DNA of 64,000 nt from positions 21,622,288 through 21,686,287 of the forward strand of contig NC_092676.1 in assembly GCF_964355755.1 (NCBI RefSeq), written 5' to 3'. Position numbers and translations under genes: made by a program. This DNA comes from Antedon mediterranea (Eukaryota > Echinodermata > Crinoidea > Comatulida > Antedonidae). The notes beneath the pieces were generated by a model. It ran no database searches. It saw nothing but the letters and a program-made list of their open reading frames with translations, and was not told the DNA's origin. Position 1 is the first letter of the stretch, and each line of letters starts with the position of its first letter. This document shows positions 1 to 64,000 of this stretch, piece by piece.

Positions 1-1010
1 TCTTATTTTTGGCGGTTCGAAAATCAATTTAAATAATATATGATTATAAATATAACTTTAAATACTAGAATTATTAAAAAAATGTATACTTACGAAAAAT
101 AATATTTAATGAAAAGAAACAATACCCACACAGTTTTTTAACGCAATATTTTTTTTTTTCACATTTTAACATTTTTTAACAATATTTTATGTTGTATTTC
201 AGAATTACATACCTGTCAATATAAATAACCTTACTAAAATACATATTACATTTTATGCAATGCAAAAAAAAAGAAGTTAATTCACACATTGGTTCAAAAG
301 TTATGAATCATTTAAAGACAGGAACTTTTTGGGCATTTTTGAGACATTGGGAAAATCACGCGTAAAAAGCCCTCGGACAAATTTTGTAGGGCGATATCTA
401 AAAAAAAAAATGTGGAGGACACCCAAAAAAATTTTTTTCTTGTACAACTCTGTTGTATCTATGGGTTTGGAAAAAATAAGAACTTTAAAATTATTAGTAT
501 AAAAGTTATAACCCTTCAAAAATGGGTTCAAATATAATTAGAAAAAGTGCCATTTTTCAAGCAAAAATCACTGTTTTTTGGGCACTTTAACGGACCATAA
601 CTTTTGAATGGATAATCCGATTTCAATCATTTAAATTGCAAAAGTTTATGTTCAGTAAGTTCCTTCTGATTAACTGAAAGAAAAAGTACCATCATTAATT
701 TGAATTTTTACATTGGGATACCTACTATCAGTATCAAGTGGTAATTAGATATACAATATATGTTTTTTGTTCATTTTTAGACATTTTTCGCCATTGGCGG
801 CCATTTTGTTTAAAAAAACCTATTTTACCTACCTGGATTTTTCTAGACTTTTAGTATGTTCATATAGGGACCTTATAGAAATGCATTGTGGTGAAAAAAA
901 TTCTGTTGCAATTTTTTCAACCTTTTACTGATTCTGAGCATATCTTTCCTGTACTATTTAGGATCATGAAACTATGGAACAGTCAATATGGTTTTCTCCT
1001 TCCTCCATAA
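1..1010. other. AT-rich non-coding stretch
   Basis: Homopolymer-rich AT sequence. The one ORF here (minus, 301-531) is Lys/Phe rich, has no recognisable motif and is what chance would give in this composition. I see no gene. Confidence 0.6.
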
Positions 1011-1310
1011 TTAGTACATAATGCTAAAGGTTTCTTCCTTTAAATTCTTCACATTGGTCTGGCCAATGATCATTGGACTTGTAGATCCAACACTTAACAG
1101 TCCGTTTGATTGATTATCTGCGCTAAACTGATTTATCCGTATAGCAGTCTTCGCAGAAACAGTACCACTGGCAACTTGGCTGTTATTGCGGCGAGTGCTT
1201 GCACGAGTTTTCCCAAACACAGTATCATTTACTTCACGCTGCTGCTTTCATGATGAATGTGACAACATCTTTCAGTTTGGCGCTTTTATCACTATCCTCC
1301 TTTGATTTAA
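1011..1310 (-). pseudogene. unrecognised coding remnant
   Basis: Two minus-strand reading frames adjoin: one reads through KLKDVVTFIMKAAA and stops, and after a one-base shift the next reads REVNDTVFGKTRASTRR and continues for about 70 residues. The composition (Ser, Asn, Thr, Lys) is more protein-like than the neighbouring AT-rich sequence. I do not recognise the family. It lies downstream of a Ty3/gypsy gag relic in the same orientation, so it could be part of that element or a separate one. There is no proper start codon; the longer frame opens with GTG. Confidence 0.25.
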
Positions 1311-1930
1311 TTTATAATTTTCTTGAGCCCACCTATCACTTTTTGTCAACACACACTACTAGCATCTAAAATGCTAAATACTTTTGGCATTTGGTAATTT
1401 TGTATACAGTACAGTATGTACCTCTCCTATTCTTTCATAAGGTAAAGTAATGCTGTTGTTCTAAAGCATCATTTAAGTTTTTTGGATGAACTGCTTTGTT
1501 CATGACTTCGAACTCTAATTCATAATACTTTATTTTCACAGAGTAGTAAAGTAGTATTACTTTACAAACTGGTTTTGTCTTTTCACCGGAATTACACTGA
1601 GCTCCTTATCAATTTATAATTTGAATATCTTATGTTTACTATCACTGTAATATGGATCTTGAAATTTACTGACCATTCTTTAGCATTACAGTATCATTTT
1701 TTTGTAATACATCCATTATTAGAACTCTTCATTAGTGCTTGTACTACTGTATCACTATGATTTACTGTAGTACTTCTATTTACTCATACTTTTTACAGCA
1801 AATACAGTAGATTGTTTGTACTTTTCTGTATTCTTTTTTAAGTTTATTTATTTCATTCTTTTCTATCGCCTTAATGTTGCCCGTAATTTTTGTATTCTTC
1901 ATCACACATCTTTCTTTGTAATGTCACTGG
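1311..1930. other. non-coding gap
   Basis: AT-rich, with many TACTGTA/TACAGTA words. On the minus strand just below 1930 a Lys/Glu-rich frame may be the tail of the gag relic, but no zinc knuckle or protease motif is visible. Confidence 0.4.
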
Positions 1931-1934
1931 TTTT

Positions 1935-2350
1935 TGCTTCCTGGCATATTTCAACTGGTTTTTGTAATGTTAAATCATTTTCACGAAGTAGCCTTTCAGT
2001 TTCACACTATCGCTTCTAATTCCTACTACAATTCTGTCCTTAAAACTATCAAGTAAGGTATCGAATTCACACGTCTTGGTTTACTTCTTAAAGCGATTAT
2101 GAATTTCTTCCTTCTGTATTCTTGTATTGAACTTATGCCGTTCATATTTTATATTTCTTTGGGGCTCAAAATGCGATTTAAATTTCTGAAGAATTACCTC
2201 TACAGGTACATCTTTAGCATCTTTGTCTGTGTGTGTTAAATATGTCTAGCGCCTCCTTGCCTATCACATGCAATGAGTGTCTGGCTGGCTTTCTTCTATC
2301 TAGGCCACTAGCTGTAAAACTCGTCTGTTATATTACTACTGACATTTACT
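1935..2350 (-). pseudogene. gag: Ty3/gypsy-like gag relic
   Basis: The minus strand, read across several frameshifts and one in-frame stop, gives a run typical of Ty3/gypsy capsid (gag) proteins: GKEALDIFNT, then VILQKFKSHFEPQ, YERHKFNTR, CEFDTLLDSFKDRIVVGI and, after a frameshift, LTLQKPVEICQEAK. In intact elements this protein forms the cytoplasmic virus-like particle that packages element RNA. The order of these blocks matches the family. No RT or integrase of the same element follows, so it is an isolated fragment. At least three breaks make it non-functional. The call rests on remembered family patterns. Confidence 0.7.
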
Positions 2351-2550
2351 CCAGAGTGATTCTGGAGGTTTTAAGCCATTTATTCTAACACATTCTTTAT
2401 TAACTTCGTCATCTTTGATGTCTCTCTGTCTTCATGAGGTCTTGCTCAATGAAGCTTACAAACTATAGAGGGCTCATTCTACTTTACACTAAATTGTATT
2501 ATGCTATCATTACAACTCCTGCCTCTACAATTTAGTATCTTTTCTTTTTC

Positions 2551-2850
2551 TCAATGCAACAATCTATTGTGGTCACTCTTACACCCATTTATACCCCACA
2601 TGACATCCCATTTACAATCAACTGTCCTATGTTTACCAAGACACTTAAAACACAATTTTTCTTCCTTTATACTGTAGTTGTACAACTGTGACTGTTGTAA
2701 GTCTTAAATTTCTTTTAGTTTCTGTGTTTACTACTCGAAATTTACTACTCTTATTTGCCATAGCTGTGGTGCAAATATTCATCACAAACATATTGCTGTT
2801 TACAGCAGCTTGACTCTCTACAAACTTTAACATATCCAACATATTAGGTT
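2551..2850 (-). pseudogene. BEL/Pao gag-protease linker with zinc knuckle
   Basis: A minus-strand frame ends in KLCFKCLGKHRTVDC followed by a second Cys/His group (C...DHNRLLH) and a stop. This double motif, a CCHC knuckle followed by a His-rich partner ending in LLH, is characteristic of BEL/Pao elements between gag and protease. The reading frame just upstream (2645-2842) is one base out of register. It lies in the same orientation as the gag-like pieces at 7.15-8.28 kb and could belong to that element if intervening insertions separated them. Only this segment is present. Confidence 0.65.
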
Positions 2851-2984
2851 CTCTTTCATTAAATATTCAAGAACAATTGGGTTGTCAATTTATCGTCACA
2901 TAAGCTTAATGAGCATGAGGAATCAGTGCTCAACAAAGGCTTAAACTACAGTATGCTGTTCATCGCGATCGATTCCGGTAGTGG

Positions 2985-4140
2985 ACTTGGAAGTGGTTTG
3001 TGACCGCCTCAGTCAGCAGGAGAAAGAGGACTTTAATACGATCTAGAGTAGACATGCGTTAAATGTCTTTACAAAGGACAATAACATAGTTGTTCTGCCA
3101 GCTGACAAAAGGAAAATAACTGTTGTTTTAGACTCTGACAAATATGAGAAACAGGTCAATGTTTTGCTAAGTGACAGCAACACCTATTCTAAGCTTAGTA
3201 AAGACCTTACTAAAACACTTACAGGAATTGTTTGCTTAAGCTTCTTAAGGAACTGAAAGAGAAAGGATTTATTGAATAATACTTGTATATGATTAACTAA
3301 GACCAATTGGTTGCGTGGTCCCGTGTATACAGTATAGGGGTTACCGAAAGTTCATAAAAACTATATTACCACGGAAAATCCACCCACCATATTTTAAATT
3401 CGCAGGACTTTGTTTCCAAATTGAAAGACATTCGATTGTTGGACACTTGACATACAATTATCATACGGCATTACTGCCCTGTTTACAAGTGTACCTGTAG
3501 ATGGGGAGATAGCAGTAGTTAAAGATCTTTTGTCAACGGATATTACCTGGAAGAAGAGGACATATTTAAACGCGAAAGAAGTTTTGATACGTGGGTGATA
3601 CTTATGTAATTATCGAAAAATCCAAAGTTCAAGAATTTACTGATCATATTAACAGCCAGAATCCACACATAAAGTTCACCAACAATCCTGTAAAAGACGG
3701 ACAGTTGCCCTTTCTTGATACGCTTGTGAAAAGACAATCCGATGGGGGGTTAGAGGTCAGTGTGTATAGAAAACCAACTCACACTGACCAATATCTGGCC
3801 TTTGACTCCCATCACCCACTACAGCACAAATTTAGTGTGATTAGGACTCTTTTTCATTGAGCTGATACTGTTGTTACACAACAAGTCGATAAAGACAATG
3901 AAATTAAACATGTTAAATCGGCATTAGAACGAAAAGAAGGAAAATATGGCAGGCTATTTATATTAAGAAAGAATCCAGTCCAACCTTAAACAAAGACGGG
4001 GGCCATGAACTTTCAAAAGTCTATGAACTCTACTAGAAACACCGAGTAGGACACCATCTACTGTACGTCCAGAAGTAGGGAGTCAATCAGTCGTCAGTCA
4101 GCCAACACCCGCTGAGGACGGAGAATGGTTTCTCCTAAAA
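2985..4140 (+). mobile_element. Penelope-like element, decayed
   Basis: Plus-strand translations give Penelope-type reverse transcriptase blocks in order: NIVVLPADK followed by DSDKYEKQVNVLLSD (3080-3190), TSVPVDGEIAVVKDLL (about 3486-3533), then from 3584 the catalytic neighbourhood YVGDTYVIIEKSKVQEF and DGQLPFLDTLV...VYRKPTHTDQYL to 3860. Beyond the stop, a short Lys-rich stretch and NKDGG... resemble the region near the GIY-YIG endonuclease end of such elements. Several frameshifts and stops interrupt it, and the stretch between the mid RT and the catalytic block is deleted. The catalytic YVDD is read as YVGD. The element is dead. Confidence 0.8.
3584..3860 (+). pseudogene. Penelope-like RT fragment (palm region)
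   Basis: The longest surviving open frame of the Penelope-like element, about 90 residues. It carries the region around catalytic motif C and the following PFLDTLV and YRKPTHTDQYL blocks. The frame opens with GTG inside the YVGD motif rather than a true initiator, since the upstream part is deleted. It stops with TGA after the conserved RTLFH stretch, where functional relatives continue. The second catalytic Asp is in place but the first position reads Gly, so even this part would be inactive. Confidence 0.75.
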
Positions 4141-4144
4141 TATT

Positions 4145-5270
4145 ACGGAAATTTGTAAATAATGAGATTGAGTTTTGTAGAACAGTATTAATCTTTTATT
4201 TTGATTAAAGTATTCCCTATGCAACAGTAGCCCATGGATTCTCAACAGATTGGAAGTACTGTTTAAATCATATCTGTACCTTAATGTTACCTGACATTTT
4301 ATCACTGACTAGTCCCCATAACTCTTCATTTTACCCTCATCAATCTGTTTTCTGTTTGTTAAACTTAAACATCAATGAGTTTAAAACTAGATAGGGCTGC
4401 CCAATTGATTTTTAAGAATCTCTAAAGCCTGCTTATAACCCTACGTTACTATACTGGCCTTTGCCTTTTTTTTTATATAACTGTAGAAGGTACTGGGTGT
4501 CATTTTGCATGATCTGAACTAACTTACTTGCTATTTATTTCAAAATTGTGTACAAATGCCCACTTCTTTGCTTCCTCAAATTGATCTTCATCCTCCAAAT
4601 CTATCATTTCCACCATCAACGCGTGTGGTTCTTCTACTGTTTAAAATACCTAGTTTGGGTTGTTTTCAAAATCAAGTCTTTTCTTAATTCAATGTCACAG
4701 TCTCTCTCCTTTTCCTCCTTCTGACACAAAATATTTAGTGTACTGTATTTATAGTCCTCGTTAATTGTCCTTTCCTATTTCTTAGTATTTTGAGATCTTT
4801 TTTACGTTTTCCATGTCTTCCATTTTTTAAAATTATGTATCTTTTCAACACTGTCCTGTATAGTTACTAATACTTTTGTATCGCTTATGTTACCTACATA
4901 CAAACAGTTGATCTGCCTGCCGTGTGATGGTTGCACCCTTATTAGAAGCATTCACTCACGCTGGTTCGTTGCAACTAGGCTTAGCTAGCATTTTTTAGCC
5001 CTAATTTGTACTGTATTTAAATTATTCTAACCTCACTCTGCTACCATTTTTTTGTACTGAAGAAAACTCAAATAATTTGATACGCTAGAACTTTTTGATA
5101 TTTTATTCCTACACCAAAACGGCATTTTTACATGCTATATATATATAGCGCCCTCAATATTCCTCAGAACAAAGTACAAACAGTTTTTTAGTAATGATTT
5201 AATCATTTTTCAGGAACCACATTTTTCAGAAACAACAATAAAGGGAAACAATATTGTGATTTTCATTCTT
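4145..5270. other. non-coding gap
   Basis: AT-rich sequence with poly-T tracts and no ORF above background. I see no element ends or RNA genes. Confidence 0.5.
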
Positions 5271-5660
5271 TAAATTCAATACTTGAGTTGTCAGATCTTT
5301 ATTAGTGTCATGGACAAAATACATGGTTTTGTCAGTGATGAAGGCTTCTTTCTTCTATTGGCAAGTTCTACTTGAGTTGACAGATCTTTGTTGGTGTCAT
5401 AGACAACATACCTTTACCTTGCACAACACGTTGCAAGCTGTTCAAACTTCTCATCAACATTAGAATGTTGTTGTCAGCGATGGAAGGCTTCTTTCTTTTA
5501 TTACAGGTTCTACTTGAGTTGGCAAATCTTTATTAGTGTCATCATGACAAAATTCCTTGCATTAAAAGTTCTTCAATCTTCTCATTATCATCAGAATTGG
5601 TGTTGTCAGGATAGTCTGATTACTGTATATTGGTTGTACTTAAGTTGCAAGATCTTTATT
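5270..5660 (-). repeat. imperfect tandem repeat, coding-like
   Basis: Three diverged units of roughly 110-170 bp share blocks such as CTACTTGAGTTG, CAGATCTTTATTAGTGTCAT and GAAGGCTTCTTTC. On the minus strand each unit reads DTNKDL-TQVE followed by a Lys/Arg-rich segment, interrupted by stops. The shared peptide suggests an old repeat-protein exon. No family recognised. Confidence 0.45.
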
Positions 5661-6730
5661 CTAAAAAATGAAAATTAAACTTACTGTACCTCTTTATCAA
5701 GTTTTACAAAATACACTTTTGTGATTGTCTGTGGTGTAACTTTTGCCCTCAGATATCCACTTGATTATATTTGAGTGTCTTTTCCCAGTAGTGATGCTGC
5801 AATCTTAGCATAATTTGGAATAAACTTTCGGAAGTACCCTGTATCTGTATCTGTAAAGTACAAACACCATCTCTGGTTATCACGTACGTTGGTAAGGGTC
5901 ATGTGCATAAATATTAATTTATAGCGAAGTGTGCTTTTTGGGAATTACTTTCGATGTCAGTTGGTCTTTAAAAGTGGCAATATTTGGTCCAGTTCTAATG
6001 TTCCAGTCTAATTAATTCCACCCAGGAATTGTCTTTGGATGTTAAACAATAACAATCTTTTTTAGTTGCTATACTGTATGTTGTTGTTGTAGTTGTGATG
6101 TTATAATTCGTTGATTGGCAATATTCGTCGATGTTACATGGGGCAAGTCCTCTGGTTTCTTTGTGAATCGTAACAAGTCGCGATTTTGTTCTACAAGTAT
6201 ATCATTTTTCTAATTTATAATTGTGGGTCCCAAAGCTGTGGTTTTGTCGATGCCATATGCTGCTATCACCACCTCGCTGCTGCTCTCGTCCACTAGTGTA
6301 ACTTAATACCTCATTGCCTCCATCGTGGTATTCTAGTACACCCATCTGTTCCACATTGCTTCTTTATCGAGCAGTTTGCCACTACAGTATATATGTCCTG
6401 TCTTTAGGCAGAAACATGCTGTTTTATCATGTTTACTCTGTCTTCAACTTTAAGTTCTACATGATCTGCACACCTGTGTTAATATTCTTAGCACTTCCAT
6501 GCAATAAGCATGTTATACTTGGTATCCTCTGGATGTCTGCAGCTGCTTTACTGTAGGTGTTTGCCTCCGGCTAATTCTCTTGCATTCTACGGCATACTCT
6601 ACACTCTTTCTCTTGATGCTTAGTCTGCATTTTATTTTATTTTTTATTTATTCGCTCTCTCAAAATCTTAATTTTAATGTTATAGATTTCACCTCCTTGT
6701 TTTATTTTTACTAAACTGATACTGGTACTG
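5661..6730. other. no gene seen
   Basis: AT-rich. A plus-strand ORF at 6314-6556 is Leu/Cys-rich with no conserved motif and is probably chance. Confidence 0.4.
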
Positions 6731-6826
6731 GTTCAAATAACCGTCTTACAGAGACATCCGGTAGCCATTGACTTTAATTGGGCATTTGGATGTGTTACTT
6801 TTAAATGTACAGTATGAGAGTGACTA

Positions 6827-7150
6827 CTACCAAATTGCACAGTCACAAAACAACTTATAAAACAGTTCATATATACAGTTAAAACATTGCTGGGAATTAT
6901 AAATTTCTGTTGAAGCAGGCTCCCATGAAGTTGCATCTAGTAAGTTGACTTTGTTGTACAACTCTATCAAGTACTGATGTCCGATCCAGTTGAATTCTTC
7001 TAGCGGTTGACAGCCAGTAATTTTGTAGAGATCGTCATTATCAATTACGTAACGCCAGTCTATATAGTTTTCATCTGTTTCTTCATCTGAGGATATGTCT
7101 ACATGGTTTGATGGGCAGACCCACCATTCCACTTTCCACTTTCTACCACA
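6827..7150 (-). pseudogene. unrecognised acidic coding fragment
   Basis: A minus-strand frame of about 100 residues reads VDISSDEETDENYIDWRY and later KITGCQPLEEFNWIGHQYL, with well-mixed protein-like composition, ending near 6827. An adjacent frame (to 6733) continues with similar quality, suggesting a frameshift. It starts on a GTG, so the true start is missing. I do not recognise the protein. It sits directly downstream of the gag-like fragment at 7.15 kb in the same orientation and could be part of the same decayed element or a neighbour. Confidence 0.3.
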
Positions 7151-7445
7151 TCAATGAACTCTTGTAATTTCTTTCTATCTCATTCCTTGACTTCTTTTTT
7201 GTCTTCACTAATTATTGCTTCTTCCAATTTTCCATATCTCTCATCCAGTCTCTTCCCCATATTGTCATATGCATCTCCACTGGCCCTAGTGCAAATGCCA
7301 ATTGATCTAGATTTGACTTCTCAAATATTGGCAACTCCATTCTCTTCAGTTTTAGTGTAGATAGTGTTACTGTCACATTATTGGCATTAACTGCTTGTGT
7401 ACTTTCTCTAGGTTTATTTTCTTGGTATGCTAGTGCAATCTTTAT
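7150..7445 (-). pseudogene. BEL/Pao-type gag fragment, downstream half
   Basis: Minus-strand frames give LKLKRMELPIFEKSN, the signature that opens the conserved gag domain of BEL/Pao elements (DUF1759-like), followed after a frameshift by RLDERYGKLEEAI and KKLQEFIDVVESGKW, which resemble the later part of that domain. Upstream it is preceded by a linker (ENKPRESTQAVNANNV) and then by an inserted LINE. The piece at 8.03-8.28 kb is its probable 5' half. Several frameshifts mark it as dead. Assignment to BEL/Pao rather than another LTR group is by remembered pattern. Confidence 0.5.
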
Positions 7446-8021
7446 TGATTTTTATCTAAGATAAGGTAAGATAAATCTTTATTTTCATGAACACAACAAG
7501 GCAAACATGAAATTTGTTTTCCTTGATGCTTAAAAACACATACAATATATAAAACATTTAAAAATATCAATACAATACATTAAAACTACTGTATATTAGT
7601 AAAATTTTAATAGCAGTTTTCATAGTACGGTCAAGTTTCTTTTATTACTAGTACTCAGACTATTGTACCAAACAACACAGTTGAAAGTTGCAACACTAAG
7701 AATATCATTATTCACTTTGAAAGAGTTCAGCTTTCTGAGATAAGAAGGTACAGCCGTTGATTAGATTTTTTAACAGTTAATACAGTATTTGCATTCCAGT
7801 TTAATTCACAATCTACCGTTGTTTCTAAATATTTATGTTCTTTTACAGTTTCTATCTTTTGGTCATTTTATATAATAATAATATCAATAACTCTTTTCTT
7901 TTTTCTGAAATCAAAAATTAATTCTTTGGTCTTATTCGCGTTTAAAGTCATTTGTGTACAGAGGGAAAACAACAGGAGAAAGAACACATCCCTGGGGGAC
8001 ACCAGTGTACTGTTAGTGTCA
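7446..8021 (-). mobile_element. LINE (CR1/L2-type), 5'-truncated insertion
   Basis: Minus strand: an RT frame TGVPQGCVLSPVVFPLYTND, then an internal deletion removing the FADD region, then NANKTKELIFDFRKKK, EHKYLETTVDCELNWNAN and LRKLNSF-like blocks spread over frameshifts. This is the C-terminal half of a Jockey-superfamily non-LTR reverse transcriptase. The 3' end is AAAATAAAGATTTATCTTACCTTATCTTA, a short TATCT-type tail like that of the LINE at 34.25 kb. The gag-like protein is interrupted exactly here, so the LINE inserted into it. Short, truncated and non-functional. Confidence 0.7.
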
Positions 8022-8280
8022 TAAATTCTGTTTTTACACCTTTCCATCCATCTTCTTCTTCAAACTCAGTTTCTTCTTCTATCTTTTTAAGAAGCTCTCC
8101 ATAACTCTCTTCAACTGCTTCAAACAATTCTTTGTATTTTGGATTTTTTTGACTGAGGAGTTCCATTTCACTGTCTTTCTCTTGATTTTTCCACGCTCTC
8201 AGTGCTCTGGTAAGAGTTTCCTTTTTGTTCTTTCTAATAATCTCAAAAATATTGGCTGCAATAACTCTCTAGGTAAAATT
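8022..8280 (-). pseudogene. gag-like coiled-coil fragment, upstream half
   Basis: A minus-strand frame reads IFEIIRKNKKETLTRALRAW, then KYKELFEAVEESYGELLKKI and EEETEFEEEDGWKGV before running out of frame into the inserted LINE at 8021. Strongly helical, Glu/Lys-rich, as in the N-terminal part of BEL/Pao gag proteins before the conserved domain. ATG at 8166 is one possible start, but the frame is open further upstream. Its continuation lies on the other side of the LINE at about 7445. Function unknown beyond the inferred gag role. Confidence 0.45.
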
Positions 8281-8559
8281 TCTTAAAATGTTGTTATACT
8301 CGTAGAATCCTAACTTCTGTCAATGACTATGCTCTCAGGATGCAGAATTTTCGGGCTCATTGTAGATTATTAAAACACAATTTATTCAAACAACGTTTGA
8401 AAACTGGAACAATTAACAAACAAACAAAAGGCAAAAACATGTGATCGTCTACATACTGTATATGTCCTTGGTGGAGGTAAATAACACACACAAAAAAAAA
8501 CAATCATTATTCAATTACCACAAAGATTATTGTGCCCTCAATACAATTTGCCTGTTCAT

Positions 8560-8662
8560 AAGAAAGACTGTGGAATTGGACACTTATTTATCCGATGAGG
8601 AAAGTGATGTAGAAGACGATGTTGCAACAGAAAGGGGGCAAAGAGGAGGAAATTTAACATGG
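8560..8662 (+). CDS. possible short acidic exon
   Basis: Plus strand, flanked by an AG (ttcataag) and a GTATGT donor-like site. It encodes VELDTYLSDEESDVEDDV followed by ATERGQRGGNLTW. The acidic Ser/Asp/Glu run is typical of disordered nuclear protein segments. No neighbouring exon found and no family recognised. Could be chance. Confidence 0.2.
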
Positions 8663-8984
8663 TATGTTTGTAAGCCACTGTGTGTAGCATGGGCTCCGTC
8701 CTAAGGGCCTATGTTACATTTTTTATAATAGTGTAAAACAGTCTTAAAATCCTCCTTATTGCTGTTTTTCAAATGAAATAATGTTAATACTGTGTTTACT
8801 AAGTACTGTTATGTGTAGCATTTTTACAATTGGGATTCCACCTGACTGTATCAAACAAAACCATCATTAAATAAATAATCACGGCCATATAGGCCTTATA
8901 GGCTATGTGTGTGGTCATCAATAGGAAGGTGACCTGAAAGAAATTTTGTTTTGGATCTTAACTGTTGATTTTACTAGTACTTTG

Positions 8985-9160
8985 ATTATATTTTACCATT
9001 GATGCATCAACTTCAATTCCTTCCTTATCTAAGGTTGCCTGGCATCTTTTCAAACTCTCCAATTCCATGGCATTTGTCTGTCTGTCATTACTATGTTTGA
9101 TTGTATAGTTAATTTTTATTCTGTTATATGTTAATATGGCAGTGATGTATGATATAGTGG
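8985..9160 (-). pseudogene. transposase-like exon (THAP/Kolobok-like family)
   Basis: The minus-strand frame NDRQTNAMELESLKRCQATL followed by DKEGIEVDASMV resembles, from memory, the block after the second acidic residue in a multi-copy DDE-transposase-like family of invertebrates and fish, often found with THAP domains, where SNAMELEG..R precedes TTDRH. It lies downstream, in the same orientation, of the segment at 9.42-9.80 kb that encodes an earlier part of the same family. Together they suggest one decayed gene with an intron between. The TDRH motif itself is not present here. Confidence 0.5.
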
Positions 9161-9416
9161 AAATCAAAAACAATATTTCACTTGAACTACAGTACAGTAG
9201 CTGTGTATCCAGGTTAATTATTGTGTATGATCCATATTTGGCAGAATGATCAGGTCACACCTGCCATCTCCTCTAATAGTTATTGTGTACAGTACCTCTA
9301 CACGAATCAAGTGCCATTTGCCGTTCTCGGTTCTAAACATGTGATAGACGGAATTAGATATTCATGTTGTAAACGAAAAAAATGTCCTTTTAGTGAAGCA
9401 TAACAAGTTCAGATGT

Positions 9417-9803
9417 TTAAATACAAAACAAAACTATCTTCTCTGGACTCCTTCCACTGAATAGTGTACCCGTAGTTGCAGCCATGCATACATTACCATG
9501 TGCCATTTTTCCAGCATGAGCTGCAACCCCCATGTCTGTAAAATGGTTTTGTTCACACTCAGCGGAGAACTCCGCCGCACATCCACTCTTTGCGGCCATC
9601 TTTACCAGTGTAGTTGCATTGCAAGTATTGCACTTTGAAAGAAGTTCACGGATGCAATGATTCATAAACAATGAATTTGTGTTCACGATGAGGTTCAGCA
9701 TGAGATGATAGGTAGTTGTCACAATCATCCTCATCATATTCATCTTCTCCTGTCTCAAAGTCATCGTCATCGTCTGGCTCGTAATCATCACTTGAGCAAT
9801 CAC
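9417..9803 (-). pseudogene. transposase-like fragment, longest copy
   Basis: Minus strand. A frameshifted but readable product: an acidic stretch, KFIVYES, then (one frame over) CIRELLSKCNTCNATT, then CEQNHFTDMGVAAHAGKM and GTLFSGRSPEKIVLF. The order KFIVYES / C-x2-C / H....SGxxPxK matches, from memory, the middle of the THAP/Kolobok-like multi-copy family. This is the only unit of the tandem array that continues past the Cys pair into the SG-x2-P block. The frameshift between KFIVYES and CIRELL is shared with all other units. Confidence 0.55.
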
Positions 9804-11714
9804 CTGATTCCGATGACGATGACAAATTGTTGCTTTAAAAATGTTAATTCAAATTTATCCTGGCCATTAATCTTTAATTAACTCAATGGATTACATCAGC
9901 ACCCACCCGCCATTTAGGAGTATTAGCAACTTTTCTTTATCATTTCTGACTTGACAGGATTCAATATATTGCTCCATTCTTATTTTCCACGAATGTAAAT
10001 TCCTTGGCGTGCCATTCTATTTGGGTGGAGGCAAGCCTGGTAACTTTATTGGGTGCCTGGTGTCACTTGTTCCTAGTTTTTCTGTCAAGGCTTTTATGAG
10101 TTGTGTTAGTTCACTTGTATAAGTTAGGGGTTCTCTTTCTTCTTGGACAATACGTTCAAATTGTTTCTAGAATCTTGCTTCTACATCATCGATTGTGTGG
10201 AACACCGCCGCACATCCATTCTTTTCGGCTATCTTCACCAGTGTAGTTGCATTGCAAGTATTGCACTTTGAAAGAAGTTCACGGATGCAATGATTCATAA
10301 ACAATGAATTTGTGTTCACGATGAGGTTCAGCATGAGATGATAGGTAGTTGTCACAATCATCCTCATCATATTCATCTTCTCCTGTCTCAAAGTCATCGT
10401 CATCGTCTGGCTCGTAATCATCACTTGAGCAATCACCTGATTCCGATGACGATGACAAATTGTTGCTTTAAAAATGTTAATTCAAATTTATCCTGGCCAT
10501 TAATCTTTAATTAACTCAATGGATTACATCAGCACCCACCCGCCATTTAGGAGTATTAGCAACTTTTCTTTATCATTTCTGACTTGACAGGATTCAAAAT
10601 ATTGCTCCATTCTTATTTTCCACGAATGTAAATTCCTTGGCGTGCCATTCTATTTGGGTGGAGGCAAGCCTGGTAACTTTATTGGGTGCCTGGTGTCACT
10701 TGTTCCTAGTTTTTCTGTCAAGGCTTTTATGAGTTGTGTTAGTTCACTTGTGTAAGTTAGGGGTTCTCTTTCTTCTTCTTCTTGGACAATACGTTCAAAT
10801 TGTTTCTAGAATCTTGCTTCTACATCATCGATTGTGTGGAACACCGCCGCACATCCATTCTTTTCGGCTATCTTGACCAGTGTACAGTAGTTGCATTGCA
10901 AGTATTGCACTTTGAAAGAAGTTCACGGATGCAATGATTCATAAACAATGAATTTGTGTTCACGATGAGGTTCAGCATGAGATGATAGGTAGTTGTCACA
11001 ATCATCCTCATCATATTCATCTTCTCCTGTCTCAAAGTCATCGTCATCGTCTGGCTCGTAATCATCACTTGAGCAATCACCTGATTCCGATGATTATCAA
11101 CAAATTGTTGCTTTAAAAATGTTAATTCAAATTTATCCTCCATTAATCTTAAAACTCAATGGACTTACATCAGCACCCACCCGCCATTCAGTAGTATTAC
11201 CAACTTTTCTTTATCATTTCTGACTTGACAGGATTCAAAATATTGCTCCATTCTTATTTTCCACGAATGTAAATTCCTTGGCGTGCTATTCTATTTGGGT
11301 GGAGGCAAGCCTGGTAACTTTATTGGGTGCCTGGTGTCACTTGTTCCTAGTTTTTCTGTCAAGGCTTTTATGAGTTGTGTTAGTTCACTTGTGTAAGTTA
11401 GGGGTTCTCTTTCTTCTTCTTGGACAATACGTTCAAATTGTTTCTAGAATCTTGCTTGTACATCATCGATTGTGTGGAACACCGCCGCACATCCATTCTT
11501 TTCGGCTATCTTCACCAGTGTAGTTGCATTGCAAGTATTGCACTTTGAAAGAAGTTCACGGATGCAATGATTCATAAACAATGAATTTGTGTTCACGATG
11601 AGGTTCAGCATGAGATGATAGGTAGTTGTCACAATCATCCTCATCATATTCAACATCTTCTCAAAGTCATTTTCTGGCTCGTAATCATCACTTGAGTAAT
11701 CACCCAATTCCGAT
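9602..11714 (-). repeat. tandem array of ~637-bp chimeric units
   Basis: About 3.3 head-to-tail units. The landmark GGCGTGCCATTC recurs at 10006, 10639 and, as GGCGTGCTATTC, at 11280; the landmark TTGCATTGCAAGTATTGC recurs near 9613, 10250, 10890 and 11524. On the minus strand each unit carries a transposase-like segment (acidic stretch, KFIVYES, CNTCNATT) followed by a gag-like segment (EEREPLTYTSELTQLI, LPGLPPPK, WKIRMEQYFESCQ). Units differ by few bases and small indels, indicating recent amplification. The array is bordered on the right by the N-terminal exon of the same transposase-like family. Confidence 0.85.
9890..10170 (-). pseudogene. gag-like segment within array unit
   Basis: The minus strand reads QFERIVQEEREPLTYTSELT, LIKALTEKLGTSDTRH, LPGLPPPK, an in-frame stop, NGTPRNLHSWKIRMEQYFES and EKLLILLNG. 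The LPxLPPPKFxG...W..F...FxS pattern is that of retrotransposon gag N-terminal domains. Equivalent segments occur in the units at about 10.53-10.81 kb and 11.17-11.45 kb. All share the stop after PPPK. Joined to the transposase-like part through HTIDDVEARF. Confidence 0.5.
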
Positions 11715-12010
11715 GACGATGACAAAGATTAGGGTCGGACTCAGAGTTTGGTAAATTTTCTGGAATTTCTGCTGGTGATTCAGTTAAAATTGTGTTTATA
11801 TCACTTATTGGGGTTTGCATTGATTTGGTGTTGAATAAGTTGCCTGGCTTGGTTTGCACATATCTTGATTTAACAATACATGTATATGATATTGACAAGC
11901 TAGGGGCAGCAATATCCTGTATTTCGGCCTCGACAGGTACTGGTGCAAGTTTACTCCTGCTTTCAAACAAAGAAGTTTGTATCACACTGTTGGTGATACC
12001 CAGCTCTCTG
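11650..12010 (-). pseudogene. N-terminal exon, THAP/Kolobok-like family
   Basis: Minus frame: LFESRSKLAPVPVEAEIQ, then SRYVQTKPGNLFNTKSMQTP and ESPAEIPENLPNSESDPNL, leading into SSSSELGDYSSDDYEPEN. Repeated VQT-like turns and a Ser/Asp-rich stretch ahead of KFIVYES are what I remember from the region after the THAP domain in this family. No THAP C2CH motif is visible upstream. It abuts the rightmost unit of the tandem array, so the array was probably generated from this gene. Confidence 0.45.
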
Positions 12011-12189
12011 CTGCAAGCAAGTCAATAATTTCTTACTTTCTCCCCTCTTTATACACTTAGCCAGAATACTTTGTTACCATTCAATTGTCTCACAATTAGA
12101 ATAATGATTTTCTTTCTTGTCTCTTGCTCCTATTTTACATTTACAAAAAAAAAACAATGTGTCATAAAATAAAAGTCATATGAGGTTCT

Positions 12190-12745
12190 TAAATTCTTAG
12201 TAGGTGGGTCAGTATGGTTACTGCTTTGATGGGACTTTTTTTTTCAATCCTTTCCAATTTGTCATTTTTTGTAGAAGGACCTACAGCTAAAAAGGGTTGA
12301 TTGAATCTGTCGCTCTTATTCTTGGCGAACATGTCTACACTGGTGCCAACTATAAAAACAGGAATGACATTACTGTATATAAAAGTATGAACAATAACAA
12401 TATTATAACTAACCACATTTGGCAAATGCACTGTAAGTGTGAATTGAATCAATTTCTTTAGGCTACAAGAGATGACTCAATCATTGTTACTGCGTCTTAG
12501 AATGCAATACTGTTTACTACACCTAGGCTGTGCACGAAAATGTTCTGGTTACATGTTTCCACGCCCGAAAGTCTTCAAATGTTATCACTTACGATCTCCA
12601 CCATCCTCAAACATTTTAAGAATGCCAACAACCACATTTGCATTGGTTTGATCCTTTGCGTACTTTAATATTGGTTCTAAAAGAAACCTTCCATCTAGAT
12701 AAAAATCCATCTGAACTGGCATCTCTATATTTAATATTAAAATCA
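12190..12745 (-). pseudogene. SAMD3-like exon pair, copy 1
   Basis: Two minus-strand exons. The first (12595-12745) encodes MDFYLDGRFLLEPILKYAKD and ANVVVGILKMFEDGGD, ending at a GTAAGT donor. The second (12190-12349) follows a TTTTTATAG acceptor and encodes GTSVDMFAKNKSDRFNQPFL. From memory the pair resembles the C-terminal part of SAMD3-like proteins (GTSxxxFxKxKxxxxQPFxL). The same pair recurs at 29.1-30.0 kb with a third exon between; that middle exon is not seen here. Function of the family is unknown to me. Confidence 0.5.
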
Positions 12746-12749
12746 AGAT

Positions 12750-13020
12750 TTATCTATGGAAAAACAATAAAAGGCAAGTGCAATATGTGTATGTTGTTAT
12801 TGTGTTAAATTACGGTGTATGGCCAAGCGTTAAGGCTCCACGCCACAAACCATAGCTCACTATCTCCAATATTCTGGTGTTAGGACCAAATTTTCTCGGA
12901 TAAGGATTAAACCTTAGGTCCAGTATACACACACTGCTTGTGTGTACTTTAAGAACCTAGTACATCTTTCTAAAAAGAATAGAGGGTTACCCTGGTGTAC
13001 TACACTATTGACAATTACTT
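12750..13020 (-). other. intron-like sequence with A-box-like word
   Basis: Upstream of the SAMD3-like exon. It contains TGGCCAAGCGTTAAGGC at about 12819, which resembles a tRNA-type A box; a related word (GGCCAAGCAGTAAGGC) sits at the same relative place near 30100. No B box was found. Confidence 0.3.
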
Positions 13021-13027
13021 GTAACAT

Positions 13028-13330
13028 TTACAGTAAATTACTGGCAGCTGATAGTCGGACCAAAATGTTGTCTCGGCTAGTTTCAATTTCTCTTCTTACA
13101 ATTCCAGCAATTCCAGTCGTGGAATTGATATGTTCTCCTATAGCGTAGCTTACGTCAACATCATTGTTTCTCAATGTTGTTCTGAAATATGGTACCGCTG
13201 CATAACCTTTCTCCGAACTGTACATGTGCAGTTGGGTGTTCACAGCTACTTCTAACTTCATCCAATGAGGAACTTTAACATACTGTAGGTTGGAGATACT
13301 TGAGGTCCACTGGTTCCAGATGTCCACTCT
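13028..13330 (-). pseudogene. BEL/Pao RNase H-like fragment
   Basis: Minus-strand frame of about 99 residues: WTSSISNLQYVKVPHWMKLE, TQLHMYSSEKGYAAVPYFRT and VDVSYAIGEHINSTT. The order W...SISNLQ.V.VP.W then LHM...SEKGYAAV.YFR matches the RNase H region that follows the RT in BEL/Pao elements (usually LHMFCDASEKGYAAV). The FCDAS catalytic Asp is missing here: the element reads MYSSEKG. Neither RT nor integrase is adjacent. A frame change near the right end marks further decay. Confidence 0.65.
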
Positions 13331-13517
13331 ACCTTTCTCTAGTTGTTCGTCCTATTCAGAACCTCGCCTACATACTGTCTGGAGTTGTGACTTCGCAAAC
13401 AAATGACGTCAGTTGCTCTTATGCCGATTGCATCTACTGTCTTGCTGTTTTCCGCAGTCTGTCAGATTTGTTTTTGTAAGCTTGCCAGCCTTCTGCATTG
13501 CAGGAAGATCTTCATCT
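13331..13517. other. short spacer
   Basis: No clear gene. A minus frame reads GWQAYKNKSDRLRKTAR, possibly another relic, but too short to assign. Confidence 0.3.
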
Positions 13518-13825
13518 ATTTCTTTTCTTTTCTTTCATTTATTTGGCATCTCAATATATAACATTAAAAATACATCAATAATATAAATAATCACCTTAAA
13601 TATTAAAATACATCAAAAAAGCAAATAAAAATGGCGGGATTAATGAAGTCTGACGATGCACAGGAAAATACATAAAGTTGTTTAAAGTAAAACAACTTAA
13701 TTCTAATGTGGTCCCTAAAAAGATAGTAATTATAATTTTAACAAAACAAACATTATAAGACGGGGTTCATAAATTATAAGCATATAAGCAAAACATCTGA
13801 TATACAGTAATGGCACAATAATAAT

Positions 13826-15283
13826 TTATCTATGTTTAATTTTGTAATACTGTTTCAATTCAGTTTTAAATTTAGATGTGTTGGAAATGTGTTTAATATA
13901 GTCAGGAAGGTTATTCCATTCTCTGATTGCATTAAAATAGAATGTATTACTTTCTATGCCTTGGACTTTAGGTACAACAAAATTGAGTTTACTACCACGA
14001 GTGAAGTGACCATGTAAGTTATTAACTCTACGAAAGTTTTCGCTTAGGTATGAAGCACTTCTGCCCATAAATATTTTATGAACTTGGCTAATTTGCAAGA
14101 ACTTTACTCGATATTTTACATTTAACAATCCATAATCGTCTAATTGATCAGCACCTATATGTCTTCTGGGTTCAACTCCTTTTATGAGTCTAACCATTTT
14201 GTTTTGAGTAATTTGTAGTTTTCTTTGGATAGCTTTACTGGTTCCACAGAACCAAGAAGATGCAGCATAATCAAAAACACATTGGATGAGAGCAGAGCAT
14301 AATAGTTTACGATTCTTACAACTTAGTATCTTACGTTGGCGGTACATAAACTTAAGCCTATTATTAATTTTCTTAATGGTTTTACATGCATATTCAGAAC
14401 ACGTTAAATTTTGATCTATTTCAATACCCAGATACTTGACACAATTACTAGTGTTGATATTGTTACCATTTGTTGAGACATTAAAATTGTTAACATTTTT
14501 AGTTTTTCTCTTAGAACCAAATAGTATACACTCAGTTGTATCCAGGTTAATTGTTAATTTATTGTCTACAAGCCAATCACACAATTGCACTGTCATCAGC
14601 GTATAGAAGGAGTTTACAATCAGGATCAATACAAGTTACCATGTCATTAACAAAACATAACAACAAAAGGGGTCCAAGGATAGATACTTCCTTGAGGAAC
14701 CCCGCATGTAACAGTACAAGATTGAGAGCAATGATCATCAACAGTTACTATTTGCTTTCTTATTGATAAGTAAGATTTGAACCATTCAATAGATCCAATA
14801 CCCATTAATTTAAGCTTATTACATAAAATGTCATGATACCATACCCGAGAAATTTCCCTTAGAAGTTTGGGTTTTAAGGGAATCAACTAAGTCTATCAAA
14901 CATGTGTCAGTAGAGAAGGCAGCTCGAAATCCAAATTGATATTTATACAATACGTTGTTTTCAGTAAGGTATTTTTTGATTTGAATAAAAACAGCCTTCT
15001 CTAAAATTTAAGACATTGTACTGAGTATACTTATAGGGTGATAGTTTCCAATATCGGTTCTACTACCTTTTTTATAAAGAGGTATGACCTTGGCCTTTTT
15101 CATGTCTTCTGGGACTGTACTGGTACTAATTGATAAATTAATTATGTAGGTAATGGGAACTTTTAGAATTTCAGCCCCATCTTTTATGAAGCGGGCAGGT
15201 ATCTTATCGACACCAGTGCTTTTTGTCGCATTAAGTTTGTTTAATTCACTATATATAAAGTCTTCATCCACTGAGTTGAGCAT
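13826..15283 (-). pseudogene. LINE RT domain and C-terminal part, several frames
   Basis: Three frames in order. 15008-15283: RT start, with NATKSTGVDKIPARFIKDGA and KVIPLYKKGS...NYHPISIL. 14647-14886: thumb-proximal block with GSIEWFKSYLSIRKQ and CGVPQGS. 13826-14629: LCDWLVDNKLTINLDTTECI, VKYLGIEID and a long C-terminal domain ending in EWNNLPDYIKHI. The catalytic YADD is intact at 14592-14603 but lies at the frame change between the last two. The region near 14.89-15.01 kb holds the FGFR..STDTCL part in yet another phase. The Arg of NYRPIS reads His. Confidence 0.85.
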
Positions 15284-15487
15284 AAAGTTATTTCCACTAA
15301 CGGTTCTATAGAAATCCTTAAGTTTGGACGACGTACAGTCTACACATTCTTAATCTTAGGGGATGGAAGTTTACTGACCAAATTGGCTGCAATAGTAGTA
15401 AAATATTCGTTGAAGCAAGAAGCAATTTTGGCTGGGTCGAAACATTTAGTACCATTGGGCAGGTCAATAACCGTTTTAGCACTATCC

Positions 15488-16210
15488 TTAGATGTACATA
15501 TTACTATAGCCTAGACCTTTAAACATTTTCCATAATTTTTTAGGGTTATTTTTATTTTCTTCAGCCTTGTTTAACAAATGATTTGATTTAGCTTTATTTA
15601 TATCGCGCTGTATTTTATTTCTTAGTTTGCGAAATTGTATTAATAAGTCGGTATTATTCTTGTTTTTATTATACATATTTAATAATTTATCTCTGGTTTC
15701 AATGTCTTGTATTATTTCTCTAGTTAACCATGGTTCCGTTCTTTGTTTCATCTTAATGTGTTTAAGGGGGGCAATGGAATCAATAGCAGCCAAAAGTAAT
15801 GCATTAAATTTATACAGAGCTTCATTTACATCTCCGATAGAGGTAACTACTGACCAATCGATATCTATTAGTATGTTTCTAAATTCTAAATCAACGGTAT
15901 AGTTTTTTAGTGATCTGATATATACATTTTTATGTCCATTGAACTTAAGTTTAATAGTTTTCCGTGTACAAAATGTCATTAAGTGATCGCTTTGACCTGT
16001 TGCGATTGTACCCGATTGGCTTATCTTATTCTCATTATTACATAATATATGATCGAGGCATGAAGCAACTGTAGGGCATATCCTAGTTGGTTCAGTTACT
16101 TTGTTACTTAAACTAAACATACTTAGAATTTGATTATAGCTATTCAATAAAGATGACTTTGTTAAAGTACATATATTAAAATCGCCAACAACAATTAATT
16201 CACTGTCCAT
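15488..16210 (-). pseudogene. LINE ORF middle: endonuclease C-terminal half and linker
   Basis: A 240-codon frame overlapping the previous one by 16 bases in another phase. It carries the remaining endonuclease motifs: VVGDFN (catalytic Asp/Asn), TRICPTVASCLDHIL and the terminal GQSDHL (SDH catalytic His). The later part is a basic helical linker (LRNKIQRDINKAKSNH, KLWKMFKGLGYS), as found between endonuclease and RT in CR1/L2 elements. The frame ends in a stop at 15488, about 200 bases before the recognisable RT start. Confidence 0.85.
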
Positions 16211-17310
16211 CCAATTTTAGATAACATATTTTCAAACAGAGTTAGAAAGTTCGTTTGCTTTGGTGGTCTGTAACATGTTCCAATTATAATGGGTTTGGTT
16301 TTAGGCAGGTTCAGTTCAATCCAAAGTACTTCAGCTTCGTCGGATTCAATATCTGAACGCCGGTTAAACGCGATGTCATCCCTTATATACGTACATACGC
16401 CACCGCCTTTGCGGTCGCGATCTCTTCGTAGAACTGAGTAACCTTCAATTTTAATTTCGTTGTCAGATACCGAATCATCAATCCATGAATCATCAATCCA
16501 TGTTTCGCTAATGGAGATAATACCAGCTTTACTTTTATATGCAATATCGCGCAGTTCCGGTAGTTTGGGGATCATTGATCTTGTATTTAAGTGTAGAATG
16601 TGTATTCCTTTCTGTTTAAACCGCATGAAGTCTTCAGGAGCGACATTATAATTAGATAATGGGGGTGGCGTTCTTAATCCTATGTCATCGTTATGATTTC
16701 CACAGGAATCAAATGGGAGATGTTTCCAGCTGCATTCCACGCATACATAATCAAATTCAGTATTGTTGTTTACAATGTACTTGTATCTTTTGGGCGTCAT
16801 GAAACCATCAGTACACTTTATATGAGTCCACTTATTACACTCATCACACGATATTGCTATGCTTCTGGTAGTGACGCGCCGTTGACATTTACCACAGCAA
16901 TTGTTTGATACAGGTACATTCGCTGGTCCAGGATTGGATTCGATGTCACCACACCATAGTAAGCAGATAATTAAAGTTCTACATGCAAGCTGTCTGGGGT
17001 TCCGATGAAAATTATAATCATAATGCGAGAATTTTTTGGTTGATGTAAATAGGTACGTATAACACTCACCGACTACATTCTTAAAATCATTCGATGTATG
17101 GTTATCCAGATAAATTGAAGAAGGGCATAACTTATGAATGACTTGTTCATGTTCAGGATGATGGTGTGATCTTTTCAACACCATAACATATAGCGACAGC
17201 GCCAGAAAAATACCATTCATACTTCCCGCCATATGATGTATCCTTATACACAAATAGAAAGGAAAAGTACACTCACCAATTGTGCTTGACGAAAACAAAG
17301 GCCAGCACAT
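16195..17310 (-). pseudogene. LINE ORF 5' part: 2A, PHD finger, endonuclease start
   Basis: 371 codons from ATG. Residues 103-120 are partly hydrophobic (LIICLLWC), followed at 121-129 (16924-16950) by GDIESNPGP, a perfect 2A motif at which ribosomes skip a peptide bond in known 2A proteins. A C4HC3 PHD finger follows at C139-C142, C155-C158, H163-C166, C190-C193. From residue 235 the APE endonuclease begins, with catalytic-site candidates Asn242 (LNTRSM) and Glu269 (SETW). A 12-bp duplication makes WIDDSWIDD. The frame is lost at 16195, within the endonuclease, and continues in the next frame. An alternative Met start at residue 27 would shorten the leader. Confidence 0.85.
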
Positions 17311-17874
17311 CCTTGCTCTGCAGCGGAATGTATCGAGTTATGCGGTAACAAAATGACAATGTGTCCAGGTGGTCATGGAATGCAAGTGAATTCGCTTCGT
17401 CGTTTGGTTGTTAAAAGTCAATAGCTAGATTCTTAGTTAGTACCCTTATCCAATGTTCAGCAGGGTTACCAAAATGAAAAACATCACAGATACACAATCA
17501 ATCGAAATACAGTTACAGTTACAGTTACAGAGTCCAAACTTTCACTGTAAAACTACCGGTAAAACTATAATACAAACAATCAATACTAAAAAAATAGCAG
17601 GTTAAGATTCGGTAAAACAGCAGGTTAAAATTCATAAAAAACAGCAGGTTAAAATGTAATAAAAGTTGTTCAGGTATAGCATAAAATAGCGTTTGTGATA
17701 GCGAATTAATTCCAGTCATAGCTCAGGCCGGTTGCGATAGGTCATCGGCATCTACTGTAGTCCCCTTTTACAATCAATGGTGTAGGCGAGAATATTTGAG
17801 TTGAAAGCAACTATCGGGGCCTAGCGGAGCTCGCTCTTAACACGACCGTGCTTGAATGAGATTGAGCTACCGAG
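17311..17874 (-). other. probable LINE 5' UTR or flank
   Basis: No ORF of note. It contains a short GTTACA run near 17515-17530 and a GGTGAGT-like word upstream of the LINE ORF. The 5' end of the LINE could not be placed. Confidence 0.35.
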
Positions 17875-18306
17875 TCATCTCTGCTGATTTGGCTAGAAAT
17901 TCCTCATATTCCTCGTCACCAAACATTGGCTTAATATTTGTTACAGATTAAGAGTGAAACAGAACTACATAATGTGAATGGTGTTTCTTTGAGGCATATT
18001 CGGCCAATTCTTTCTTCTAGTTCTGAAACCATCGGCTAAATTGTAACTGTTGCCTCAGATGGTATAGGACCAGGAACTCTTTTCTTAACCTGCTCTATCT
18101 CATTCCGTATACCTATGAAGGCACTCATGTTAGCAACACCATGCCCGTCTATCATCAGCAGCAGTCAATTGTTCTACCAACTTTTCCAGTTCTTGAAAAA
18201 AAATCATTGAAAGTATCACCAGGACGACCCTTGTTAAGATGGCGCAGATCCAAAACTAGATCAACATCTTCAGTTTCAACAGCTAGTTTTATCATCAATG
18301 ATGCAT
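17875..18306 (-). pseudogene. multi-copy invertebrate family F1, central part
   Basis: Minus frames in order: KLAVETEDVDLVLDLRHLNK and GRPGDTFNDFF, then LEKLVEQLTAADDRR, then GVANMSAFIGIRNEIEQVKK and RVPGPIPSEATV. I remember this exact block order (LVLDLRHLNKGRPGDTF...ELEKLVEQL...HGVxxMSxFISIRDxIxQVxKRxPxGxPxPSEATV) from a family with many copies in cnidarian, lancelet and echinoderm genomes that behaves like a transposable or repeatedly copied gene; its biochemical role is unknown to me. The copy is broken by frameshifts and a stop. Confidence 0.55.
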
Positions 18307-18379
18307 GTGTATTCCTCTACATATCATGTTTTACCTATATGACAGGAATTCAAATAAATCACATCAATATTTAAAGAAA

Positions 18380-18960
18380 TACTGAATAATGTAAACTCTA
18401 TCTGGGTGTTACAGCTAATGTTTACGCGAACATTTACCTCCCGAATTCCATTTTGTTTGTCTGCATTGTCATCCATATTTTGGAGACTTGCACCACAACT
18501 GCTGTAGAGAATTTTCAATTTCTTGTCTTGACGTTTAGGTTGTGCTTTAAGCGTGAAGACAATGCCACTTTAGGCATTCTTCGCACTGAATAACAATACT
18601 TTGCTGTTTGAGCAATAGGGTTAGAGGAGAGGCCATGACCCTTACTTCCTGGGTCAGTAGAATCTTTCTGCAGAATAAAAAAAGGTAGTGTATTTATTAA
18701 ATAAACAATACTGTGATGAATACATTTATTTTGTGATTGATTTTAGTATTAATAGATATACTGTACCTTTCCATAAACTGCATCAAACTGTAGGTATGTG
18801 TCAACCATCAGGTACAGGATCTGGTAGATGATGGATTTGTTTAAAGACATCTGCAGGAAGTCTATGAGGCCGGCAGCAGAAGTACAGTACATTTGAGTAA
18901 ATACTGAACATGTAGTGTCTGACACGACAGTGTTTCTGGGTTTTCATCTCTGGTGCTAAT
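18380..18960 (-). pseudogene. family F1, C-terminal part, second partial copy
   Basis: Two exon-like pieces on the minus strand. The upstream one (18770-18960) reads LYFCCRPHRLPADVFKQIHH and LPDPVPDG, ending at a GTACAG-like donor. The downstream one (18430-18680) reads STDPGSKGHGLS, IVIQCEECLKWHCLHA and, after a frameshift, KAQPKRQDKKLKILYSSCGA. The CxxC...SCGA pair looks like a zinc-binding tail. This order (RPxRLPxDVxKQxHHLPDPxP, then QCxECxKxR, then SCGA) is what I recall from the C-terminal half of the family whose central part lies just downstream. The two pieces therefore come from two adjacent copies. Confidence 0.5.
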
Positions 18961-19419
18961 GAATCATCGACCTGATAGAAAATGTATATATATATACTGC
19001 ACTTAGAACATATAAGACAAACATATACACAAGATGCTCTACACAGACAAAGACTTGCGTTTCAGAAAAAAATGTGGGCTATTAATATGTTTTAAAAGTC
19101 CATAACCTGTTATATAATGTGTTACTTAAAAGTGATTTTCTGACTTTTTGGATGTACAGTATAATTTACTGTTTGAACAATTGAATTTCAATACATACCA
19201 ATAGGCATACCCATAATATGTTTTAAAAGTCCATAACCTGTTATATAATGTGTTACTTAAGTGATTTTCTGACTTTTTGGATGTACAGTATAATTTACTG
19301 TTTGAACAATTGAATTTCAATACATACCAATAGGCATACCCATAGGCATACTGCTGACAAAACAATAGATGAAATAAAATCATATATTTTCAGTACTTAC
19401 ACTGGATAAAACTTTCCAT

Positions 19420-19818
19420 ATTTTGAGATTACATAAGCTTTCCTGGAGGCGAGATTCAACTGCACATCATCACTTATTAAAATGAAACTTAACATGTCTT
19501 GTTTCCTCGTCCTTCAAAGAGGGATAATTAATAATCACGCTTTTTTCCATTTGCATATTCTCATCGTTGGTTGGCAATCTGTTCCACAGAGAATTGTGTG
19601 CAATTGATACCATGTTGTTAACTGTGCCTTGTATTATTCGGTGGCACAGTTCATTCGGAATTTGCCCAGACATAGAAGCATTTTGTTACATCTTTATCCT
19701 GGTACACCGTGTACTCAGGCAATTTCACCTGGGACACTCATTCCCTTGTGTGGATAGACGATGTAGACGGTATACAATACTGACAAATCACTTTTCCTAT
19801 CAGAATATCCAACAATAA
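19420..19818 (-). pseudogene. SAMD3-like exon A, copy 1
   Basis: Minus strand: MSGQIPNELCHRIIQGTVNN, then WNRLPTNDENMQ, VIINYPSLKDEETRH and, after a frame change, DDAQLNLASRKAY. The layout (IPxxLRxxIV......RxPTxxExxxxAxxLxxxYPxLKD, then Trp/Leu-rich tail) resembles the region after the SAM domain in SAMD3-like proteins. The 5' part (FPCVDR in the opposite reading, ILIGKVICQY in the coding one) is disrupted by an insertion compared with the copy at 21.9 kb. It fuses upstream with a truncated type B exon at 19.82-19.88 kb. Confidence 0.45.
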
Positions 19819-20559
19819 TTCTGCCCCTAATGCCTCATAGCAGAGGTGCTTCAGATCTTCGTTAGTCAAACCGCCATCTATAAAAACAAACAAAAAACCA
19901 TAAACATAAAATATGGTAATTTTGATAATAGTTAAATATGGTTTTATCAGATGGGACCTTACAATTTCTCCACCTCTGTTCTGTAATTAAATTGAAAATT
20001 ATGCAAGGCTACTACTACCTGAAGTATAATTGAGATTATATAAGCTTTCCTGGAGGCAAGATTCAACTGCTCATCATCTTAGATTTTGTGGTGTAAAAAT
20101 ATCAAGCAAATGTTATTTATCCATTTGTGATTTTCTTTCACATAGAAAATTAATATATCACATGTGTGTTTATTTTATTTTATTTTATTCAATTTTCAGG
20201 CACAACAATATATGACAACACAGCGGTGCAGCACCCTGAGGATTGCCATGAGTGCAAAGCACTATCGAGATGGCTCTCCATATACTGCACTTAGAACATA
20301 TAAGACAAACATATACACAAGATGCTCTACACAGACAAAGACTTGCGTTTCAGAAAAAAATGTGGGCTATTAATATGTTTTAAAAGTCCATAACCTGTTA
20401 TATAATGTGTTACTTAAGTGATTTTCTGACTTTTTGGATGTACAGTATAATTTACTGTTTGAACAATTGAATTTCAATACATACCAATAGGCATACCCAT
20501 AGGCCTGACAAAACAATAGATGAAATAAAATCATATATTTTCAGTACTTACACTGGATA

Positions 20560-20680
20560 AAACTTTCCATATTTTGGACCTTAAAAGGATGCCTTTTATT
20601 CCTGGTGTTGGGATAAGTTCCCCTAATGCCTCATAGCAGAGGTGCTTCAGATCATCGTTAGTCAAACCGCCATCTATAAA
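20560..20680 (-). pseudogene. SAM-like exon B, copy 2
   Basis: Minus frame between an AG at the ATAGATGG junction and the WKVLS end: DGGLTNDDLKHLCYEALGEL then IPTPGIKGILLRSKIWKVL. The LTxDDLxxL....LGxLIPxxGxxxxLL pattern is that of the second half of a SAM (sterile alpha motif) domain, a protein-protein interaction fold. Nearly identical to the exon at 21.68-21.80 kb. Confidence 0.45.
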
Positions 20681-20844
20681 AACAAACAAAAAACCATAAA
20701 CATAAAATATGGTAATTTTGATAATAGTTAAATATGGTGTTATGAGATGGGACCTTACAATTTCTCCACCTCTGTTCTGTAATTAAATTGAAAATTATGC
20801 AAGGCTACTAATACCTGAAGTATAATTGAGATTATATAAGCTTT

Positions 20845-21235
20845 CCTGGAGGCGAGATTCAACTGCGCATCATCACTTATTAAAATGAAACTTAACATGT
20901 CTTGTTTCCTCGTCCTTCAAAGAGGGATAATTAATAATCACGCTTTTTGCCATTTGCATATTCTCATCATTGGTTGGCAATCTGTTCCACAGAGAATTGT
21001 GTGCAATTGATACCATGTTGTTAACTGTGCCTTGTATTATTCGGTGGCACAGTTCATTCGGAATTTGCCCAGACATAGAAGCATTTTGTTACATCTTTAT
21101 CCTGGTACACCGTGTACTCGGGCAATTTCACCTGGGACACTCATTCCCTTGTGCGGATAGACGATGTAGACGGTATACAATACTGACAAATCACTTTTCC
21201 TATCAGAATATCCAACAATAATTCTGCTCATAAAA
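20845..21235 (-). pseudogene. SAMD3-like exon A, copy 2
   Basis: Same product as the copies at 19.4 and 21.9 kb, with MQMAKSVIINYPSLKDEE and two further stops near the 5' end, where the coding block (ILIGKVICQY, EYTVYQDKDVTNASM in the best copy) carries an insertion of about 30 bases. The ORF of 67 codons starting at MSGQIP is the intact remainder. Shares its downstream boundary (GCGCATCATCACTTATTAAA) with the other copies. Confidence 0.45.
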
Positions 21236-21612
21236 TTCCTAACAAAATTTATTTACAAATATTCAATTAAAACATCTATAGGAAAACAATATGCTGATTA
21301 CATGTGACATGTCTCCTTTTACTGTCAATGCAAATGTGACTAGGATTGCGTGCAATCTTAGATTTTGTGGTGTAAAAATATAAGACAAATGTTATTTATC
21401 CATATGTGATTTTCCTTTCACATAGAAAATGAATATATCACATGTGTGACAAGCGTTTCAGGGAAAAATGTGGTTTATTATGTTTTAAAAGTCCATAACC
21501 TGTTATATAATGTGTTACTTAAGTGATTTTCTGACTTTTTTGATGTACAGTATAATTTACTGTTTGAACAATTGAATTTAAATACATACCAATAGGCGTA
21601 CCCATAGGCCTA

Positions 21613-21816
21613 CTACTGAAAAAACAGTAGATGAAAATAAAATAATATTTTGTCAGTACTTAATACAATGGATAAAACTTTCCATATTTTGGACCTTAAA
21701 AGGATGCCTTTTATTCCTGGTGTTGGGATAAGTTCCCCTAATGCCTCATAGCAGAGGTGCTTCAGATCATCGTTAGTCAAACCGCCATCTATTAAAAAAA
21801 AAAAACCCATAAACAT
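21613..21816 (-). pseudogene. SAM-like exon B, copy 3
   Basis: An acceptor-like tract (TTTTTTTTTAATAG) precedes DGGLTNDDLKHLCYEALGEL and IPTPGIKGILLRSKIWKVL. As for the copy at 20.56 kb this looks like the second half of a SAM domain. It lies about 125 bp downstream of exon A copy 3 and belongs to the next repeat unit. The ORF continues past WKVLS into non-conserved AT-rich sequence, so the exon probably ends there. Confidence 0.5.
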
Positions 21817-21941
21817 AAAATATGGTAAATTTGATAGTTAAATGTGGTGTTATGAGATGGGACCTTACAATTTCTCCACCTCTGTTCTGTAATTAAATTG
21901 AAAATTATGCAAGGCTACTAATACCTGAAGTATAATTGAGA

Positions 21942-22310
21942 TTATAAAGCTTTCCTGGAGGCGAGATTCAACTGCGCATCATCACTTATTAAAATGAAAC
22001 TTGCATGTCTTGTTTCCTCGTCCTTCAAAGAGGGATAAGTAATAATCACGCTTTTTGCCATTTCCATAATCTCGTCGTTGGTTGGCAATCTGTTCCACTG
22101 AGAATTGTGTTCAATTGATACCATGTTATTAACTGTGCCTTGTATTATTCGGTGGCACAGTTCATCGGGAATTTGCCCAGACATAGAAGCATTTGTTACA
22201 TCTTTATCCTGGTACACTGTGTACTCAGGCAATTTCACCTGGAACACCCATTCCCGATACTGGCAAATCACTTTTCCTATCAGAATATTCAACAATAATT
22301 TTCTGCTCAT
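21942..22310 (-). pseudogene. SAMD3-like exon A, best copy
   Basis: The longest version, 122 codons open from ATG: LLLNILIGKVICQYREWVFQ, EYTVYQDKDVTNASMSGQIP, then the block with RLPTNDEIMEMAKSV, ITYPSLKDEETRH and DDAQLNLASRKA. No internal stop. It shows what the damaged copies at 19.4 and 20.9 kb have lost. A fourth, internally deleted copy lies just upstream (22345-22515). The start ATG may be internal to a spliced exon. Confidence 0.5.
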
Positions 22311-22514
22311 GAAATTCCTAACAAAATTTAATACCTGAAGTATAATTCCTGAAGTATAATTGAGATTATATAAGCTTTCCAGGAGGCGAGATCCAACTGC
22401 GCATCATCACTTACATGTCTTGTCCACGGAGAATTGTGTGCAATTGATACCATGTTGTTAACTATGCCTCGTATTATCAGGTGGCGCAGTTCATTAGGAA
22501 TTTGCCCAGACATG

Positions 22515-22975
22515 GAAGCATTTGTTACTGGTCGAGGACTTCATCTTGCCTAGAATCTTGGACAGAAATCTGGCACTCACGGTCCGTGTTTTTTTTGCTG
22601 GCGTTGCAACAAAGGGCTGACAAGGAGCTTGTCCTCCGGCAACGATAATTTCATGGTCACTGAGTTGACCATGTGACCCAAAAACCTGATCTCTGTGACT
22701 GGTATCAGAGACGATTTCTCCAAATTTAGGAGCAGACCAAGTTGGTCTTACCATTCGACCACCATGTTCCTCTGAGCTATACATTGCTCGTATGAATCAT
22801 TAGTAGAATTTTGTTTAGGTATATCACTAGCCTGAGTCCCAATGTCGGAGGTGACTCATGACAGGCTTCATCATTTTGGTGAAAACCTGCGGTGCTGAGC
22901 TGAGTCTAAATGGGCACACTTGGAACTCGAATTGCGTTGTGTTGCTTCAAAAGGAATTGCTGGGTCTGTTTAGAT
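22515..22975 (-). pseudogene. DIRS-type reverse transcriptase relic
   Basis: Minus strand over three frames: FEFQVCPFRLSSAPQVFTKM with MKPVMSHLRHW, then IYLNKILLMIHTSNV-like (the YLDD position is corrupted), then EKSSLIPVTEIRFLGHMVNS, MKLSLPEDKLL and RFLSKILGKM. The LSSAPxVFTKxxKPVxxxLR block together with FLGxxxxSxxMxLSLPxxK is that of DIRS/Ngaro-type retrotransposons, which use a tyrosine recombinase rather than an integrase. No tyrosine recombinase domain follows; the relic runs into the SAMD3-like exon block. Several frameshifts. Confidence 0.65.
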
Positions 22976-23059
22976 CTGTAGCTCTTATAGGGACGAAAAG
23001 AATTTCCCTTCCATTTGAGTTCCTGACATAGTAGTTTTTGGAAAAGTACTTCCCATAGC

Positions 23060-24400
23060 TTTTGCTACAACTCGCTTTTTCTTTTCCTGCTTATCAATAT
23101 CTTTTTACCCATTCATTTCCATCCGGGTCGGCTTTCGGAGCCTCAAAGAAGGCTTTTACCGATGCATCAGATGCAAGACCTGCCACCAACTCCTCTCTCT
23201 TGGCCTTGGTCAGTATGTTAGTTTGTTGACTTTTCCAGAAAGTGAGAAACATTTGCGGGGGAATATAGCCCACTGGCCTAGCATGAAGATCAGTAAGAGG
23301 TTCTTCCTCTTCCAGTGCTGTAGGGGGAGCGATTGGGACTGGATGTGCCTTCTTTGCGTCCGAGAAACCTGTCAGTCCAGGCATAGTATGAAAGATAACG
23401 ACGATAAGGACTAGGACTGCATCTATTTCGTTGAAACTGGTTGGAGCGATTATAAGAAGGGCTGGGACTTCTATATCGATTGGGGCGGTAAGGACTGGAG
23501 TTACGATTATGATGTGAGCTAGGGTGTCGATAATTATAAAGACAGGTATTGGTAGTGTCGGTAAGGATGGGGACTATGGTTTCTGAGGCTAAAGGAACGA
23601 GCTGAATAATTTGGATATTTAGAATCTGATTCAAATGAATCCTTACGACTTTTTCGGTCTGTCAGAAGCTGGGCTACTCTCAATTTTAAATTGCTAATTT
23701 CTTTTCGTAACATATCAGTCTCTAAAACCTACTGAATTAATGGGAATTGAGGCGGGTGGGTACAATTTACTAGCTTCATGGGAATATTCAATGTTTTGAG
23801 CGACTTTTAAAGCTTCAGAAATATTTGAAACACCATGCTCAAGTCCTGCCCGGAATTGCCTAAAAATTTTCCCCTTCTGCTGAGAATGTCTGCATAAACC
23901 TGCAGTCGAGGTGCCACATGTTTTGTTGTTTTTTTTTGTTTGATGTTTGACTTCAGTAAAGGTAAACTTTGTTTGGGATGGGAGATTATCCCAGAAGGTG
24001 ACAGCAGCGTCAGCAAGACGGGATGGCAATATCCACACTTTTTTCAATAGGGTAGCTGGAGGGTTGTGGCGTCTAATGCAACTTCAGTCGGCAGCACCAA
24101 ACACAAAAATCTTCAGTGCCGTTACCTAAAAAAATGGGGTTAAGTCAATCTTAAAGGGCATGTTATGTGTGACGGAGGGAGATTGCGAGACAGGAGGAGA
24201 AGGAAACAATGGAAGGGGACGGGTAAGTAAAGAGGTGGAGGTAATGACAGTTGTTAATGGTTGGGTCAGAAGACTAGCCTGTCTCTGTTGACACTGAGCA
24301 GTAGCCATTGAGTCAGTGTCTGTGATGGTATGCGAACGTAAAAACATTTTGAAAACAAGAGAAAGTAGGTCTAAATTTTCCAAGTTTATAGGACTTACTT
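23060..24400 (-). pseudogene. gag-like ORF upstream of DIRS-type RT
   Basis: Minus-strand frames in order. 24126-24383: Gln/Thr/Pro-rich N-terminus with MPFKIDLTPFF. 23715-24047: VWILPSRLADAAVTFWDNLP and FRAGLEHGVSNISEAL, a capsid-like gag block. 23290-23634: Ser/Arg/Tyr-rich tract (HHNRNSSPYRPNRYRSPSPS), likely RNA-binding. 23094-23384: KAHPVPIAPPTALEEEEPLT and LTKAKREELVAGLASDASVK. Together they lead into the RT relic at 22.97 kb in the same orientation, so I take them as the gag of that element. Frame changes and stops separate all four pieces. Confidence 0.5.
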
Positions 24401-24611
24401 CTCACTCTTTTCTGTCCTCAGTTTCCTGAAATTGGGGCTGGACGTGTATTTTTTCAGATCTAATTCACTTCAATCTCACTTCCTTCTGCTCCTCAAACGT
24501 TAGTAGTTTTGTCCTCCTATAATCACATGTTTATCAGTCGTATGTAGTTTTTCTTTACTGTATGTGTGTGTGTTCTCCTTCTCTGGTGTATTGTATATTC
24601 CTGCTTGGCTA

Positions 24612-24650
24612 CGTTGGGTTCAAATAGGTGTGGGAACCAGTTGTAACGTG
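24612..24650 (-). promoter_or_regulatory. possible LTR end and primer-binding site
   Basis: Minus strand: CCCCACGTTACA, a typical LTR end in CA, then two bases, then TGGTTCCCACACC. A sequence beginning TGG two bases after an LTR end is what a tRNA primer-binding site looks like. It sits about 230 bp upstream of the gag-like ORF. DIRS elements do not use such a site, so this may belong to a different LTR element. The other LTR was not found. Confidence 0.35.
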
Positions 24651-24659
24651 GGGTTTTGG

Positions 24660-25580
24660 ATATCTTCCCCTTAATTCATGATAATTACTTAATGTTAATA
24701 GGACGATAATAAACACACTACAGACCAATCACATTACACTTAATTGAAAACTATAATAGATCCTCAACATAATTATCAATTGCAAAATATTTATGGCGCT
24801 ACTACTACCATAGGTTAAAAGTACTTTTTAATTACTAAAATTATAACTAGTCTATCTACTATGCAGCTAATTTTCATATTTAATTAGATTAATTAATATA
24901 CAAATAATTACAATTTCAATTCAATTCAACAAAATTTATTTCATCAATGGCTCAGTATAACTAACAAATAGTTAAAAGATATAAAATAGATTTGATATAA
25001 AGAAACCATAATAGGATCATTACTAGAAGATAAAAAAAATATTGTGACGTAAAGACCCTTTTATAATAGTAATGAATATTTACATTGTTGATTTACAGAC
25101 TAAACAAATTAAAATTTGATCAATAAAATGTTCTTTCCCTGAAAAACATTATTTTTAATTTATTTTATTTATTTTTTTTTGTTTTTTTAAAATATTACTG
25201 TCCAGGAAAATTGTGATGATTGTTCAAGTGTTTCGATTGAATATTATTAAGCTACCAGGATTATTGGTAGTCCTTGCAAACAAAATTATATTTCCCATAT
25301 GCTCCAACACAGTCCTCATGATGGTGCAGGCTGGCCTTGGCTCCGCTGCTTTTGATCTTGTTACGCTCATTTTAGTAGTGATAATCAAATTATTACACAA
25401 AGTATACAGTATACGTTGTGAATTATTAGCGGAATAAATCAGGTTTATGGCGGAGCTGAAATTTCTACGTCTTCACACGACCATGACGAAACACCATCTT
25501 AATCTTAATTAAGCTTAATGTTTATTAGTTGAATAGGCTTAATGTTTATTAATGTTTATAAGTTGAAGTGAGAATAAATA
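24660..25580. other. AT-rich, no clear gene
   Basis: May include the LTR of the element above. A plus ORF at 25213-25437 is hydrophobic (Leu/Ile/Val) with an ATG but no recognisable motif; I would not annotate it. Confidence 0.4.
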
Positions 25581-25582
25581 AA

Positions 25583-25805
25583 TTATTTATTGGCAAATGC
25601 CTTCAAACGCTCTATTAGTGCGTCCCTCTCTTTTTCTCTCTCTCTTCTGAAAACCGCCTCCTCCCTCTGCAATTGCATCTCTTGCCTTCTAACCTCTAAC
25701 TCCTTTTTCTTAAGATCCAGTTCTCTATTCTTCATAGTTGTGTAATTATGAAGTGAATTTGTATTCAGCTTTTTTTTTTTCACTGGTTTTATCTGCCATA
25801 AATTT
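25583..25805 (-). CDS. terminal exon, charged coiled coil
   Basis: Minus strand after an acceptor-like TTTATGGCAG: a Lys run, then NRELDLKKKELEVRRQEMQL, QREEAVFRREREKERD, ALIERLKAFANK and a stop. Regular heptads of Glu, Arg and Leu predict one continuous helix. Such tails close many Myb/SANT-like proteins linked to Harbinger transposons and NAIF1-like nuclear proteins, but this is only a resemblance in composition. An upstream frame (25804-26031) with SMNILTLGGDDTAM may be the preceding exon. The frame is intact. Confidence 0.4.
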
Positions 25806-26138
25806 AACAGTACACCATCATAAATTTTGCGAGTATTAACCGTTTCTGAAGATGTTTTGAAAAAAGTCTAGGTTTTATGACACAATTTGTCATGATATAT
25901 TTTAGAATATAAAATATGAGAGCAATCAAGTAGATTTTTTTTTCTTCACTGGATGAGGTTGTACATATGATTTTAATAATCATTGCTGTGTCATCACCAC
26001 CCAGGGTTAAAATGTTCATGCTTGTTTTCAAAATGAATTAGAATTACTTTAACTTTATATTTTATCTTACTCTTTATTTATTATTTATATATAGAGTAAC
26101 TAACCTCTATTTACTGGACTCAATGTTTCCAATCATGG

Positions 26139-26292
26139 CCATAGCATCAACATGATTCTACCATAGCATCAACATGATTCTACCATAGCATCAACATGAG
26201 TCTACCATAGCATCAACATGAGTCTACCATAGGATCAACATGAGTCTACCATAGCATCAACATGAGTCTACCATAGCATCAACATGAGTCTA
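26139..26292 (+). repeat. 22-bp minisatellite, 7 copies
   Basis: Seven head-to-tail copies of CCATAGCATCAACATGAGTC plus TA, with two early copies reading GATTC and one reading CATAGGATC. Almost no decay between units, so a recent expansion. Not coding and without spacers. Confidence 0.9.
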
Positions 26293-26578
26293 CTGACATA
26301 GAATTATTCTTCATTGTTCAAGTTTAGGAATAGCATTTTTCTTATCAACCTCTACATACTTAAAACTTGCAATACCAATGCTCAATTCAACGTAGGTAAA
26401 ATGCAAGTACATCGATTTTACGTTGCTTATGATTCAATTCATTGGACAAAGCGTTCAATTAATGTTCTTAGAATCAAAGTAATTACTCCCTCAAATAGGT
26501 CCGAGGGTAACCCCTGAGACATATGATAATGGCGCAACTGGTTAAAGGGAGAGTTCTTTTTTATTCCATAAATACAAG

Positions 26579-27030
26579 CTAAATCCAAATTATTGCTACC
26601 AGCTTCAGCTTCCTCATTCCAGGTTTCCTTGTTCGCCCTTGACCGAAATATGTCTTCATCATATTATTGTGCATATTGTGCTTTCTGGAGTTGCAACATC
26701 TACACTTCATTGAGCACCTAAATTGTCTGCAGCCACAAACGAAATTGTCCCAAAGAAATGATATTCCCATCAAGTTTGACTGTTATACATTCTGTCTCTA
26801 GTATCTGAATATCCCTTATTAGTGGTCCCAGAACTTGTTCAATTCCATACTTTTTGATAATGATGTGTTTGGTATATGCATGGGGTTGCAATTTACCGGG
26901 AATTTAGTTGATAATGTGCTTGAGGCATGGCCTTCTGTGTTATGACAACGGCGGCATAGTGTGATATTCATGGGGGCCTCCTTTGTTCCCATAATCAGCG
27001 TTCTTCGTGTATACATAGGCGCTTCGGTCA
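26579..27030 (-). pseudogene. multi-copy family F2 fragment
   Basis: Minus strand: IIKKYGIEQVLGPLIRDIQI, ETECITVKLDGN and, one frame over, GTISFVAADNLGAQ. From memory, a large family in cnidarians, molluscs, echinoderms and fish carries GTIxFVxxDNLGAHxxGGFxESF ahead of a CRYC motif; the CRYC part of the same family lies in this window at 38.9 kb. No enzymatic function is known to me. Stops and frameshifts interrupt the frame, which ends soon after DNLGA. Confidence 0.5.
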
Positions 27031-27143
27031 GTTGGCCGATCTAAAAGAGAAATAGAATTATTTTAAGGCAACATTGTGATTTTTATTTTAGAATGAGAAA
27101 TTGTATGTTATAACCAAAGATGTAAAAAGATTTAATTGGAAAA

Positions 27144-27550
27144 TTATGAAAACGAAACTCTAACGCATTGATTTTCCCCCGATTTTTCATACATCCAGAA
27201 TAATTTCGTTGTTACGTAATAAATAGTTGAATAGTAAATTTTAATAGGATTGGAAATTGTGGCGGAAGTTGTATTATAAATAGTCTGAAAATTGCGGTAA
27301 TTTCCTCTAGGACGGGTCCCTCTATGGAAAGCCTTCTTTTTTATGGGGCTTCCTCTAGCTTCTGGAACCGACACCTTTTCGGGATTAATAAATCGATCAA
27401 CCGCTTCCATGTCAACATCAAAGTCACCTGTGTTTGTGTAGACCTGAAAGATCATATTTTATAAAGAACGTTCATATATTATTGTTGAATTGATAATATG
27501 GCAAGCCTCAGCTGTCTGAAGTATTCAAAATATTATATTATTATATCATT
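27144..27550 (-). pseudogene. duplicated exon, first copy
   Basis: The minus frame VYTNTGDFDVDMEAVDRFIN and PEKVSVPEARGS, ending in KKKAFHRGT, is repeated almost unchanged at 38.44-38.55 kb, along with about 100 bp of upstream flank (GGCAAGCCTCAGCTGTCTGA). After HRGT the copies differ: here the frame continues RPRGNYRNFQTI. The peptide is acidic then basic, with no motif I recognise. In both places it sits next to family F2 fragments, so it may be an F2 exon. Confidence 0.45.
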
Positions 27551-27609
27551 TTTTATTATATTGAATTATAATATTATTGTATTATATTAAACGCATTTAG
27601 TTTATACTT

Positions 27610-27775
27610 TACTCTCTTAATGTAAAAGAGTGAAAATCCACTCTTTTCGAGTGAATTTTCTCTCTTTTGATGGTATTAAGGACCACTCTTCAAAGAGTGG
27701 AACTATTCACTCTTTGAAAGAGTGGAAAAAGAGTGATAGTCACTCTTTAAAAAGAGTGAGAGCTCACTCTTTTAT
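27610..27775. repeat. nested palindrome cluster (CACTCTTT / AAAGAGTG)
   Basis: About 165 bp made of alternating CACTCTTT and AAAGAGTG words. Perfect or near-perfect palindromes include CACTCTTTGAAAGAGTG, CACTCTTTAAAAAGAGTG, GAGTGATAGTCACTC and GAGTGAGAGCTCACTC. Neighbouring words can pair in several alternative ways. No ORF. Confidence 0.85.
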
Positions 27776-29125
27776 AGTATTTTCACTTTTTTGAAATGCA
27801 GTACTGTAGTGAAATCTTAAAATGTACTTTAAATCTGCTGGTTCAATGTAGGAAATATCTCTAACAATAATACGACCAAAGATGGATTATAAAATCAAAT
27901 ATTATTTTTTTCTCATCTCATAGTGCAAAATTGTTACTACTAGTGTACTGCTGTAGATGACTGATTACGCACACAGGATAAATGAAATAGAAAAAACTTT
28001 AATTTCACTAAAATAGTAGCATTTATTAATTAATAATAAAGTTCAATGTAATATAGCACAATATGTTGGGCAACTATAGTGCTTAAAAATTAACCAAAAT
28101 CAAGAGAAAAGTATATTAAGAAAGACAATTTTTGAATTAAAGCATACAAAGATTAATACAAATTTTGAATGAATGTAAGGCAATCTTTGACTTTATACAC
28201 AACACCAAACCAGCAATAGTAAAACAAAAGTTAAAAAATGTATTACGTACGTATTTTACCTTAAATGGCTGTAATATTTAAAGTTGCATTCTCTACGTTT
28301 TTTCGACCTAATTTAAGGTCACAGACTACATTTTATGTAAAAATAAATAATATATGATCCTATTTCGATAACCCTTTTCATCTTTAAACTGTTAAAAATG
28401 GGAAAAGTAAGTCGATTCTAATAATTTATTAAAGCGGCCCGCTATAAATCCCATAATGCATCTTGTTATCATAATTAACCTTAGAAAGTACATTTAAGAC
28501 AAGAAATGACCTGGTTTAAAGATGTATTGTCCCCCAAAATCATGAAAAATAAAGATTTTTAAAATCGAACTTTGAATAGGCCATTTTGCAGTTTTAATGA
28601 AGTTGTTCACTTCCATAAGAAAAAAAACGGGGGAAAAAATTATTTCACCTATAAAAAGACAAAATAAACAGTTAAATTACCCAAAAACTCATTGTCTTCT
28701 AGACAATTTGACCATTTTTTGCTTTAAATTACATTTTTCTCAGGTAAATAAATTTTTTTCAGGCCCAATTTTTTGTGAGAGTGAATAACTATGTGACATT
28801 AAAATAACATATTCAAAAAAAAAATTAAAAAAAATAATTTTTAGATGGACAATTTAAAGTTATATATATGCATTATTTTTAAAAAACAACAATTGCAGAG
28901 AATGCAACTTTAAGATTACATTTAATTTGTATTTAAAATTGCATTGAATGTTCGCACTTGCGGTGTAAAAGTTTTGCTGCACTTATACGAAGTCGTGGCA
29001 AAATAAGTATAAAAAGAGTAAAGGCAGCCAGGAAAAGAAACATTAAAAGTATAAAATGACTTAAAAACTAAATCAAAAGCTAACACTACTGCCGAACTAG
29101 CTTCGATAGCACAATGGTCACAGAC
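27776..29125. other. AT-rich, nothing seen
   Basis: Poly-A and poly-T tracts with scattered chance ORFs (for example plus 28597-28788, Lys/Phe-rich). No repeats or motifs that I can support. Confidence 0.5.
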
Positions 29126-29129
29126 AAGA

Positions 29130-32100
29130 AAATATTGTTCCGGATTTGTGGAAGTACCAACAAAAATGGTTGGGTGAACTTTTCACTCTTGTTTTTGGCA
29201 AACGTGTCTACACTGGTGCCAATCTGTAAAAATAAGAAGAAATATCGTTTTTCTTATTTGTTTAATCAAAATAAGAGAATAAAAAGTACATTTATTTTTG
29301 TGTACTTTATGTCAAATTGATAAACCAGGTACATAAAATAAAAATGAAACTACGCAATTGATGAAACATAATAGGGCATTAATAATAGGACATTTGACAA
29401 AATGTACTGTATGTGTGAATGAAACAAAACTTGTTAACAGCAAATTTATTTAGGCACAAAAGATGAATCAATTATTGTTACTGCTTGTGAATCAAGAATT
29501 ATTTAAACAAGACCTTCTATTTTGTTACTTACTGGTTGATGTTGGATAAGGTAGTCAAGTGATTCCTCCCTACTGGCTCCTTTTGATTTTCCTTTGCCTT
29601 TCTTTGTACAATGTGCATTTGAAGATGGCAGCATCAGGGCTAAAACCTTTAGGGCACATATGTCACCTGTAAATAAACATACAAGATATCAGTACTATGT
29701 TTTTAGTTTATATACCTAACTTTTCAATTTAAGCCATTTGACTTGTGAATAGGTATTGTAAATATTTAAATAAAGAATCGTCTTTTTAAAATGTAATACT
29801 GTGTACTACTCCTAGGCTGTGCACGGCAGCATACTTACAATCTCCACCATCTTCAAAACTTTTAAGAATGCCAACCACATTTGCATTGGTTTGATTCTTT
29901 GCGTATTTCAAGATAGGTTCTAAAAGAAAAACGTTCCATCTAGATAAAAATCCATCTGAAATGTCATCTCCATATATGTGATCTTAAAATCAAGATTTAT
30001 CTGTGGAAAAACAATGGTAAAGACAAGTGATAAATATGTGAATAATTTCATTGTGCTATTAAAGTTACATATCAAATATCGAGCGGTGTATAGGGGCCAA
30101 GCAGTAAGGCATGACACTCTAAAAAATAATGTGTTTCATTTAAAAACACATAATTGTCCCAAAAAATAAACTTTTTCTATTTTCAAAATATTTATTCAAA
30201 ATCAACTTTAGAGCCAGTCATACAACTCTTTTGTTTTTAACCTTAACAATAACTATCACCCATTATGCTTTAGAAATGTGTTGGTTTTTTTTAATGCTTC
30301 TGGTAAAAATGTTAATTACAAATGAATCCAGTTAAAATTTGTGAGGCACTCTTAATTAAAAGTTTGGCGAGTGGAACAGACTGTTTAATATATTTTATCC
30401 AGAGTTTTTTTTTGTAAGCATAAAAGAAAGGTTTTTAGAAATAACATTCGATCATTTGGAACAATCCCTTGAAACAGATACTATCAATGCACATTTCAAG
30501 GATGGCTGCACAAATTAAGCATAATGGAATCTGATGTGTGTTGACTTTATGTACTTTACTTGGTATTGATGCATCAGGTGATCTGCCAGCAGGCCCATGG
30601 ATACCCAGCACTTTTGACACTCCTTTTAATTATCTTAAAGATAAAAAATAACAATTGGTTGTTTAATAATTTCATATGGCCTAATGTTTTTGTATTGTAA
30701 CATACAGCAGGTAACCTGCATACTGTGGTTTACAATACAACTTTGAAGTAGGGATACTTTTGTTAAAACAAAATGTCAGAAAAAAAAAATGAAAGCATAT
30801 TTAAAATGGATAATAATTTCATTTTGTTTACAATGGTAGCAATCCATGTTTGATGAATTCTTCTGTCCCGATAATCCTATGTTCTCTCTTTAGAGGCCAT
30901 GGTACTGCAGCTTGCCTATTAGCAATAAATAGACACATTACCAGTGTCCCAGAGATGGATGGAACGAATACATGGCTTTTAATTTAATATGGCCTTAAAA
31001 ATAGTCTTTTAGCAGTTCACTGTATTTTGCACAATATTCATTTGAACTTATTTGGAAATGTCATATTCCCATTATAATTTTTGAAGGAATGAACAGACTA
31101 AAATACTGTTTTTATGTTCAAATAAAATTAAACAACCACAGCTAAAGTTATTAGAACAAACATGCATATGATCCATACTCACTTGTTGTGATATCTTGCA
31201 ACTTCGCAATAAAATGCTTTGGGTTTTCTTCGTTGAGGTGAAGGGATGTCCCAAAATTATTTGTTGTAAGAAACCCAGTAGCATCTGGAATAGACACGTG
31301 GGTAGTAGATATCAAACACATAGTAGCAAACTAAAACAGACATGCAAGCTTTGGTGATGGTAAAATTAGCAGGAATGTCGATGGTTGTTCCGTCTCCAGA
31401 AATTACCAACAGATCAATAATCTCATCATCTTCATCATTGGCAAATAATAGTTTTGATTTCACTGCCATCGCCATGCACACTTATAAATGACTTGCTTTT
31501 GGTTCCATTACCAGAGTGGAATCCGATTTTATCCTCCAAGGCCTTAACAATGTTGGCACTCTCAAATCTCCCTATTTCTTTTGACATTTTATTAAGTTGA
31601 TCGATTAAAATATTTGTGGATAATAATGCTAAAGCGAATGCGGTGCTTATTCAAAGAGGCTGCTTATGGAAACCAATGGATATTATTTAGATGCACTTAT
31701 TTAATATATTGAGAAATGATTGATTGGTTGAATGATCTGTAATCGTTGAATGAAAACGTGTTTCCTGCATTTTTTGATTTTCAATTTAGCAACAGGAAAA
31801 CTCTTCTCGATCTGTCCCATTAGTTGATCAAAACGATGCATCATTTCCTTCATTTCTTCCATCGATTTTCCAACTGTCAATCGAAATTCTTCCCAAACCT
31901 GTAAAAGAAACGCTGTTCCAAACAGTCAGTATACCGTAGATGCATTCATTTGTTACACCTAAACTGATAATGCAATCATTGTAACATTTGTTTATCAATT
32001 CAATGTTCTTCTGGACAATCCAGGATTAATTACAGGCCTTAATCGTGCAGAAACCAATTTGTTTTCCACATTCTATTTGTAAATCAATATTTGTAATCTT

Positions 32101-32287
32101 TCAAAGCCGCAATAACGTGTGCATCCAGTGGTGGGAGTGGTAATCTTTTATAAACATGTGTATCCATACTACCACTGGCATCTGAAGTGCTCTGCTGCGA
32201 CTCAAGAATTTCCTCAAATTCTGTTTCAGTATCACTGAAACTTCTATTAAAGTTAGGTTTCGGTACCGTAATAGGCCTAGTCGTCAT
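29130..32287 (-). CDS. SAMD3-like multi-exon gene, copy 2
   Basis: At least seven minus-strand exons with GT-AG style borders. 32084-32287: ATG start, FNRSFSDTETEFEEILESQQ and LPLPPLDAHVIAALKDYKY. 31760-31900: VWEEFRLTVGKSMEEMKEMM, after TTTTACAG. 31290-31600: MSKEIGRFESANIVKALEDK with one frameshift, and DDEIIDLLVISGDGTTIDIP. 31187-31286: FGTSLHLNEENPKHFIAKLQ with a GTGAGT donor. 29850-29985: MDFYLDGTFFL, ANVVGILKSFEDGGD. 29540-29668: KVLALMLPSSNAHCTKKGKG, GASREESLDYLIQHQP with a GTAAGT donor. 29130-29226: GTSVDTFAKNKSEKFTQPFL. The last three resemble SAMD3-like C-termini. A frameshift in exon 3 suggests a pseudogene or an assembly error. The role in the cell is unknown. Confidence 0.5.
30130..31180. 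other. intron-like stretch
   Basis: Lies between SAMD3-like exons. A minus frame at 30435-30620 reads VLGIHGPAGRSPDASIPSKV and may be another exon or a relic. The rest is AT-rich without signal. Confidence 0.35.
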
Positions 32288-32310
32288 ATCTACAAAGATG
32301 AGAGGTTATT

Positions 32311-33820
32311 TTAGTTAAAATAGTGTGTACAGTACAGTAAGAAACACATACCGTAACAAATAGTTAACATTCCTGTACTGGTTTGCTTCAACTTGACATT
32401 TTTTATAATGGAGTTCTTCTCAATAGTCTCGGGTTTGTGAGATTTGTCTCGTTTACAATAAGGATAAGATTTTATTTTGTCATTTAGCCATTCCAGTGTG
32501 AAATATTTCTGGCTTCTCGGCAACATTTTAGCTCTTACTGTCACGGGTGAGAGTATTACTAAGGGGTCAAATACCGCATTCATCTGACTCAAGCATGTTC
32601 TTTTTGTCAAATTCTCTGGAACATGTAATTTACTTTCAGCTTCTACACTCAGCCTATCCTCGACCGGCTGCCATTTTAATCCCAATAATAATCCACTTCT
32701 TTATCTTTATCGTAAAGTTTCCTTTCTTCAATAACTCATCAATTTGGCTAGCTCTCTTTAAAGCTTCTTCAGTGCTTTCCAAGTTGTCAAGTATGTCGTC
32801 CATGTACACGTTGTGTAGTATGGTGCTAGCGGCTTCGGGGAATTTCTCCTTTACCATTTCCGCAGTCTTGCGTAATGCACAGATAGCTATGGTTGCAGAT
32901 GGTTTGTCCCCAAAATTCACGGCGGTGACACAATAAACAACAGGTGATCTTTCTATTTGCATGTCTCGCCATAGGAATCTATGACAGTGTTGATCCATTT
33001 CTGCCATGCCAACGCTGTGATACATCTTGCGGATGTCACCAACCAATGCCACTCTTTCTCTTCTGAATCTCAGTAATAGACTTATCAGGTTGTTGTTTAG
33101 GTCGGGCCCTTTGGCCACATACTCATTTAGGACATGTCCTTTATAACTTGCGCTACTATTAAAAACTATTCTAAGCGGCGTGCTTTCACTATCAGGTTTC
33201 AAAACGGGGTGATGGCTTAGGTAGTGTACCGGTCCTTTGTACTCGGCTAACTCATTTTTCTCAATTTTCTGTGCAACCTTTCTCTTTAGCATATTATCTT
33301 GTATCTGCTCTTTATAAGCCTTGTTCTTTTCTGGATCTTTTCCAAGTCTGTCTTCCAACGACTTCAATTTTGCAGCTACCATGGCTTTGTTGTCTGGGAG
33401 CTCATTCGGATCCCTTATCCACGGGTAGCGAGCAATCCATCTGCCACCTTCATATGTCAGTCTCGCCTGTATCATCTCCAACTCTCTTTCTTTTAATGTA
33501 TAATTGCTCGACACCAAAGGGCATTTTCCACATTTACAATTTCCACATTTTGGTTGGCAATTCACTCCCATACTCTCAATTGTTAAAAATTGTTGGAATT
33601 CTTGGTTCACCAACACTTAAAGTTGATTGATATTACACAAATCTTCATTTTCACAACAATCGTGACTACCGCAGATACAAGTTCCAAACAGGTTTTCCAT
33701 CAGAAGCAAATGTCCTTGCTGTTTCACTTTCTGTGGCTGAAATCCAGCATACTCGAATCCAATTAAAAGATCCACTGCTCCAATCGGCCTGTGTATGTCA
33801 CCTGCATCCACTCCCATCAC
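32311..33820 (-). mobile_element. BEL/Pao retrotransposon, protease-RT part
   Basis: Three minus frames that continue each other. 33617-33820: IGAVDLLIGFEYAGFQPQKV, the end of the BEL/Pao aspartic protease region. 32654-33616: RT, with RYPWIRDPNELPDNKAMVAA, VHYLSHHPVLKPDSESTPLR, IVFNSSASYKG, GDIRKMYHSVGM, HRFLWRD and the catalytic VYMDDIL (32791-32811). 32311-32685: connection region, GLKWQPVEDRLS and PENLTKRTCLSQMNAVFDPL. Two frameshifts. The RNase H and integrase are missing on this side; an integrase of the same superfamily lies at 37.4-38.4 kb beyond a LINE, in the same orientation but upstream, so it is not this element's own 3' part. Confidence 0.9.
32654..33616 (-). pseudogene. pol: BEL/Pao reverse transcriptase, 320 codons open
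   Basis: The largest intact frame in the element. It copies element RNA into DNA in virus-like particles in functional relatives. Visible in order: a Cys-rich turn (CGNCKCGKCP), the N-terminal WIARYPWIRD block, RT fingers (PLRIVFNSSASYKG), palm Asp in VGDIRKMYHS, HRFLW, the FGDKPSATIAI block and the catalytic pair in YMDDIL. The frame ends at GNFTIKI, where a one-base shift moves to the following frame (GLKWQP). Catalytic Asp residues are all present, so decay may be recent. Confidence 0.9.
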
Positions 33821-33861
33821 TTTCTCTAACTTCTTAATATTCGTTCACAGTTTCCTTATTT

Positions 33862-34245
33862 CTGTGCTTTAACTTTCATTTGCTCGCTGACTTTTCTTCA
33901 GTTGCATCTGATTCCGAGTCTCTCACAGTTTCCTCATTTCTGTGCTGCAACTTTAATTTGCTCGCTGACATTTCTTCAGTTGCATCTGATTCCGAGTCGC
34001 TCACGGTTTCCTCATTTCTGTGCTGCAACTTTATTTCACTCGCTGACATTTCTTCTGTTGCATCTGATTCCAAGTCGTTCACAGTTTCCTCATTTCTGTG
34101 CTGCAACTTTATTTCACTCGCTGACATTTCTTCTGTTGCATCTGATTCCAAGTCGTTCACAGTTTCCTCATTTCTGTGCTGCAACTTTAATTTGCTCGCT
34201 GAAATTTCTTCAGTGGCATCTGATTCCGAGTAGCTCACAGTTTCC
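33862..34245 (-). repeat. 78-bp tandem repeat encoding a 26-residue unit
   Basis: Nearly five head-to-tail copies. The minus-strand frame, 120 codons open, reads repeats of ESDATEEMSASEIKLQHRNE plus ETVNDL. Because 78 is a multiple of three, all copies stay in one frame. Variation between copies is mostly silent or conservative (EIKLQ/KLKLQ, NDLE/SDSE). The array lies between the BEL/Pao protease end and a LINE 3' end, and the LINE insertion cuts its right side. Whether it belongs to the BEL/Pao gag or to an interrupted host gene is unclear. The other frames open here are by-products of the repeat. Confidence 0.8.
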
Positions 34246-34391
34246 TCATAAGATAAGATAAGATAAGATAACTTTTATTGATCCTCAAAAAGGAAATTCA
34301 TTGCTCGTCATAATAACAAAGAAAACACTATAAAAACAAATATAGCATAAAACCATTCATATAAAAACATCTAAAAAATTACAATATAAAA

Positions 34392-35057
34392 TTATCTTCT
34401 TGACTTCCTGTTGTACTGGATGATACCGGAGGGAATAAAGGATTTAGCAAATCGATTTGTTTTCACACTGAGGAGCCTCAATCTACCACTTGGATTAAGT
34501 TGGTCTATGATCACTTTGTGGAGAGGATGAGAGGCATCCGACTCAATGCGTTCGAAATCTTTCTGGAGGTGTTCTAGGTGCACATCGGTAAAGGAAGGCA
34601 GTTCCAGACCAATCATTTTACCAGCCCGACGGATGAAAGTTTCAAGGCGTCCTTTATTCCCTCCGGTAACATTACCAGCCCAACAGGAGAGGCAATACGT
34701 CCAAACACTACATATAACGGATCTATAGAACGAAAGTAACATCAAATCACAGGAGTTAAATTTATATAAAGTTCTCATACAATACATTCTGGGACTTAAT
34801 TTTTTGCTGATGAAGTCTATATGGTCTCCCCAACTCAGTTTATCATTGAAAACAATTCCTAGATACTTGTACTGGTCAACAATTTCAATTTCTTTACCTT
34901 TGATAGTGATTGGTTGAAAATCAATGATCATCTCCTTTGTTTTTGATGCATTTATTTGGAGATAATTATCGTCACAAAATTTAACAAATCTTTGTATTTC
35001 GCTACGATAATTTTCATCATTGTTTGAAACTATGAGACCAATAGTACTAGTACTAGT
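34392..35057 (-). pseudogene. LINE RT, C-terminal part
   Basis: Continues the RT after the 79-bp insertion: STIGLIVSNNDENYRSEIQR, FCDDNYLQINASKTKEMIID, DQYKYLGIVFNDKLSWGDHI and a C-terminal domain with SCWAGNVTGGNKGRLE ending RKSRR and a stop. Without the inserted piece this would join the preceding frame, so the element was probably coding when the insertion happened. Confidence 0.85.
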
Positions 35058-35127
35058 AGATTGAAAATCAAAATACATAATACGTGCCGAGTGGCCTTTC
35101 TTTACATTATCTAGATGTGAATACAAT

Positions 35128-35871
35128 TTATGTAATAGTACTAGTGTCATCAGCGAATTTAACAACGGGGCAAAGCTCATCATTTAAAGATCTGTAATCC
35201 GCCGTATACAAGGAATATAATTTAGGTGCGTTGACAGTACCCTGAGGAACACCGGTGTCAGAGGTTACGATTTCTGACTTAACACCATTAATATTAACAA
35301 ATTGTTTTCTATCACAAATGAAATTTAAAACTAAACGAACAATCGGACGGGGAAACTCCATATTCAACATTTTGTCTGCTAAGATATGGGGTTGTATGGT
35401 ATTAAACGCAGATTGAAAATCAAAATACATAATACGTGCCGAGTGGCCTTTCTTTACATTATCTAGATGTGAATACAATTTATGTAATTTAAAATAAATC
35501 GCATCACTGGTACTACGGAGTGATCGGTAAGCAAATTGCAACGGGTCTAACACTTTTTCAGCATAAGGTTGCATAATTTTTAAAATAATACGTTCCAATA
35601 TTTTCATCGCGACAGACGTGAGTGCAACGGGTCTCAAATCATTCATGCTGTTAATCTTAGGTTTCTTAGGTACCGGTATTATGCATGAAAGTTTCCAAAT
35701 ATCCGGGAACGCATGATAAGAAAGACACATATTGAAAATAAATGTAAATATACCATCAAGGTGAGGAGAGCAGACCTTAAGTACTCGTGGTGGGATTCTA
35801 TCCGGCCCAGCAGCCTTCGATGAATTGAGTTTCATTTCTTCAACTATCGTTTTTGCAAGTCTAGCGCTCAA
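35128..35871 (-). pseudogene. LINE RT, N-terminal and palm part
   Basis: 247 codons. SSKAAGPDRIPPRVLKVCSP, IPVPKKPKINSMNDLRPVAL, TSVAMKILERIILK, FAYRSLRSTSDAI, ARIMYFDFQSAFNTIQPHIL, then TGVPQGTVNAPKLYSLYTAD and VVKFADDTSTIT. Motifs 1-5 including the catalytic FADD are intact. The frame ends two codons after FADDTST because a 79-bp copy of an upstream part of the same RT is inserted at 35058-35136. Confidence 0.85.
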
Positions 35872-35880
35872 AACGGCCGC

Positions 35881-37263
35881 GCCTAGCTTTTTGAATGTTT
35901 CATCAAATCAAACTCTAAAACTGATTGCTTGTCTTTTGCTTTATTTCTAAACTGTGTGTCGTTCAAAAACTACAATAAAAGACAAAGGTAATAATTAAAA
36001 TCCAGCAATTATCCATCCACAATGACGCCCTCTATAATCTAATAGCAAATCACTAAAGCCTGTTTTCCTGTCGACGTTGAGTTTAAAATCGTTAAAGTTG
36101 AAAATAAAATAGCGCTGACGATGATCGAGTCGGACCGCTAATTTTTACACATTTTTACGCGATCGTTCATAGTTTCTTGGTTCTCTCGAGCGTTGCTGGG
36201 ACACGCGGACGTGAAGTGTTGCAAAACTAAGGCCGGCCACACGCAGCCGGGACCGCGTGAAAATTGAAAAAGTTACGGGTTTTGATGCTTTAACCCAGCC
36301 TAGGACATGCTTTCGTTGATATCTTAATCTAGGCTTACACTAAAGACAAACATTAAATTTAATTGGTTTATTATTATTAACTCCATTACTGTATCTCGTA
36401 ATCATTCTAAACTTCAACTTCAGAACTTACGGTCTGGCATCTTAAAAAATCAATCTTATCTTTGATGATTACATATAACTTTGTTCTCTTTCAACTATAT
36501 CCTAACTCTTTTCGTCGACTCGCCTCCAACATAAAACTGAGGGTGCACTAACAATTTCGAACAACGAAACAGTTTGTAAGCATTTTTCTTCTGCCACACA
36601 CTCATTTGTGTAGTCTAACTTAACTAGACCTAGTATAGTTGTTTGAAACTTTATTTCATTCTCAGTGAAACAATGAATACTGTATTTAAAAGTTCCAACT
36701 ACAGTACAGTTGGTTTCTATATTATCATTACAGCCAATGGTAACAGAGCAGCATCATTGGCAATCATGCATGAACATTTGTGTGAAAACACTAATTATAA
36801 AATTTGTTAAATGAAGTACAAATATATACTTACTACTCTATCTAGCCTAGGGCCTAGCCTATACATGTCCTCAACATGTACAGTAATATCAGAAAGTTCG
36901 GGAACATGTTGAACCGCGATTTCTGGCAAATTCGTATCACTGCTTGAGTTAAACAGGACATGTACGCAAGCGACCACGCTCTGATCACTACAACAATTAT
37001 ACACATGTGATGAGTGAAAGTTCCTATCCACTAGCCTAACAATGCTTAGGTAATACTTCATACTTATACAAGCAAGTCACAAGTTTATATTAAACTCACC
37101 AATATCCAAACATTAGTCATTAATAACTTTAAAAACTATATTTTTTATCAATTTTCTTTGGACAAATCCGAACACGGTGTGCTCCATCTTCAACTTCGAA
37201 GACAAGAGGCAGTTTCAACTTTAGAGGGCACGCTTTACAAAGTCAATATGTCTGGGACAAAAC
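35881..37263. other. non-coding region, part probably BEL/Pao LTR
   Basis: Contains a short GC-rich patch near 36120-36270 (GGCCGGCCACACGCAGCCGG). The right part, up to 37264, is probably the 3' LTR of the BEL/Pao integrase element; its far end could not be placed. A minus ORF at 36807-37061 lies in it and is not recognised. Confidence 0.4.
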
Positions 37264-37280
37264 ATCCCGGCCCTCTTAAT
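37253..37280 (-). promoter_or_regulatory. polypurine tract and LTR start
   Basis: Minus strand: AAGAGGGCCGGGA followed by TGTTTTGTCCC. A purine-rich tract directly before TGT, about 100 bp after the integrase stop, is the expected 3' LTR boundary of a BEL/Pao element. The boundary would be at 37264. Confidence 0.5.
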
Positions 37281-37379
37281 GCGAGTAAAACAATGAGCAT
37301 TAACAAATAAAATTCAACATAACTAAGTATCATAAATGTAAATATAATTACTTGAGATAAGTAAGTTAGGAGATCCTAA

Positions 37380-38420
37380 CTAGTCACTGGCTTCTAAAAT
37401 AAGAATAAGCTTAGCGATAGGTCTAACTAATGTAGACGACTTTGTCCTCAGTTGGACCGACCTTACTACATTCTTATCCTTGTGGACTGATTCTACTCTG
37501 GCCATTGGCCAACTACCCCTGGGGGAGTTTTCCATTATCAAAACAACATCACCGACAGCAATATTCCTCTTACATTGTATCCAACGCTGCCTTTCTTGAA
37601 GTGTGGTAAGATACTCGTTCGCCCACCTCTTCCAAAAAAGCATCCGCTCCCAAATTCCTCCATAGTGAGATGCAGCAGGTGGATTAAATTGCCAATTTAT
37701 TCCCTTCTTTAGCATATATTTCTTTGGATCTTGTCTACATCAAGTTCTTTAAGGGACTTCTGCAATTCCCTTTGTGCTCCAACTATATTAGTCCCGTTAT
37801 CGGACCTTATTGTTTGAGCGGGTCCTCTTCGAGAGATGAATCGTCTAATCGCATGGATACATGAGTTTGTTTTCAGTGAACATGCAACTTCTAAATGCAC
37901 AGACCTAGTCTTGAGGCAAGTAAATACGACACCGTAACGTTTCTGTGTTGCTCGACCTCGCTTTATTTCAAAGGGACCAAAATAGTCCATTCCCGTGCAG
38001 CAAAAGGGACGTTCACCTACAGTGATTCATTGCTCGGGTAGATCAGCCATCTTTTGACTCTCTGGTTTCCGATGATACTTTCTACATGTAACACACTTTG
38101 AAACGAGTCGTCTTGCTGCCGACGGCAGGTTTGTTATCCAATACCTCTTTCTTACAGCACAAACTAGATGATTTCTACCACAGTGACCATAAATCTGATG
38201 TGCCTCAGTCATTATAAGGGTTGCAATATGGTGATTTCTAGGTACAATAACTGGGTGTTTAACAGTTCTCGGTTGATTTGACCGTCGCAGGAGACCTCCA
38301 ACTCGTAATACTCCTTCATCGATAAATGGATCTAGTCTACCAATATTACTAGATTTCTTCAACTGTTTATTTTCCTTAATAGAAGTTATTTCATCAAGGG
38401 AGCTTCTACTTTGGGTCCCT
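37380..38420 (-). pseudogene. int: BEL/Pao integrase, broken
   Basis: Minus strand over three frames. 38027-38420: the zinc-binding H2C2 region, HHIATLIMTEAHQIYGHCGR, RKRYWITNLPSAARRLVSKC, CRKYHR. 37709-37990: catalytic core, MDYFGPFEIKRG, ARSVHLEVA-like RSVHLEVACSL and RSDNGTN, giving the first two Asp. 37380-37715: AASHYGGIWERM with the catalytic Glu, then about 100 residues are missing before FWKRWANEYL and the C-terminal barrel (VGDVVLIMENSPRGSWPMAR). An in-frame TGA separates the first two frames and a frameshift the last two. The enzyme normally inserts element DNA into the chromosome. At its 5' end the frame is fused to a duplicated host-like exon. Confidence 0.9.
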
Positions 38421-38650
38421 CTATGGAAAGCCTTCTTTTTTGGGGGGCTTCCTCTAGCTTCTGGAACCGACACCTTTTCGGGATTAATAAATCGATCGAC
38501 CGCTTCCATGTCAACATCAAAGTTACCTGTGTTTGTGTAGACCTGAAAGATCATATATAGAGCAATAATTAATAAAGAACGTTCATATATTATTGTTGAA
38601 TTGATAATATGGCAAGCCTCAGCTGTCTGAAGTATTCGAAATATTATATT
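38421..38650 (-). pseudogene. duplicated exon, second copy, fused to integrase
   Basis: VYTNTGNFDVDMEAVDRFIN and PEKVSVPEARGS, ending KKKAFHRGTQ, then directly in frame the integrase-region sequence SRSSLDEITSIKENKQ. The match with 27.32-27.55 kb extends into the upstream flank. The BEL/Pao sequence therefore starts at the point where the two exon copies diverge (about 38415). The longest ATG frame (38554) runs through both, 175 codons, but this is a chance fusion. Confidence 0.55.
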
Positions 38651-38661
38651 ATTATATCATA

Positions 38662-39720
38662 TCATATCTTTGACTTGTCAGCTAGGCGAAGCATCTTCGT
38701 TTTTGTTTCAGCATGCATTACGAAAACCGTTGTGTTCGGTTCTGTGGCTAACAGTGTTATCGCTGCTGGTGAGGTAATGTTGTTTATGTAGCAAGATATA
38801 ACACTATGGTCGTTATCGTTACTTTGCTGTAATTCTTCCAAATCTGAATTATAATTTTCCTTAGTACGTCTCTGACCAGTAACACATGGATCATCCTTGA
38901 ATTCATCATTAGTAACCAAGCAATATCTGCACCAATATGGAGTATTACTGACATTTTCAACTTCCACTGATGAAATTTGATCCTAAATTATCACCAGCTA
39001 TAAAACAAACAGCACCTTGTACTTACTCTTCATTTTCCAAAATGTCAATACAATTAAATTCCAAGTCACAATCTTCAATAAGAGGTTTACCGGTAAATAT
39101 TTTGTCTTGACCAACATATTTGAAATCACTCTCAATACACAAGAGGACTAAAACCATTTGATCTACATTAGACCTAAGATGTGGTCGGAAATTGGCCAAT
39201 GTCAAATAAACTCCAAGAATGTTATGTATATTTTCTTGCTCGATCCAATAGGATTACACACTTCAAATGCATTTTGGTAGACAATCAATTTAAGGGCATA
39301 TGGGTGTTCATTGAAAAAGAAAACATTAGTCCATCAGTAACATCATGGAATAAATTATCTGGTTCCTTGCTATGCATTTGGTAACCATGATAAGTAGGGA
39401 ACATGGTAGTTTGGTACTCATCTCGTACAGACTTATTTTGGAACAAACATTGTAAAGATTCTTTAATTGGAACATATTGAAAGGTTCGTTCTTTGCTCTG
39501 GATTCATTTCTACCTAATTTCATTGCTACTGGACTTACATATTGAAATAGCTTTATAGGTTGATCTACGAGCATTTTTTGATCTAAGAGGTCCAGTGCCA
39601 CAATTTACTAACAAATCAGGTGATTCAATTTCATCAATCAATTGCTTTGCCTTGTCTTCTAGAATAGAAAAGTCACCAGTCAACCTATTGTATATCAGTG
39701 TTTTCATCAAAAATGTACGT
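38662..39720 (-). pseudogene. multi-copy family F2, larger fragment
   Basis: Minus-strand pieces in family order. 39510-39710: MMKTLIYNRLTGDFSILEDK. 39326-39601: LFQYVSPVAMKLGRNESRAK, FNMFQLKNLYNVCS. About 39210-39290: AFEVCNPIGSSKKIY. 39023-39205: LANFRPHLRSNVDQMVLVLL, SDFKYVGQDKIF. 38662-38967: YWCRYCLVTNDEFKDDPCVT, RTKENYNSDLEELQQ. I recall this order (YVxPVxxxLG, AFEVxNPxGSxKK, LxNxxPxxRSxxxxMQLVLLC, CRYC, RTxxxY) from the same family as the DNLGA piece at 26.6 kb. Frameshifts throughout. The DNLGA region expected between 39.0 and 38.97 kb is missing. Confidence 0.55.
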
Positions 39721-40010
39721 ATAATACCATAGTTGGCGTGTTTCAGTTACCGCATGTTATTTAAATGTGCTCATTTACATACCGCGTGTTAGCATGTGCT
39801 CTTCGGTAGGGTACGCTGTTCGTGATCTGTTGTTCTCATTTCTCTGGTGGGTGTTTTAACGTTTATTTGGTAAGTAAACATTTATCTTTAATTGAAGTTG
39901 TTATAATAATAGAAATAAGCTACTGTATTACTTTTAATGTTAAACTAGGCTACAGTCAATACTACGATGTTATAGACTACGGTGTCGGGTTAACTGATCA
40001 TTTGGAGAGG
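39705..40010. repeat. direct repeat, shared with 45.1-45.47 kb
   Basis: From TACGTATAATACCATAG through TTCAGTTACCG, CTGTTCGTGATCTG, then TTTATCTTTAATTGAAGTTG and CGGTGTCGGGTTAACTGATC, the two regions are nearly identical apart from indels. The open frames on the plus strand of both (YSQYYDVIDYGVGLTDH) are probably incidental. The left copy begins at the 5' edge of the F2 fragment, so this may be its old promoter region. Confidence 0.7.
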
Positions 40011-40297
40011 TTTGGTCGCAATGCAATGCATTTCGGTCGCCATACCGCTTTTCCACCATGTAAATAGCTATTAAATTGTATTGAGTATATTGATAACAAT
40101 TTATACGGTAGTCAATCCGGGGTGAGCGAGTTTTTGTAGGCCTACATAGATTCTTTTACTATGCCTGGAACAAGGAGTTGTTAATTCCCCGGGTACTGTA
40201 CAATACACTTTTATATTGATACGGTTAGGACTCGAATTCGGCCTTTTTACCATTACCTGTGCTGTAGGCCTGAGTTTTGTTAATTTTTGAATAATTA

Positions 40298-41748
40298 TAG
40301 GGGATGGCGGGGCAGGATGGGACATATTTTTTCAAATCACTTTATTTCATTTTGTCAACAATAATTCTGCTGTTAAAGTTGATAATACTAACGGTGGTAT
40401 CTGTGAGAGTTTATATTGAACATATTTTATGTATCACAGCTTTATTTTATATTTTATGAGCGATCATAAAAATATCTTTTTGTCCCATCGTGCCCCACCC
40501 TCCGGGGCAAGATGGGACAGCTAAATTAATCTACACACTGAAGTGTCTAACATGCTATTTATCAAGTTACAGTCATGTATTAGCAAAATAAAAGAGGTCG
40601 CACATGTGTCGTTTATTTTGAAAACACTCACATTTATTTATACTTTAAGACCAAGATGGTTTCAAAGGTACACCTCATAAAATCTATGACAATTTAATAA
40701 TAAATTATATAGGCCTACTAATGATGTGACTTTGAAATGCAAAAGTAAATAAAAATCAAAGCAAGTTGTGATTATAGTTTTATTCGTGGTTATACCATTG
40801 CTTTCTCAAAACACACACATATCACATGTGTAGTCCTCTTCAATGCCGTCTAAATGTGCACAAGCCTCATGGCACCACTGTTTACACGATCTACACATAA
40901 TCCAATCCTCTGTTAGACGCTCCTGGTATTTTTCCCTATAAAAAAATGAACAGGTATTCTTCATTAATAATTGATTGAGTTTTTGATAGGGCAATTGCCT
41001 TTCCTTTAGTCGGATTGGCTCTACGATTTAACGGCTTCAACTGCCCTCTCCTTATTGGACTTATCCCAGCTAAAACGATTTTATTTACACTTATAGTTGC
41101 GCACCATCCTGGAGCCTATACAAAAAAAAATTTTGATGAATATAATATGGTTATGGAAATTTAATTTAACTAATGCTTGACTGCATACTGGGTTACATGT
41201 AGGCCTATGGGATAGGCCTATTACTTTAAGAAAAACAATTAAATGTAATATAAGATATGTAGTCATGTCTTTAAAATCCTCTAAATTCCAATGTAATATT
41301 ACTTGGGGCATGATGGGACACCGTCCCATGCTGCCCCAAGTAGTGTCCCATGCTGCCCCAAGTAGTGTCCCATGCTGCCCCACCAACAGTAATAGTTTAC
41401 CAAAGTGAATGCTATGTGTTTATCCATGCATGACTGACCAATGTCCATTTGGATGAATACGTAGTATCTCGCCTTTCTAAAAAAACATTAATTTTGAATG
41501 AATATGACCAGTTAAAGACTTTCAGTTGGTGGTTAAAACTTACCTGGCCAAAATTGTGTAGTTCGCTAAATCAGTTATTGTTAAAAAACTAAAGAATTAC
41601 TTGTTTTTTCTCGCTGAAATTTTCTCAACACGTATATTATGAAGACTGTAATAAAGCATGTAGAACTAACCCCCTCTACTCTGTTAGCCTTCAAAATACA
41701 GCCATGTCCCATCCTGCCCCTTGTCCCATCATGCCCCACCTTCCCCTA
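40298..41748. mobile_element. pogo-like DNA transposon, non-autonomous
   Basis: Terminal inverted repeats of about 27 bp (TAGGGGATGGCGGGGCAGGA... on the left, TAGGGGAAGGTGGGGCATGA... as the complement of the right end; about 24 of 27 match), opening with TA as expected for pogo/Tigger-type elements. Internal copies of the same words, GGGGCAAGATGGGACA and its complement, lie at 40482-40520 and three times at 41308-41382; they look like subterminal transposase-binding sites. The only coding remnant is a zinc-finger tail. About 1.45 kb. Confidence 0.75.
40806..40994 (-). pseudogene. pogo-type transposase tail with PHD-like finger
   Basis: Minus frame of 62 codons ending in a stop: YQERLTEDWIMCRSCKQWCH then EACAHLDGIEEDYTCDMCVF. 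C-x2-C ... W-C-H-x3-C ... C-x2-C is the second half of a PHD-like finger, as found at the C-terminus of many fish and invertebrate pogo/Tigger transposases. The HTH and DDE domains are gone. It lies inside the inverted-repeat element, consistent with an internally deleted copy. Confidence 0.55.
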
Positions 41749-41850
41749 GTTGATCAAAACGATCCATCATTTTCTTCATTTCTTCTATCGATCTCCCAAT
41801 TGTCAATCGAAATTCTTCCCAAACTTGTAAAAGAAACGGTGATCCGAAGA
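41749..41850 (-). pseudogene. SAMD3-like exon fragment, copy 3
   Basis: Directly abuts the right end of the pogo-like element. Minus frame VWEEFRLTIGRSIEEMKKMM, near-identical to the exon at 31.76-31.90 kb including its TTTTACAAG acceptor region (altered from TTTTACAG). The rest of the gene is absent. Confidence 0.6.
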
Positions 41851-42390
41851 GAGTTTCTTTAGAATTTCTTTAAAGTTTCTTATAGACTTTCTAAAGCTTT
41901 TTCTATACAGTTATTAACATTTCTCTATACAGTTCGGAGCAATTCTATAATAAATCGACTTTTCGATAGATTTCGTATTAGAACCTTTATAGATATTTCA
42001 TAGAAATATCGATAAAGGTTTTATAGATTTAACTTCTGACCAATTGTTAATATTTGGTTTAGATAGAAATTATATACAAATGAAAAGAAACACATGCGTT
42101 TATGAGTTTTATTGGATGAATCAATAGGACAATGTACACACTTACACAATTAATTATTGTGTAGGACTATACAAAATATATTTAGAAATTTCTCTTTCAC
42201 TTAATTAGAATGAAGAATTCAATCTATAGGCTTATGCCTAATTATATTCATTTACCAAATTTACAGTCTCGATACCATACATAAAATAAACAGGATAATG
42301 ACAGGATATTTTGAAGACAATGTCAAAATAAGATTACAGATATATTACACACAAAATCATAACACATACACATTACGCTTATATACTTTA
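41851..42390. other. AT-rich, no gene
   Basis: Contains repeated TTTCTATA/TTTCTTTA-type words at 41870-42000. Probably the 3' flank of the BEN-domain gene that follows on the minus strand. Confidence 0.4.
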
Positions 42391-42391
42391 T

Positions 42392-42743
42392 TTAAACCGT
42401 CATCAACGAAAGTTCCATTTCATTCTGATCAACAAATATATGACGGGATTCAAACTCGCATACAGGACGGGTATTAATGGACCACAGGAAAACACACCAG
42501 ATACCTTTCTTCACATTTAATGTGAGATTATTGGACTTACCAACTATAGCACTAATTTTTGCGGGGTCTAAACTTTCCTTTTCAGTACTATTTTTTAAAG
42601 CGTTTGACTTCCGTCCTGTAAGGCTCTTTCCCATTAGCTCTTGTATGTCTGGATAAACCAATGCGAGTAACTTTCTTGCATAAGTTGTTCCAGTTTTCAC
42701 ATTTGCTATGGGAATTAATTTAGCCCTTTCCACTAGGACACAT
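42392..42743 (-). CDS. BEN-domain exon (terminal)
   Basis: Minus strand after a clear acceptor (poly-T, TTCGACAG). The product reads CVLVERAKLIPIANVKTGTT, YARKLLALVYPDIQELMGKS, LTGRKSNAL and KESLDPAKISAIVG, then about 35 residues to the stop. The pattern (an aromatic or hydrophobic start, Ala-x-x-LL-x-x-x-(F/Y), LxG, LDPxKxxAI) is that of a BEN domain, a DNA-binding and protein-interaction fold of chromatin regulators. No stop or frameshift. Upstream exons on the same strand probably lie at 43.2-43.83 kb. Could alternatively be a BEN tail of a transposon-borne gene. Confidence 0.6.
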
Positions 42744-43210
42744 CTGTCGAATAAAAAAAAAATTAATAACAAACAGTAATGTTTACACTACAATAAACAT
42801 TTCAAATTAGGGGCCTTATCATTTCCTATTTGTCGTTATTAATCATGATTAGTTCAATCCAAAAGTTTTATCGAAGCACATCACGTACTGATAACATTGA
42901 TTCAAATCAAATGTAATTAATGTAATTATTTAATAAGTGTCTTAAAAGTGTATAATAATACGACAAAAACGAAGAATCACAAGCAAGGATAAATGTTAAT
43001 ACACATCACATTTGTATCAAGAACGGGTTGGATTATTTGTATAATAATTTTATTAAAAGAATTAGCCTACTGTCATAATGGAATGTAATACCGATGGTAG
43101 GCTCTCTGAAAGTAGGGCTTGTCATGATGCGACACATGCGAGTAAGTATTTTGGGGTACATGCGTGTGTGTGGGTAAGATAATGAAAACAAAAACAGCTC
43201 AAACTTATAG
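42744..43210. other. intron-like AT-rich stretch
   Basis: Between the BEN exon and the repeat exon. No additional exon recognised; a chance minus ORF at 43033-43227 has no motif. Confidence 0.4.
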
Positions 43211-43214
43211 TATA

Positions 43215-43580
43215 CTATCACTATCACTGCTGCTATACTAATAATGATGTCACTATCACTACTCCTATCACTACGGTACTTACTATAATAGGCATATCAT
43301 TTGTATTTGGAGACATTTGATCTTCACTAGGCCAACTACTACTATCACTATCACTGTCAATACTAATAATGATGTCACTATCACTACTCCTATCACTACG
43401 TACTATGATAGGCATATCATTTGTATTTGGAGACAACATTTGATTTTCACTAGGCCAACTACTATACTATCACTGCTGCTACTAATAATGATGTCACTAT
43501 CACTACTTATATCACTACTTATTATGATAGGCATATCATTTGTATTTGAAGACAACATTTGGTCGTCACTAGTAGGCCTA
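43215..43580 (-). repeat. tandem repeat of ~118 bp, 3 copies, coding-like
   Basis: Three diverged copies, each with ACTAATAATGATGTCACTATC, GGCATATCATTTGTATTTGG (or TTTGA) and CACTAGGCCAACTA-type blocks. On the minus strand they encode SSDSDIIISIDSDSDSSSWP followed by SEDQMLSPNTNDMPIIV, an acidic Ser-rich segment. Small indels shift the frame between copies. Placed between the putative first exon and the BEN exon, it may be the disordered middle of that gene. Confidence 0.6.
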
Positions 43581-43833
43581 TTTAATTCATGATTAAAATG
43601 ACAATAATTAATATCAGCTGATTTGTTTTATCTAATTCGTGTAAATTACAAGTTGGGTTAACATTAGCGTTTCTTCTGACATAAGGACGCGCCCTGTTTC
43701 TAGGCCTAGCCCTTCTATTCCTCACCTGGAGGAACCTAGCGTACTTAGCGGCGGGATACTCATTTGATCTCACCGCATTCTGGGCTTCTTCTAAAGAAGC
43801 ATTATATCTTCTTTTAAATATCAACTTTGCCAT
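43581..43833 (-). CDS. putative first exon of BEN-domain gene
   Basis: ATG at 43833 opens MAKLIFKRRYNASLEEAQNA, RSNEYPAAKYARFLQVRNRR and a basic tract with several Arg (ARPRNRARPYVRR). Two TTACGTCA words (CREB/ATF-type sites) lie 5' of it, one about 10 bases before the ATG (near 43841) and one near 43975. The basic run looks like a nuclear localisation signal. The link to the BEN exon is inferred from order, strand and spacing only. The exon's 3' border is not certain. Confidence 0.4.
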
Positions 43834-43834
43834 A

Positions 43835-44145
43835 GCAGATGACGTAAGTATAGCAAACGTGATAGGAAATAGATGTATAGTATTTCCAAACTGAAATCAC
43901 TGTTCATCGATTGAAAGAATTTTTCATTCTGACTTAAATTTGGAATAGTCGTTAGTTATTTTCGAATATTTGATGACGTAACAATGGTTGCCCTGTTCTA
44001 TTGTAAGCGCGGTGAGCACACGAACTAGCCAATTGAATACCACTATTTAATACTAGCTCTTGGAAACTATACTCTCTTTAAATGCGCGCACTACACAGCG
44101 TCATCTCTCTGTATACATCACCGATTTTATATACCGGTATTCATT
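43835..44145 (-). promoter_or_regulatory. upstream region with two TTACGTCA sites
   Basis: Minus-strand upstream of the putative first exon. TTACGTCA occurs near 43841 and 43975. No TATA box in a convincing position. No ORF that I would support (plus 44060-44251 is a shadow of the exon below). Confidence 0.3.
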
Positions 44146-44149
44146 TTCC

Positions 44150-44335
44150 ATGCATAAGCTTGCGACATTGAATGGGTTTCAAATGTTTACTCAAATCTGC
44201 TTCACTGATGTACTGCAAATCCTCAACACATTCAACCCCACAATCTCTTAATTTCTGGACAACAGGAGCTCCTTTGACAATGTTGTCAACACCAACTGTA
44301 TGCGTTTTTCCAGATCCATCTTTGTAGGCAGATTA
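44150..44335 (-). pseudogene. SAM-like exon
   Basis: The minus frame DGSGKTHTVGVDNIVKGAPV then VQKLRDCGVECVEDLQYISE and ADLSKHLKPIQCRKLM resembles a SAM-like C-terminal half (VEDLxYxxExDLxxxLKPxQxRKL), as found in many repeated invertebrate genes. It could be part of the SAMD3-like family, but this exon type does not occur elsewhere in the window. No frame break within it. The neighbours are unclear. Confidence 0.4.
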
Positions 44336-44339
44336 CGAG

Positions 44340-45108
44340 TTAGGAAGTTATTATTATTAATTATTATTGATGAATTGTGTTCCAAAAATATATAAATATA
44401 TTTCTCATCAATGATACACCAGAGGAAAACAAAACATCAGCTCGTACACATTGCATTGAGTCGATGCACATGAAAGTATTTTCTTTCTTTTAAATTTACA
44501 TTTAGTGTTAGCTATCTCTATAACTTGCCTGTATCATCAACACAAATATTCCACAAAATGTCCATTTCTATTTACATGTACATTTATTAAAATCTTTAAT
44601 AAATATAGATTAAAAATATATATAAATAAACCCTAAAACAAGCTCTTTCCAGAAATATAATTCTTATTCACATGGGTACATAAGAAATATTATATTTTTA
44701 ACTTCAAAGACACGTCACTTTTTGTAATTTGGGGACATTTTATGAACGTGTTCGATTTGCCGTAACGAAAATCCGCTTCATTTGGGATACCTATACTAGT
44801 ACCTAGTACGAGCCTATATATTATTAATTATTATTTATTTATAGTCTAATAAGGCCTAGCCTATCTAGGCTAATTATGGTTTTTTCCAACAATTCCACGT
44901 CTTGTAGGGATGTCCCCATTAATTAATCAAAATCCTAAAAACGATCTAAAGCTAATTTAAATGCCTGCAGACAGTCAGTCAAGTTGCATTATGTGTAGTC
45001 TTTAGGAATAAACTAGCCGTTGATCACGTTTCAATGTAGTTTAAAACTGTTTTGTGGTGCTGTATCTGCTTTAAATAGCCCGAACTCATTATTTTGTTTT
45101 TTTCGTCA
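44340..45108. other. AT-rich, no gene
   Basis: Low-complexity ATTATT runs and repeated AGGCCTAG-type words near 44800-44870. Nothing coding. Confidence 0.5.
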
Positions 45109-45470
45109 AAAAATTTACGTATAATACCATAGTTTGCGTGTTTCAGTTACCGAATGTTATTTAAATGTGGTATTATTATTAATATTACCGCGTGTTAACA
45201 GGTGATCTTCGGTAGACGCTGTTCGTGATCTGTTCTCATTTCTCTAATGGGTGTGCGTAGATATATCCAATGGTGTGTAACAGCATTAAGTGAAACATTT
45301 TAAATGTTGCAACGTTTATTCGGCAAGTAAACATTTATCTTTAATTGAAGTTGTTATAATAATAGAAATAAGCTACTGTATTACTTTTAATGTTAAACTA
45401 GGCTACAGTCAATACTACGATGTTATAGACTACGGTGTCGGGTTAACTGATCATTTCGAGAGGTTACCAA
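45109..45470. repeat. direct repeat, second copy of 39.7-40.0 kb
   Basis: Matches the first copy from TTACGTATAATACCATAG to GTTAACTGATCATTT, with an insertion of about 60 bp (GTGTGCGTAGATATATCC ...) in the middle. After the shared part the two diverge at once. Confidence 0.7.
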
Positions 45471-45639
45471 CAGCGAATCATCGCTACTAACAAAATCTGA
45501 ATAATATATAAAACATGCAGGTAAAAATCTTAGTGTAATAAACTACTTACTATATATACTACTAAACTAGGCCAACTACTATGCCATGAGTATATATGTA
45601 TATATTTATTTATTGGTATACCTCCATGCTCTAACCCTT

Positions 45640-46760
45640 CAGTATAGCACCATATGTGCAATACTGTACCAAACAAAGGCAAGATAATATATTTTAATTA
45701 TAATGTCCAGAAATTGAAAATTCAACCGCCTAAGGCTACCGCAGCACTCGAACGAAAGCCCATGGCGATATGCAATTACAATGGACTCGTCTATTGTTAG
45801 AATTAAGTGAGGGATGGAGCACAGTCATTTCAGCTAAATTTACAGGTCTGTGATATGGTAAGTTGTAAAAACATTTAAATATATTTATTTGTTGAACATT
45901 TTTATTTTATGACTTATGATGTACGAACAATGGATTATGATTTACGACTAACTGTACACATTGAAAATAAAAAAAATGTTTCATTGTGGCTGTAGTAGCC
46001 TAATTTGATTGCTATGTGCAATTTGATATTTAAAAAAAAAAAAATTAAAGTAGTCCCTATTAGCTACATATCCTGCTGCCCTCCAACGTTGGTTTATGAT
46101 TATTTATTTTATTCGCTTAATTCTGAAAATTATTCCAGCCGGCGAAAAAAAAAATCATTTTGCCAAAGTTTACATTAATATTTTAAAAATGAAACATTGG
46201 AACGTATTAAAACGTTTTGTTTCTGTTGCTTAGGTACTGTACTGTATTTAGATTTAAGTATCGACGCTATTGTGTGAATGGACTAATCCGATAAGTTAAG
46301 TCCAAACGACCTCATCCTTCAAGGATAGTATCGCACTAAAGCAGGAGGCAGTAACGAACAAAAGCTTAATCTTTATTTAGATAACAATGCAGTGGAAGAA
46401 GTACTGTTTTCGATAATAAAAGCCTTTGTGTGAAAAGATTTCGAATCATTCCCTCGTCGAAGTCCATGATAACAGCATGGAGGTAAACATGGTAAATTGT
46501 GCTGTACACAAGTATGAATCCAAACGGAGCAGTTGGGATACAAATGTTGTACCTACAAGTACAGGCAGTACATGTACAAGGTAAGTAGGCTACTTTGTTA
46601 TCACTCCGGTCGCCATTCATTCCGTTCGGCCGCCGTGATATACGTTACTAACTACATTTTTTTTTTTGTGAATGTTTATTTGGTAAAAATATTCTTCATT
46701 AGCCTAGTCACTGCAAATTTATGTTTTTCTTTTTGAATATTGAGGTCAAATTTTGTTTTT
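45640..46760. repeat. long direct repeat R1
   Basis: Two blocks. Block a (45640-45830, CAGTATAGCACCATATGTGC ... AATGGACTCGTCTATTGT) matches 46905-47050. Block b (45900-46760, GACTTATGATGTACGAACAA ... TTTTTGAATATTGAGGTCAA) matches 48155-49210. Block b contains a minus-strand frame MDFDEGMIRNLFT and a donor-like TACAAGGTAAGTAGG read on the plus strand. The partner copy is split by about 1.1 kb. Confidence 0.75.
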
Positions 46761-47089
46761 CAAATAGGGGTTTTATTCAGCAATCAATGAATGGGCATGA
46801 TGGTTAGTACCTAGAAAAATAACAAAACGATAAATAATTGTATAATAAAGTAAACCCTTTTCCAATCTTTAAATCATATATATATTTGCTTTGTGGATTT
46901 TCAGTATAGCACCATATGTACAATATTGTACCAGCAAAAGTCAGACATTATAGGTCCGGATATTGGTAATTAAATCGCCCAAGGCTGCCACCGCACCAGA
47001 ACAAAGCCTTAGGTCTATGCACTTAAAATGGACTCGTCTATTGTATGGAATTGGGGGTGGAGGACTGAGGACAAACTTACAATGCTACT

Positions 47090-47635
47090 TATTTATTTCT
47101 GTGTTATCATTTTTAGTTACTGATAACCACATTCTGCATTATCAGGATGATCGCGTTTTCGTAGTAATCAACCTCTTTAATTATCTGCTGTATATCGCTG
47201 GACTTTTCAATTAACTTGAACCATTGTCTTTTTGGAAAATTTACATCCCTTTTCCCAGACTTGAACTTGCCCCTTTCTTCAGATTGGGCCTAATACACAC
47301 ACGAACAGTTATTTTTTCCAACGGCATACTATATCGTGAACTTTATCAGAGAGTGGTATTCGAACAGCTTCCACTTTGTTGTAATCAGTTTATGAATCTT
47401 CTGTAACTGGAGTATTAATTCAACTTTATTGAAAGTTTTTGCCACAATAAATGTATACATTGGGGGCCAGGCTTGAAGGCCCTTCTTCCCCCGTTTGACC
47501 TGCATAATGTAAATGATTATCATGATGGTAATCGCCGTCTTTAGAAAACGTATACACTACTGTAAAACGATTGGTCAAACACATAAATATTGTCATTATA
47601 TTTGTACTTTTTAAATACATAATCGCAGAAATCTA
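47090..47635. other. insertion, left part
   Basis: Part of the 1.1-kb stretch that splits R2. Contains ATTCAACTTTATTGAAAGTTTT and CTTGAAGGCCCTTCTTCCCC near 47415-47490, reminiscent of a LINE 3' UTR. No ORF of note. Confidence 0.35.
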
Positions 47636-47639
47636 CGTA

Positions 47640-48150
47640 TGCAGACGTACGTGAAAAGTCATTTTTTTTCCCCCATACACGTCACACTCGGAATCATTAG
47701 CACCATCGATACAATAAAGACACGTTTTCTGAAGAACGCATACATTTGGTTTTTGCTCGCCAGTTTCTTGCGTACATTCGAAATCGAAAAAGAAATATTT
47801 AGTGACAGCCCTTTTTTCAGTATGCTTAGGGGCTACAACCAGTTCTATGTAGCATTGATGATCGTATCAAACGAAAGTCTTACAAATTCAACAAAAACGA
47901 TTTTGACAATTGTGATCTTTTTGAACGATCATATTATTACAATTTGAACAATTTTTATTTTTGTCACATACTGAAACTTTTTTTAGAAACAGGAGATTTT
48001 TTTTATGATTGGCGAAACATTGCAGGTGTTTAAAAATCTATTGCACTCTTTACACTTTATTGTTGAAATGAGATCGTAATGATTATCATGATGGTAAAGA
48101 TAAATCAGTTTCTTACGATAATCGCCGCTAAAAATTACAGAATTATAATG
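47640..48150 (-). pseudogene. polB: protein-primed DNA polymerase B fragment (exonuclease region)
   Basis: Minus strand, two frames. Upstream: VIFSGDYRKKLIYLYHHDNH, YDLISTIKCKECNRF, a Cys-rich region. Downstream: KRAVTKYFFFDFECTQETGE and KPNVCVLQKTCLYC. FFDFECTQ is the exonuclease I motif (Asp and Glu metal ligands) of Polinton/adintovirus-type family B DNA polymerases, and the HHDNHYDxI block precedes it in these proteins. The polymerase replicates the element's linear DNA in intact relatives. Frameshifts are present, and only this 500-bp part exists here. It matches the PolB pieces at 61.9 and 63.0 kb. Confidence 0.8.
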
Positions 48151-49394
48151 TAATAACTTATGATGATGTACGAACATTTAATGGATTATGATTTTACGAC
48201 TAACTGTAAAAATTGAAAATAAAAAAAAATGTTTGTTTATGGCCATTTGATTGCTATATGAAATTTGATAAATAAATAATTATTTATTTTGTTTCGTTTA
48301 ATTCCTTTACTCCATGTTTAATTCTGAAAATGGTTCCAGCGAACAAAAATCATTTTTCCACCATTAGACTAAAGTGTGCATTAAAAATGAAACTTAATTG
48401 TATGTACGATTCTACATTGCAACGTATTAAATACGTTTTGTTTATGTTGCTTACAAGAATAGGTACTGTACTGTATTTAGATTTAAGTATCGACGCTATC
48501 ATGTGAATCCGATTAGTTAAGTCCAAACGACCTCATCCTTGTCGCACTAAAGCATGCAGTAAAGAACAAAGCTTGATCTTTATTTAGATAACAATGCAAT
48601 GGAGGAAGTACTGTTTTCGATAATAAAAGCCTTTGTGAAAAGATTTCGAATCATTCCCTCGTCGAAGTCCATGGTAACCATGGTAACAGCATGGAGGTAA
48701 ACATGGTAACAGCTGCTGTTCATTGTGCTGTACACCTGCCAGTATGAATCCAAATGGAGGAATTGGGATACAAATGCTGTACGTACAAGTACAGGCAGTA
48801 CATGTACAAGGTAAGTAGGCTACTTTGTTTCCCATGCCAATTAAACATAGGAGTATTCAACGATGACTGATCACTCCGGTCGCCAATCAATCCGTTCGGC
48901 CGCCGTTTAAAACAATATATCTACTTATGAAAAGAAATAAATTGGTATCAAAAGAAAAAGGGTTCCTTTATGAGCATTTTAGGATGAATGAACCGTGTCC
49001 ACTGAGTCTGATCTGTATATGAGTTACAATTATAATTATTATAGTCTGTTACTGTAGGGCCACCTACAGTATTAGCCTATAATATATGATATACGTTACT
49101 AACTACATTTTTTTTGTGAATGTTTATTTATTTGGTAAAAAATATTCTTCATTATCCTAGTCACTGCAAATTAATGTTTTTCTTTTTGAAAATTGAGGTC
49201 AAATTTTGTTTTTCAAATAAGGGTTTCATTCAGCAATGAATGGGCATGGTTAAACCTATCGACTAATCTATTAATCTATTAATTGTACAAAAATGACTTA
49301 CCTCGTCCAGATTAATATCATCGCAGTGGTCCACAGTTTCATTATCGTAAAAACTCTTGTTCTTTATAATTTAATAAAACTATATAGGCTACAG

Positions 49395-49675
49395 TTTCTC
49401 TAATGCATAAAGCTTTTCATAATTTACTCCCAGCAATTGTCCAAAATAATTTCATTTAATGCTCAGTTGTCCAGTCCACGATAAATATACTCGACAAAAA
49501 CACCAATTCTACCCACAATTTAAAAGAACTACTTTAAAATCATTAGGTATCGTCAGTAAAGGGGTTAAACTTGGGCGTGAAATACCTGAGACTCTTAAGT
49601 TACATAAGAATTCTATAACTTCTAAAATAAAATACAAAAATAAATTACTTTTGCAATACTCTGATTAAAACAGGT
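49395..49675 (+). mobile_element. LINE RT C-terminal fragment, plus strand
   Basis: Plus-strand frames LMHKAFHNLLPAIVQNNF, then HDKYTRQKHQFYPQFKRTTL, KSLGIVSKGVKLGREIPETL and a Lys-rich end with a stop. This is the last part of a non-LTR retrotransposon protein (H..NTR......P....T..G..S....G..LWN.LP pattern). It is 5'-truncated and ends next to the truncated end of the DNA polymerase gene, so the LINE probably inserted there. It runs opposite to its neighbours. Confidence 0.7.
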
Positions 49676-49693
49676 ATTTTTTACAATTACATT

Positions 49694-51310
49694 TTACTCG
49701 ATGTACTTACCGTCTTTAGGGTCGACCTCAGTCGTTAACTGACCCAAGTAGTCGCCCAGGGGAGGGTCCCAAGCCCCGGGTTTTGACACGTAGATTACGC
49801 TGTCGGTATCGTAATACAAGACGCGTTCCTGTAATTTCTCCAACAGCTCGTATAATTTTAAACGCAATGACAACGTTAACCTTTCGGTTAACTTCAACAA
49901 ATTGTTCCTCGTCCTCGTATTTTACCTCCGCCAAATCATCATTAACAAAATGTACCGGGGGTTCGATAAAATATCGTAAACCTCGTTAGGATCTTGCGTA
50001 TATTTAATTCTCGTAAGATTTTCACGCTGACCAAATTGACCCCAAAAACTATTTAGCATTAATTTGGCCAGAGATCGAAGCCCAGGATTGTACGCAATGT
50101 CGTCATGATTCAAGTTGATACCTTCTACGGTTCGATAGTCCGAAATGTATTTTTGTTTATCTTCGGGCGTTTTACACCATTCAGGCCAACCCGAAGCTTC
50201 TTGTTTCAATTTTTAAAATGTGTTAATGTAAGAGGCAAATAGGCCGGACGAGGGAGAATCTGCAGAGTACGCGCTTTTATTTTTAAAGTGCCATACTACG
50301 TGAACTTTACGTATCTCGTACCCAACCTCCACGGCTTTAGCGACCTCGATCGTTGCCCAAGAACCTGTAAATTCTCTATCTGTACCAGAATGATTTCAAG
50401 CGGTTTGTTGTTGAGAATCGACGCATGTTCTACAGAGAGCAAACATTAATTTACCGTTTGATCTATAAGGTAGGACTGGATGGAATACATTTTTAGGCGC
50501 TTCGATAGTACACTTTATCAAACCGAAATATTCGTTGATATCTGTGGACATGTCTTTGCGATCAGCGATTTCAGGATGTCCTACGGGGTAGGTACCGTAT
50601 TTATTTACATAAGGGTACAAGGAAGTATAATCGATGTAATTCATTTCTTCACCCGGTTTTACCTTATAGAACAAACAACTGGCATTAGTCCTCCCACCGA
50701 AAAACGCGTCTCTTGGATTCAAAGTTTGCCTAATGAAAGGAACTTTGGAGACGATAGATTTAATGTTAGGGGCCAACGATTGTTTGATCCGTTTCTATTC
50801 GTGCTCCCAAATTTCGACGTACTCAAAATCTGGAAATTGCTCCTTCAGAAACCGTGTTTTCTTGCTTGTCTTGACAAAGCATTCCAACATGGCTTCGTTA
50901 GTGAAGGGGTTAATGGAATCGGATCTATAACATTCTTGGCACCCGTGGAACAAACAACCCATAAATTCGAAAATAATTTTGTTTTCTAAACATGCGCCGT
51001 CGACAAAGTAAGGCCCAAACATTTTTCCCCTCCATTTCTTGCATGATGGATAAAGAACCCCCCCCCCCCCCCTTTTATGCGACTCGTAGCACAGCCATTC
51101 CATGCTAGAGTGAGAATGGTTAACGGTTGTTAGATACCCTGATGGTGGAAATAAAGCGATGGTGGATGGTTTTAAAAAAATTCTAGAAAAGACGTGATTA
51201 CACGCCGAGGCAATTGTCATTAAATTATTTGAAAAGGGGTCAACGCCTCCGAGTAGTAAAAGTAAGACAACACTTTCTGAGAATATCTACATCGCTGATG
51301 CAGTACTTTA
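49694..51310 (-). pseudogene. polB: protein-primed DNA polymerase B, copy 1, broken
   Basis: Minus strand over at least five frames. 51000-51310: YCISDVDILRKCCLTF, DPFSNNLMTIASACN, then MFGPYFVDGACLENKIIFEF and MGCLFHGCQECY. 50396-50776: MNYIDYTSLYPYVNKYGTYP, polymerase motif A. 49922-50209: LAKLMLNSFWGQFGQREN, motif B. 49694-49900: RVLYYDTDSVIYV, motif C with both catalytic Asp. This is the layout of Polinton/adintovirus-type polymerases (the FHGC block is diagnostic). The exonuclease part is not joined to it. The C-terminus is cut at 49694, next to a LINE. A run of 15 C at 51058-51072 encodes four Gly. Breaks include stops near 50210 and 50395. Confidence 0.9.
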
Positions 51311-51835
51311 CGAGTTCTCTTTGGAGATTGAAAATTTTATTAGTTTCAATTTTCTGATTATACCATTTAATTTAATTTTTTGATCTACGTGATCAATTAG
51401 TAAACTTTCCGATAGATCCTGAACAATATCTATAGCATTATCGCATATATCCATAAGAGAAAGGCTACCGGTCTCGGACATACTTTGACTGACTGGTAAA
51501 TCAAAGTCCAGATCGCCAAACACAAAATCCTCGAGTAATCCCACATCTGGGATAATATCGTCAGATACATTAGCGCGCGATAGACTAACTATAGCGTCAA
51601 CAGCTCTTTGACACTCGATAAATAAACTATCGTTAGCATCAGTTGAGGAAGAAGCGAATTGAGACATTGTAAAATTAAGGTCCTCCATCTCTGAGGCCTT
51701 CTTTTTCAGAAGGTACCCCAATATGGTATCAGGTGTTGTGCTGGATAGCAGTTGTCTTACTATCTGATACTCCGAAATATTTTCGACCATCACCTCTAGC
51801 ACTTCAACCGAAATTGAAACTTTAGTAGATTCCAT
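51308..51835 (-). CDS. gene X1-Y1 fusion, 175 codons
   Basis: ATG at 51835, directly after the shared leader. Residues 1-56 are X (VSISVEVLEVMVENISEYQI, LKKKASEMEDLN), then, in frame, Y from MSQFASSSTDANDSLFIECQ, RAVDAIVSLSRANVSDD and PDVGLLEDFVFGDLDFDL to the end. The X tail (WELVLDWPYPSS in other copies) and the spacer are deleted. This is the only copy in which Y runs on past VSQSM, giving about 55 further helical residues to KFSISKENS. The frame is intact and abuts the DNA polymerase gene. I do not recognise either protein. Confidence 0.6.
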   Translation of the reverse strand: MESTKVSISVEVLEVMVENISEYQIVRQLLSSTTPDTILGYLLKKKASEMEDLNFTMSQFASSSTDANDSLFIECQRAVDAIVSLSRANVSDDIIPDVGLLEDFVFGDLDFDLPVSQSMSETGSLSLMDICDNAIDIVQDLSESLLIDHVDQKIKLNGIIRKLKLIKFSISKENS

Positions 51836-52032
51836 CTATACAACAATACAATAACAATAAATAAAGATAAAAACTACTCACAATATCGTTAAATCAGAAA
51901 AAATCAAACTGTAAACTGGAAAAGTAAGAGGGCTAGTGGGAGAGAGAAACACTGAAACACTAAATTAAAAACAAATTTCAAATAAAGACACCGCAAATTT
52001 TAATCAAAGTATTCAACAAAAACAATTAAGGC

Positions 52033-52235
52033 CTACGAAGATGGAGGGTAGGGCCAGTCTAGGACCAGCTCCCAGTTTAGGTCCTCCATCTCCATAGCCT
52101 TTCTCCGCAACAGATATCACAATGTGGTATCTGTCTTTGTTTTTATTAGTAGCTCTCTCACAACTTTGTAATTTTCGAGACTGCCGACGAGAACTTCCAA
52201 CGCCTCTACTGACACGGTTATTCTGTTGAATCCAT
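52033..52235 (-). pseudogene. gene X2, one-base frameshift at codon 6
   Basis: After the leader, ATGGATTCAACAGAA is followed by a missing A, which creates a TAA. The remainder reads, one frame over, SVEALEVLVG, KVVRELL-like and RRKAMEMEDLNWELVLDWPY, ending in a stop. The DNA holds the palindrome CAGATA-TCAC-AAT-GTGGTATCTG. Its 3' flank (AAATAAAGACACCGCAAATT) is the same as that of X3. Confidence 0.7.
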
Positions 52236-52239
52236 CTAT

Positions 52240-52880
52240 ACAACAATACAATAACAATAATTAAAGAAAAGGGGTCAAAACAATAAAAAAAAATAAATAA
52301 AAATAAATAACAAACAAACGAAAAATATTAAGAATAGAATATAAAGCAACTTACAGAAGCGAATGAATGATTAAAAAAAAAAGAAATCTTCAAACTCCGA
52401 ACAAAAACGGCAAATTATTGGACTAGAGAGAGAGAGGGAGAACTATTAAAATCTATAACAAGAGAGAACTCCTCAATAACCACAAAATACTAAATAAAAT
52501 CTACACCAGGATAACAACAACTGTACTTACATAACAGGAATAATACAGGAGCGCCGAAAAACCAGAATATATTCTTTATAGATCAATGCACTGGGAACTA
52601 CCGTAACAGAGAATGTATAGGCTTACAGATATCAATGAGCTTTGAGATAATAATTTGGATGTAAAGGCGATTTTATAAGATTTATAAAACAATCTTTCGA
52701 TTGTTAAAAGAGGGCCGAAGTGCGCAAAACCCCCCTAGCCTACACAGAAACCCAGAAATACTTTGAACGGTAACAAAAACACTGAAACACTAAATTAAAA
52801 ACAAATTTCAAATAAAGACACCGCAAATTTTAATCATTATTTGTTGAATAAATTAAAAAAATTATTCAACAAATTCAATT
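52240..52880. other. spacer between X copies
   Basis: Leader of X2 on the right-hand side of X2, followed by purine-rich low complexity (AGAGAGAGAGGGAG) and AT-rich sequence. The part at 52780-52880 is the conserved 3' flank of X3. No other gene seen. Confidence 0.4.
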
Positions 52881-52885
52881 AAGGC

Positions 52886-53080
52886 CTACAAAGATGGAGG
52901 GTAGAGCCAGTCTCGGACCAGCTCCCAATTTATCTCCATAGCCTTTCTCCGCAACTGATACCACAATGTAGTATCTGTCTTTGTTTTGAGCAATAGTTCT
53001 CTAACAATTGTATATGTTTCGATGTTCTCGACAAGAACTTCCAATGCTTCTACGGATACGTTTATTTCTGCTGAATCCAT
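52886..53080 (-). CDS. gene X3, intact, 64 codons
   Basis: ATG at 53080 directly follows the leader TTGTATTGTTGTATAG. MDSAEINVSVEALEVLVENI, YTIVRELLLKTKTDTTLWYQ, RRKAMEINWELVRDWLYPPS and a stop. Compared with other copies it lacks three residues (EDL of MEMEDLNWEL). Predicted mainly helical, acidic at the N-terminus, with a basic patch (LRRK) in the middle and a short Trp/Pro tail. No signal peptide or membrane segment. No family recognised. This is one of the two X copies free of frame damage without a fusion. Confidence 0.6.
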   Translation of the reverse strand: MDSAEINVSVEALEVLVENIETYTIVRELLLKTKTDTTLWYQLRRKAMEINWELVRDWLYPPSL

Positions 53081-53199
53081 CTATACAACAATACAATAAC
53101 AATAATTAAAGAAGGGGAGGGGGAATTACAGTAAAAAAAAAAAAACAGAAAAATACTAAGAATAAATTGTCTTTGGAAATGACAATAACTTGGTAATTT

Positions 53200-53342
53200 G
53201 GTAATCCTCGAGTAATCCCACATCTGGGATATTATCGTCAGATACATTAGCGCGATAGATTAACTTTAGGGTCAACAGCTCTTGGACATTCTATAAATAA
53301 ACTATTGTTAGAATCAGTTGATGTTGAAGCGTATTGAGACAT
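53200..53342 (-). pseudogene. gene Y2, frameshifted
   Basis: MSQYASTSTDSNNSLFIECP then RAVDPKVNLSR and a stop caused by a two-base loss in the GCGCGC run that other Y copies have after CTATC. The following bases still read SDDNIPDVG-like in the next frame. Located between X4 and X3, as expected for the alternating X-Y order. A short stretch at 53160-53200 on its downstream side resembles the sequence just before the polymerase at 63.1 kb. Confidence 0.65.
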
Positions 53343-53382
53343 TGCAAAAAGTGTTATTCCAAATTAAAAGAACAGGAGATGG

Positions 53383-53560
53383 TTAATTAGAAGAGGGGTA
53401 CGGAAAACCTAAAACCAGCTCCCAATTCATGTCCTCCATCTCCATGGCCTTTCTTTGTAATATATACCACAATGTGGTATCTGTCGTGGGCAATAACAGA
53501 TCCCTCACTACTTTGTACTCTGCTATGTTCCCTATGAGAACCTCTAGCTCTCCCACGGTT
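53383..53560 (-). pseudogene. gene X4, start lost
   Basis: Reads VGELEVLIGNIAEYKVVRDL, TTDTTLWYILQRKAMEMEDM and NWELVLGFPYPSS with a stop. The first codons and the leader are replaced by AT-rich sequence (TTATAACC...). Otherwise unbroken, and it differs from other copies by several replacements, so it is an older or faster-changing copy. Confidence 0.6.
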
Positions 53561-53840
53561 ATAAAAAAGACAAGAAAAAAAAAGCAACTAACAATACTGA
53601 CTTGTTACAAACAGAAAAAAAAACGAATTAGTGGGCAAGACCGAGAGAAAAGGAGAACTATTCAAAACCTGGGAAAAAACGATACAAAAAACTATAACAA
53701 GAGAGAACTCCTCAATAACAACAAAAATACCAAATAAATAAAACCACCTCTTCTTCTTCTTTTTTAATTCAATTAGTGATGACTGCACAAAAAATATTTG
53801 CTTAAAAAAAATCAACGGCAAATTATTGAAATAAAGGTGG

Positions 53841-54301
53841 CTAGATGTGATGTGTTTGTATGATAGTCATCTCCTCTCTATGCTTTGTGATGTGCAAAGT
53901 TCCTCCTTGTGTTGTGTTTGCGTTTATTGATCGCGCGCGTTGTGTTGTTGAATTTGTTTTTTGAAATTTTGATGACTTTATTGTGATGATGCTGGTAATC
54001 TTTTTAAGATGACGCTGCAATGTTGTGTTAATAGTGGGTGTGGTTTTAGTGATGGAGGAGGTGATGCCGCTGGATAAGTTAGTGATGATGGTAATGACAC
54101 TCTTTTTAAGATGACGCTGCAACGTTTTGTTAATGATGGAGGTGTTGGTGATTGATGGGGTGATGAAGCTGAAGATGAAGGGAATGGTGATAATGCCGGG
54201 TGTGGTGTTGTTAGAGGAGGAGCTGGTCCTAGGAGTGATGCTTGTGGTGGTGCTTGAGCCGGTGATGGTGCTGGTGATCGTTTCTTTTTTCCTTCTGCCA
54301 T
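53841..54301 (-). CDS. Pro/Ser-rich small ORF
   Basis: ATG at 54301: MAEGKKKRSPAPSPAQAPPQ, then Pro/Ser-rich sequence to LPASSQ, 107 codons (stop at 53978). An overlapping frame (to 53841) is Thr/Ile/Lys-rich. The DNA contains two copies of a block giving CSVILKR, so part of it is an internal duplication. The basic start followed by a Pro-rich tail would suit a disordered nucleic-acid-binding protein. It may also be low-complexity chance. Same strand as its neighbours. Confidence 0.35.
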
Positions 54302-54377
54302 TCTTATTCCTTTTCTCTTATTTTTGTATGACTTTTTGCTGTAACTTACAGTCTAAACCAAAACAAAAATAAAGAAT

Positions 54378-54482
54378 TTAATTCGTCGTTCCCACGTGTA
54401 ACCTTTTGTAGCTTGTATTTTCCTCCTGCAACTTCTTTATTTGCTCTTCCATGACAAACAAATTAATTTGTGCGTGTGCCAT
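54378..54482 (-). CDS. 34-codon coiled-coil ORF
   Basis: ATG at 54482: MAHAQINLFVMEEQIKKLQE then ENTSYKRLHVGTTN and a stop. Short amphipathic helix. It lies between X5 and the Pro-rich ORF on the same strand and is not part of the X pattern. Too short to be certain. Confidence 0.3.
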   Translation of the reverse strand: MAHAQINLFVMEEQIKKLQEENTSYKRLHVGTTN

Positions 54483-54534
54483 TTTGCTCAAATAAATAAA
54501 TGAAAATACCTGCGCGGTGATTCTAAATTTATAT

Positions 54535-54660
54535 GAAAATATCTCACCAGCCTCACCCCCAGGTCCTCCATCTTGGCGATTTTCTTTTTTAACACATACC
54601 ACAATGTGGTATCTGGTGTTGCGCACAACACAACAGCTTCCTAATAAATAAGTAAATGTT
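54535..54660 (-). pseudogene. gene X5, diverged fragment
   Basis: One frame reads ATPDTTLWYVLKKKIAKMED then LGVRLVRYFHINLE. The core (TPDTTLWYxLKKKxxxMEDL) is clearly X, with the same CCACATTGTGG palindrome centre. The first part and the WELVLDW tail are altered. The X frame is out of phase with the ATG at 54665. Confidence 0.55.
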
Positions 54661-54953
54661 GACATCCACTCTTTTGTTGCCGTGTTCAGGTAGCTATAGA
54701 ATTTAAGTTGTTTTAATATTTACGGTGGACAGATTATCTCGATCGTTGAAAACTTGTGTGCATACATTCTGTACCCTTTAATTCAGATAATATTGAACTA
54801 ACATACATGTTACACATGTACTTTAACTATCCACTGACCTATGTCACCATTTTAATTCTTTCTGCTAAATCTGCCTCGGTTAAAGTGAACTGTTATTGAA
54901 TACTTGTTCTTCCATTCCTTTCAAAGGAAATTCAATCGCCAAAGCGCCAATCT

Positions 54954-55157
54954 CTAAGCTTGAATTATTCCTTTATTTCCACACGTCCATCTGCCAAGAA
55001 ATGGTCTGTAAATTGTTTCATCAGACTTAATTTGGCTAAAAAACCTTTCTTCTATGTTACAATGTTCACCCATCCTTTCCCACTTACAACTAAACGTTTT
55101 TGCTTTATGATTATCATCAATTTTTAGTCCGTCTGCCTGAGTAAGATTTACTTTCAA
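54954..55157 (-). CDS. unrecognised small ORF, 67 codons
   Basis: ATG at 55157: MKVNLTQADGLKIDDNHKAK, CKWERMGEHCNIEERFFSQI and YRPFLGRWTCGNKGIIQA, then a stop. Balanced composition with four Cys. A diverged tandem copy of the underlying DNA lies at about 55180-55350, where the frame is broken. Same strand as X, Y and Z. No family recognised. It could belong to the PolB-linked element. Confidence 0.35.
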   Translation of the reverse strand: MKVNLTQADGLKIDDNHKAKTFSCKWERMGEHCNIEERFFSQIKSDETIYRPFLGRWTCGNKGIIQA

Positions 55158-55350
55158 TCAACTTGGCGTCAAAACCCTAATTCTGTAAAACTGTCTTCTC
55201 TTACAATTTACATCCATCCTTTAAGTTTATCCTACTTTCAACTACAATATGAGCAATCACGTTATTCTTTTAATTATAATCACTTTTTAGTCCGTCTGCT
55301 AATTAAACGCCAAGTTACGTTTTATTGTTTCAATCAACATGGCGCCAACA
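55000..55350. repeat. ~175-bp tandem duplication, diverged
   Basis: Two units share TTTTTAGTCCGTCTGC, TTTCAATCAAC-TGGCG and an ACATCCATCCTTT / ACCCATCCTTTCC block. The unit at left carries the 67-codon minus ORF; the unit at right ends at the plus-strand ATG of 55339. Confidence 0.55.
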
Positions 55351-55521
55351 CCTTCATTTGTTAAACATATCTTCAACAAATTGTCCCCGTTATGTCGCTC
55401 CTCCTACTCTTTAATTATTGTTCTCTTACTATTGCATTTGATATTACAACCACATGGAATTTCTTTTGTCTGCATTGAATATGTTTCAAACCTTGTTGAT
55501 TACAGTACTCTATGTCATTAA
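55339..55521 (+). CDS. possible plus-strand ORF with membrane segment
   Basis: CAACATGGCG context, 60 codons. MAPTPSFVKHIFNKL, then a hydrophobic segment SYSLIIVLLLLHLIL (residues about 22-36). Could be a first exon or chance. It is the only plus-strand candidate in 49.7-64 kb apart from the LINE piece. Confidence 0.2.
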   Translation: MAPTPSFVKHIFNKLSPLCRSSYSLIIVLLLLHLILQPHGISFVCIEYVSNLVDYSTLCH

Positions 55522-55529
55522 TGTATATG

Positions 55530-57025
55530 AATGTTGAAAATATAATCATTTACATTATCTCATGCATTAAAAATAGTTCTAAAGTGAATACATCTGACTG
55601 ACAGACCATCTGTACGGTGTAATATTGCACAATGTGTGAAATGCATCTTACTAAGAATGTGACCATTAACACGATCTCCACTGCGTGTTTGTTTAGTAAA
55701 TGTTTACCGATGATTTAAAGCAATATTATTGGACATGAATGTATCGCATTTGATAAAGTTCAACAAAAATTTACAAAAATAAGTTACGAACTAATTGGTA
55801 CCTTGAACACTTTCAAAACAATACTGAATATTGAACAAAACAAGACCAAGTTTCAGATGGATGAACGATCGAAGCACCAGTGCGCCGAGAATCAGTCATA
55901 AATTTGACTTATGTTTAAGATATCCTCGATCATATTTTGGTTCTGGTGATAGAAAAATCTTAGTAACTGAATGGAGTAGCCACCTGTGATCTACACAATG
56001 CCAAGAAAACATTCCTGTGTTTCCGTCCGAAGTTTTAGAACATGGAGTGAAGTTGTATTGAAGTATTACTCAAATCTCCACAGTTGGTGCTAAATGGATG
56101 TAATGAACAGTAATGAAGTAAGCATTGTAACCGTATTTCTGTATTGTACATTTGTGGTACCGAGCAGCATAACTAACAGCAAGATTTCGAAAAGTTAAAA
56201 TTGTTCGCATCTCCGATGGCCTAACAATCAACCAACCGGAGGATTGAAGAAACAAATAACTACACAGAAAAGTAATAATGAACAGCATATATAATTTCAT
56301 AACAAATCATAGAAAACTGAACATTTTCCATTGTACTTATTATTAGAAGCAGCGAAACTTGTAAAATATAAAAATGGGAAAATTATGTTCAAGATTAGTA
56401 CCTTGAAACCAGAAACTAGATGCTACACTACACTTGCAAAGGAAGCACACCGCTCTGCTAACACGCGACTTACAGGAATAAAGATAAGGAACAAGTTACT
56501 CTAGCCTAGCAAGTGTATGGATAATAAATTTTGTTAACGCTCAACGTCAAGTATACACTATACTACCACAATGATAACCGAACACACCATTAAAGAATAT
56601 TATTTCTTGGTAAACATTACTAAACAAGTCTTCGTGGAGGTCAATAGTTAAAATTCTACTTTCGAACTATACAATGCTATGTTAATTCATAAAGAAATAC
56701 GTTTTAATTTTAAATAAATCTCAATCCCGTTCTATTAAACTCTTCGATGCGTTTATTATTTCTATTAAATGAACGGACTGGGTCATTTCAGATACACATT
56801 ACTATCTTACAAAATTTATACCACCAGCACCACCTAAATCCCGCCCAGAACTCGTTTTCAATCATTCTTTGTTGGAAATGATTCTATACAGTACTTTTAA
56901 TAGGTTTGAAACTAAAATTCTTATGCGAAATTATATTACTGTAAAGGTTATATCATACTGCTTTCCTATTTAATAAAGATTAACCCATGATTTTTTTATT
57001 TTTCGTTCTGGCCACGTCCAGTAGA
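55530..57025. other. AT-rich stretch, mostly empty
   Basis: The only candidate is a minus ORF at 56070-56300: ATG, MKLYMLFIITFLCSYLFLQS (signal-peptide-like), then a Arg/Tyr-rich part to PTVEI. Its frame is intact and the start is a real ATG, so it may be a secreted small protein or first exon; confidence is low. The rest has no signal. Confidence 0.3.
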
Positions 57026-57028
57026 AAA

Positions 57029-57235
57029 CTAATTTTTTTCAATTAAATGGTCCGCCAATTTTCCACTCTGTCTTTCCATGCTTTTTGCTACCTCCGTTGT
57101 CACTCGTGTCTCTGTGAACTCTTTCTCCACTATCGTGATTGCTGCTTTTTCTGCATACGTTTCGACGCATGTTCTATACATATCAACAACAGGAAAGACT
57201 GATTGTGTTTGGTGTTTTGTACTTTCTCTCCCCAT
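57029..57235 (-). CDS. unrecognised ORF U, 68 codons
   Basis: ATG at 57235: MGRESTKHQTQSVFPVVDMY, RTCVETYAEKAAITIVEKEF, TETRVTTEVAKSMERQ, ending HLIEKN and a stop. Charged and mostly helical. It starts 20 bases after the stop of ORF T, in the tight spacing of a viral-type gene cluster. No family recognised. Confidence 0.45.
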   Translation of the reverse strand: MGRESTKHQTQSVFPVVDMYRTCVETYAEKAAITIVEKEFTETRVTTEVAKSMERQSGKLADHLIEKN

Positions 57236-57254
57236 TTCCTTCCTCAGCCATTGG

Positions 57255-57440
57255 TTATAACTTATCAGTGTTATCTAGCATTTGCACACAAGTTTTCTTA
57301 ACGTTGCAATCACAGTAGGTTATCCTCTCCAAATTGTATTCCACATTACCGTGTACAAATTCTTTCAAACATTCTAAATCTGGGGTTTGACTTTTAATAT
57401 TGTGTATACCTCTAGATAAATTGAGTAGCTGATCGAACAT
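57255..57440 (-). CDS. unrecognised ORF T, 61 codons, interrupted by the minisatellite
   Basis: ATG at 57440, but the frame is open further upstream through VGDNVRK, which matches the minisatellite unit. It continues FDQLLNLSRGIHNIKSQTPD, LKEFVHGNVEYNLE, TYCDCNVKKTCVQM and stops. The upstream sequence across the minisatellite (58960-59000) ends in a frame with QKVGDNVRI. I infer one gene split by expansion of a repeat at this point. Confidence 0.45.
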   Translation of the reverse strand: MFDQLLNLSRGIHNIKSQTPDLECLKEFVHGNVEYNLERITYCDCNVKKTCVQMLDNTDKL

Positions 57441-57449
57441 TTTTCTTAC

Positions 57450-58975
57450 ATTGTCCCCAACATTGCTAGTCTTACGTTGTCCCCAACATTGCTAGTCTTA
57501 CGTTGTCCCCAACATTGCTAGTCTTACGTTGTCGCCAACATTGCTATTCTTACGTTGTCCCCAACATTGCTAGTCTTACGTTGTCCCCAACATTGCTAGT
57601 CTTACGTTGTCCCCAACAGTGCTAGTCTTACGTTGTCCCCAACATTGCTATTCTTACGTTGTCCCCAACATTGCTATTCTTACGTTGTCCCCAACAGTGC
57701 TATTATTACGTTGTCCCCAACATTGCTATTATTACGTTGTCCCCAACATTGCTAGTCTTACGTTGTCCCCAACATTGCTAGTCTTACGTTGTCCCCAACA
57801 TTGCTAGTCTTACGTTGTCCCCAACATTGCTATTCTTACGTTGTCCCCAACATTGCTATTCTTACGTTGTCCCCAACATTGCTATTCTTACGTTGTCCCC
57901 AACATTGCTAGTCTTACGTTGTCGCCAACATTGCTATTCTTACGTTGTCGCCAACATTGCTATTCTTACGTTGTCGCCAACATTGCTATTCTTACGTTGT
58001 CCCCAACATTGCTAGTCTTACGTTGTCCCCAACATTTCTAGTCTTACGTTGTCCCCAACATTGCTAGTCTTACGTTGTCCCCAACAGTGCTAGTCTTACG
58101 TTGTCCCCAACAGTGCTATTCTTACGTTGTCCCCAACAGTGCTTTTCTTACGTTGTCCCCAACAGTGCTAGTCTTACGTTGTCCCCAACATTGCTAGTCT
58201 TACGTTGTCCCCAACATTGCTAGTCTTACGTTGTCCCCAACATTGCTAGTCTTACGTTGTCCCCAACATTGCTAGTCTTACGTTGTCCCCAACATTGCTA
58301 GTCTTACGTTGTCCCCAACATTGCTAGTCTTACGTTGTCCCCAACATTGCTAGTCTTACGTTGTCGCCAACATAGCTATTCTTACGTTGTCGCCAACATA
58401 GCTATTCTTACGTTGTCCCCAACATTGCTAGTCTTACGTTGTCCCCAACATTGCTAGTCTTACGTTGTCCCCAACAGTGCTATTCTTACGTTGTCCCCAA
58501 CATTGCTATTCTTACGTTGTCCCCAACATTGCTAGTCTTACGTTGTCCCCAACATTGCTAGTCTTACGTTGTCCCCAACAGTGCTATTCTTACGTTGTCC
58601 CCAACATTGCTATTCTTACGTTGTCCCCAACATTGCTATTCTTACGTTGTCCCCAACATTGCTATTCTTACGTTGTCCCCAACATTGCTATTCTTACGTT
58701 GTCCCCAACATTGCTAGTCTTACGTTGTCCCCAACATTGCTAGTCTTACGTTGTCCCCAACAGTGCTAGTCTTACGTTGTCCCCAACAGTGCTAGTCTTA
58801 CGTTGTCCCCAACAGTGCTATTCTTACGTTGTCCCCAACAGTGCTATTCTTACGTTGTCCCCAACAGTGCTATTCTTACGTTGTCCCCAACAGTGCTATT
58901 CTTACGTTGTCCCCAACAGTGCTATTCTTACGTTGTCCCAACATTCCTATTCTTACGTTGTCTCCAACTTTTTGG
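57450..58975 (+). repeat. 26-bp minisatellite, about 58 copies
   Basis: Unit CTTACGTTGTCCCCAACA plus TTGCTAGT. Variants at three sites: CCCC/CGCC after GT, CATT/CAGT and CTAGT/CTATT, in runs. The right end has the AGT variant in a row (58745-58930). Because 26 is not a multiple of 3 and no phase has a stop on the plus strand, long plus ORFs appear (SPTVLFLRCPQHCYSYVVPN); these are artefacts of the repeat. On the minus strand the unit has stops. Confidence 0.95.
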
Positions 58976-58987
58976 AATAAAGGACCT

Positions 58988-59134
58988 TCATATGTCTGCG
59001 AAAATAACGTCAGACGTCAGATGATCCCTCCGTGCAAAAGGGATAGAGATAGGTGTATCCAACCCTTCAGCCTGTATGACTATTCGAATTATGTCGTCGA
59101 CATGCACGTTAATGCAAAGATTATCGGACGACAT
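58988..59134 (-). CDS. unrecognised ORF V, 48 codons
   Basis: ATG at 59134, overlapping the end of ORF W by 14 bases (CATGTCGTCCGATAA). MSSDNLCINVHVDDIIRIVI, QAEGLDTPISIPFARRDHLT, SDVIFADI, stop at 58988, 13 bases from the minisatellite. Balanced composition. In another frame the last part continues into the minisatellite unit, so V may be the start of the gene whose end is ORF T, with a frameshift. Function unknown. Confidence 0.4.
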   Translation of the reverse strand: MSSDNLCINVHVDDIIRIVIQAEGLDTPISIPFARRDHLTSDVIFADI

Positions 59135-59300
59135 GCTCGAAAATTCTATACAGAATGGGCAGAAACACCTCTAAACTTAAATGTTCTACATTAAAAAAAT
59201 TAACTGCAAAATCGTTAATAGTAGCGTTAAAACGCTGGTTAAATCTATCAGCTAATCGAATAATTTTGCAGAAATGACTTAAATCTACCTTCGTCCAGTC
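59121..59300 (-). pseudogene. ORF W, C-terminal part of an unknown gene
   Basis: In a frame overlapping the end of Z: WTKVDLSHFCKIIRLADRFN, QRFNATINDFAVNFFN, LSLEVFLPILYRIFEHVV, stop at 59121. Protein-like and helical. Its 5' part is cut at about 59305, where the Z/Y-derived sequence begins, so only the end remains. It overlaps ORF V in virus-like fashion. Not recognised. Confidence 0.4.
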
Positions 59301-60006
59301 CGATAAATAAAATATCAGTTGTGGTTGAAGCGTAATGAGAAACCATATCGGCTTCTCTTTTTTGCCATTTTTCAATGTTTGCTTTTGACTCCAAGTGCAA
59401 TTTTTCTATAACCTGTTGGTATTTAATTTCTCTTTGCTCAGATTTGGCAATATGGTTTTGAAATTCTGTTAACATCGTATCGAATCGTGTTTGCAAAGTA
59501 GTCAGTTTTGTTTCGGTTTCACGTAAATCTTTGCGTGCCTGCTCCAGTTGGCTTACGAGTTGTTGAATGCCAATTTTGGATGAGGGTAGATTATTGACAT
59601 CACTGATAAAACCTCTCGTCGATGGATACTTGTCCAATATAGCGTCTTCTATGATTCTTTTTCGCTTGTACGTACGTTTTTCCTTTTCTTGTAATACCGT
59701 CATTTGATCTGATACGCCAAGAATGTTTACTATGGCAGTCCAATCACTGCTTGTATGTGATTCGATCGCTCGTCCCACAAATCGAGCAAATAGTGTTTTG
59801 TTGATAGAATTGGTTTTGGCAATATTCGCAATGGGGGTGGCAACACCATTATTTTTCTCCTGTGTGGAAAAGGCACCGTTCAAAGTTATGGGATACTTCA
59901 TGTCCGCACCGCAGTGATAGGTTCGTTTTTCTTTTTTATCCAATAAGAATATACGGTTGTTGTTGGTCACCGTCATTTGCAACTCTTCCAGTTTGTCGTT
60001 GTCCAA
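59248..60006 (-). pseudogene. gene Z1, coiled-coil protein
   Basis: About 250 codons open. The first ATG in frame is at residue 11 (MTVTNNNRIFLLDKKEKRTY); upstream the frame runs into the end of Y3, so the true start is lost. Then YPITLNGAFSTQEKNNGVAT, LFARFVGRAIESHTSSDWTA, KRKRIIEDAILDKYPSTRGF, and from about residue 150 a long heptad region (QLVSQLEQARKDLRETETKL, LTEFQNHIAKSEQREIKY, VIEKLHLESK). The end, VSHYASTTTDILFI, is the start of Y, after which the sequence switches to another element. No family recognised; the coiled coil suggests a structural or scaffolding role. Confidence 0.5.
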
Positions 60007-60134
60007 TACACATCTGGGATATTATCGTCAGATACATTAGCGCGCGATAGACTAACTATAGCGTCAACAGCTCTTTGACATTCGATAAATAAACTATCGT
60101 TAGAGTCAGTTGAGGTTGCAGCGAATTTAGACAT
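60003..60134 (-). pseudogene. gene Y3, truncated and fused to Z1
   Basis: MSKFAATSTDSNDSLFIECQ, RAVDAIVSLSRANVSDDNIP, then DV leads straight into the 5' end of Z1 at CCAGATGTGTATTGG in another frame. The ATG is preceded by TTTTGCA as in Y2. The upstream block with CCAAT lies at 60218-60425. Confidence 0.6.
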
Positions 60135-60217
60135 TGCAAAACTTGGACAAAAATCATTACCGGAACTTGAAAGAATTAGTAAATGAGTAATTAATTAAAA
60201 CATATCACGATATTATT

Positions 60218-60425
60218 AAACCTTCCCGTGACGATTACGATTGGTCAATACATTCTTTAATAGTAATAAGGAAATTCCGCCCATAACAGTGACCATTAGA
60301 TTTAGCCAGGAAACGGATTAATTAATAACAGTAATAAACCTTCCCGTGACGATTACGATTGGTCAGACATTCTTTAATAATTAGGAAACTCCATCCATAA
60401 CAGTGACCATTAGATTTATCCTTCA
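60218..60425 (-). promoter_or_regulatory. duplicated upstream block of Y3 (CCAAT, Sp1-like, kappaB-like words)
   Basis: Two copies, 60218-60305 and 60337-60425. Minus strand: AATGGTCACTGTTATGG, GGCGGAATTTCC (or GGAGTTTCC), AAAGAATGT, TGACCAATCGTAATCGTCAC. GACCAATCG is a CCAAT box; GGAATTTCC has kappaB-site form. A diverged third copy precedes Y4 (61360-61450). Position 90-290 bp upstream of the Y start suits a promoter, but this is inference from repetition. Confidence 0.45.
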
Positions 60426-60545
60426 ACCGTATATACAGGGTCGTATCTGCCTTAGTACTTGCCAGTAGATGTCTAACCACTTTATACGTCTCAATGTTCT
60501 CAATGAGAACCTCTAGTACTTCTATGGCTACGGTAACTTCGAGTT
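60415..60545 (-). pseudogene. gene X8, fragment
   Basis: VTVAIEVLEVLIENIETYKV, VRHLLASTKADTTLYIRLKD, then the frame enters the Y upstream block. Start and end are missing. The wording (VAIEVLEVLIENIET, RHLLASTK) is shared with X10 only, so the two are sister copies. Confidence 0.55.
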
Positions 60546-60599
60546 GGAAACGAAAACGGCGAATTAGTGTACTAGCATAACCTGTTCAATTTGGTTGGA

Positions 60600-60720
60600 G
60601 CCATAGAATGCCAAGACCTTGTTGCCGGGTTAATTTGGCCAGAGATCGAAGCCCAGGATTGTACGCAATGTCGTCCTGATTCAATCTTCTTCGGTTCGAT
60701 AGTCCGAAATTGAAATAGGT
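60600..60720 (-). pseudogene. polB: polymerase B sliver
   Basis: FNFGLSNRRRLNQDDIAYNP then GLRSLAKL, 40 residues, the stretch before polymerase motif B as in copies 1 and 2. Joined to the cut end of X6 upstream (ELEDCWRW) at the same point where copy 2 has the sequence FNFGLSNRRRLNQDD, so a common rearranged ancestor is likely. Confidence 0.65.
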
Positions 60721-60855
60721 TTACCACCGCCAGCAATCCTCCAACTCCATAGCCTTTCTCCGCAACAGATACCACAGTGTGGTATCTCTTTTTGTTTTAA
60801 ACAGAAGCTCTCTCAAAATTTTATAGTTCTCGACGTTTATTGATGCTGAATCCAT
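60721..60855 (-). pseudogene. gene X6, internally deleted
   Basis: Leader, then ATG at 60855: MDSASINVENYKILRELLFK, TKRDTTLWYLLRRK, AMELED, and then a foreign tail CWRW and stop from polymerase sequence. The segment SVEALEVLVENIE is missing. 44 codons open. It lies directly downstream of X7. Confidence 0.6.
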
Positions 60856-60880
60856 CTATACAACAATACAATAACAGTAA

Positions 60881-60928
60881 TTATCCTTCCAACGCCTCTA
60901 CTGACACTGTTATTTCTGTTGAATCCAT
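60881..60928 (-). pseudogene. gene X7, first 15 codons only
   Basis: Leader, ATG at 60928, MDSTEITVSVEALEG and a stop. Its end runs into the leader of X6, so a deletion joined the start of one copy to the leader of the next. Confidence 0.65.
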
Positions 60929-60998
60929 CTATACAACAATACAATAACAATAATTAAAGAAGGGGGGTCTATTCTCTTCTCCAAGTACACTCATAAAT

Positions 60999-61235
60999 TT
61001 ATTTTCTACTGTGGATTCGACAAGTCGCTTCAAAAACACTTTGACTAACTGTCAAATCAAAGTCCTGGTCGTTAAAAACAAAATCCTCCAGTAACCCAAC
61101 ATCGGGGATATTACCGTCAGTTACAATAGAGTTTATATTAGACCGCGATAGGCTAACTATAGCTTCAACTGCTCTTTGGCATTCGCTAAACAAACTATCG
61201 TTAGAATCGGATGAAGTGGAAGCGTTATGAGCCAT
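60999..61235 (-). CDS. gene Y4, intact, 78 codons
   Basis: ATG at 61235: MAHNASTSSDSNDSLFSECQ, RAVEAIVSLSRSNINSIVTD, IPDVGLLEDFVFNDQDFDLT and VSQSVFEATCRIHSRK, stop. It has a five-residue insertion (NSIVT) and a C-terminus different from Y1 after VSQS. Acidic, with a Ser/Thr/Asn-rich start. No signal or membrane segment, no recognised family. X9 lies upstream and X7 downstream. A block like the one upstream of Y3 lies at 61360-61450. Confidence 0.6.
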   Translation of the reverse strand: MAHNASTSSDSNDSLFSECQRAVEAIVSLSRSNINSIVTDGNIPDVGLLEDFVFNDQDFDLTVSQSVFEATCRIHSRK

Positions 61236-61359
61236 TATGAAAATCAGTAACACATCTTGGAAAATCATTAAACGAATAAAGAATTAAAACAACTTACGCT
61301 GTTTTTATACTGCCCCAATGATGCTAATTAAATTTAAATAAAAAAAAGGCACTTAAAAC

Positions 61360-61450
61360 TTCCTTTAGGAAATGTGTCCACTATTAAGATTGGTCAAAAA
61401 ACCTTTAAATAATTAGGACGACCCTCCCATAAGAGTGACCATTCGATTAA
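61360..61450 (-). promoter_or_regulatory. diverged upstream block of Y4
   Basis: Minus strand: AATGGTCACTCTTATGGGAG ... TTTGACCAATCTTAATAGTG. Shares GGTCACT, TATGGG and GACCAATC with the blocks upstream of Y3. Confidence 0.4.
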
Positions 61451-61643
61451 GCCTTCGGCCAAGTCGAAAACTCGGAGCCAGGAAACTTATTAATAACAGT
61501 TGGGAGAATCGTTAAGGATTAATCAAGGACTTGCAATGGTCAAACAATACATACAGGCTAGAAAAATGATTAACAATACCTATTCGAATAATACTGAAAC
61601 ACTAAATTAAAAAACAAATTAGTAGGAAATCCTCGAGAAAATT

Positions 61644-61880
61644 TTATTTAGAAACCAACACAATAATTACAGAAAAGTATAAAGAAGATGGATACGGCCA
61701 GTTGAGGACCAGCTCCCAATTAAGGTCCTCCATCTCAGAGGCCTTCTTTTTCAGAAGGTACCCCAATATGGTATCAGGTGTTGTGCTGGATAGCAGTTGT
61801 CTTACTATCTGATACTCCGAAATATTTTCGACCATCACCTCTAGCACTCCCACCGAAATTGATACTTTAATAGATTCCAT
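61644..61880 (-). CDS. gene X9, intact with extended tail, 78 codons
   Basis: ATG at 61880 after a leader with one change (GTAGAGATGG instead of GTATAGATGG). MESIKVSISVGVLEVMVENI, YQIVRQLLSSTTPDTILGYL, LKKKASEMEDLNWELVLNWP, YPSS, then LYFSVIIVLVSK because the usual stop is lost. Sister to X1 (both have SEYQIVRQLLSSTTPDTILGY). Directly upstream is a piece of polymerase (CRTFVSYDHQCY). Confidence 0.6.
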   Translation of the reverse strand: MESIKVSISVGVLEVMVENISEYQIVRQLLSSTTPDTILGYLLKKKASEMEDLNWELVLNWPYPSSLYFSVIIVLVSK

Positions 61881-61904
61881 CTCTACAACAATACAATAAC
61901 AATA

Positions 61905-61985
61905 AACATCGGTTCCATGTAGCATTGATGATCGTATGAAACGAAAGTCCTACAAATTCTACAAAATCGATACTTTAATTGATTC
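61905..61985 (-). pseudogene. polB: polymerase B zinc-region sliver
   Basis: FCRICRTFVSYDHQCYMEP in one frame, matching the Cys-rich turn before the exonuclease I motif of the fragment at 47.85 kb. Fused to the X9 leader. About 25 residues. Confidence 0.6.
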
Positions 61986-62075
61986 TACAAATAAATTAGA
62001 CAATAGCTAATCGATGAGAAGAAATTTATTTTAATGATTCACCAAACATAACCGTAAGGAACTGTGCGATAATTT

Positions 62076-63170
62076 TAGTCTTTAATAGATGCTTTGTTGA
62101 CTATCTTACGTGTTTTTGGCTTGCGCGTTATGCGATTCTTCTCAGCCGTCTTAATTGTATCGGGACCAAAACCCCTTACCATATTGGAGACGGTGTCAAA
62201 GTTAATTTTCTGAGCGTTTGTAAAATTAAGGGCAAACCCCTTTCTTTACACACGGTCTTCCCTGTGTCCAATTTATATGCGTAATTCTTAGGCCCACCAG
62301 AAACGAAGGACTCGATGAATTTACCATCTTTAGGATCGACCTCGGTCGTTAACTGACCCAAATAGTCGCCCATGGGAGGGTCCCAAGCACCGGGTACGTA
62401 GATTGCGCTGTCGGTATCGTAATACAGGACATGCTTCTGTAATTGCTCCAACAACTCGTATAATTTAAGTGCGGCAATAGCAACTTCAACAATTTGTTGA
62501 AGTTGCTATTGCATGAACGGTTATCCGAGCGTTCGATAAAATATCGTAAACTTCGTTAAGATCTTGCGTATATTTAATTCTCGTGAGATTTTCACGATGA
62601 TCAAATTTACTCCAAAAACTATTGAGCATTTAATTTGTCGTCCTGATTCAATCTTCTTCGGTTCGATAGTCCGAAATTGAAATGTTTATCACCGCCAGCA
62701 ATAATATCTGGTACGATACAGTTTTTGTTTTTGGTACTCGAGCACGAAATAGCTATCGTAGCCCTGGAGGTTGTGAGCGATACACGTATTATTATGATTA
62801 TATTTGTACTCAGTAAATACGTAATAGCAACGTGAAGTGTGACAATAATGCGGCCCGCATTCACATTGCCGTCTTCGAACATGCACACGAGCAGATCGTG
62901 TAATGACTTAGCGCTGCGACATTTCACCTTATCAACTTGATTCTTGATTGCTTCCGGATATTCACCTTCAAATTTTTCCTCGTTTTCCAAATAATTCTAA
63001 GCCAAAACGATCAATTTATCAACATCAAAACCACCATGATGGTAAAGATAAATCTGCTTCTTTCGATAATCGTCGCTAAAAATTACAGAATATAAATTGT
63101 CTTTGAAAAGGGCAATAATTTGGTATTTTTGGCAATTTTGATGCATGTTTGCTCCCTAACGCCCAATCTC
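62076..63170 (-). pseudogene. polB: protein-primed DNA polymerase B, copy 2, broken
   Basis: Minus strand. 62990-63170: LLPFSKTIYIL, VIFSDDYRKKQIYLYHHGG, FDVDKLIVLA. 62619-62990: YPEAIKNQVDKVKCRSAKSL, EDGNVNAGRIIVTLH, then HNLQGYDSYFVLEYQKQKLY (exonuclease II region, in a shifted frame). About 62550-62640: MLNSFWSKFDHRENLTRIKY, motif B. 62176-62454: HVLYYDTDSAIYV, motif C, and GGPKNYAYKLDTGKT. To 62076: the C-terminus with AQKINFDTVSNMVRGFG. Exonuclease I and motif A regions are deleted. It supplies the C-terminus missing from copy 1. Confidence 0.85.
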
Positions 63171-63204
63171 TTAGTAAATGAAGGGCGTAAACTGTAATTA
63201 AGAC

Positions 63205-63407
63205 CTATGAAGATGAAGGGCGGGGCCAGTCCAAGACCAACTCCCAGTTCAGGTCCTCCATCTCCATTGCCTTTCTCCGCAACAGATACCACAATGTCGT
63301 ATCTGTCTTAGTACTTGCCAGTAGATGTCTAACCACTTTACACGTCTCAATGTTCTCAATGAGAACCTCTAGTACTTCTATGGCTACGGTAATTTGGCTG
63401 AATCCAT
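63205..63407 (-). pseudogene. gene X10, start frameshifted
   Basis: ATGGATTCAGCCAAA is out of frame with ITVAIEVLEVLIENIETCKV, VRHLLASTKTDTTLWYLLRR and KAMEMEDLNWELVLDWPRPS that follows. In the preserved frame it is open upstream through the end of Y5, so a Y-X read-through of 129 codons exists. The leader is shortened (TTGTATATATGG). The polymerase gene copy 2 starts just downstream. Confidence 0.65.
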
Positions 63408-63414
63408 ATATACA

Positions 63415-63565
63415 ATACACAAAATCTTTGAGTAACCTCACATTTGGGATGTTATCGTCAGATAAATTAGCGCGCGATAGATTAACTATAGCATCAACAG
63501 CTCTTTGACATTCGATAAATAAAATATCGTTAGTCAGTTGTGGTTGAAGCGTAATGAGAAACCAT
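63415..63565 (-). pseudogene. gene Y5, frameshifted, fused to Z2
   Basis: The ATG at 63565 is in frame with the end of Z2 (MVSHYASTTTD, stop). After a missing few bases it goes on as ILFIECQRAVDAIVNLSRAN, LSDDNIPNVRLLKDFVY. The Z-Y overlap means that the last residues of Z are the first of Y. Confidence 0.6.
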
Positions 63566-63958
63566 ATCGGCTTCTCTTTTTTGCCATTTTTCAATGTTTG
63601 TTTTTGACTCCAAGTGCAATTTTTCTATAACCTGTTTGTATTTGATTTCTCTTTGCTCAGATTTGGCGATATGGTTTTGAAATTCTGTTAACATCGTATC
63701 GAATCGTGTTTGCAAAGTAGCCAGTTTTGTTTCGGTTTCACGCAAATCTTTTCGTGCCTGCTCCAGTTGGCTTACGAGTTGTTGAATGTCAATGTTAGAT
63801 GAGGGTAGATTATTGACATCACTGATAAAACCTCTCGTCGATGGATAATTGTCCAATATAGCGTCTTCTATGATTCTTTTTCGCTTGTACGTACGTTTTT
63901 CCTTTTCTTGTAATACCGTCATTTGATCTGATACGCCAGGAATGTTTACTATGGCAGT
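63530..63958 (-). pseudogene. gene Z2, C-terminal half
   Basis: Nearly identical to Z1 from DQMTVLQEKEKRTYKRKRII to the end, including the coiled-coil part (VSQLEQARKDLRETETKLAT, IEKLHLESKTNIEKWQKR). Upstream of about 63958 the sequence no longer matches Z1: a stop and the short inverted repeat CTACCATCCTGGTAG occur there. Differences from Z1 are mostly single bases. Ends at VSHYASTTTD. Confidence 0.6.
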
Positions 63959-64000
63959 CTACCATCCTGGTAGACTTTCTCCTTTTTTTTGTATTATCAG

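What the first reader, a model, noticed from the sequence alone, without database searches (positions are those of the whole stretch)
51308..63565. Alternating array of two unrecognised small genes, X and Y, next to DNA polymerase B
Seen directly: ten copies of X (X1 51835, X2 52235, X3 53080, X4 53560, X5 54660, X7 60928, X6 60855, X8 60545, X9 61880, X10 63407) and five of Y (51667, 53342, 60134, 61235, 63565), all minus strand, in largely alternating order. X is about 64 codons with core DTTLWYLLRRKAMEMEDLNW and tail WPYPSS; Y starts MSQFASTSTDSNDSLFIECQ. Copies differ in sequence and several are intact, so the ORFs were probably under selection. I recognise neither family. Repeated duplication of a small gene pair beside a replicative polymerase recalls gene-family expansion in large DNA viruses; that comparison is inference.
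Basis: partly seen in the sequence, partly recalled or inferred. Interest (0 to 1): 0.9.

Follow-up and report, generated by a model that had tools for sequence, protein, structure and literature searches.

The report
Maverick virus graveyard with spliced polymerase
The "array of two small genes" is a pile of broken pieces of Maverick (Polinton) virus-like elements: Y is the first exon of their DNA polymerase gene, which is interrupted by introns although a published survey of related elements found none, and X is a small protein gene of theirs that was kept by selection but matches nothing in the collections searched.

Summary
In detail: ten X and five Y copies, all on the minus strand. The reading changes. 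The window's own genome (354 Mb) holds the source elements elsewhere. A 16.3-kb copy on contig C9 is a Maverick/Polinton: AGTAGT...ACTACT ends, 6-bp target duplication, terminal repeats of 410-440 bp, rve+chromo integrase, adenain-like protease, A32-like ATPase and PolB. One end reads terminal repeat, X, Y, PolB. The window holds about 25 fragments of that end plus one PC4 piece, all in one orientation, with no terminal repeat or capsid gene detected.

Y is coding exon 1 of PolB, not a gene of its own. In 26 of 26 testable copies it ends at a GT donor; a 28-29-codon exon 2 and the PolB frame follow across introns of variable length, phase 0. A survey of vertebrate Mavericks reports intronless genes. 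Exon 2 was not found in the window, so its Ys are orphans.

X is a separate accessory gene (63-67 codons in seven intact copies), with saturated synonymous change but constrained protein and a 26-nt leader 85-96% identical between groups. The array is fossil; the spliced polymerase and X are new features of a known kind.

The parts
51308..51835 (-). X1 (51674-51835) truncated and fused in frame to Y1 (ppolb exon 1, 51374-51667); the ORF tail runs out of frame into PolB
52036..52235 (-). X2, frameshift after the ATG and one TGA; keeps the element's leader region (up to 52775)
52886..53080 (-). X3, intact 64-aa X gene with the 26-nt leader element
53201..53342 (-). Y2, orphaned and frameshifted ppolb exon 1
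53383..53562 (-). X4, open frame without ATG
54536..54634 (-). X5, fragment of the DTTLWY region
60009..60134 (-). Y3, 5' part of ppolb exon 1, joined to Z
60412..60540 (-). X8, truncated
60721..60855 (-). X6, internal deletion, 3' end joined to a PolB piece
60887..60928 (-). X7, first 14 codons only
60999..61235 (-). Y4, ppolb exon 1 of another lineage (61027-61494 resembles the L038/L051/L047 type, 77-79%)
61644..61880 (-). X9, whole X gene, 78 codons
63205..63399 (-). X10, open, no ATG in frame, joined behind Y5
63415..63534 (-). Y5, ppolb exon 1 fragment joined behind Z
49697..51368 (-). PolB fragment (residues about 592-1172 of the C9 PolB), broken
49266..49364 (-). decayed fragment of the start of ppolb exon 3
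   Evidence: E 8e-6
47651..48144 (-). PolB fragments (residues 323-458 and 237-265)
58970..59298 (-). start of ppolb exon 3 (PolB residues 5-104)
60631..60684 (-). PolB fragment (residues 1021-1038)
61907..61969 (-). PolB fragment (residues 366-386) directly before X9
62042..63146 (-). PolB fragments (residues 1128-1273, 1039-1077, 467-514, 219-255)
47167..47380 (-). decayed PC4-type fragment; in the C9 element PC4 lies at the other end
51836..51861 (-). 26-nt leader element before the X1 ATG; the 23-mer overlapping it also lies at 52232, 53077, 60852, 60925 and 61877

Best explanation
The region is a graveyard of Maverick (Polinton) elements. Their ppolb-side end reads: terminal repeat, X, Y, PolB, all on one strand. 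Decayed copies of that end, from several X lineages, lie in the same orientation and were cut and joined, so X and Y seem to alternate.

[quoted passage not shown] The start codon lies in Y; a short exon 2 and the PolB body are spliced on in phase 0. Y therefore forms the extreme N-terminus of the polymerase.

X is a separate accessory gene just inside the terminal repeat. It probably has a non-coding first exon and an intron ending exactly before its ATG (the 26-nt element). It makes a 63-67-residue helical protein, most likely a small host-directed or regulatory factor.

Shown here: the elements, their termini, the splice signals and phases, selection on X and Y. Inferred: that splicing happens in RNA, the X leader intron, X's role. 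In the window all this is fossil.
For: Elements in the same genome carry X, Y, PolB in this order. The C9 copy: rve 7e-13 and Chromo 2e-8, PC4 3e-23, Peptidase_C5 1.7e-4, Pox_A32 6.9e-6, DNA_pol_B_2 8e-45. Ends AGTAGT/ACTACT with TSD ATCGTT (C9) and GGGACC (C3). Inverted terminal repeats in C9, 88% over 444 columns.

Y as exon 1: Y1 has 52 matches on nine contigs; 29 span residue 14 or earlier to 95 or later, 26 of them without a stop, one being Y1 itself. Of 31 loci taken, 26 could be tested: GT donor 26/26, AG before exon 2 25/26, GT after exon 2 26/26, AG before exon 3 23/23 where its start was placed; intron 1 is 75-296 nt. Both introns occur in all three length classes modulo 3; 24 of the 26 sequences are distinct; read-through of intron 1 meets a stop within 6-23 codons in 26/26. 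In the four copies looked at (L031, L024, L040, L036) the PolB frame has no ATG before codon 101 of exon 3.

Selection. X intact in seven places outside the window. Leader. No exon 2 at E below 0.1 in the window.
Against: No RNA evidence was available. One of 26 copies (L045) lacks the acceptor AG before exon 2. Exon 2 shows no coding constraint between the two main groups (pS 0.23, pN 0.21-0.23 over 28 codons), and aligned intron identity (0.78-0.81) is not lower than exon identity (0.72-0.78); the introns are T-rich and gapped, but this is not the usual intron-exon contrast. Exon 3 of L034 is decayed (pN about 0.5), and the exon-3 frames of L040 and L036 stop at codons 149 and 211.

The window has no detected terminal repeat, capsid, protease or ATPase piece, so decay of whole insertions does not by itself explain why this end prevails. 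X was found upstream of Y in only 9 of 31 loci taken (6 intact, 3 fragments), so it is not essential. X's leader donor is present in the C8/C9/C3 and L038/L043/L051 copies and X2, but not in the other window copies. The Z segments are unexplained.
Confidence: 0.88

Rival explanations
1. Local gene-family expansion: a host or viral X-Y pair duplicated in place and was kept by selection here.
Confidence: 0.06
2. The locus works as a small-RNA (piRNA) source: a trap that collects Maverick fragments in one orientation and silences the live elements.
For: About 26 fragments (10 X, 5 Y, about 10 PolB, 1 PC4), all on the minus strand; several lineages in one place; more fragments beyond the window in L015 and L016.
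Against: No small-RNA data; one orientation also follows from tandem duplication, which did happen.
Confidence: 0.2
3. Y is a short stand-alone protein (about 101 aa in the C9 copy, ending in intron 1) as well as, or instead of, exon 1.
For: The unspliced frame ends within 6-23 codons of the donor in 26 of 26 copies, so intron retention would give such a protein.
Against: Conserved donor in 26 of 26 and exon 2 in phase; PolB would be left without an ATG for 100 codons or more in the four copies looked at.
Confidence: 0.1
4. The 26-nt element before X is a promoter or start-site element rather than a splice acceptor.
For: It is more conserved than a splice acceptor needs: 0.85-1.00 identity in 55 of 55 pairs of 11 copies (0.85-0.96 between groups) against 0.16-0.70 in the preceding 44 nt, the C8-C3 pair (1.00) aside (X6 and the C9 copy were not put into this comparison).
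Against: It ends in an AG at the ATG, and a GTAAGT or GTGAGT donor lies about 100-110 nt upstream in both intact groups, counted by eye.
Confidence: 0.25

Closest known systems
Maverick/Polinton elements (vertebrate Mavericks, PMC8097293; passages seen)
   Same: AGT-AGT...ACT-ACT ends, 6-bp TSD, size (16.3 kb; mean there 16.9 kb), terminal repeats about 400 bp, rve integrase, ppolb, ATPase, protease, two modules pointing to the centre, accessory regions at both ends
   Different: ppolb has two introns and a 5' coding exon; that paper reports intact elements with intronless ORFs and says this agrees with Kapitonov and Jurka 2006 (not seen). X has no match; one accessory protein has two PC4 domains.
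Adintoviruses (as described in PMC11071296; passages seen)
   Same: PolB and rve integrase with C-terminal chromodomain; small unrecognised accessory ORFs (their 'Oncoid' class is defined by short motifs only)
   Different: OTU domain and hexon relationship not tested here; no mention of PolB splicing in the passages seen
Adenovirus E2B (pTP and Pol)
   Same: Recalled, not tested: a short 5' exon supplies the start codon of the replication proteins by splicing
   Different: In adenovirids the terminal protein is separate from the polymerase (abstract passage of PMC11071308); here one PolB ORF follows

Membership tests
Maverick/Polinton | 6-bp target site duplication and (AGT)2//(ACT)2 termini | tested here: met
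   C9: ATCGTT; C3: GGGACC; both AGTAGT/ACTACT
Maverick/Polinton | terminal inverted repeats | tested here: met
   C9: L014 950-1392 against L021 5290-4880, 88%; C3 also paired; none found in the window
Maverick/Polinton | retrovirus-like integrase | tested here: met
   rve 7.2e-13, Chromo 1.9e-8
Maverick/Polinton | protein-primed-type DNA polymerase B | tested here: met
   DNA_pol_B_2 8.3e-45, 1273-aa ORF in C9; 6.5e-11 for a window piece
Maverick/Polinton | packaging ATPase and adenain-like protease | tested here: met
   Pox_A32 6.9e-6 and Peptidase_C5 1.7e-4, both little above Pfam cut-offs
Maverick/Polinton | double jelly-roll major capsid and minor capsid protein | tested here: inconclusive
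   440-aa and 278-aa ORFs in the expected places, no Pfam match above cut-off; no structure modelled
Maverick/Polinton | intronless genes (as reported for intact vertebrate elements) | tested here: not met
   donor, exon 2 and phase conserved in 26 of 26 testable copies. A reported trait, not a defining one.
Adintovirus | integrase with chromodomain | tested here: met
Adintovirus | PolB with OTU-like N-terminal domain; hexon recognisable by BLASTp | not tested
   no adintovirus reference was compared
Gene-family expansion in a large DNA virus | many paralogues in one viral genome | tested here: not met
   one X and one Y in the C9, C3 and C8 elements

The most novel reading that the evidence does not exclude
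These Mavericks run an adenovirus-style, splicing-dependent programme: the start exon of the protein-primed polymerase (Y) is joined by regulated splicing to the PolB body, and the terminal X gene, with a strongly conserved splice-acceptor or leader element, is an early accessory regulator. Splicing of the replication gene would then predate or parallel the separation of terminal protein and polymerase in adenoviruses. The C7 array would preserve extinct X lineages as a record of turnover of that accessory gene.
Probability: 0.25. Interest if true: 0.75.

Novelty: new variant of a known kind. Interest (0 to 1): 0.5.

Why it matters
Maverick genes are described as intronless in the vertebrate survey seen here. 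A three-exon ppolb conserved in about two dozen copies implies expression through the host's splicing machinery, supplies the polymerase start codon that ORF-based annotation would miss, and makes the question of how adenoviruses came to splice and separate their terminal protein and polymerase directly testable. It also warns that small 'orphan genes' beside a viral polymerase can be its first exons. X adds a selected but unrecognised accessory protein with an unusually conserved leader.

Tried and rejected
X, Y and Z as matches of known families: Pfam (nothing above cut-off), PHROGs (for Z phrog_1499 of unknown function, 3e-7), 5.8 billion proteins with the X alignment and with Z (Y was not searched there), IMG/VR contigs with X, Y, Z and a PolB piece and with the leader 23-mer, PDB by fold for X (best E 3.5) and by sequence for X. 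None gave a relative of X or Y. These collections probably hold few animals, so this is weak evidence. The Y model was poor (pLDDT 60.8) and was not searched.

Considered and dropped: a Bcl-2 BH1-like reading of X's 'NWELV' (recalled resemblance only); LxCxE motifs in Y (none on reading); GC-box, CCAAT and E2F-like sites before Y (seen by eye in C9, not tested); special constraint on the introns. In one search one PolB comparison rested on 5 codons and is not used.

Not achieved: genome-wide counts of the divergent X, of Z and of the leader element (genome search answered only); host identity; the viral-structure search for X.
Full report
WHAT IS THERE. The window is part of a 354-Mb genome in 18 contigs (window = C7:21622288-21686287). 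The host was not identified; LINE- and BEL/Pao-like reading frames (recalled resemblance) point to an animal. On the minus strand between 47 and 64 kb lie ten X, five Y, about ten PolB pieces (14 tblastn alignments, merged) and one PC4 piece. Every one is on the minus strand. X3 and X9 are whole (X9 with 12 extra residues), X1 is fused to Y1, X4 and X10 are open without an ATG, and the other five are broken. None of the Ys is complete.

WHERE IT COMES FROM. Searching the genome with X3 gave 14 matches, including whole X frames on contigs C3, C8 and C9. Around them the reading frames are those of a Maverick/Polinton. On C9, from one end to the other: terminal repeat, a 183-aa ORF, a protein with two PC4 domains, rve+chromo integrase, a 278-aa ORF where a minor capsid or penton protein is expected, a 128-aa ORF, the capsid-like ORF (440 aa, seen whole in the C3 copy), adenain-like protease, 256-aa and 132-aa ORFs, A32-like ATPase, a 134-aa ORF, PolB (1273 aa), Y, X, terminal repeat. 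The C9 element spans 2198084-2214388 (16.3 kb), with AGTAGT...ACTACT ends and a 6-bp duplication ATCGTT; the C3 copy has GGGACC. The C3 copy has lost the start of Y and has a broken ATPase frame; the C8 copy has a Copia-like insertion in PolB. Apart from the PC4 piece, the window's pieces come from the stretch between the PolB 3' end and the X leader; no terminal repeat and no virion gene was detected. In protein the PolB pieces are 70-95% and the X copies 32-63% identical to those of C9.

Y IS AN EXON. Y1 has 52 matches on nine contigs; 29 span from residue 14 or earlier to 95 or later, and 26 of these have no stop (Y1 itself is one). I took about 3.6 kb around 31 places. In 26 of the 31 both the Y end and the next block could be placed; left out were L041 and L050 (no exon 2 found), L051 and L052 (Y match cut short) and L053 (decayed). 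In 26 of 26 the Y frame ends at a GT donor (25 GTAAGT, one GTAGGT). A 28- or 29-codon block, YG(V/I)GAHTKCL...IE or IDE, begins after an AG in 25 of 26 (not in L045) and ends at a GT in 26 of 26. In 23 of 23 where its start was placed, the PolB frame begins after an AG. The matched frames make all junctions phase 0. Intron 1 is 75-296 nt; both introns fall in all three classes modulo 3 (6/8/12 and 5/8/10), while exon 2 changes length by one whole codon. Two pairs of the 26 are identical, leaving 24 distinct sequences. Reading through intron 1 meets a stop within 6-23 codons. In four copies looked at, the PolB frame has no ATG in its first 100 codons after the exon-3 acceptor. Exons 1 and 3 show coding constraint between the two main groups (L031-L040: exon 1 pS 0.71, pN 0.17; exon 3 start pS 0.61, pN 0.16); exon 2 does not (pS 0.23, pN 0.21 over 28 codons), and L034 has a decayed exon 3. 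So Y supplies the start codon and N-terminus of the polymerase. No exon 2 was found in the window: its Ys are orphaned first exons.

X IS A GENE OF ITS OWN. In five X pairs (X3-X9, X3-X4, X9-X4, X9-X10, X10-X4) synonymous sites are near saturation (pS 0.66-0.86) while pN is 0.19-0.27; pN/pS is 0.28-0.31 with bootstrap limits below 0.5. Closer pairs: X2-X10 0.24 [0.12-0.42], X3-X2 0.27 [0.12-0.57], X3-X10 0.41 [0.22-0.74]. Very recent pairs carry no usable signal: X1-X9 0.20 [0-1.06], X10-X8 1.33 [0.13-2.48]. The constraint therefore belongs to the past of live elements, not to this array. Seven intact X frames with ATG were found outside the window: C8, C9, C3, C11 (L018), L038, L043 and L051, of 63-67 codons; L038, L043 and L051 are 35-38% identical to the C8 X. 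Of the 31 Y loci, 9 have an X match upstream at E up to 0.01 (6 intact, 3 fragments) and 22 have none in the stretch taken; in seven of those an ORF183 frame or fragment lies there instead (L036, L037, L044, L045, L047, L048, L049; by eye). X is thus a dispensable accessory gene. AlphaFold gives three helices (pLDDT 79.6, 8 sequences); Foldseek and a profile search find no relative in the PDB.

THE LEADER ELEMENT. The 26 nt before the X ATG, close to (A/T)TTATTGTTATTGTATTGTTGTATAG, are 85-100% identical in all 55 pairs of 11 copies (85-96% between groups). The 44 nt before them are 16-70% identical (the C8-C3 pair, 100%, aside); X6 and the C9 copy were not included. X proteins of groups that carry it are 35-63% identical to the C8 X. 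A GTAAGT or GTGAGT donor lies about 100-110 nt upstream in the two intact groups and in X2, but not in the other window copies; an AATAAA follows the stop in the C8, C9 and C3 copies and was not seen within 110 nt in L038, L043 and L051 (by eye). The most likely reading is a leader intron ending at AG|ATG. The degree of conservation exceeds what an acceptor needs and stays unexplained.

HOW THE ARRAY AROSE. X lineages differ to saturation, three usable PolB pairs by pS 0.19-0.36, and some pairs (X1-X9, X10-X8, Z-Z, Y3-Y5) by 0.10 or less (a fourth PolB comparison rested on 5 codons and is dropped). This fits the arrival of several related elements at different times, followed by local duplication (59.3-59.7 and 63.5-64.0 kb, 96% alike) and deletion joins such as X1-Y1, X6-PolB and Y3-Z (read). 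Alternation then follows from the element's own order X-Y-PolB on one strand. A similar X-Y-X-Y-X stretch lies at about C10:24.6895-24.6905 Mb. Why this end accumulated, in one orientation and without terminal repeats, is open; a piRNA-cluster role is possible and untested.

COMPARISON. By termini, duplication and gene set this is a Maverick/Polinton. The chromodomain integrase also fits adintoviruses, whose other defining features were not tested. In PMC8097293 (passages seen) intact vertebrate Mavericks are said to have intronless ORFs, in agreement with Kapitonov and Jurka 2006 (not seen); accessory regions flank the core there, as X does here. Searches on introns or splicing in Maverick/Polinton genes (listings) and passages of PMC8097293, PMC9683012, PMC3671162, PMC11071308, PMC11071296, PMC12220804 and PMC12721341 showed no report of a spliced ppolb. 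PMC12220804 reports self-splicing group I introns in some polinton-like viruses, which is a different thing; PMC12721341 found no GT-AG splice sites in its elements. Other listed papers were not opened, and most subscription papers are not in that library. That polintons carry a terminal-protein domain fused to pPolB, and that in adenovirids the terminal protein is separate, is from the abstract passage of PMC11071308 and was not tested here; that adenovirus messages share a short spliced 5' exon is recalled.

VERDICT. New are the three-exon ppolb with Y as its start exon, and X with its leader element.

Noticed in passing
59248-60006 and 63513-63959 (-); L015:5456-6157: Z, a coiled-coil-like reading frame lying directly before or inside the Y-PolB junction; its end resembles the Y start (VSHYASTTTD...). 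No database relative except a weak PHROG of unknown function; among L009-L054 a clear match only in L015.
   Followed up: partly
57444-58968: 26-bp tandem repeat, 58.7 copies, beside a weak, divergent Y-like stretch at 57330-57446 (E 0.06).
   Followed up: no
45916-46799 and 48163-49248: Imperfect direct duplication, 73-95% identical in pieces.
   Followed up: no
62474-62512: 39-bp palindrome, 97% self-complementary, inside a decayed PolB fragment.
   Followed up: no
L009:4297-6878: Copia-like pol frames (recalled resemblance) inserted in the PolB of the C8 element.
   Followed up: no
L021:5410-5961 and 6098-7033: Accessory genes at the other end of the C9 element: a 183-aa protein with a VIIISDDEE stretch (SUMO-interaction-like, recalled) and a protein with two PC4 coactivator domains.
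   Followed up: partly
L047: Here ORF183 and a PC4 piece lie upstream of Y on the same strand, where X lies in others: the accessory ends have been rearranged between elements.
   Followed up: partly
L041 (about C10:24.6895-24.6905 Mb): A second short alternating X-Y-X-Y-X stretch.
   Followed up: partly
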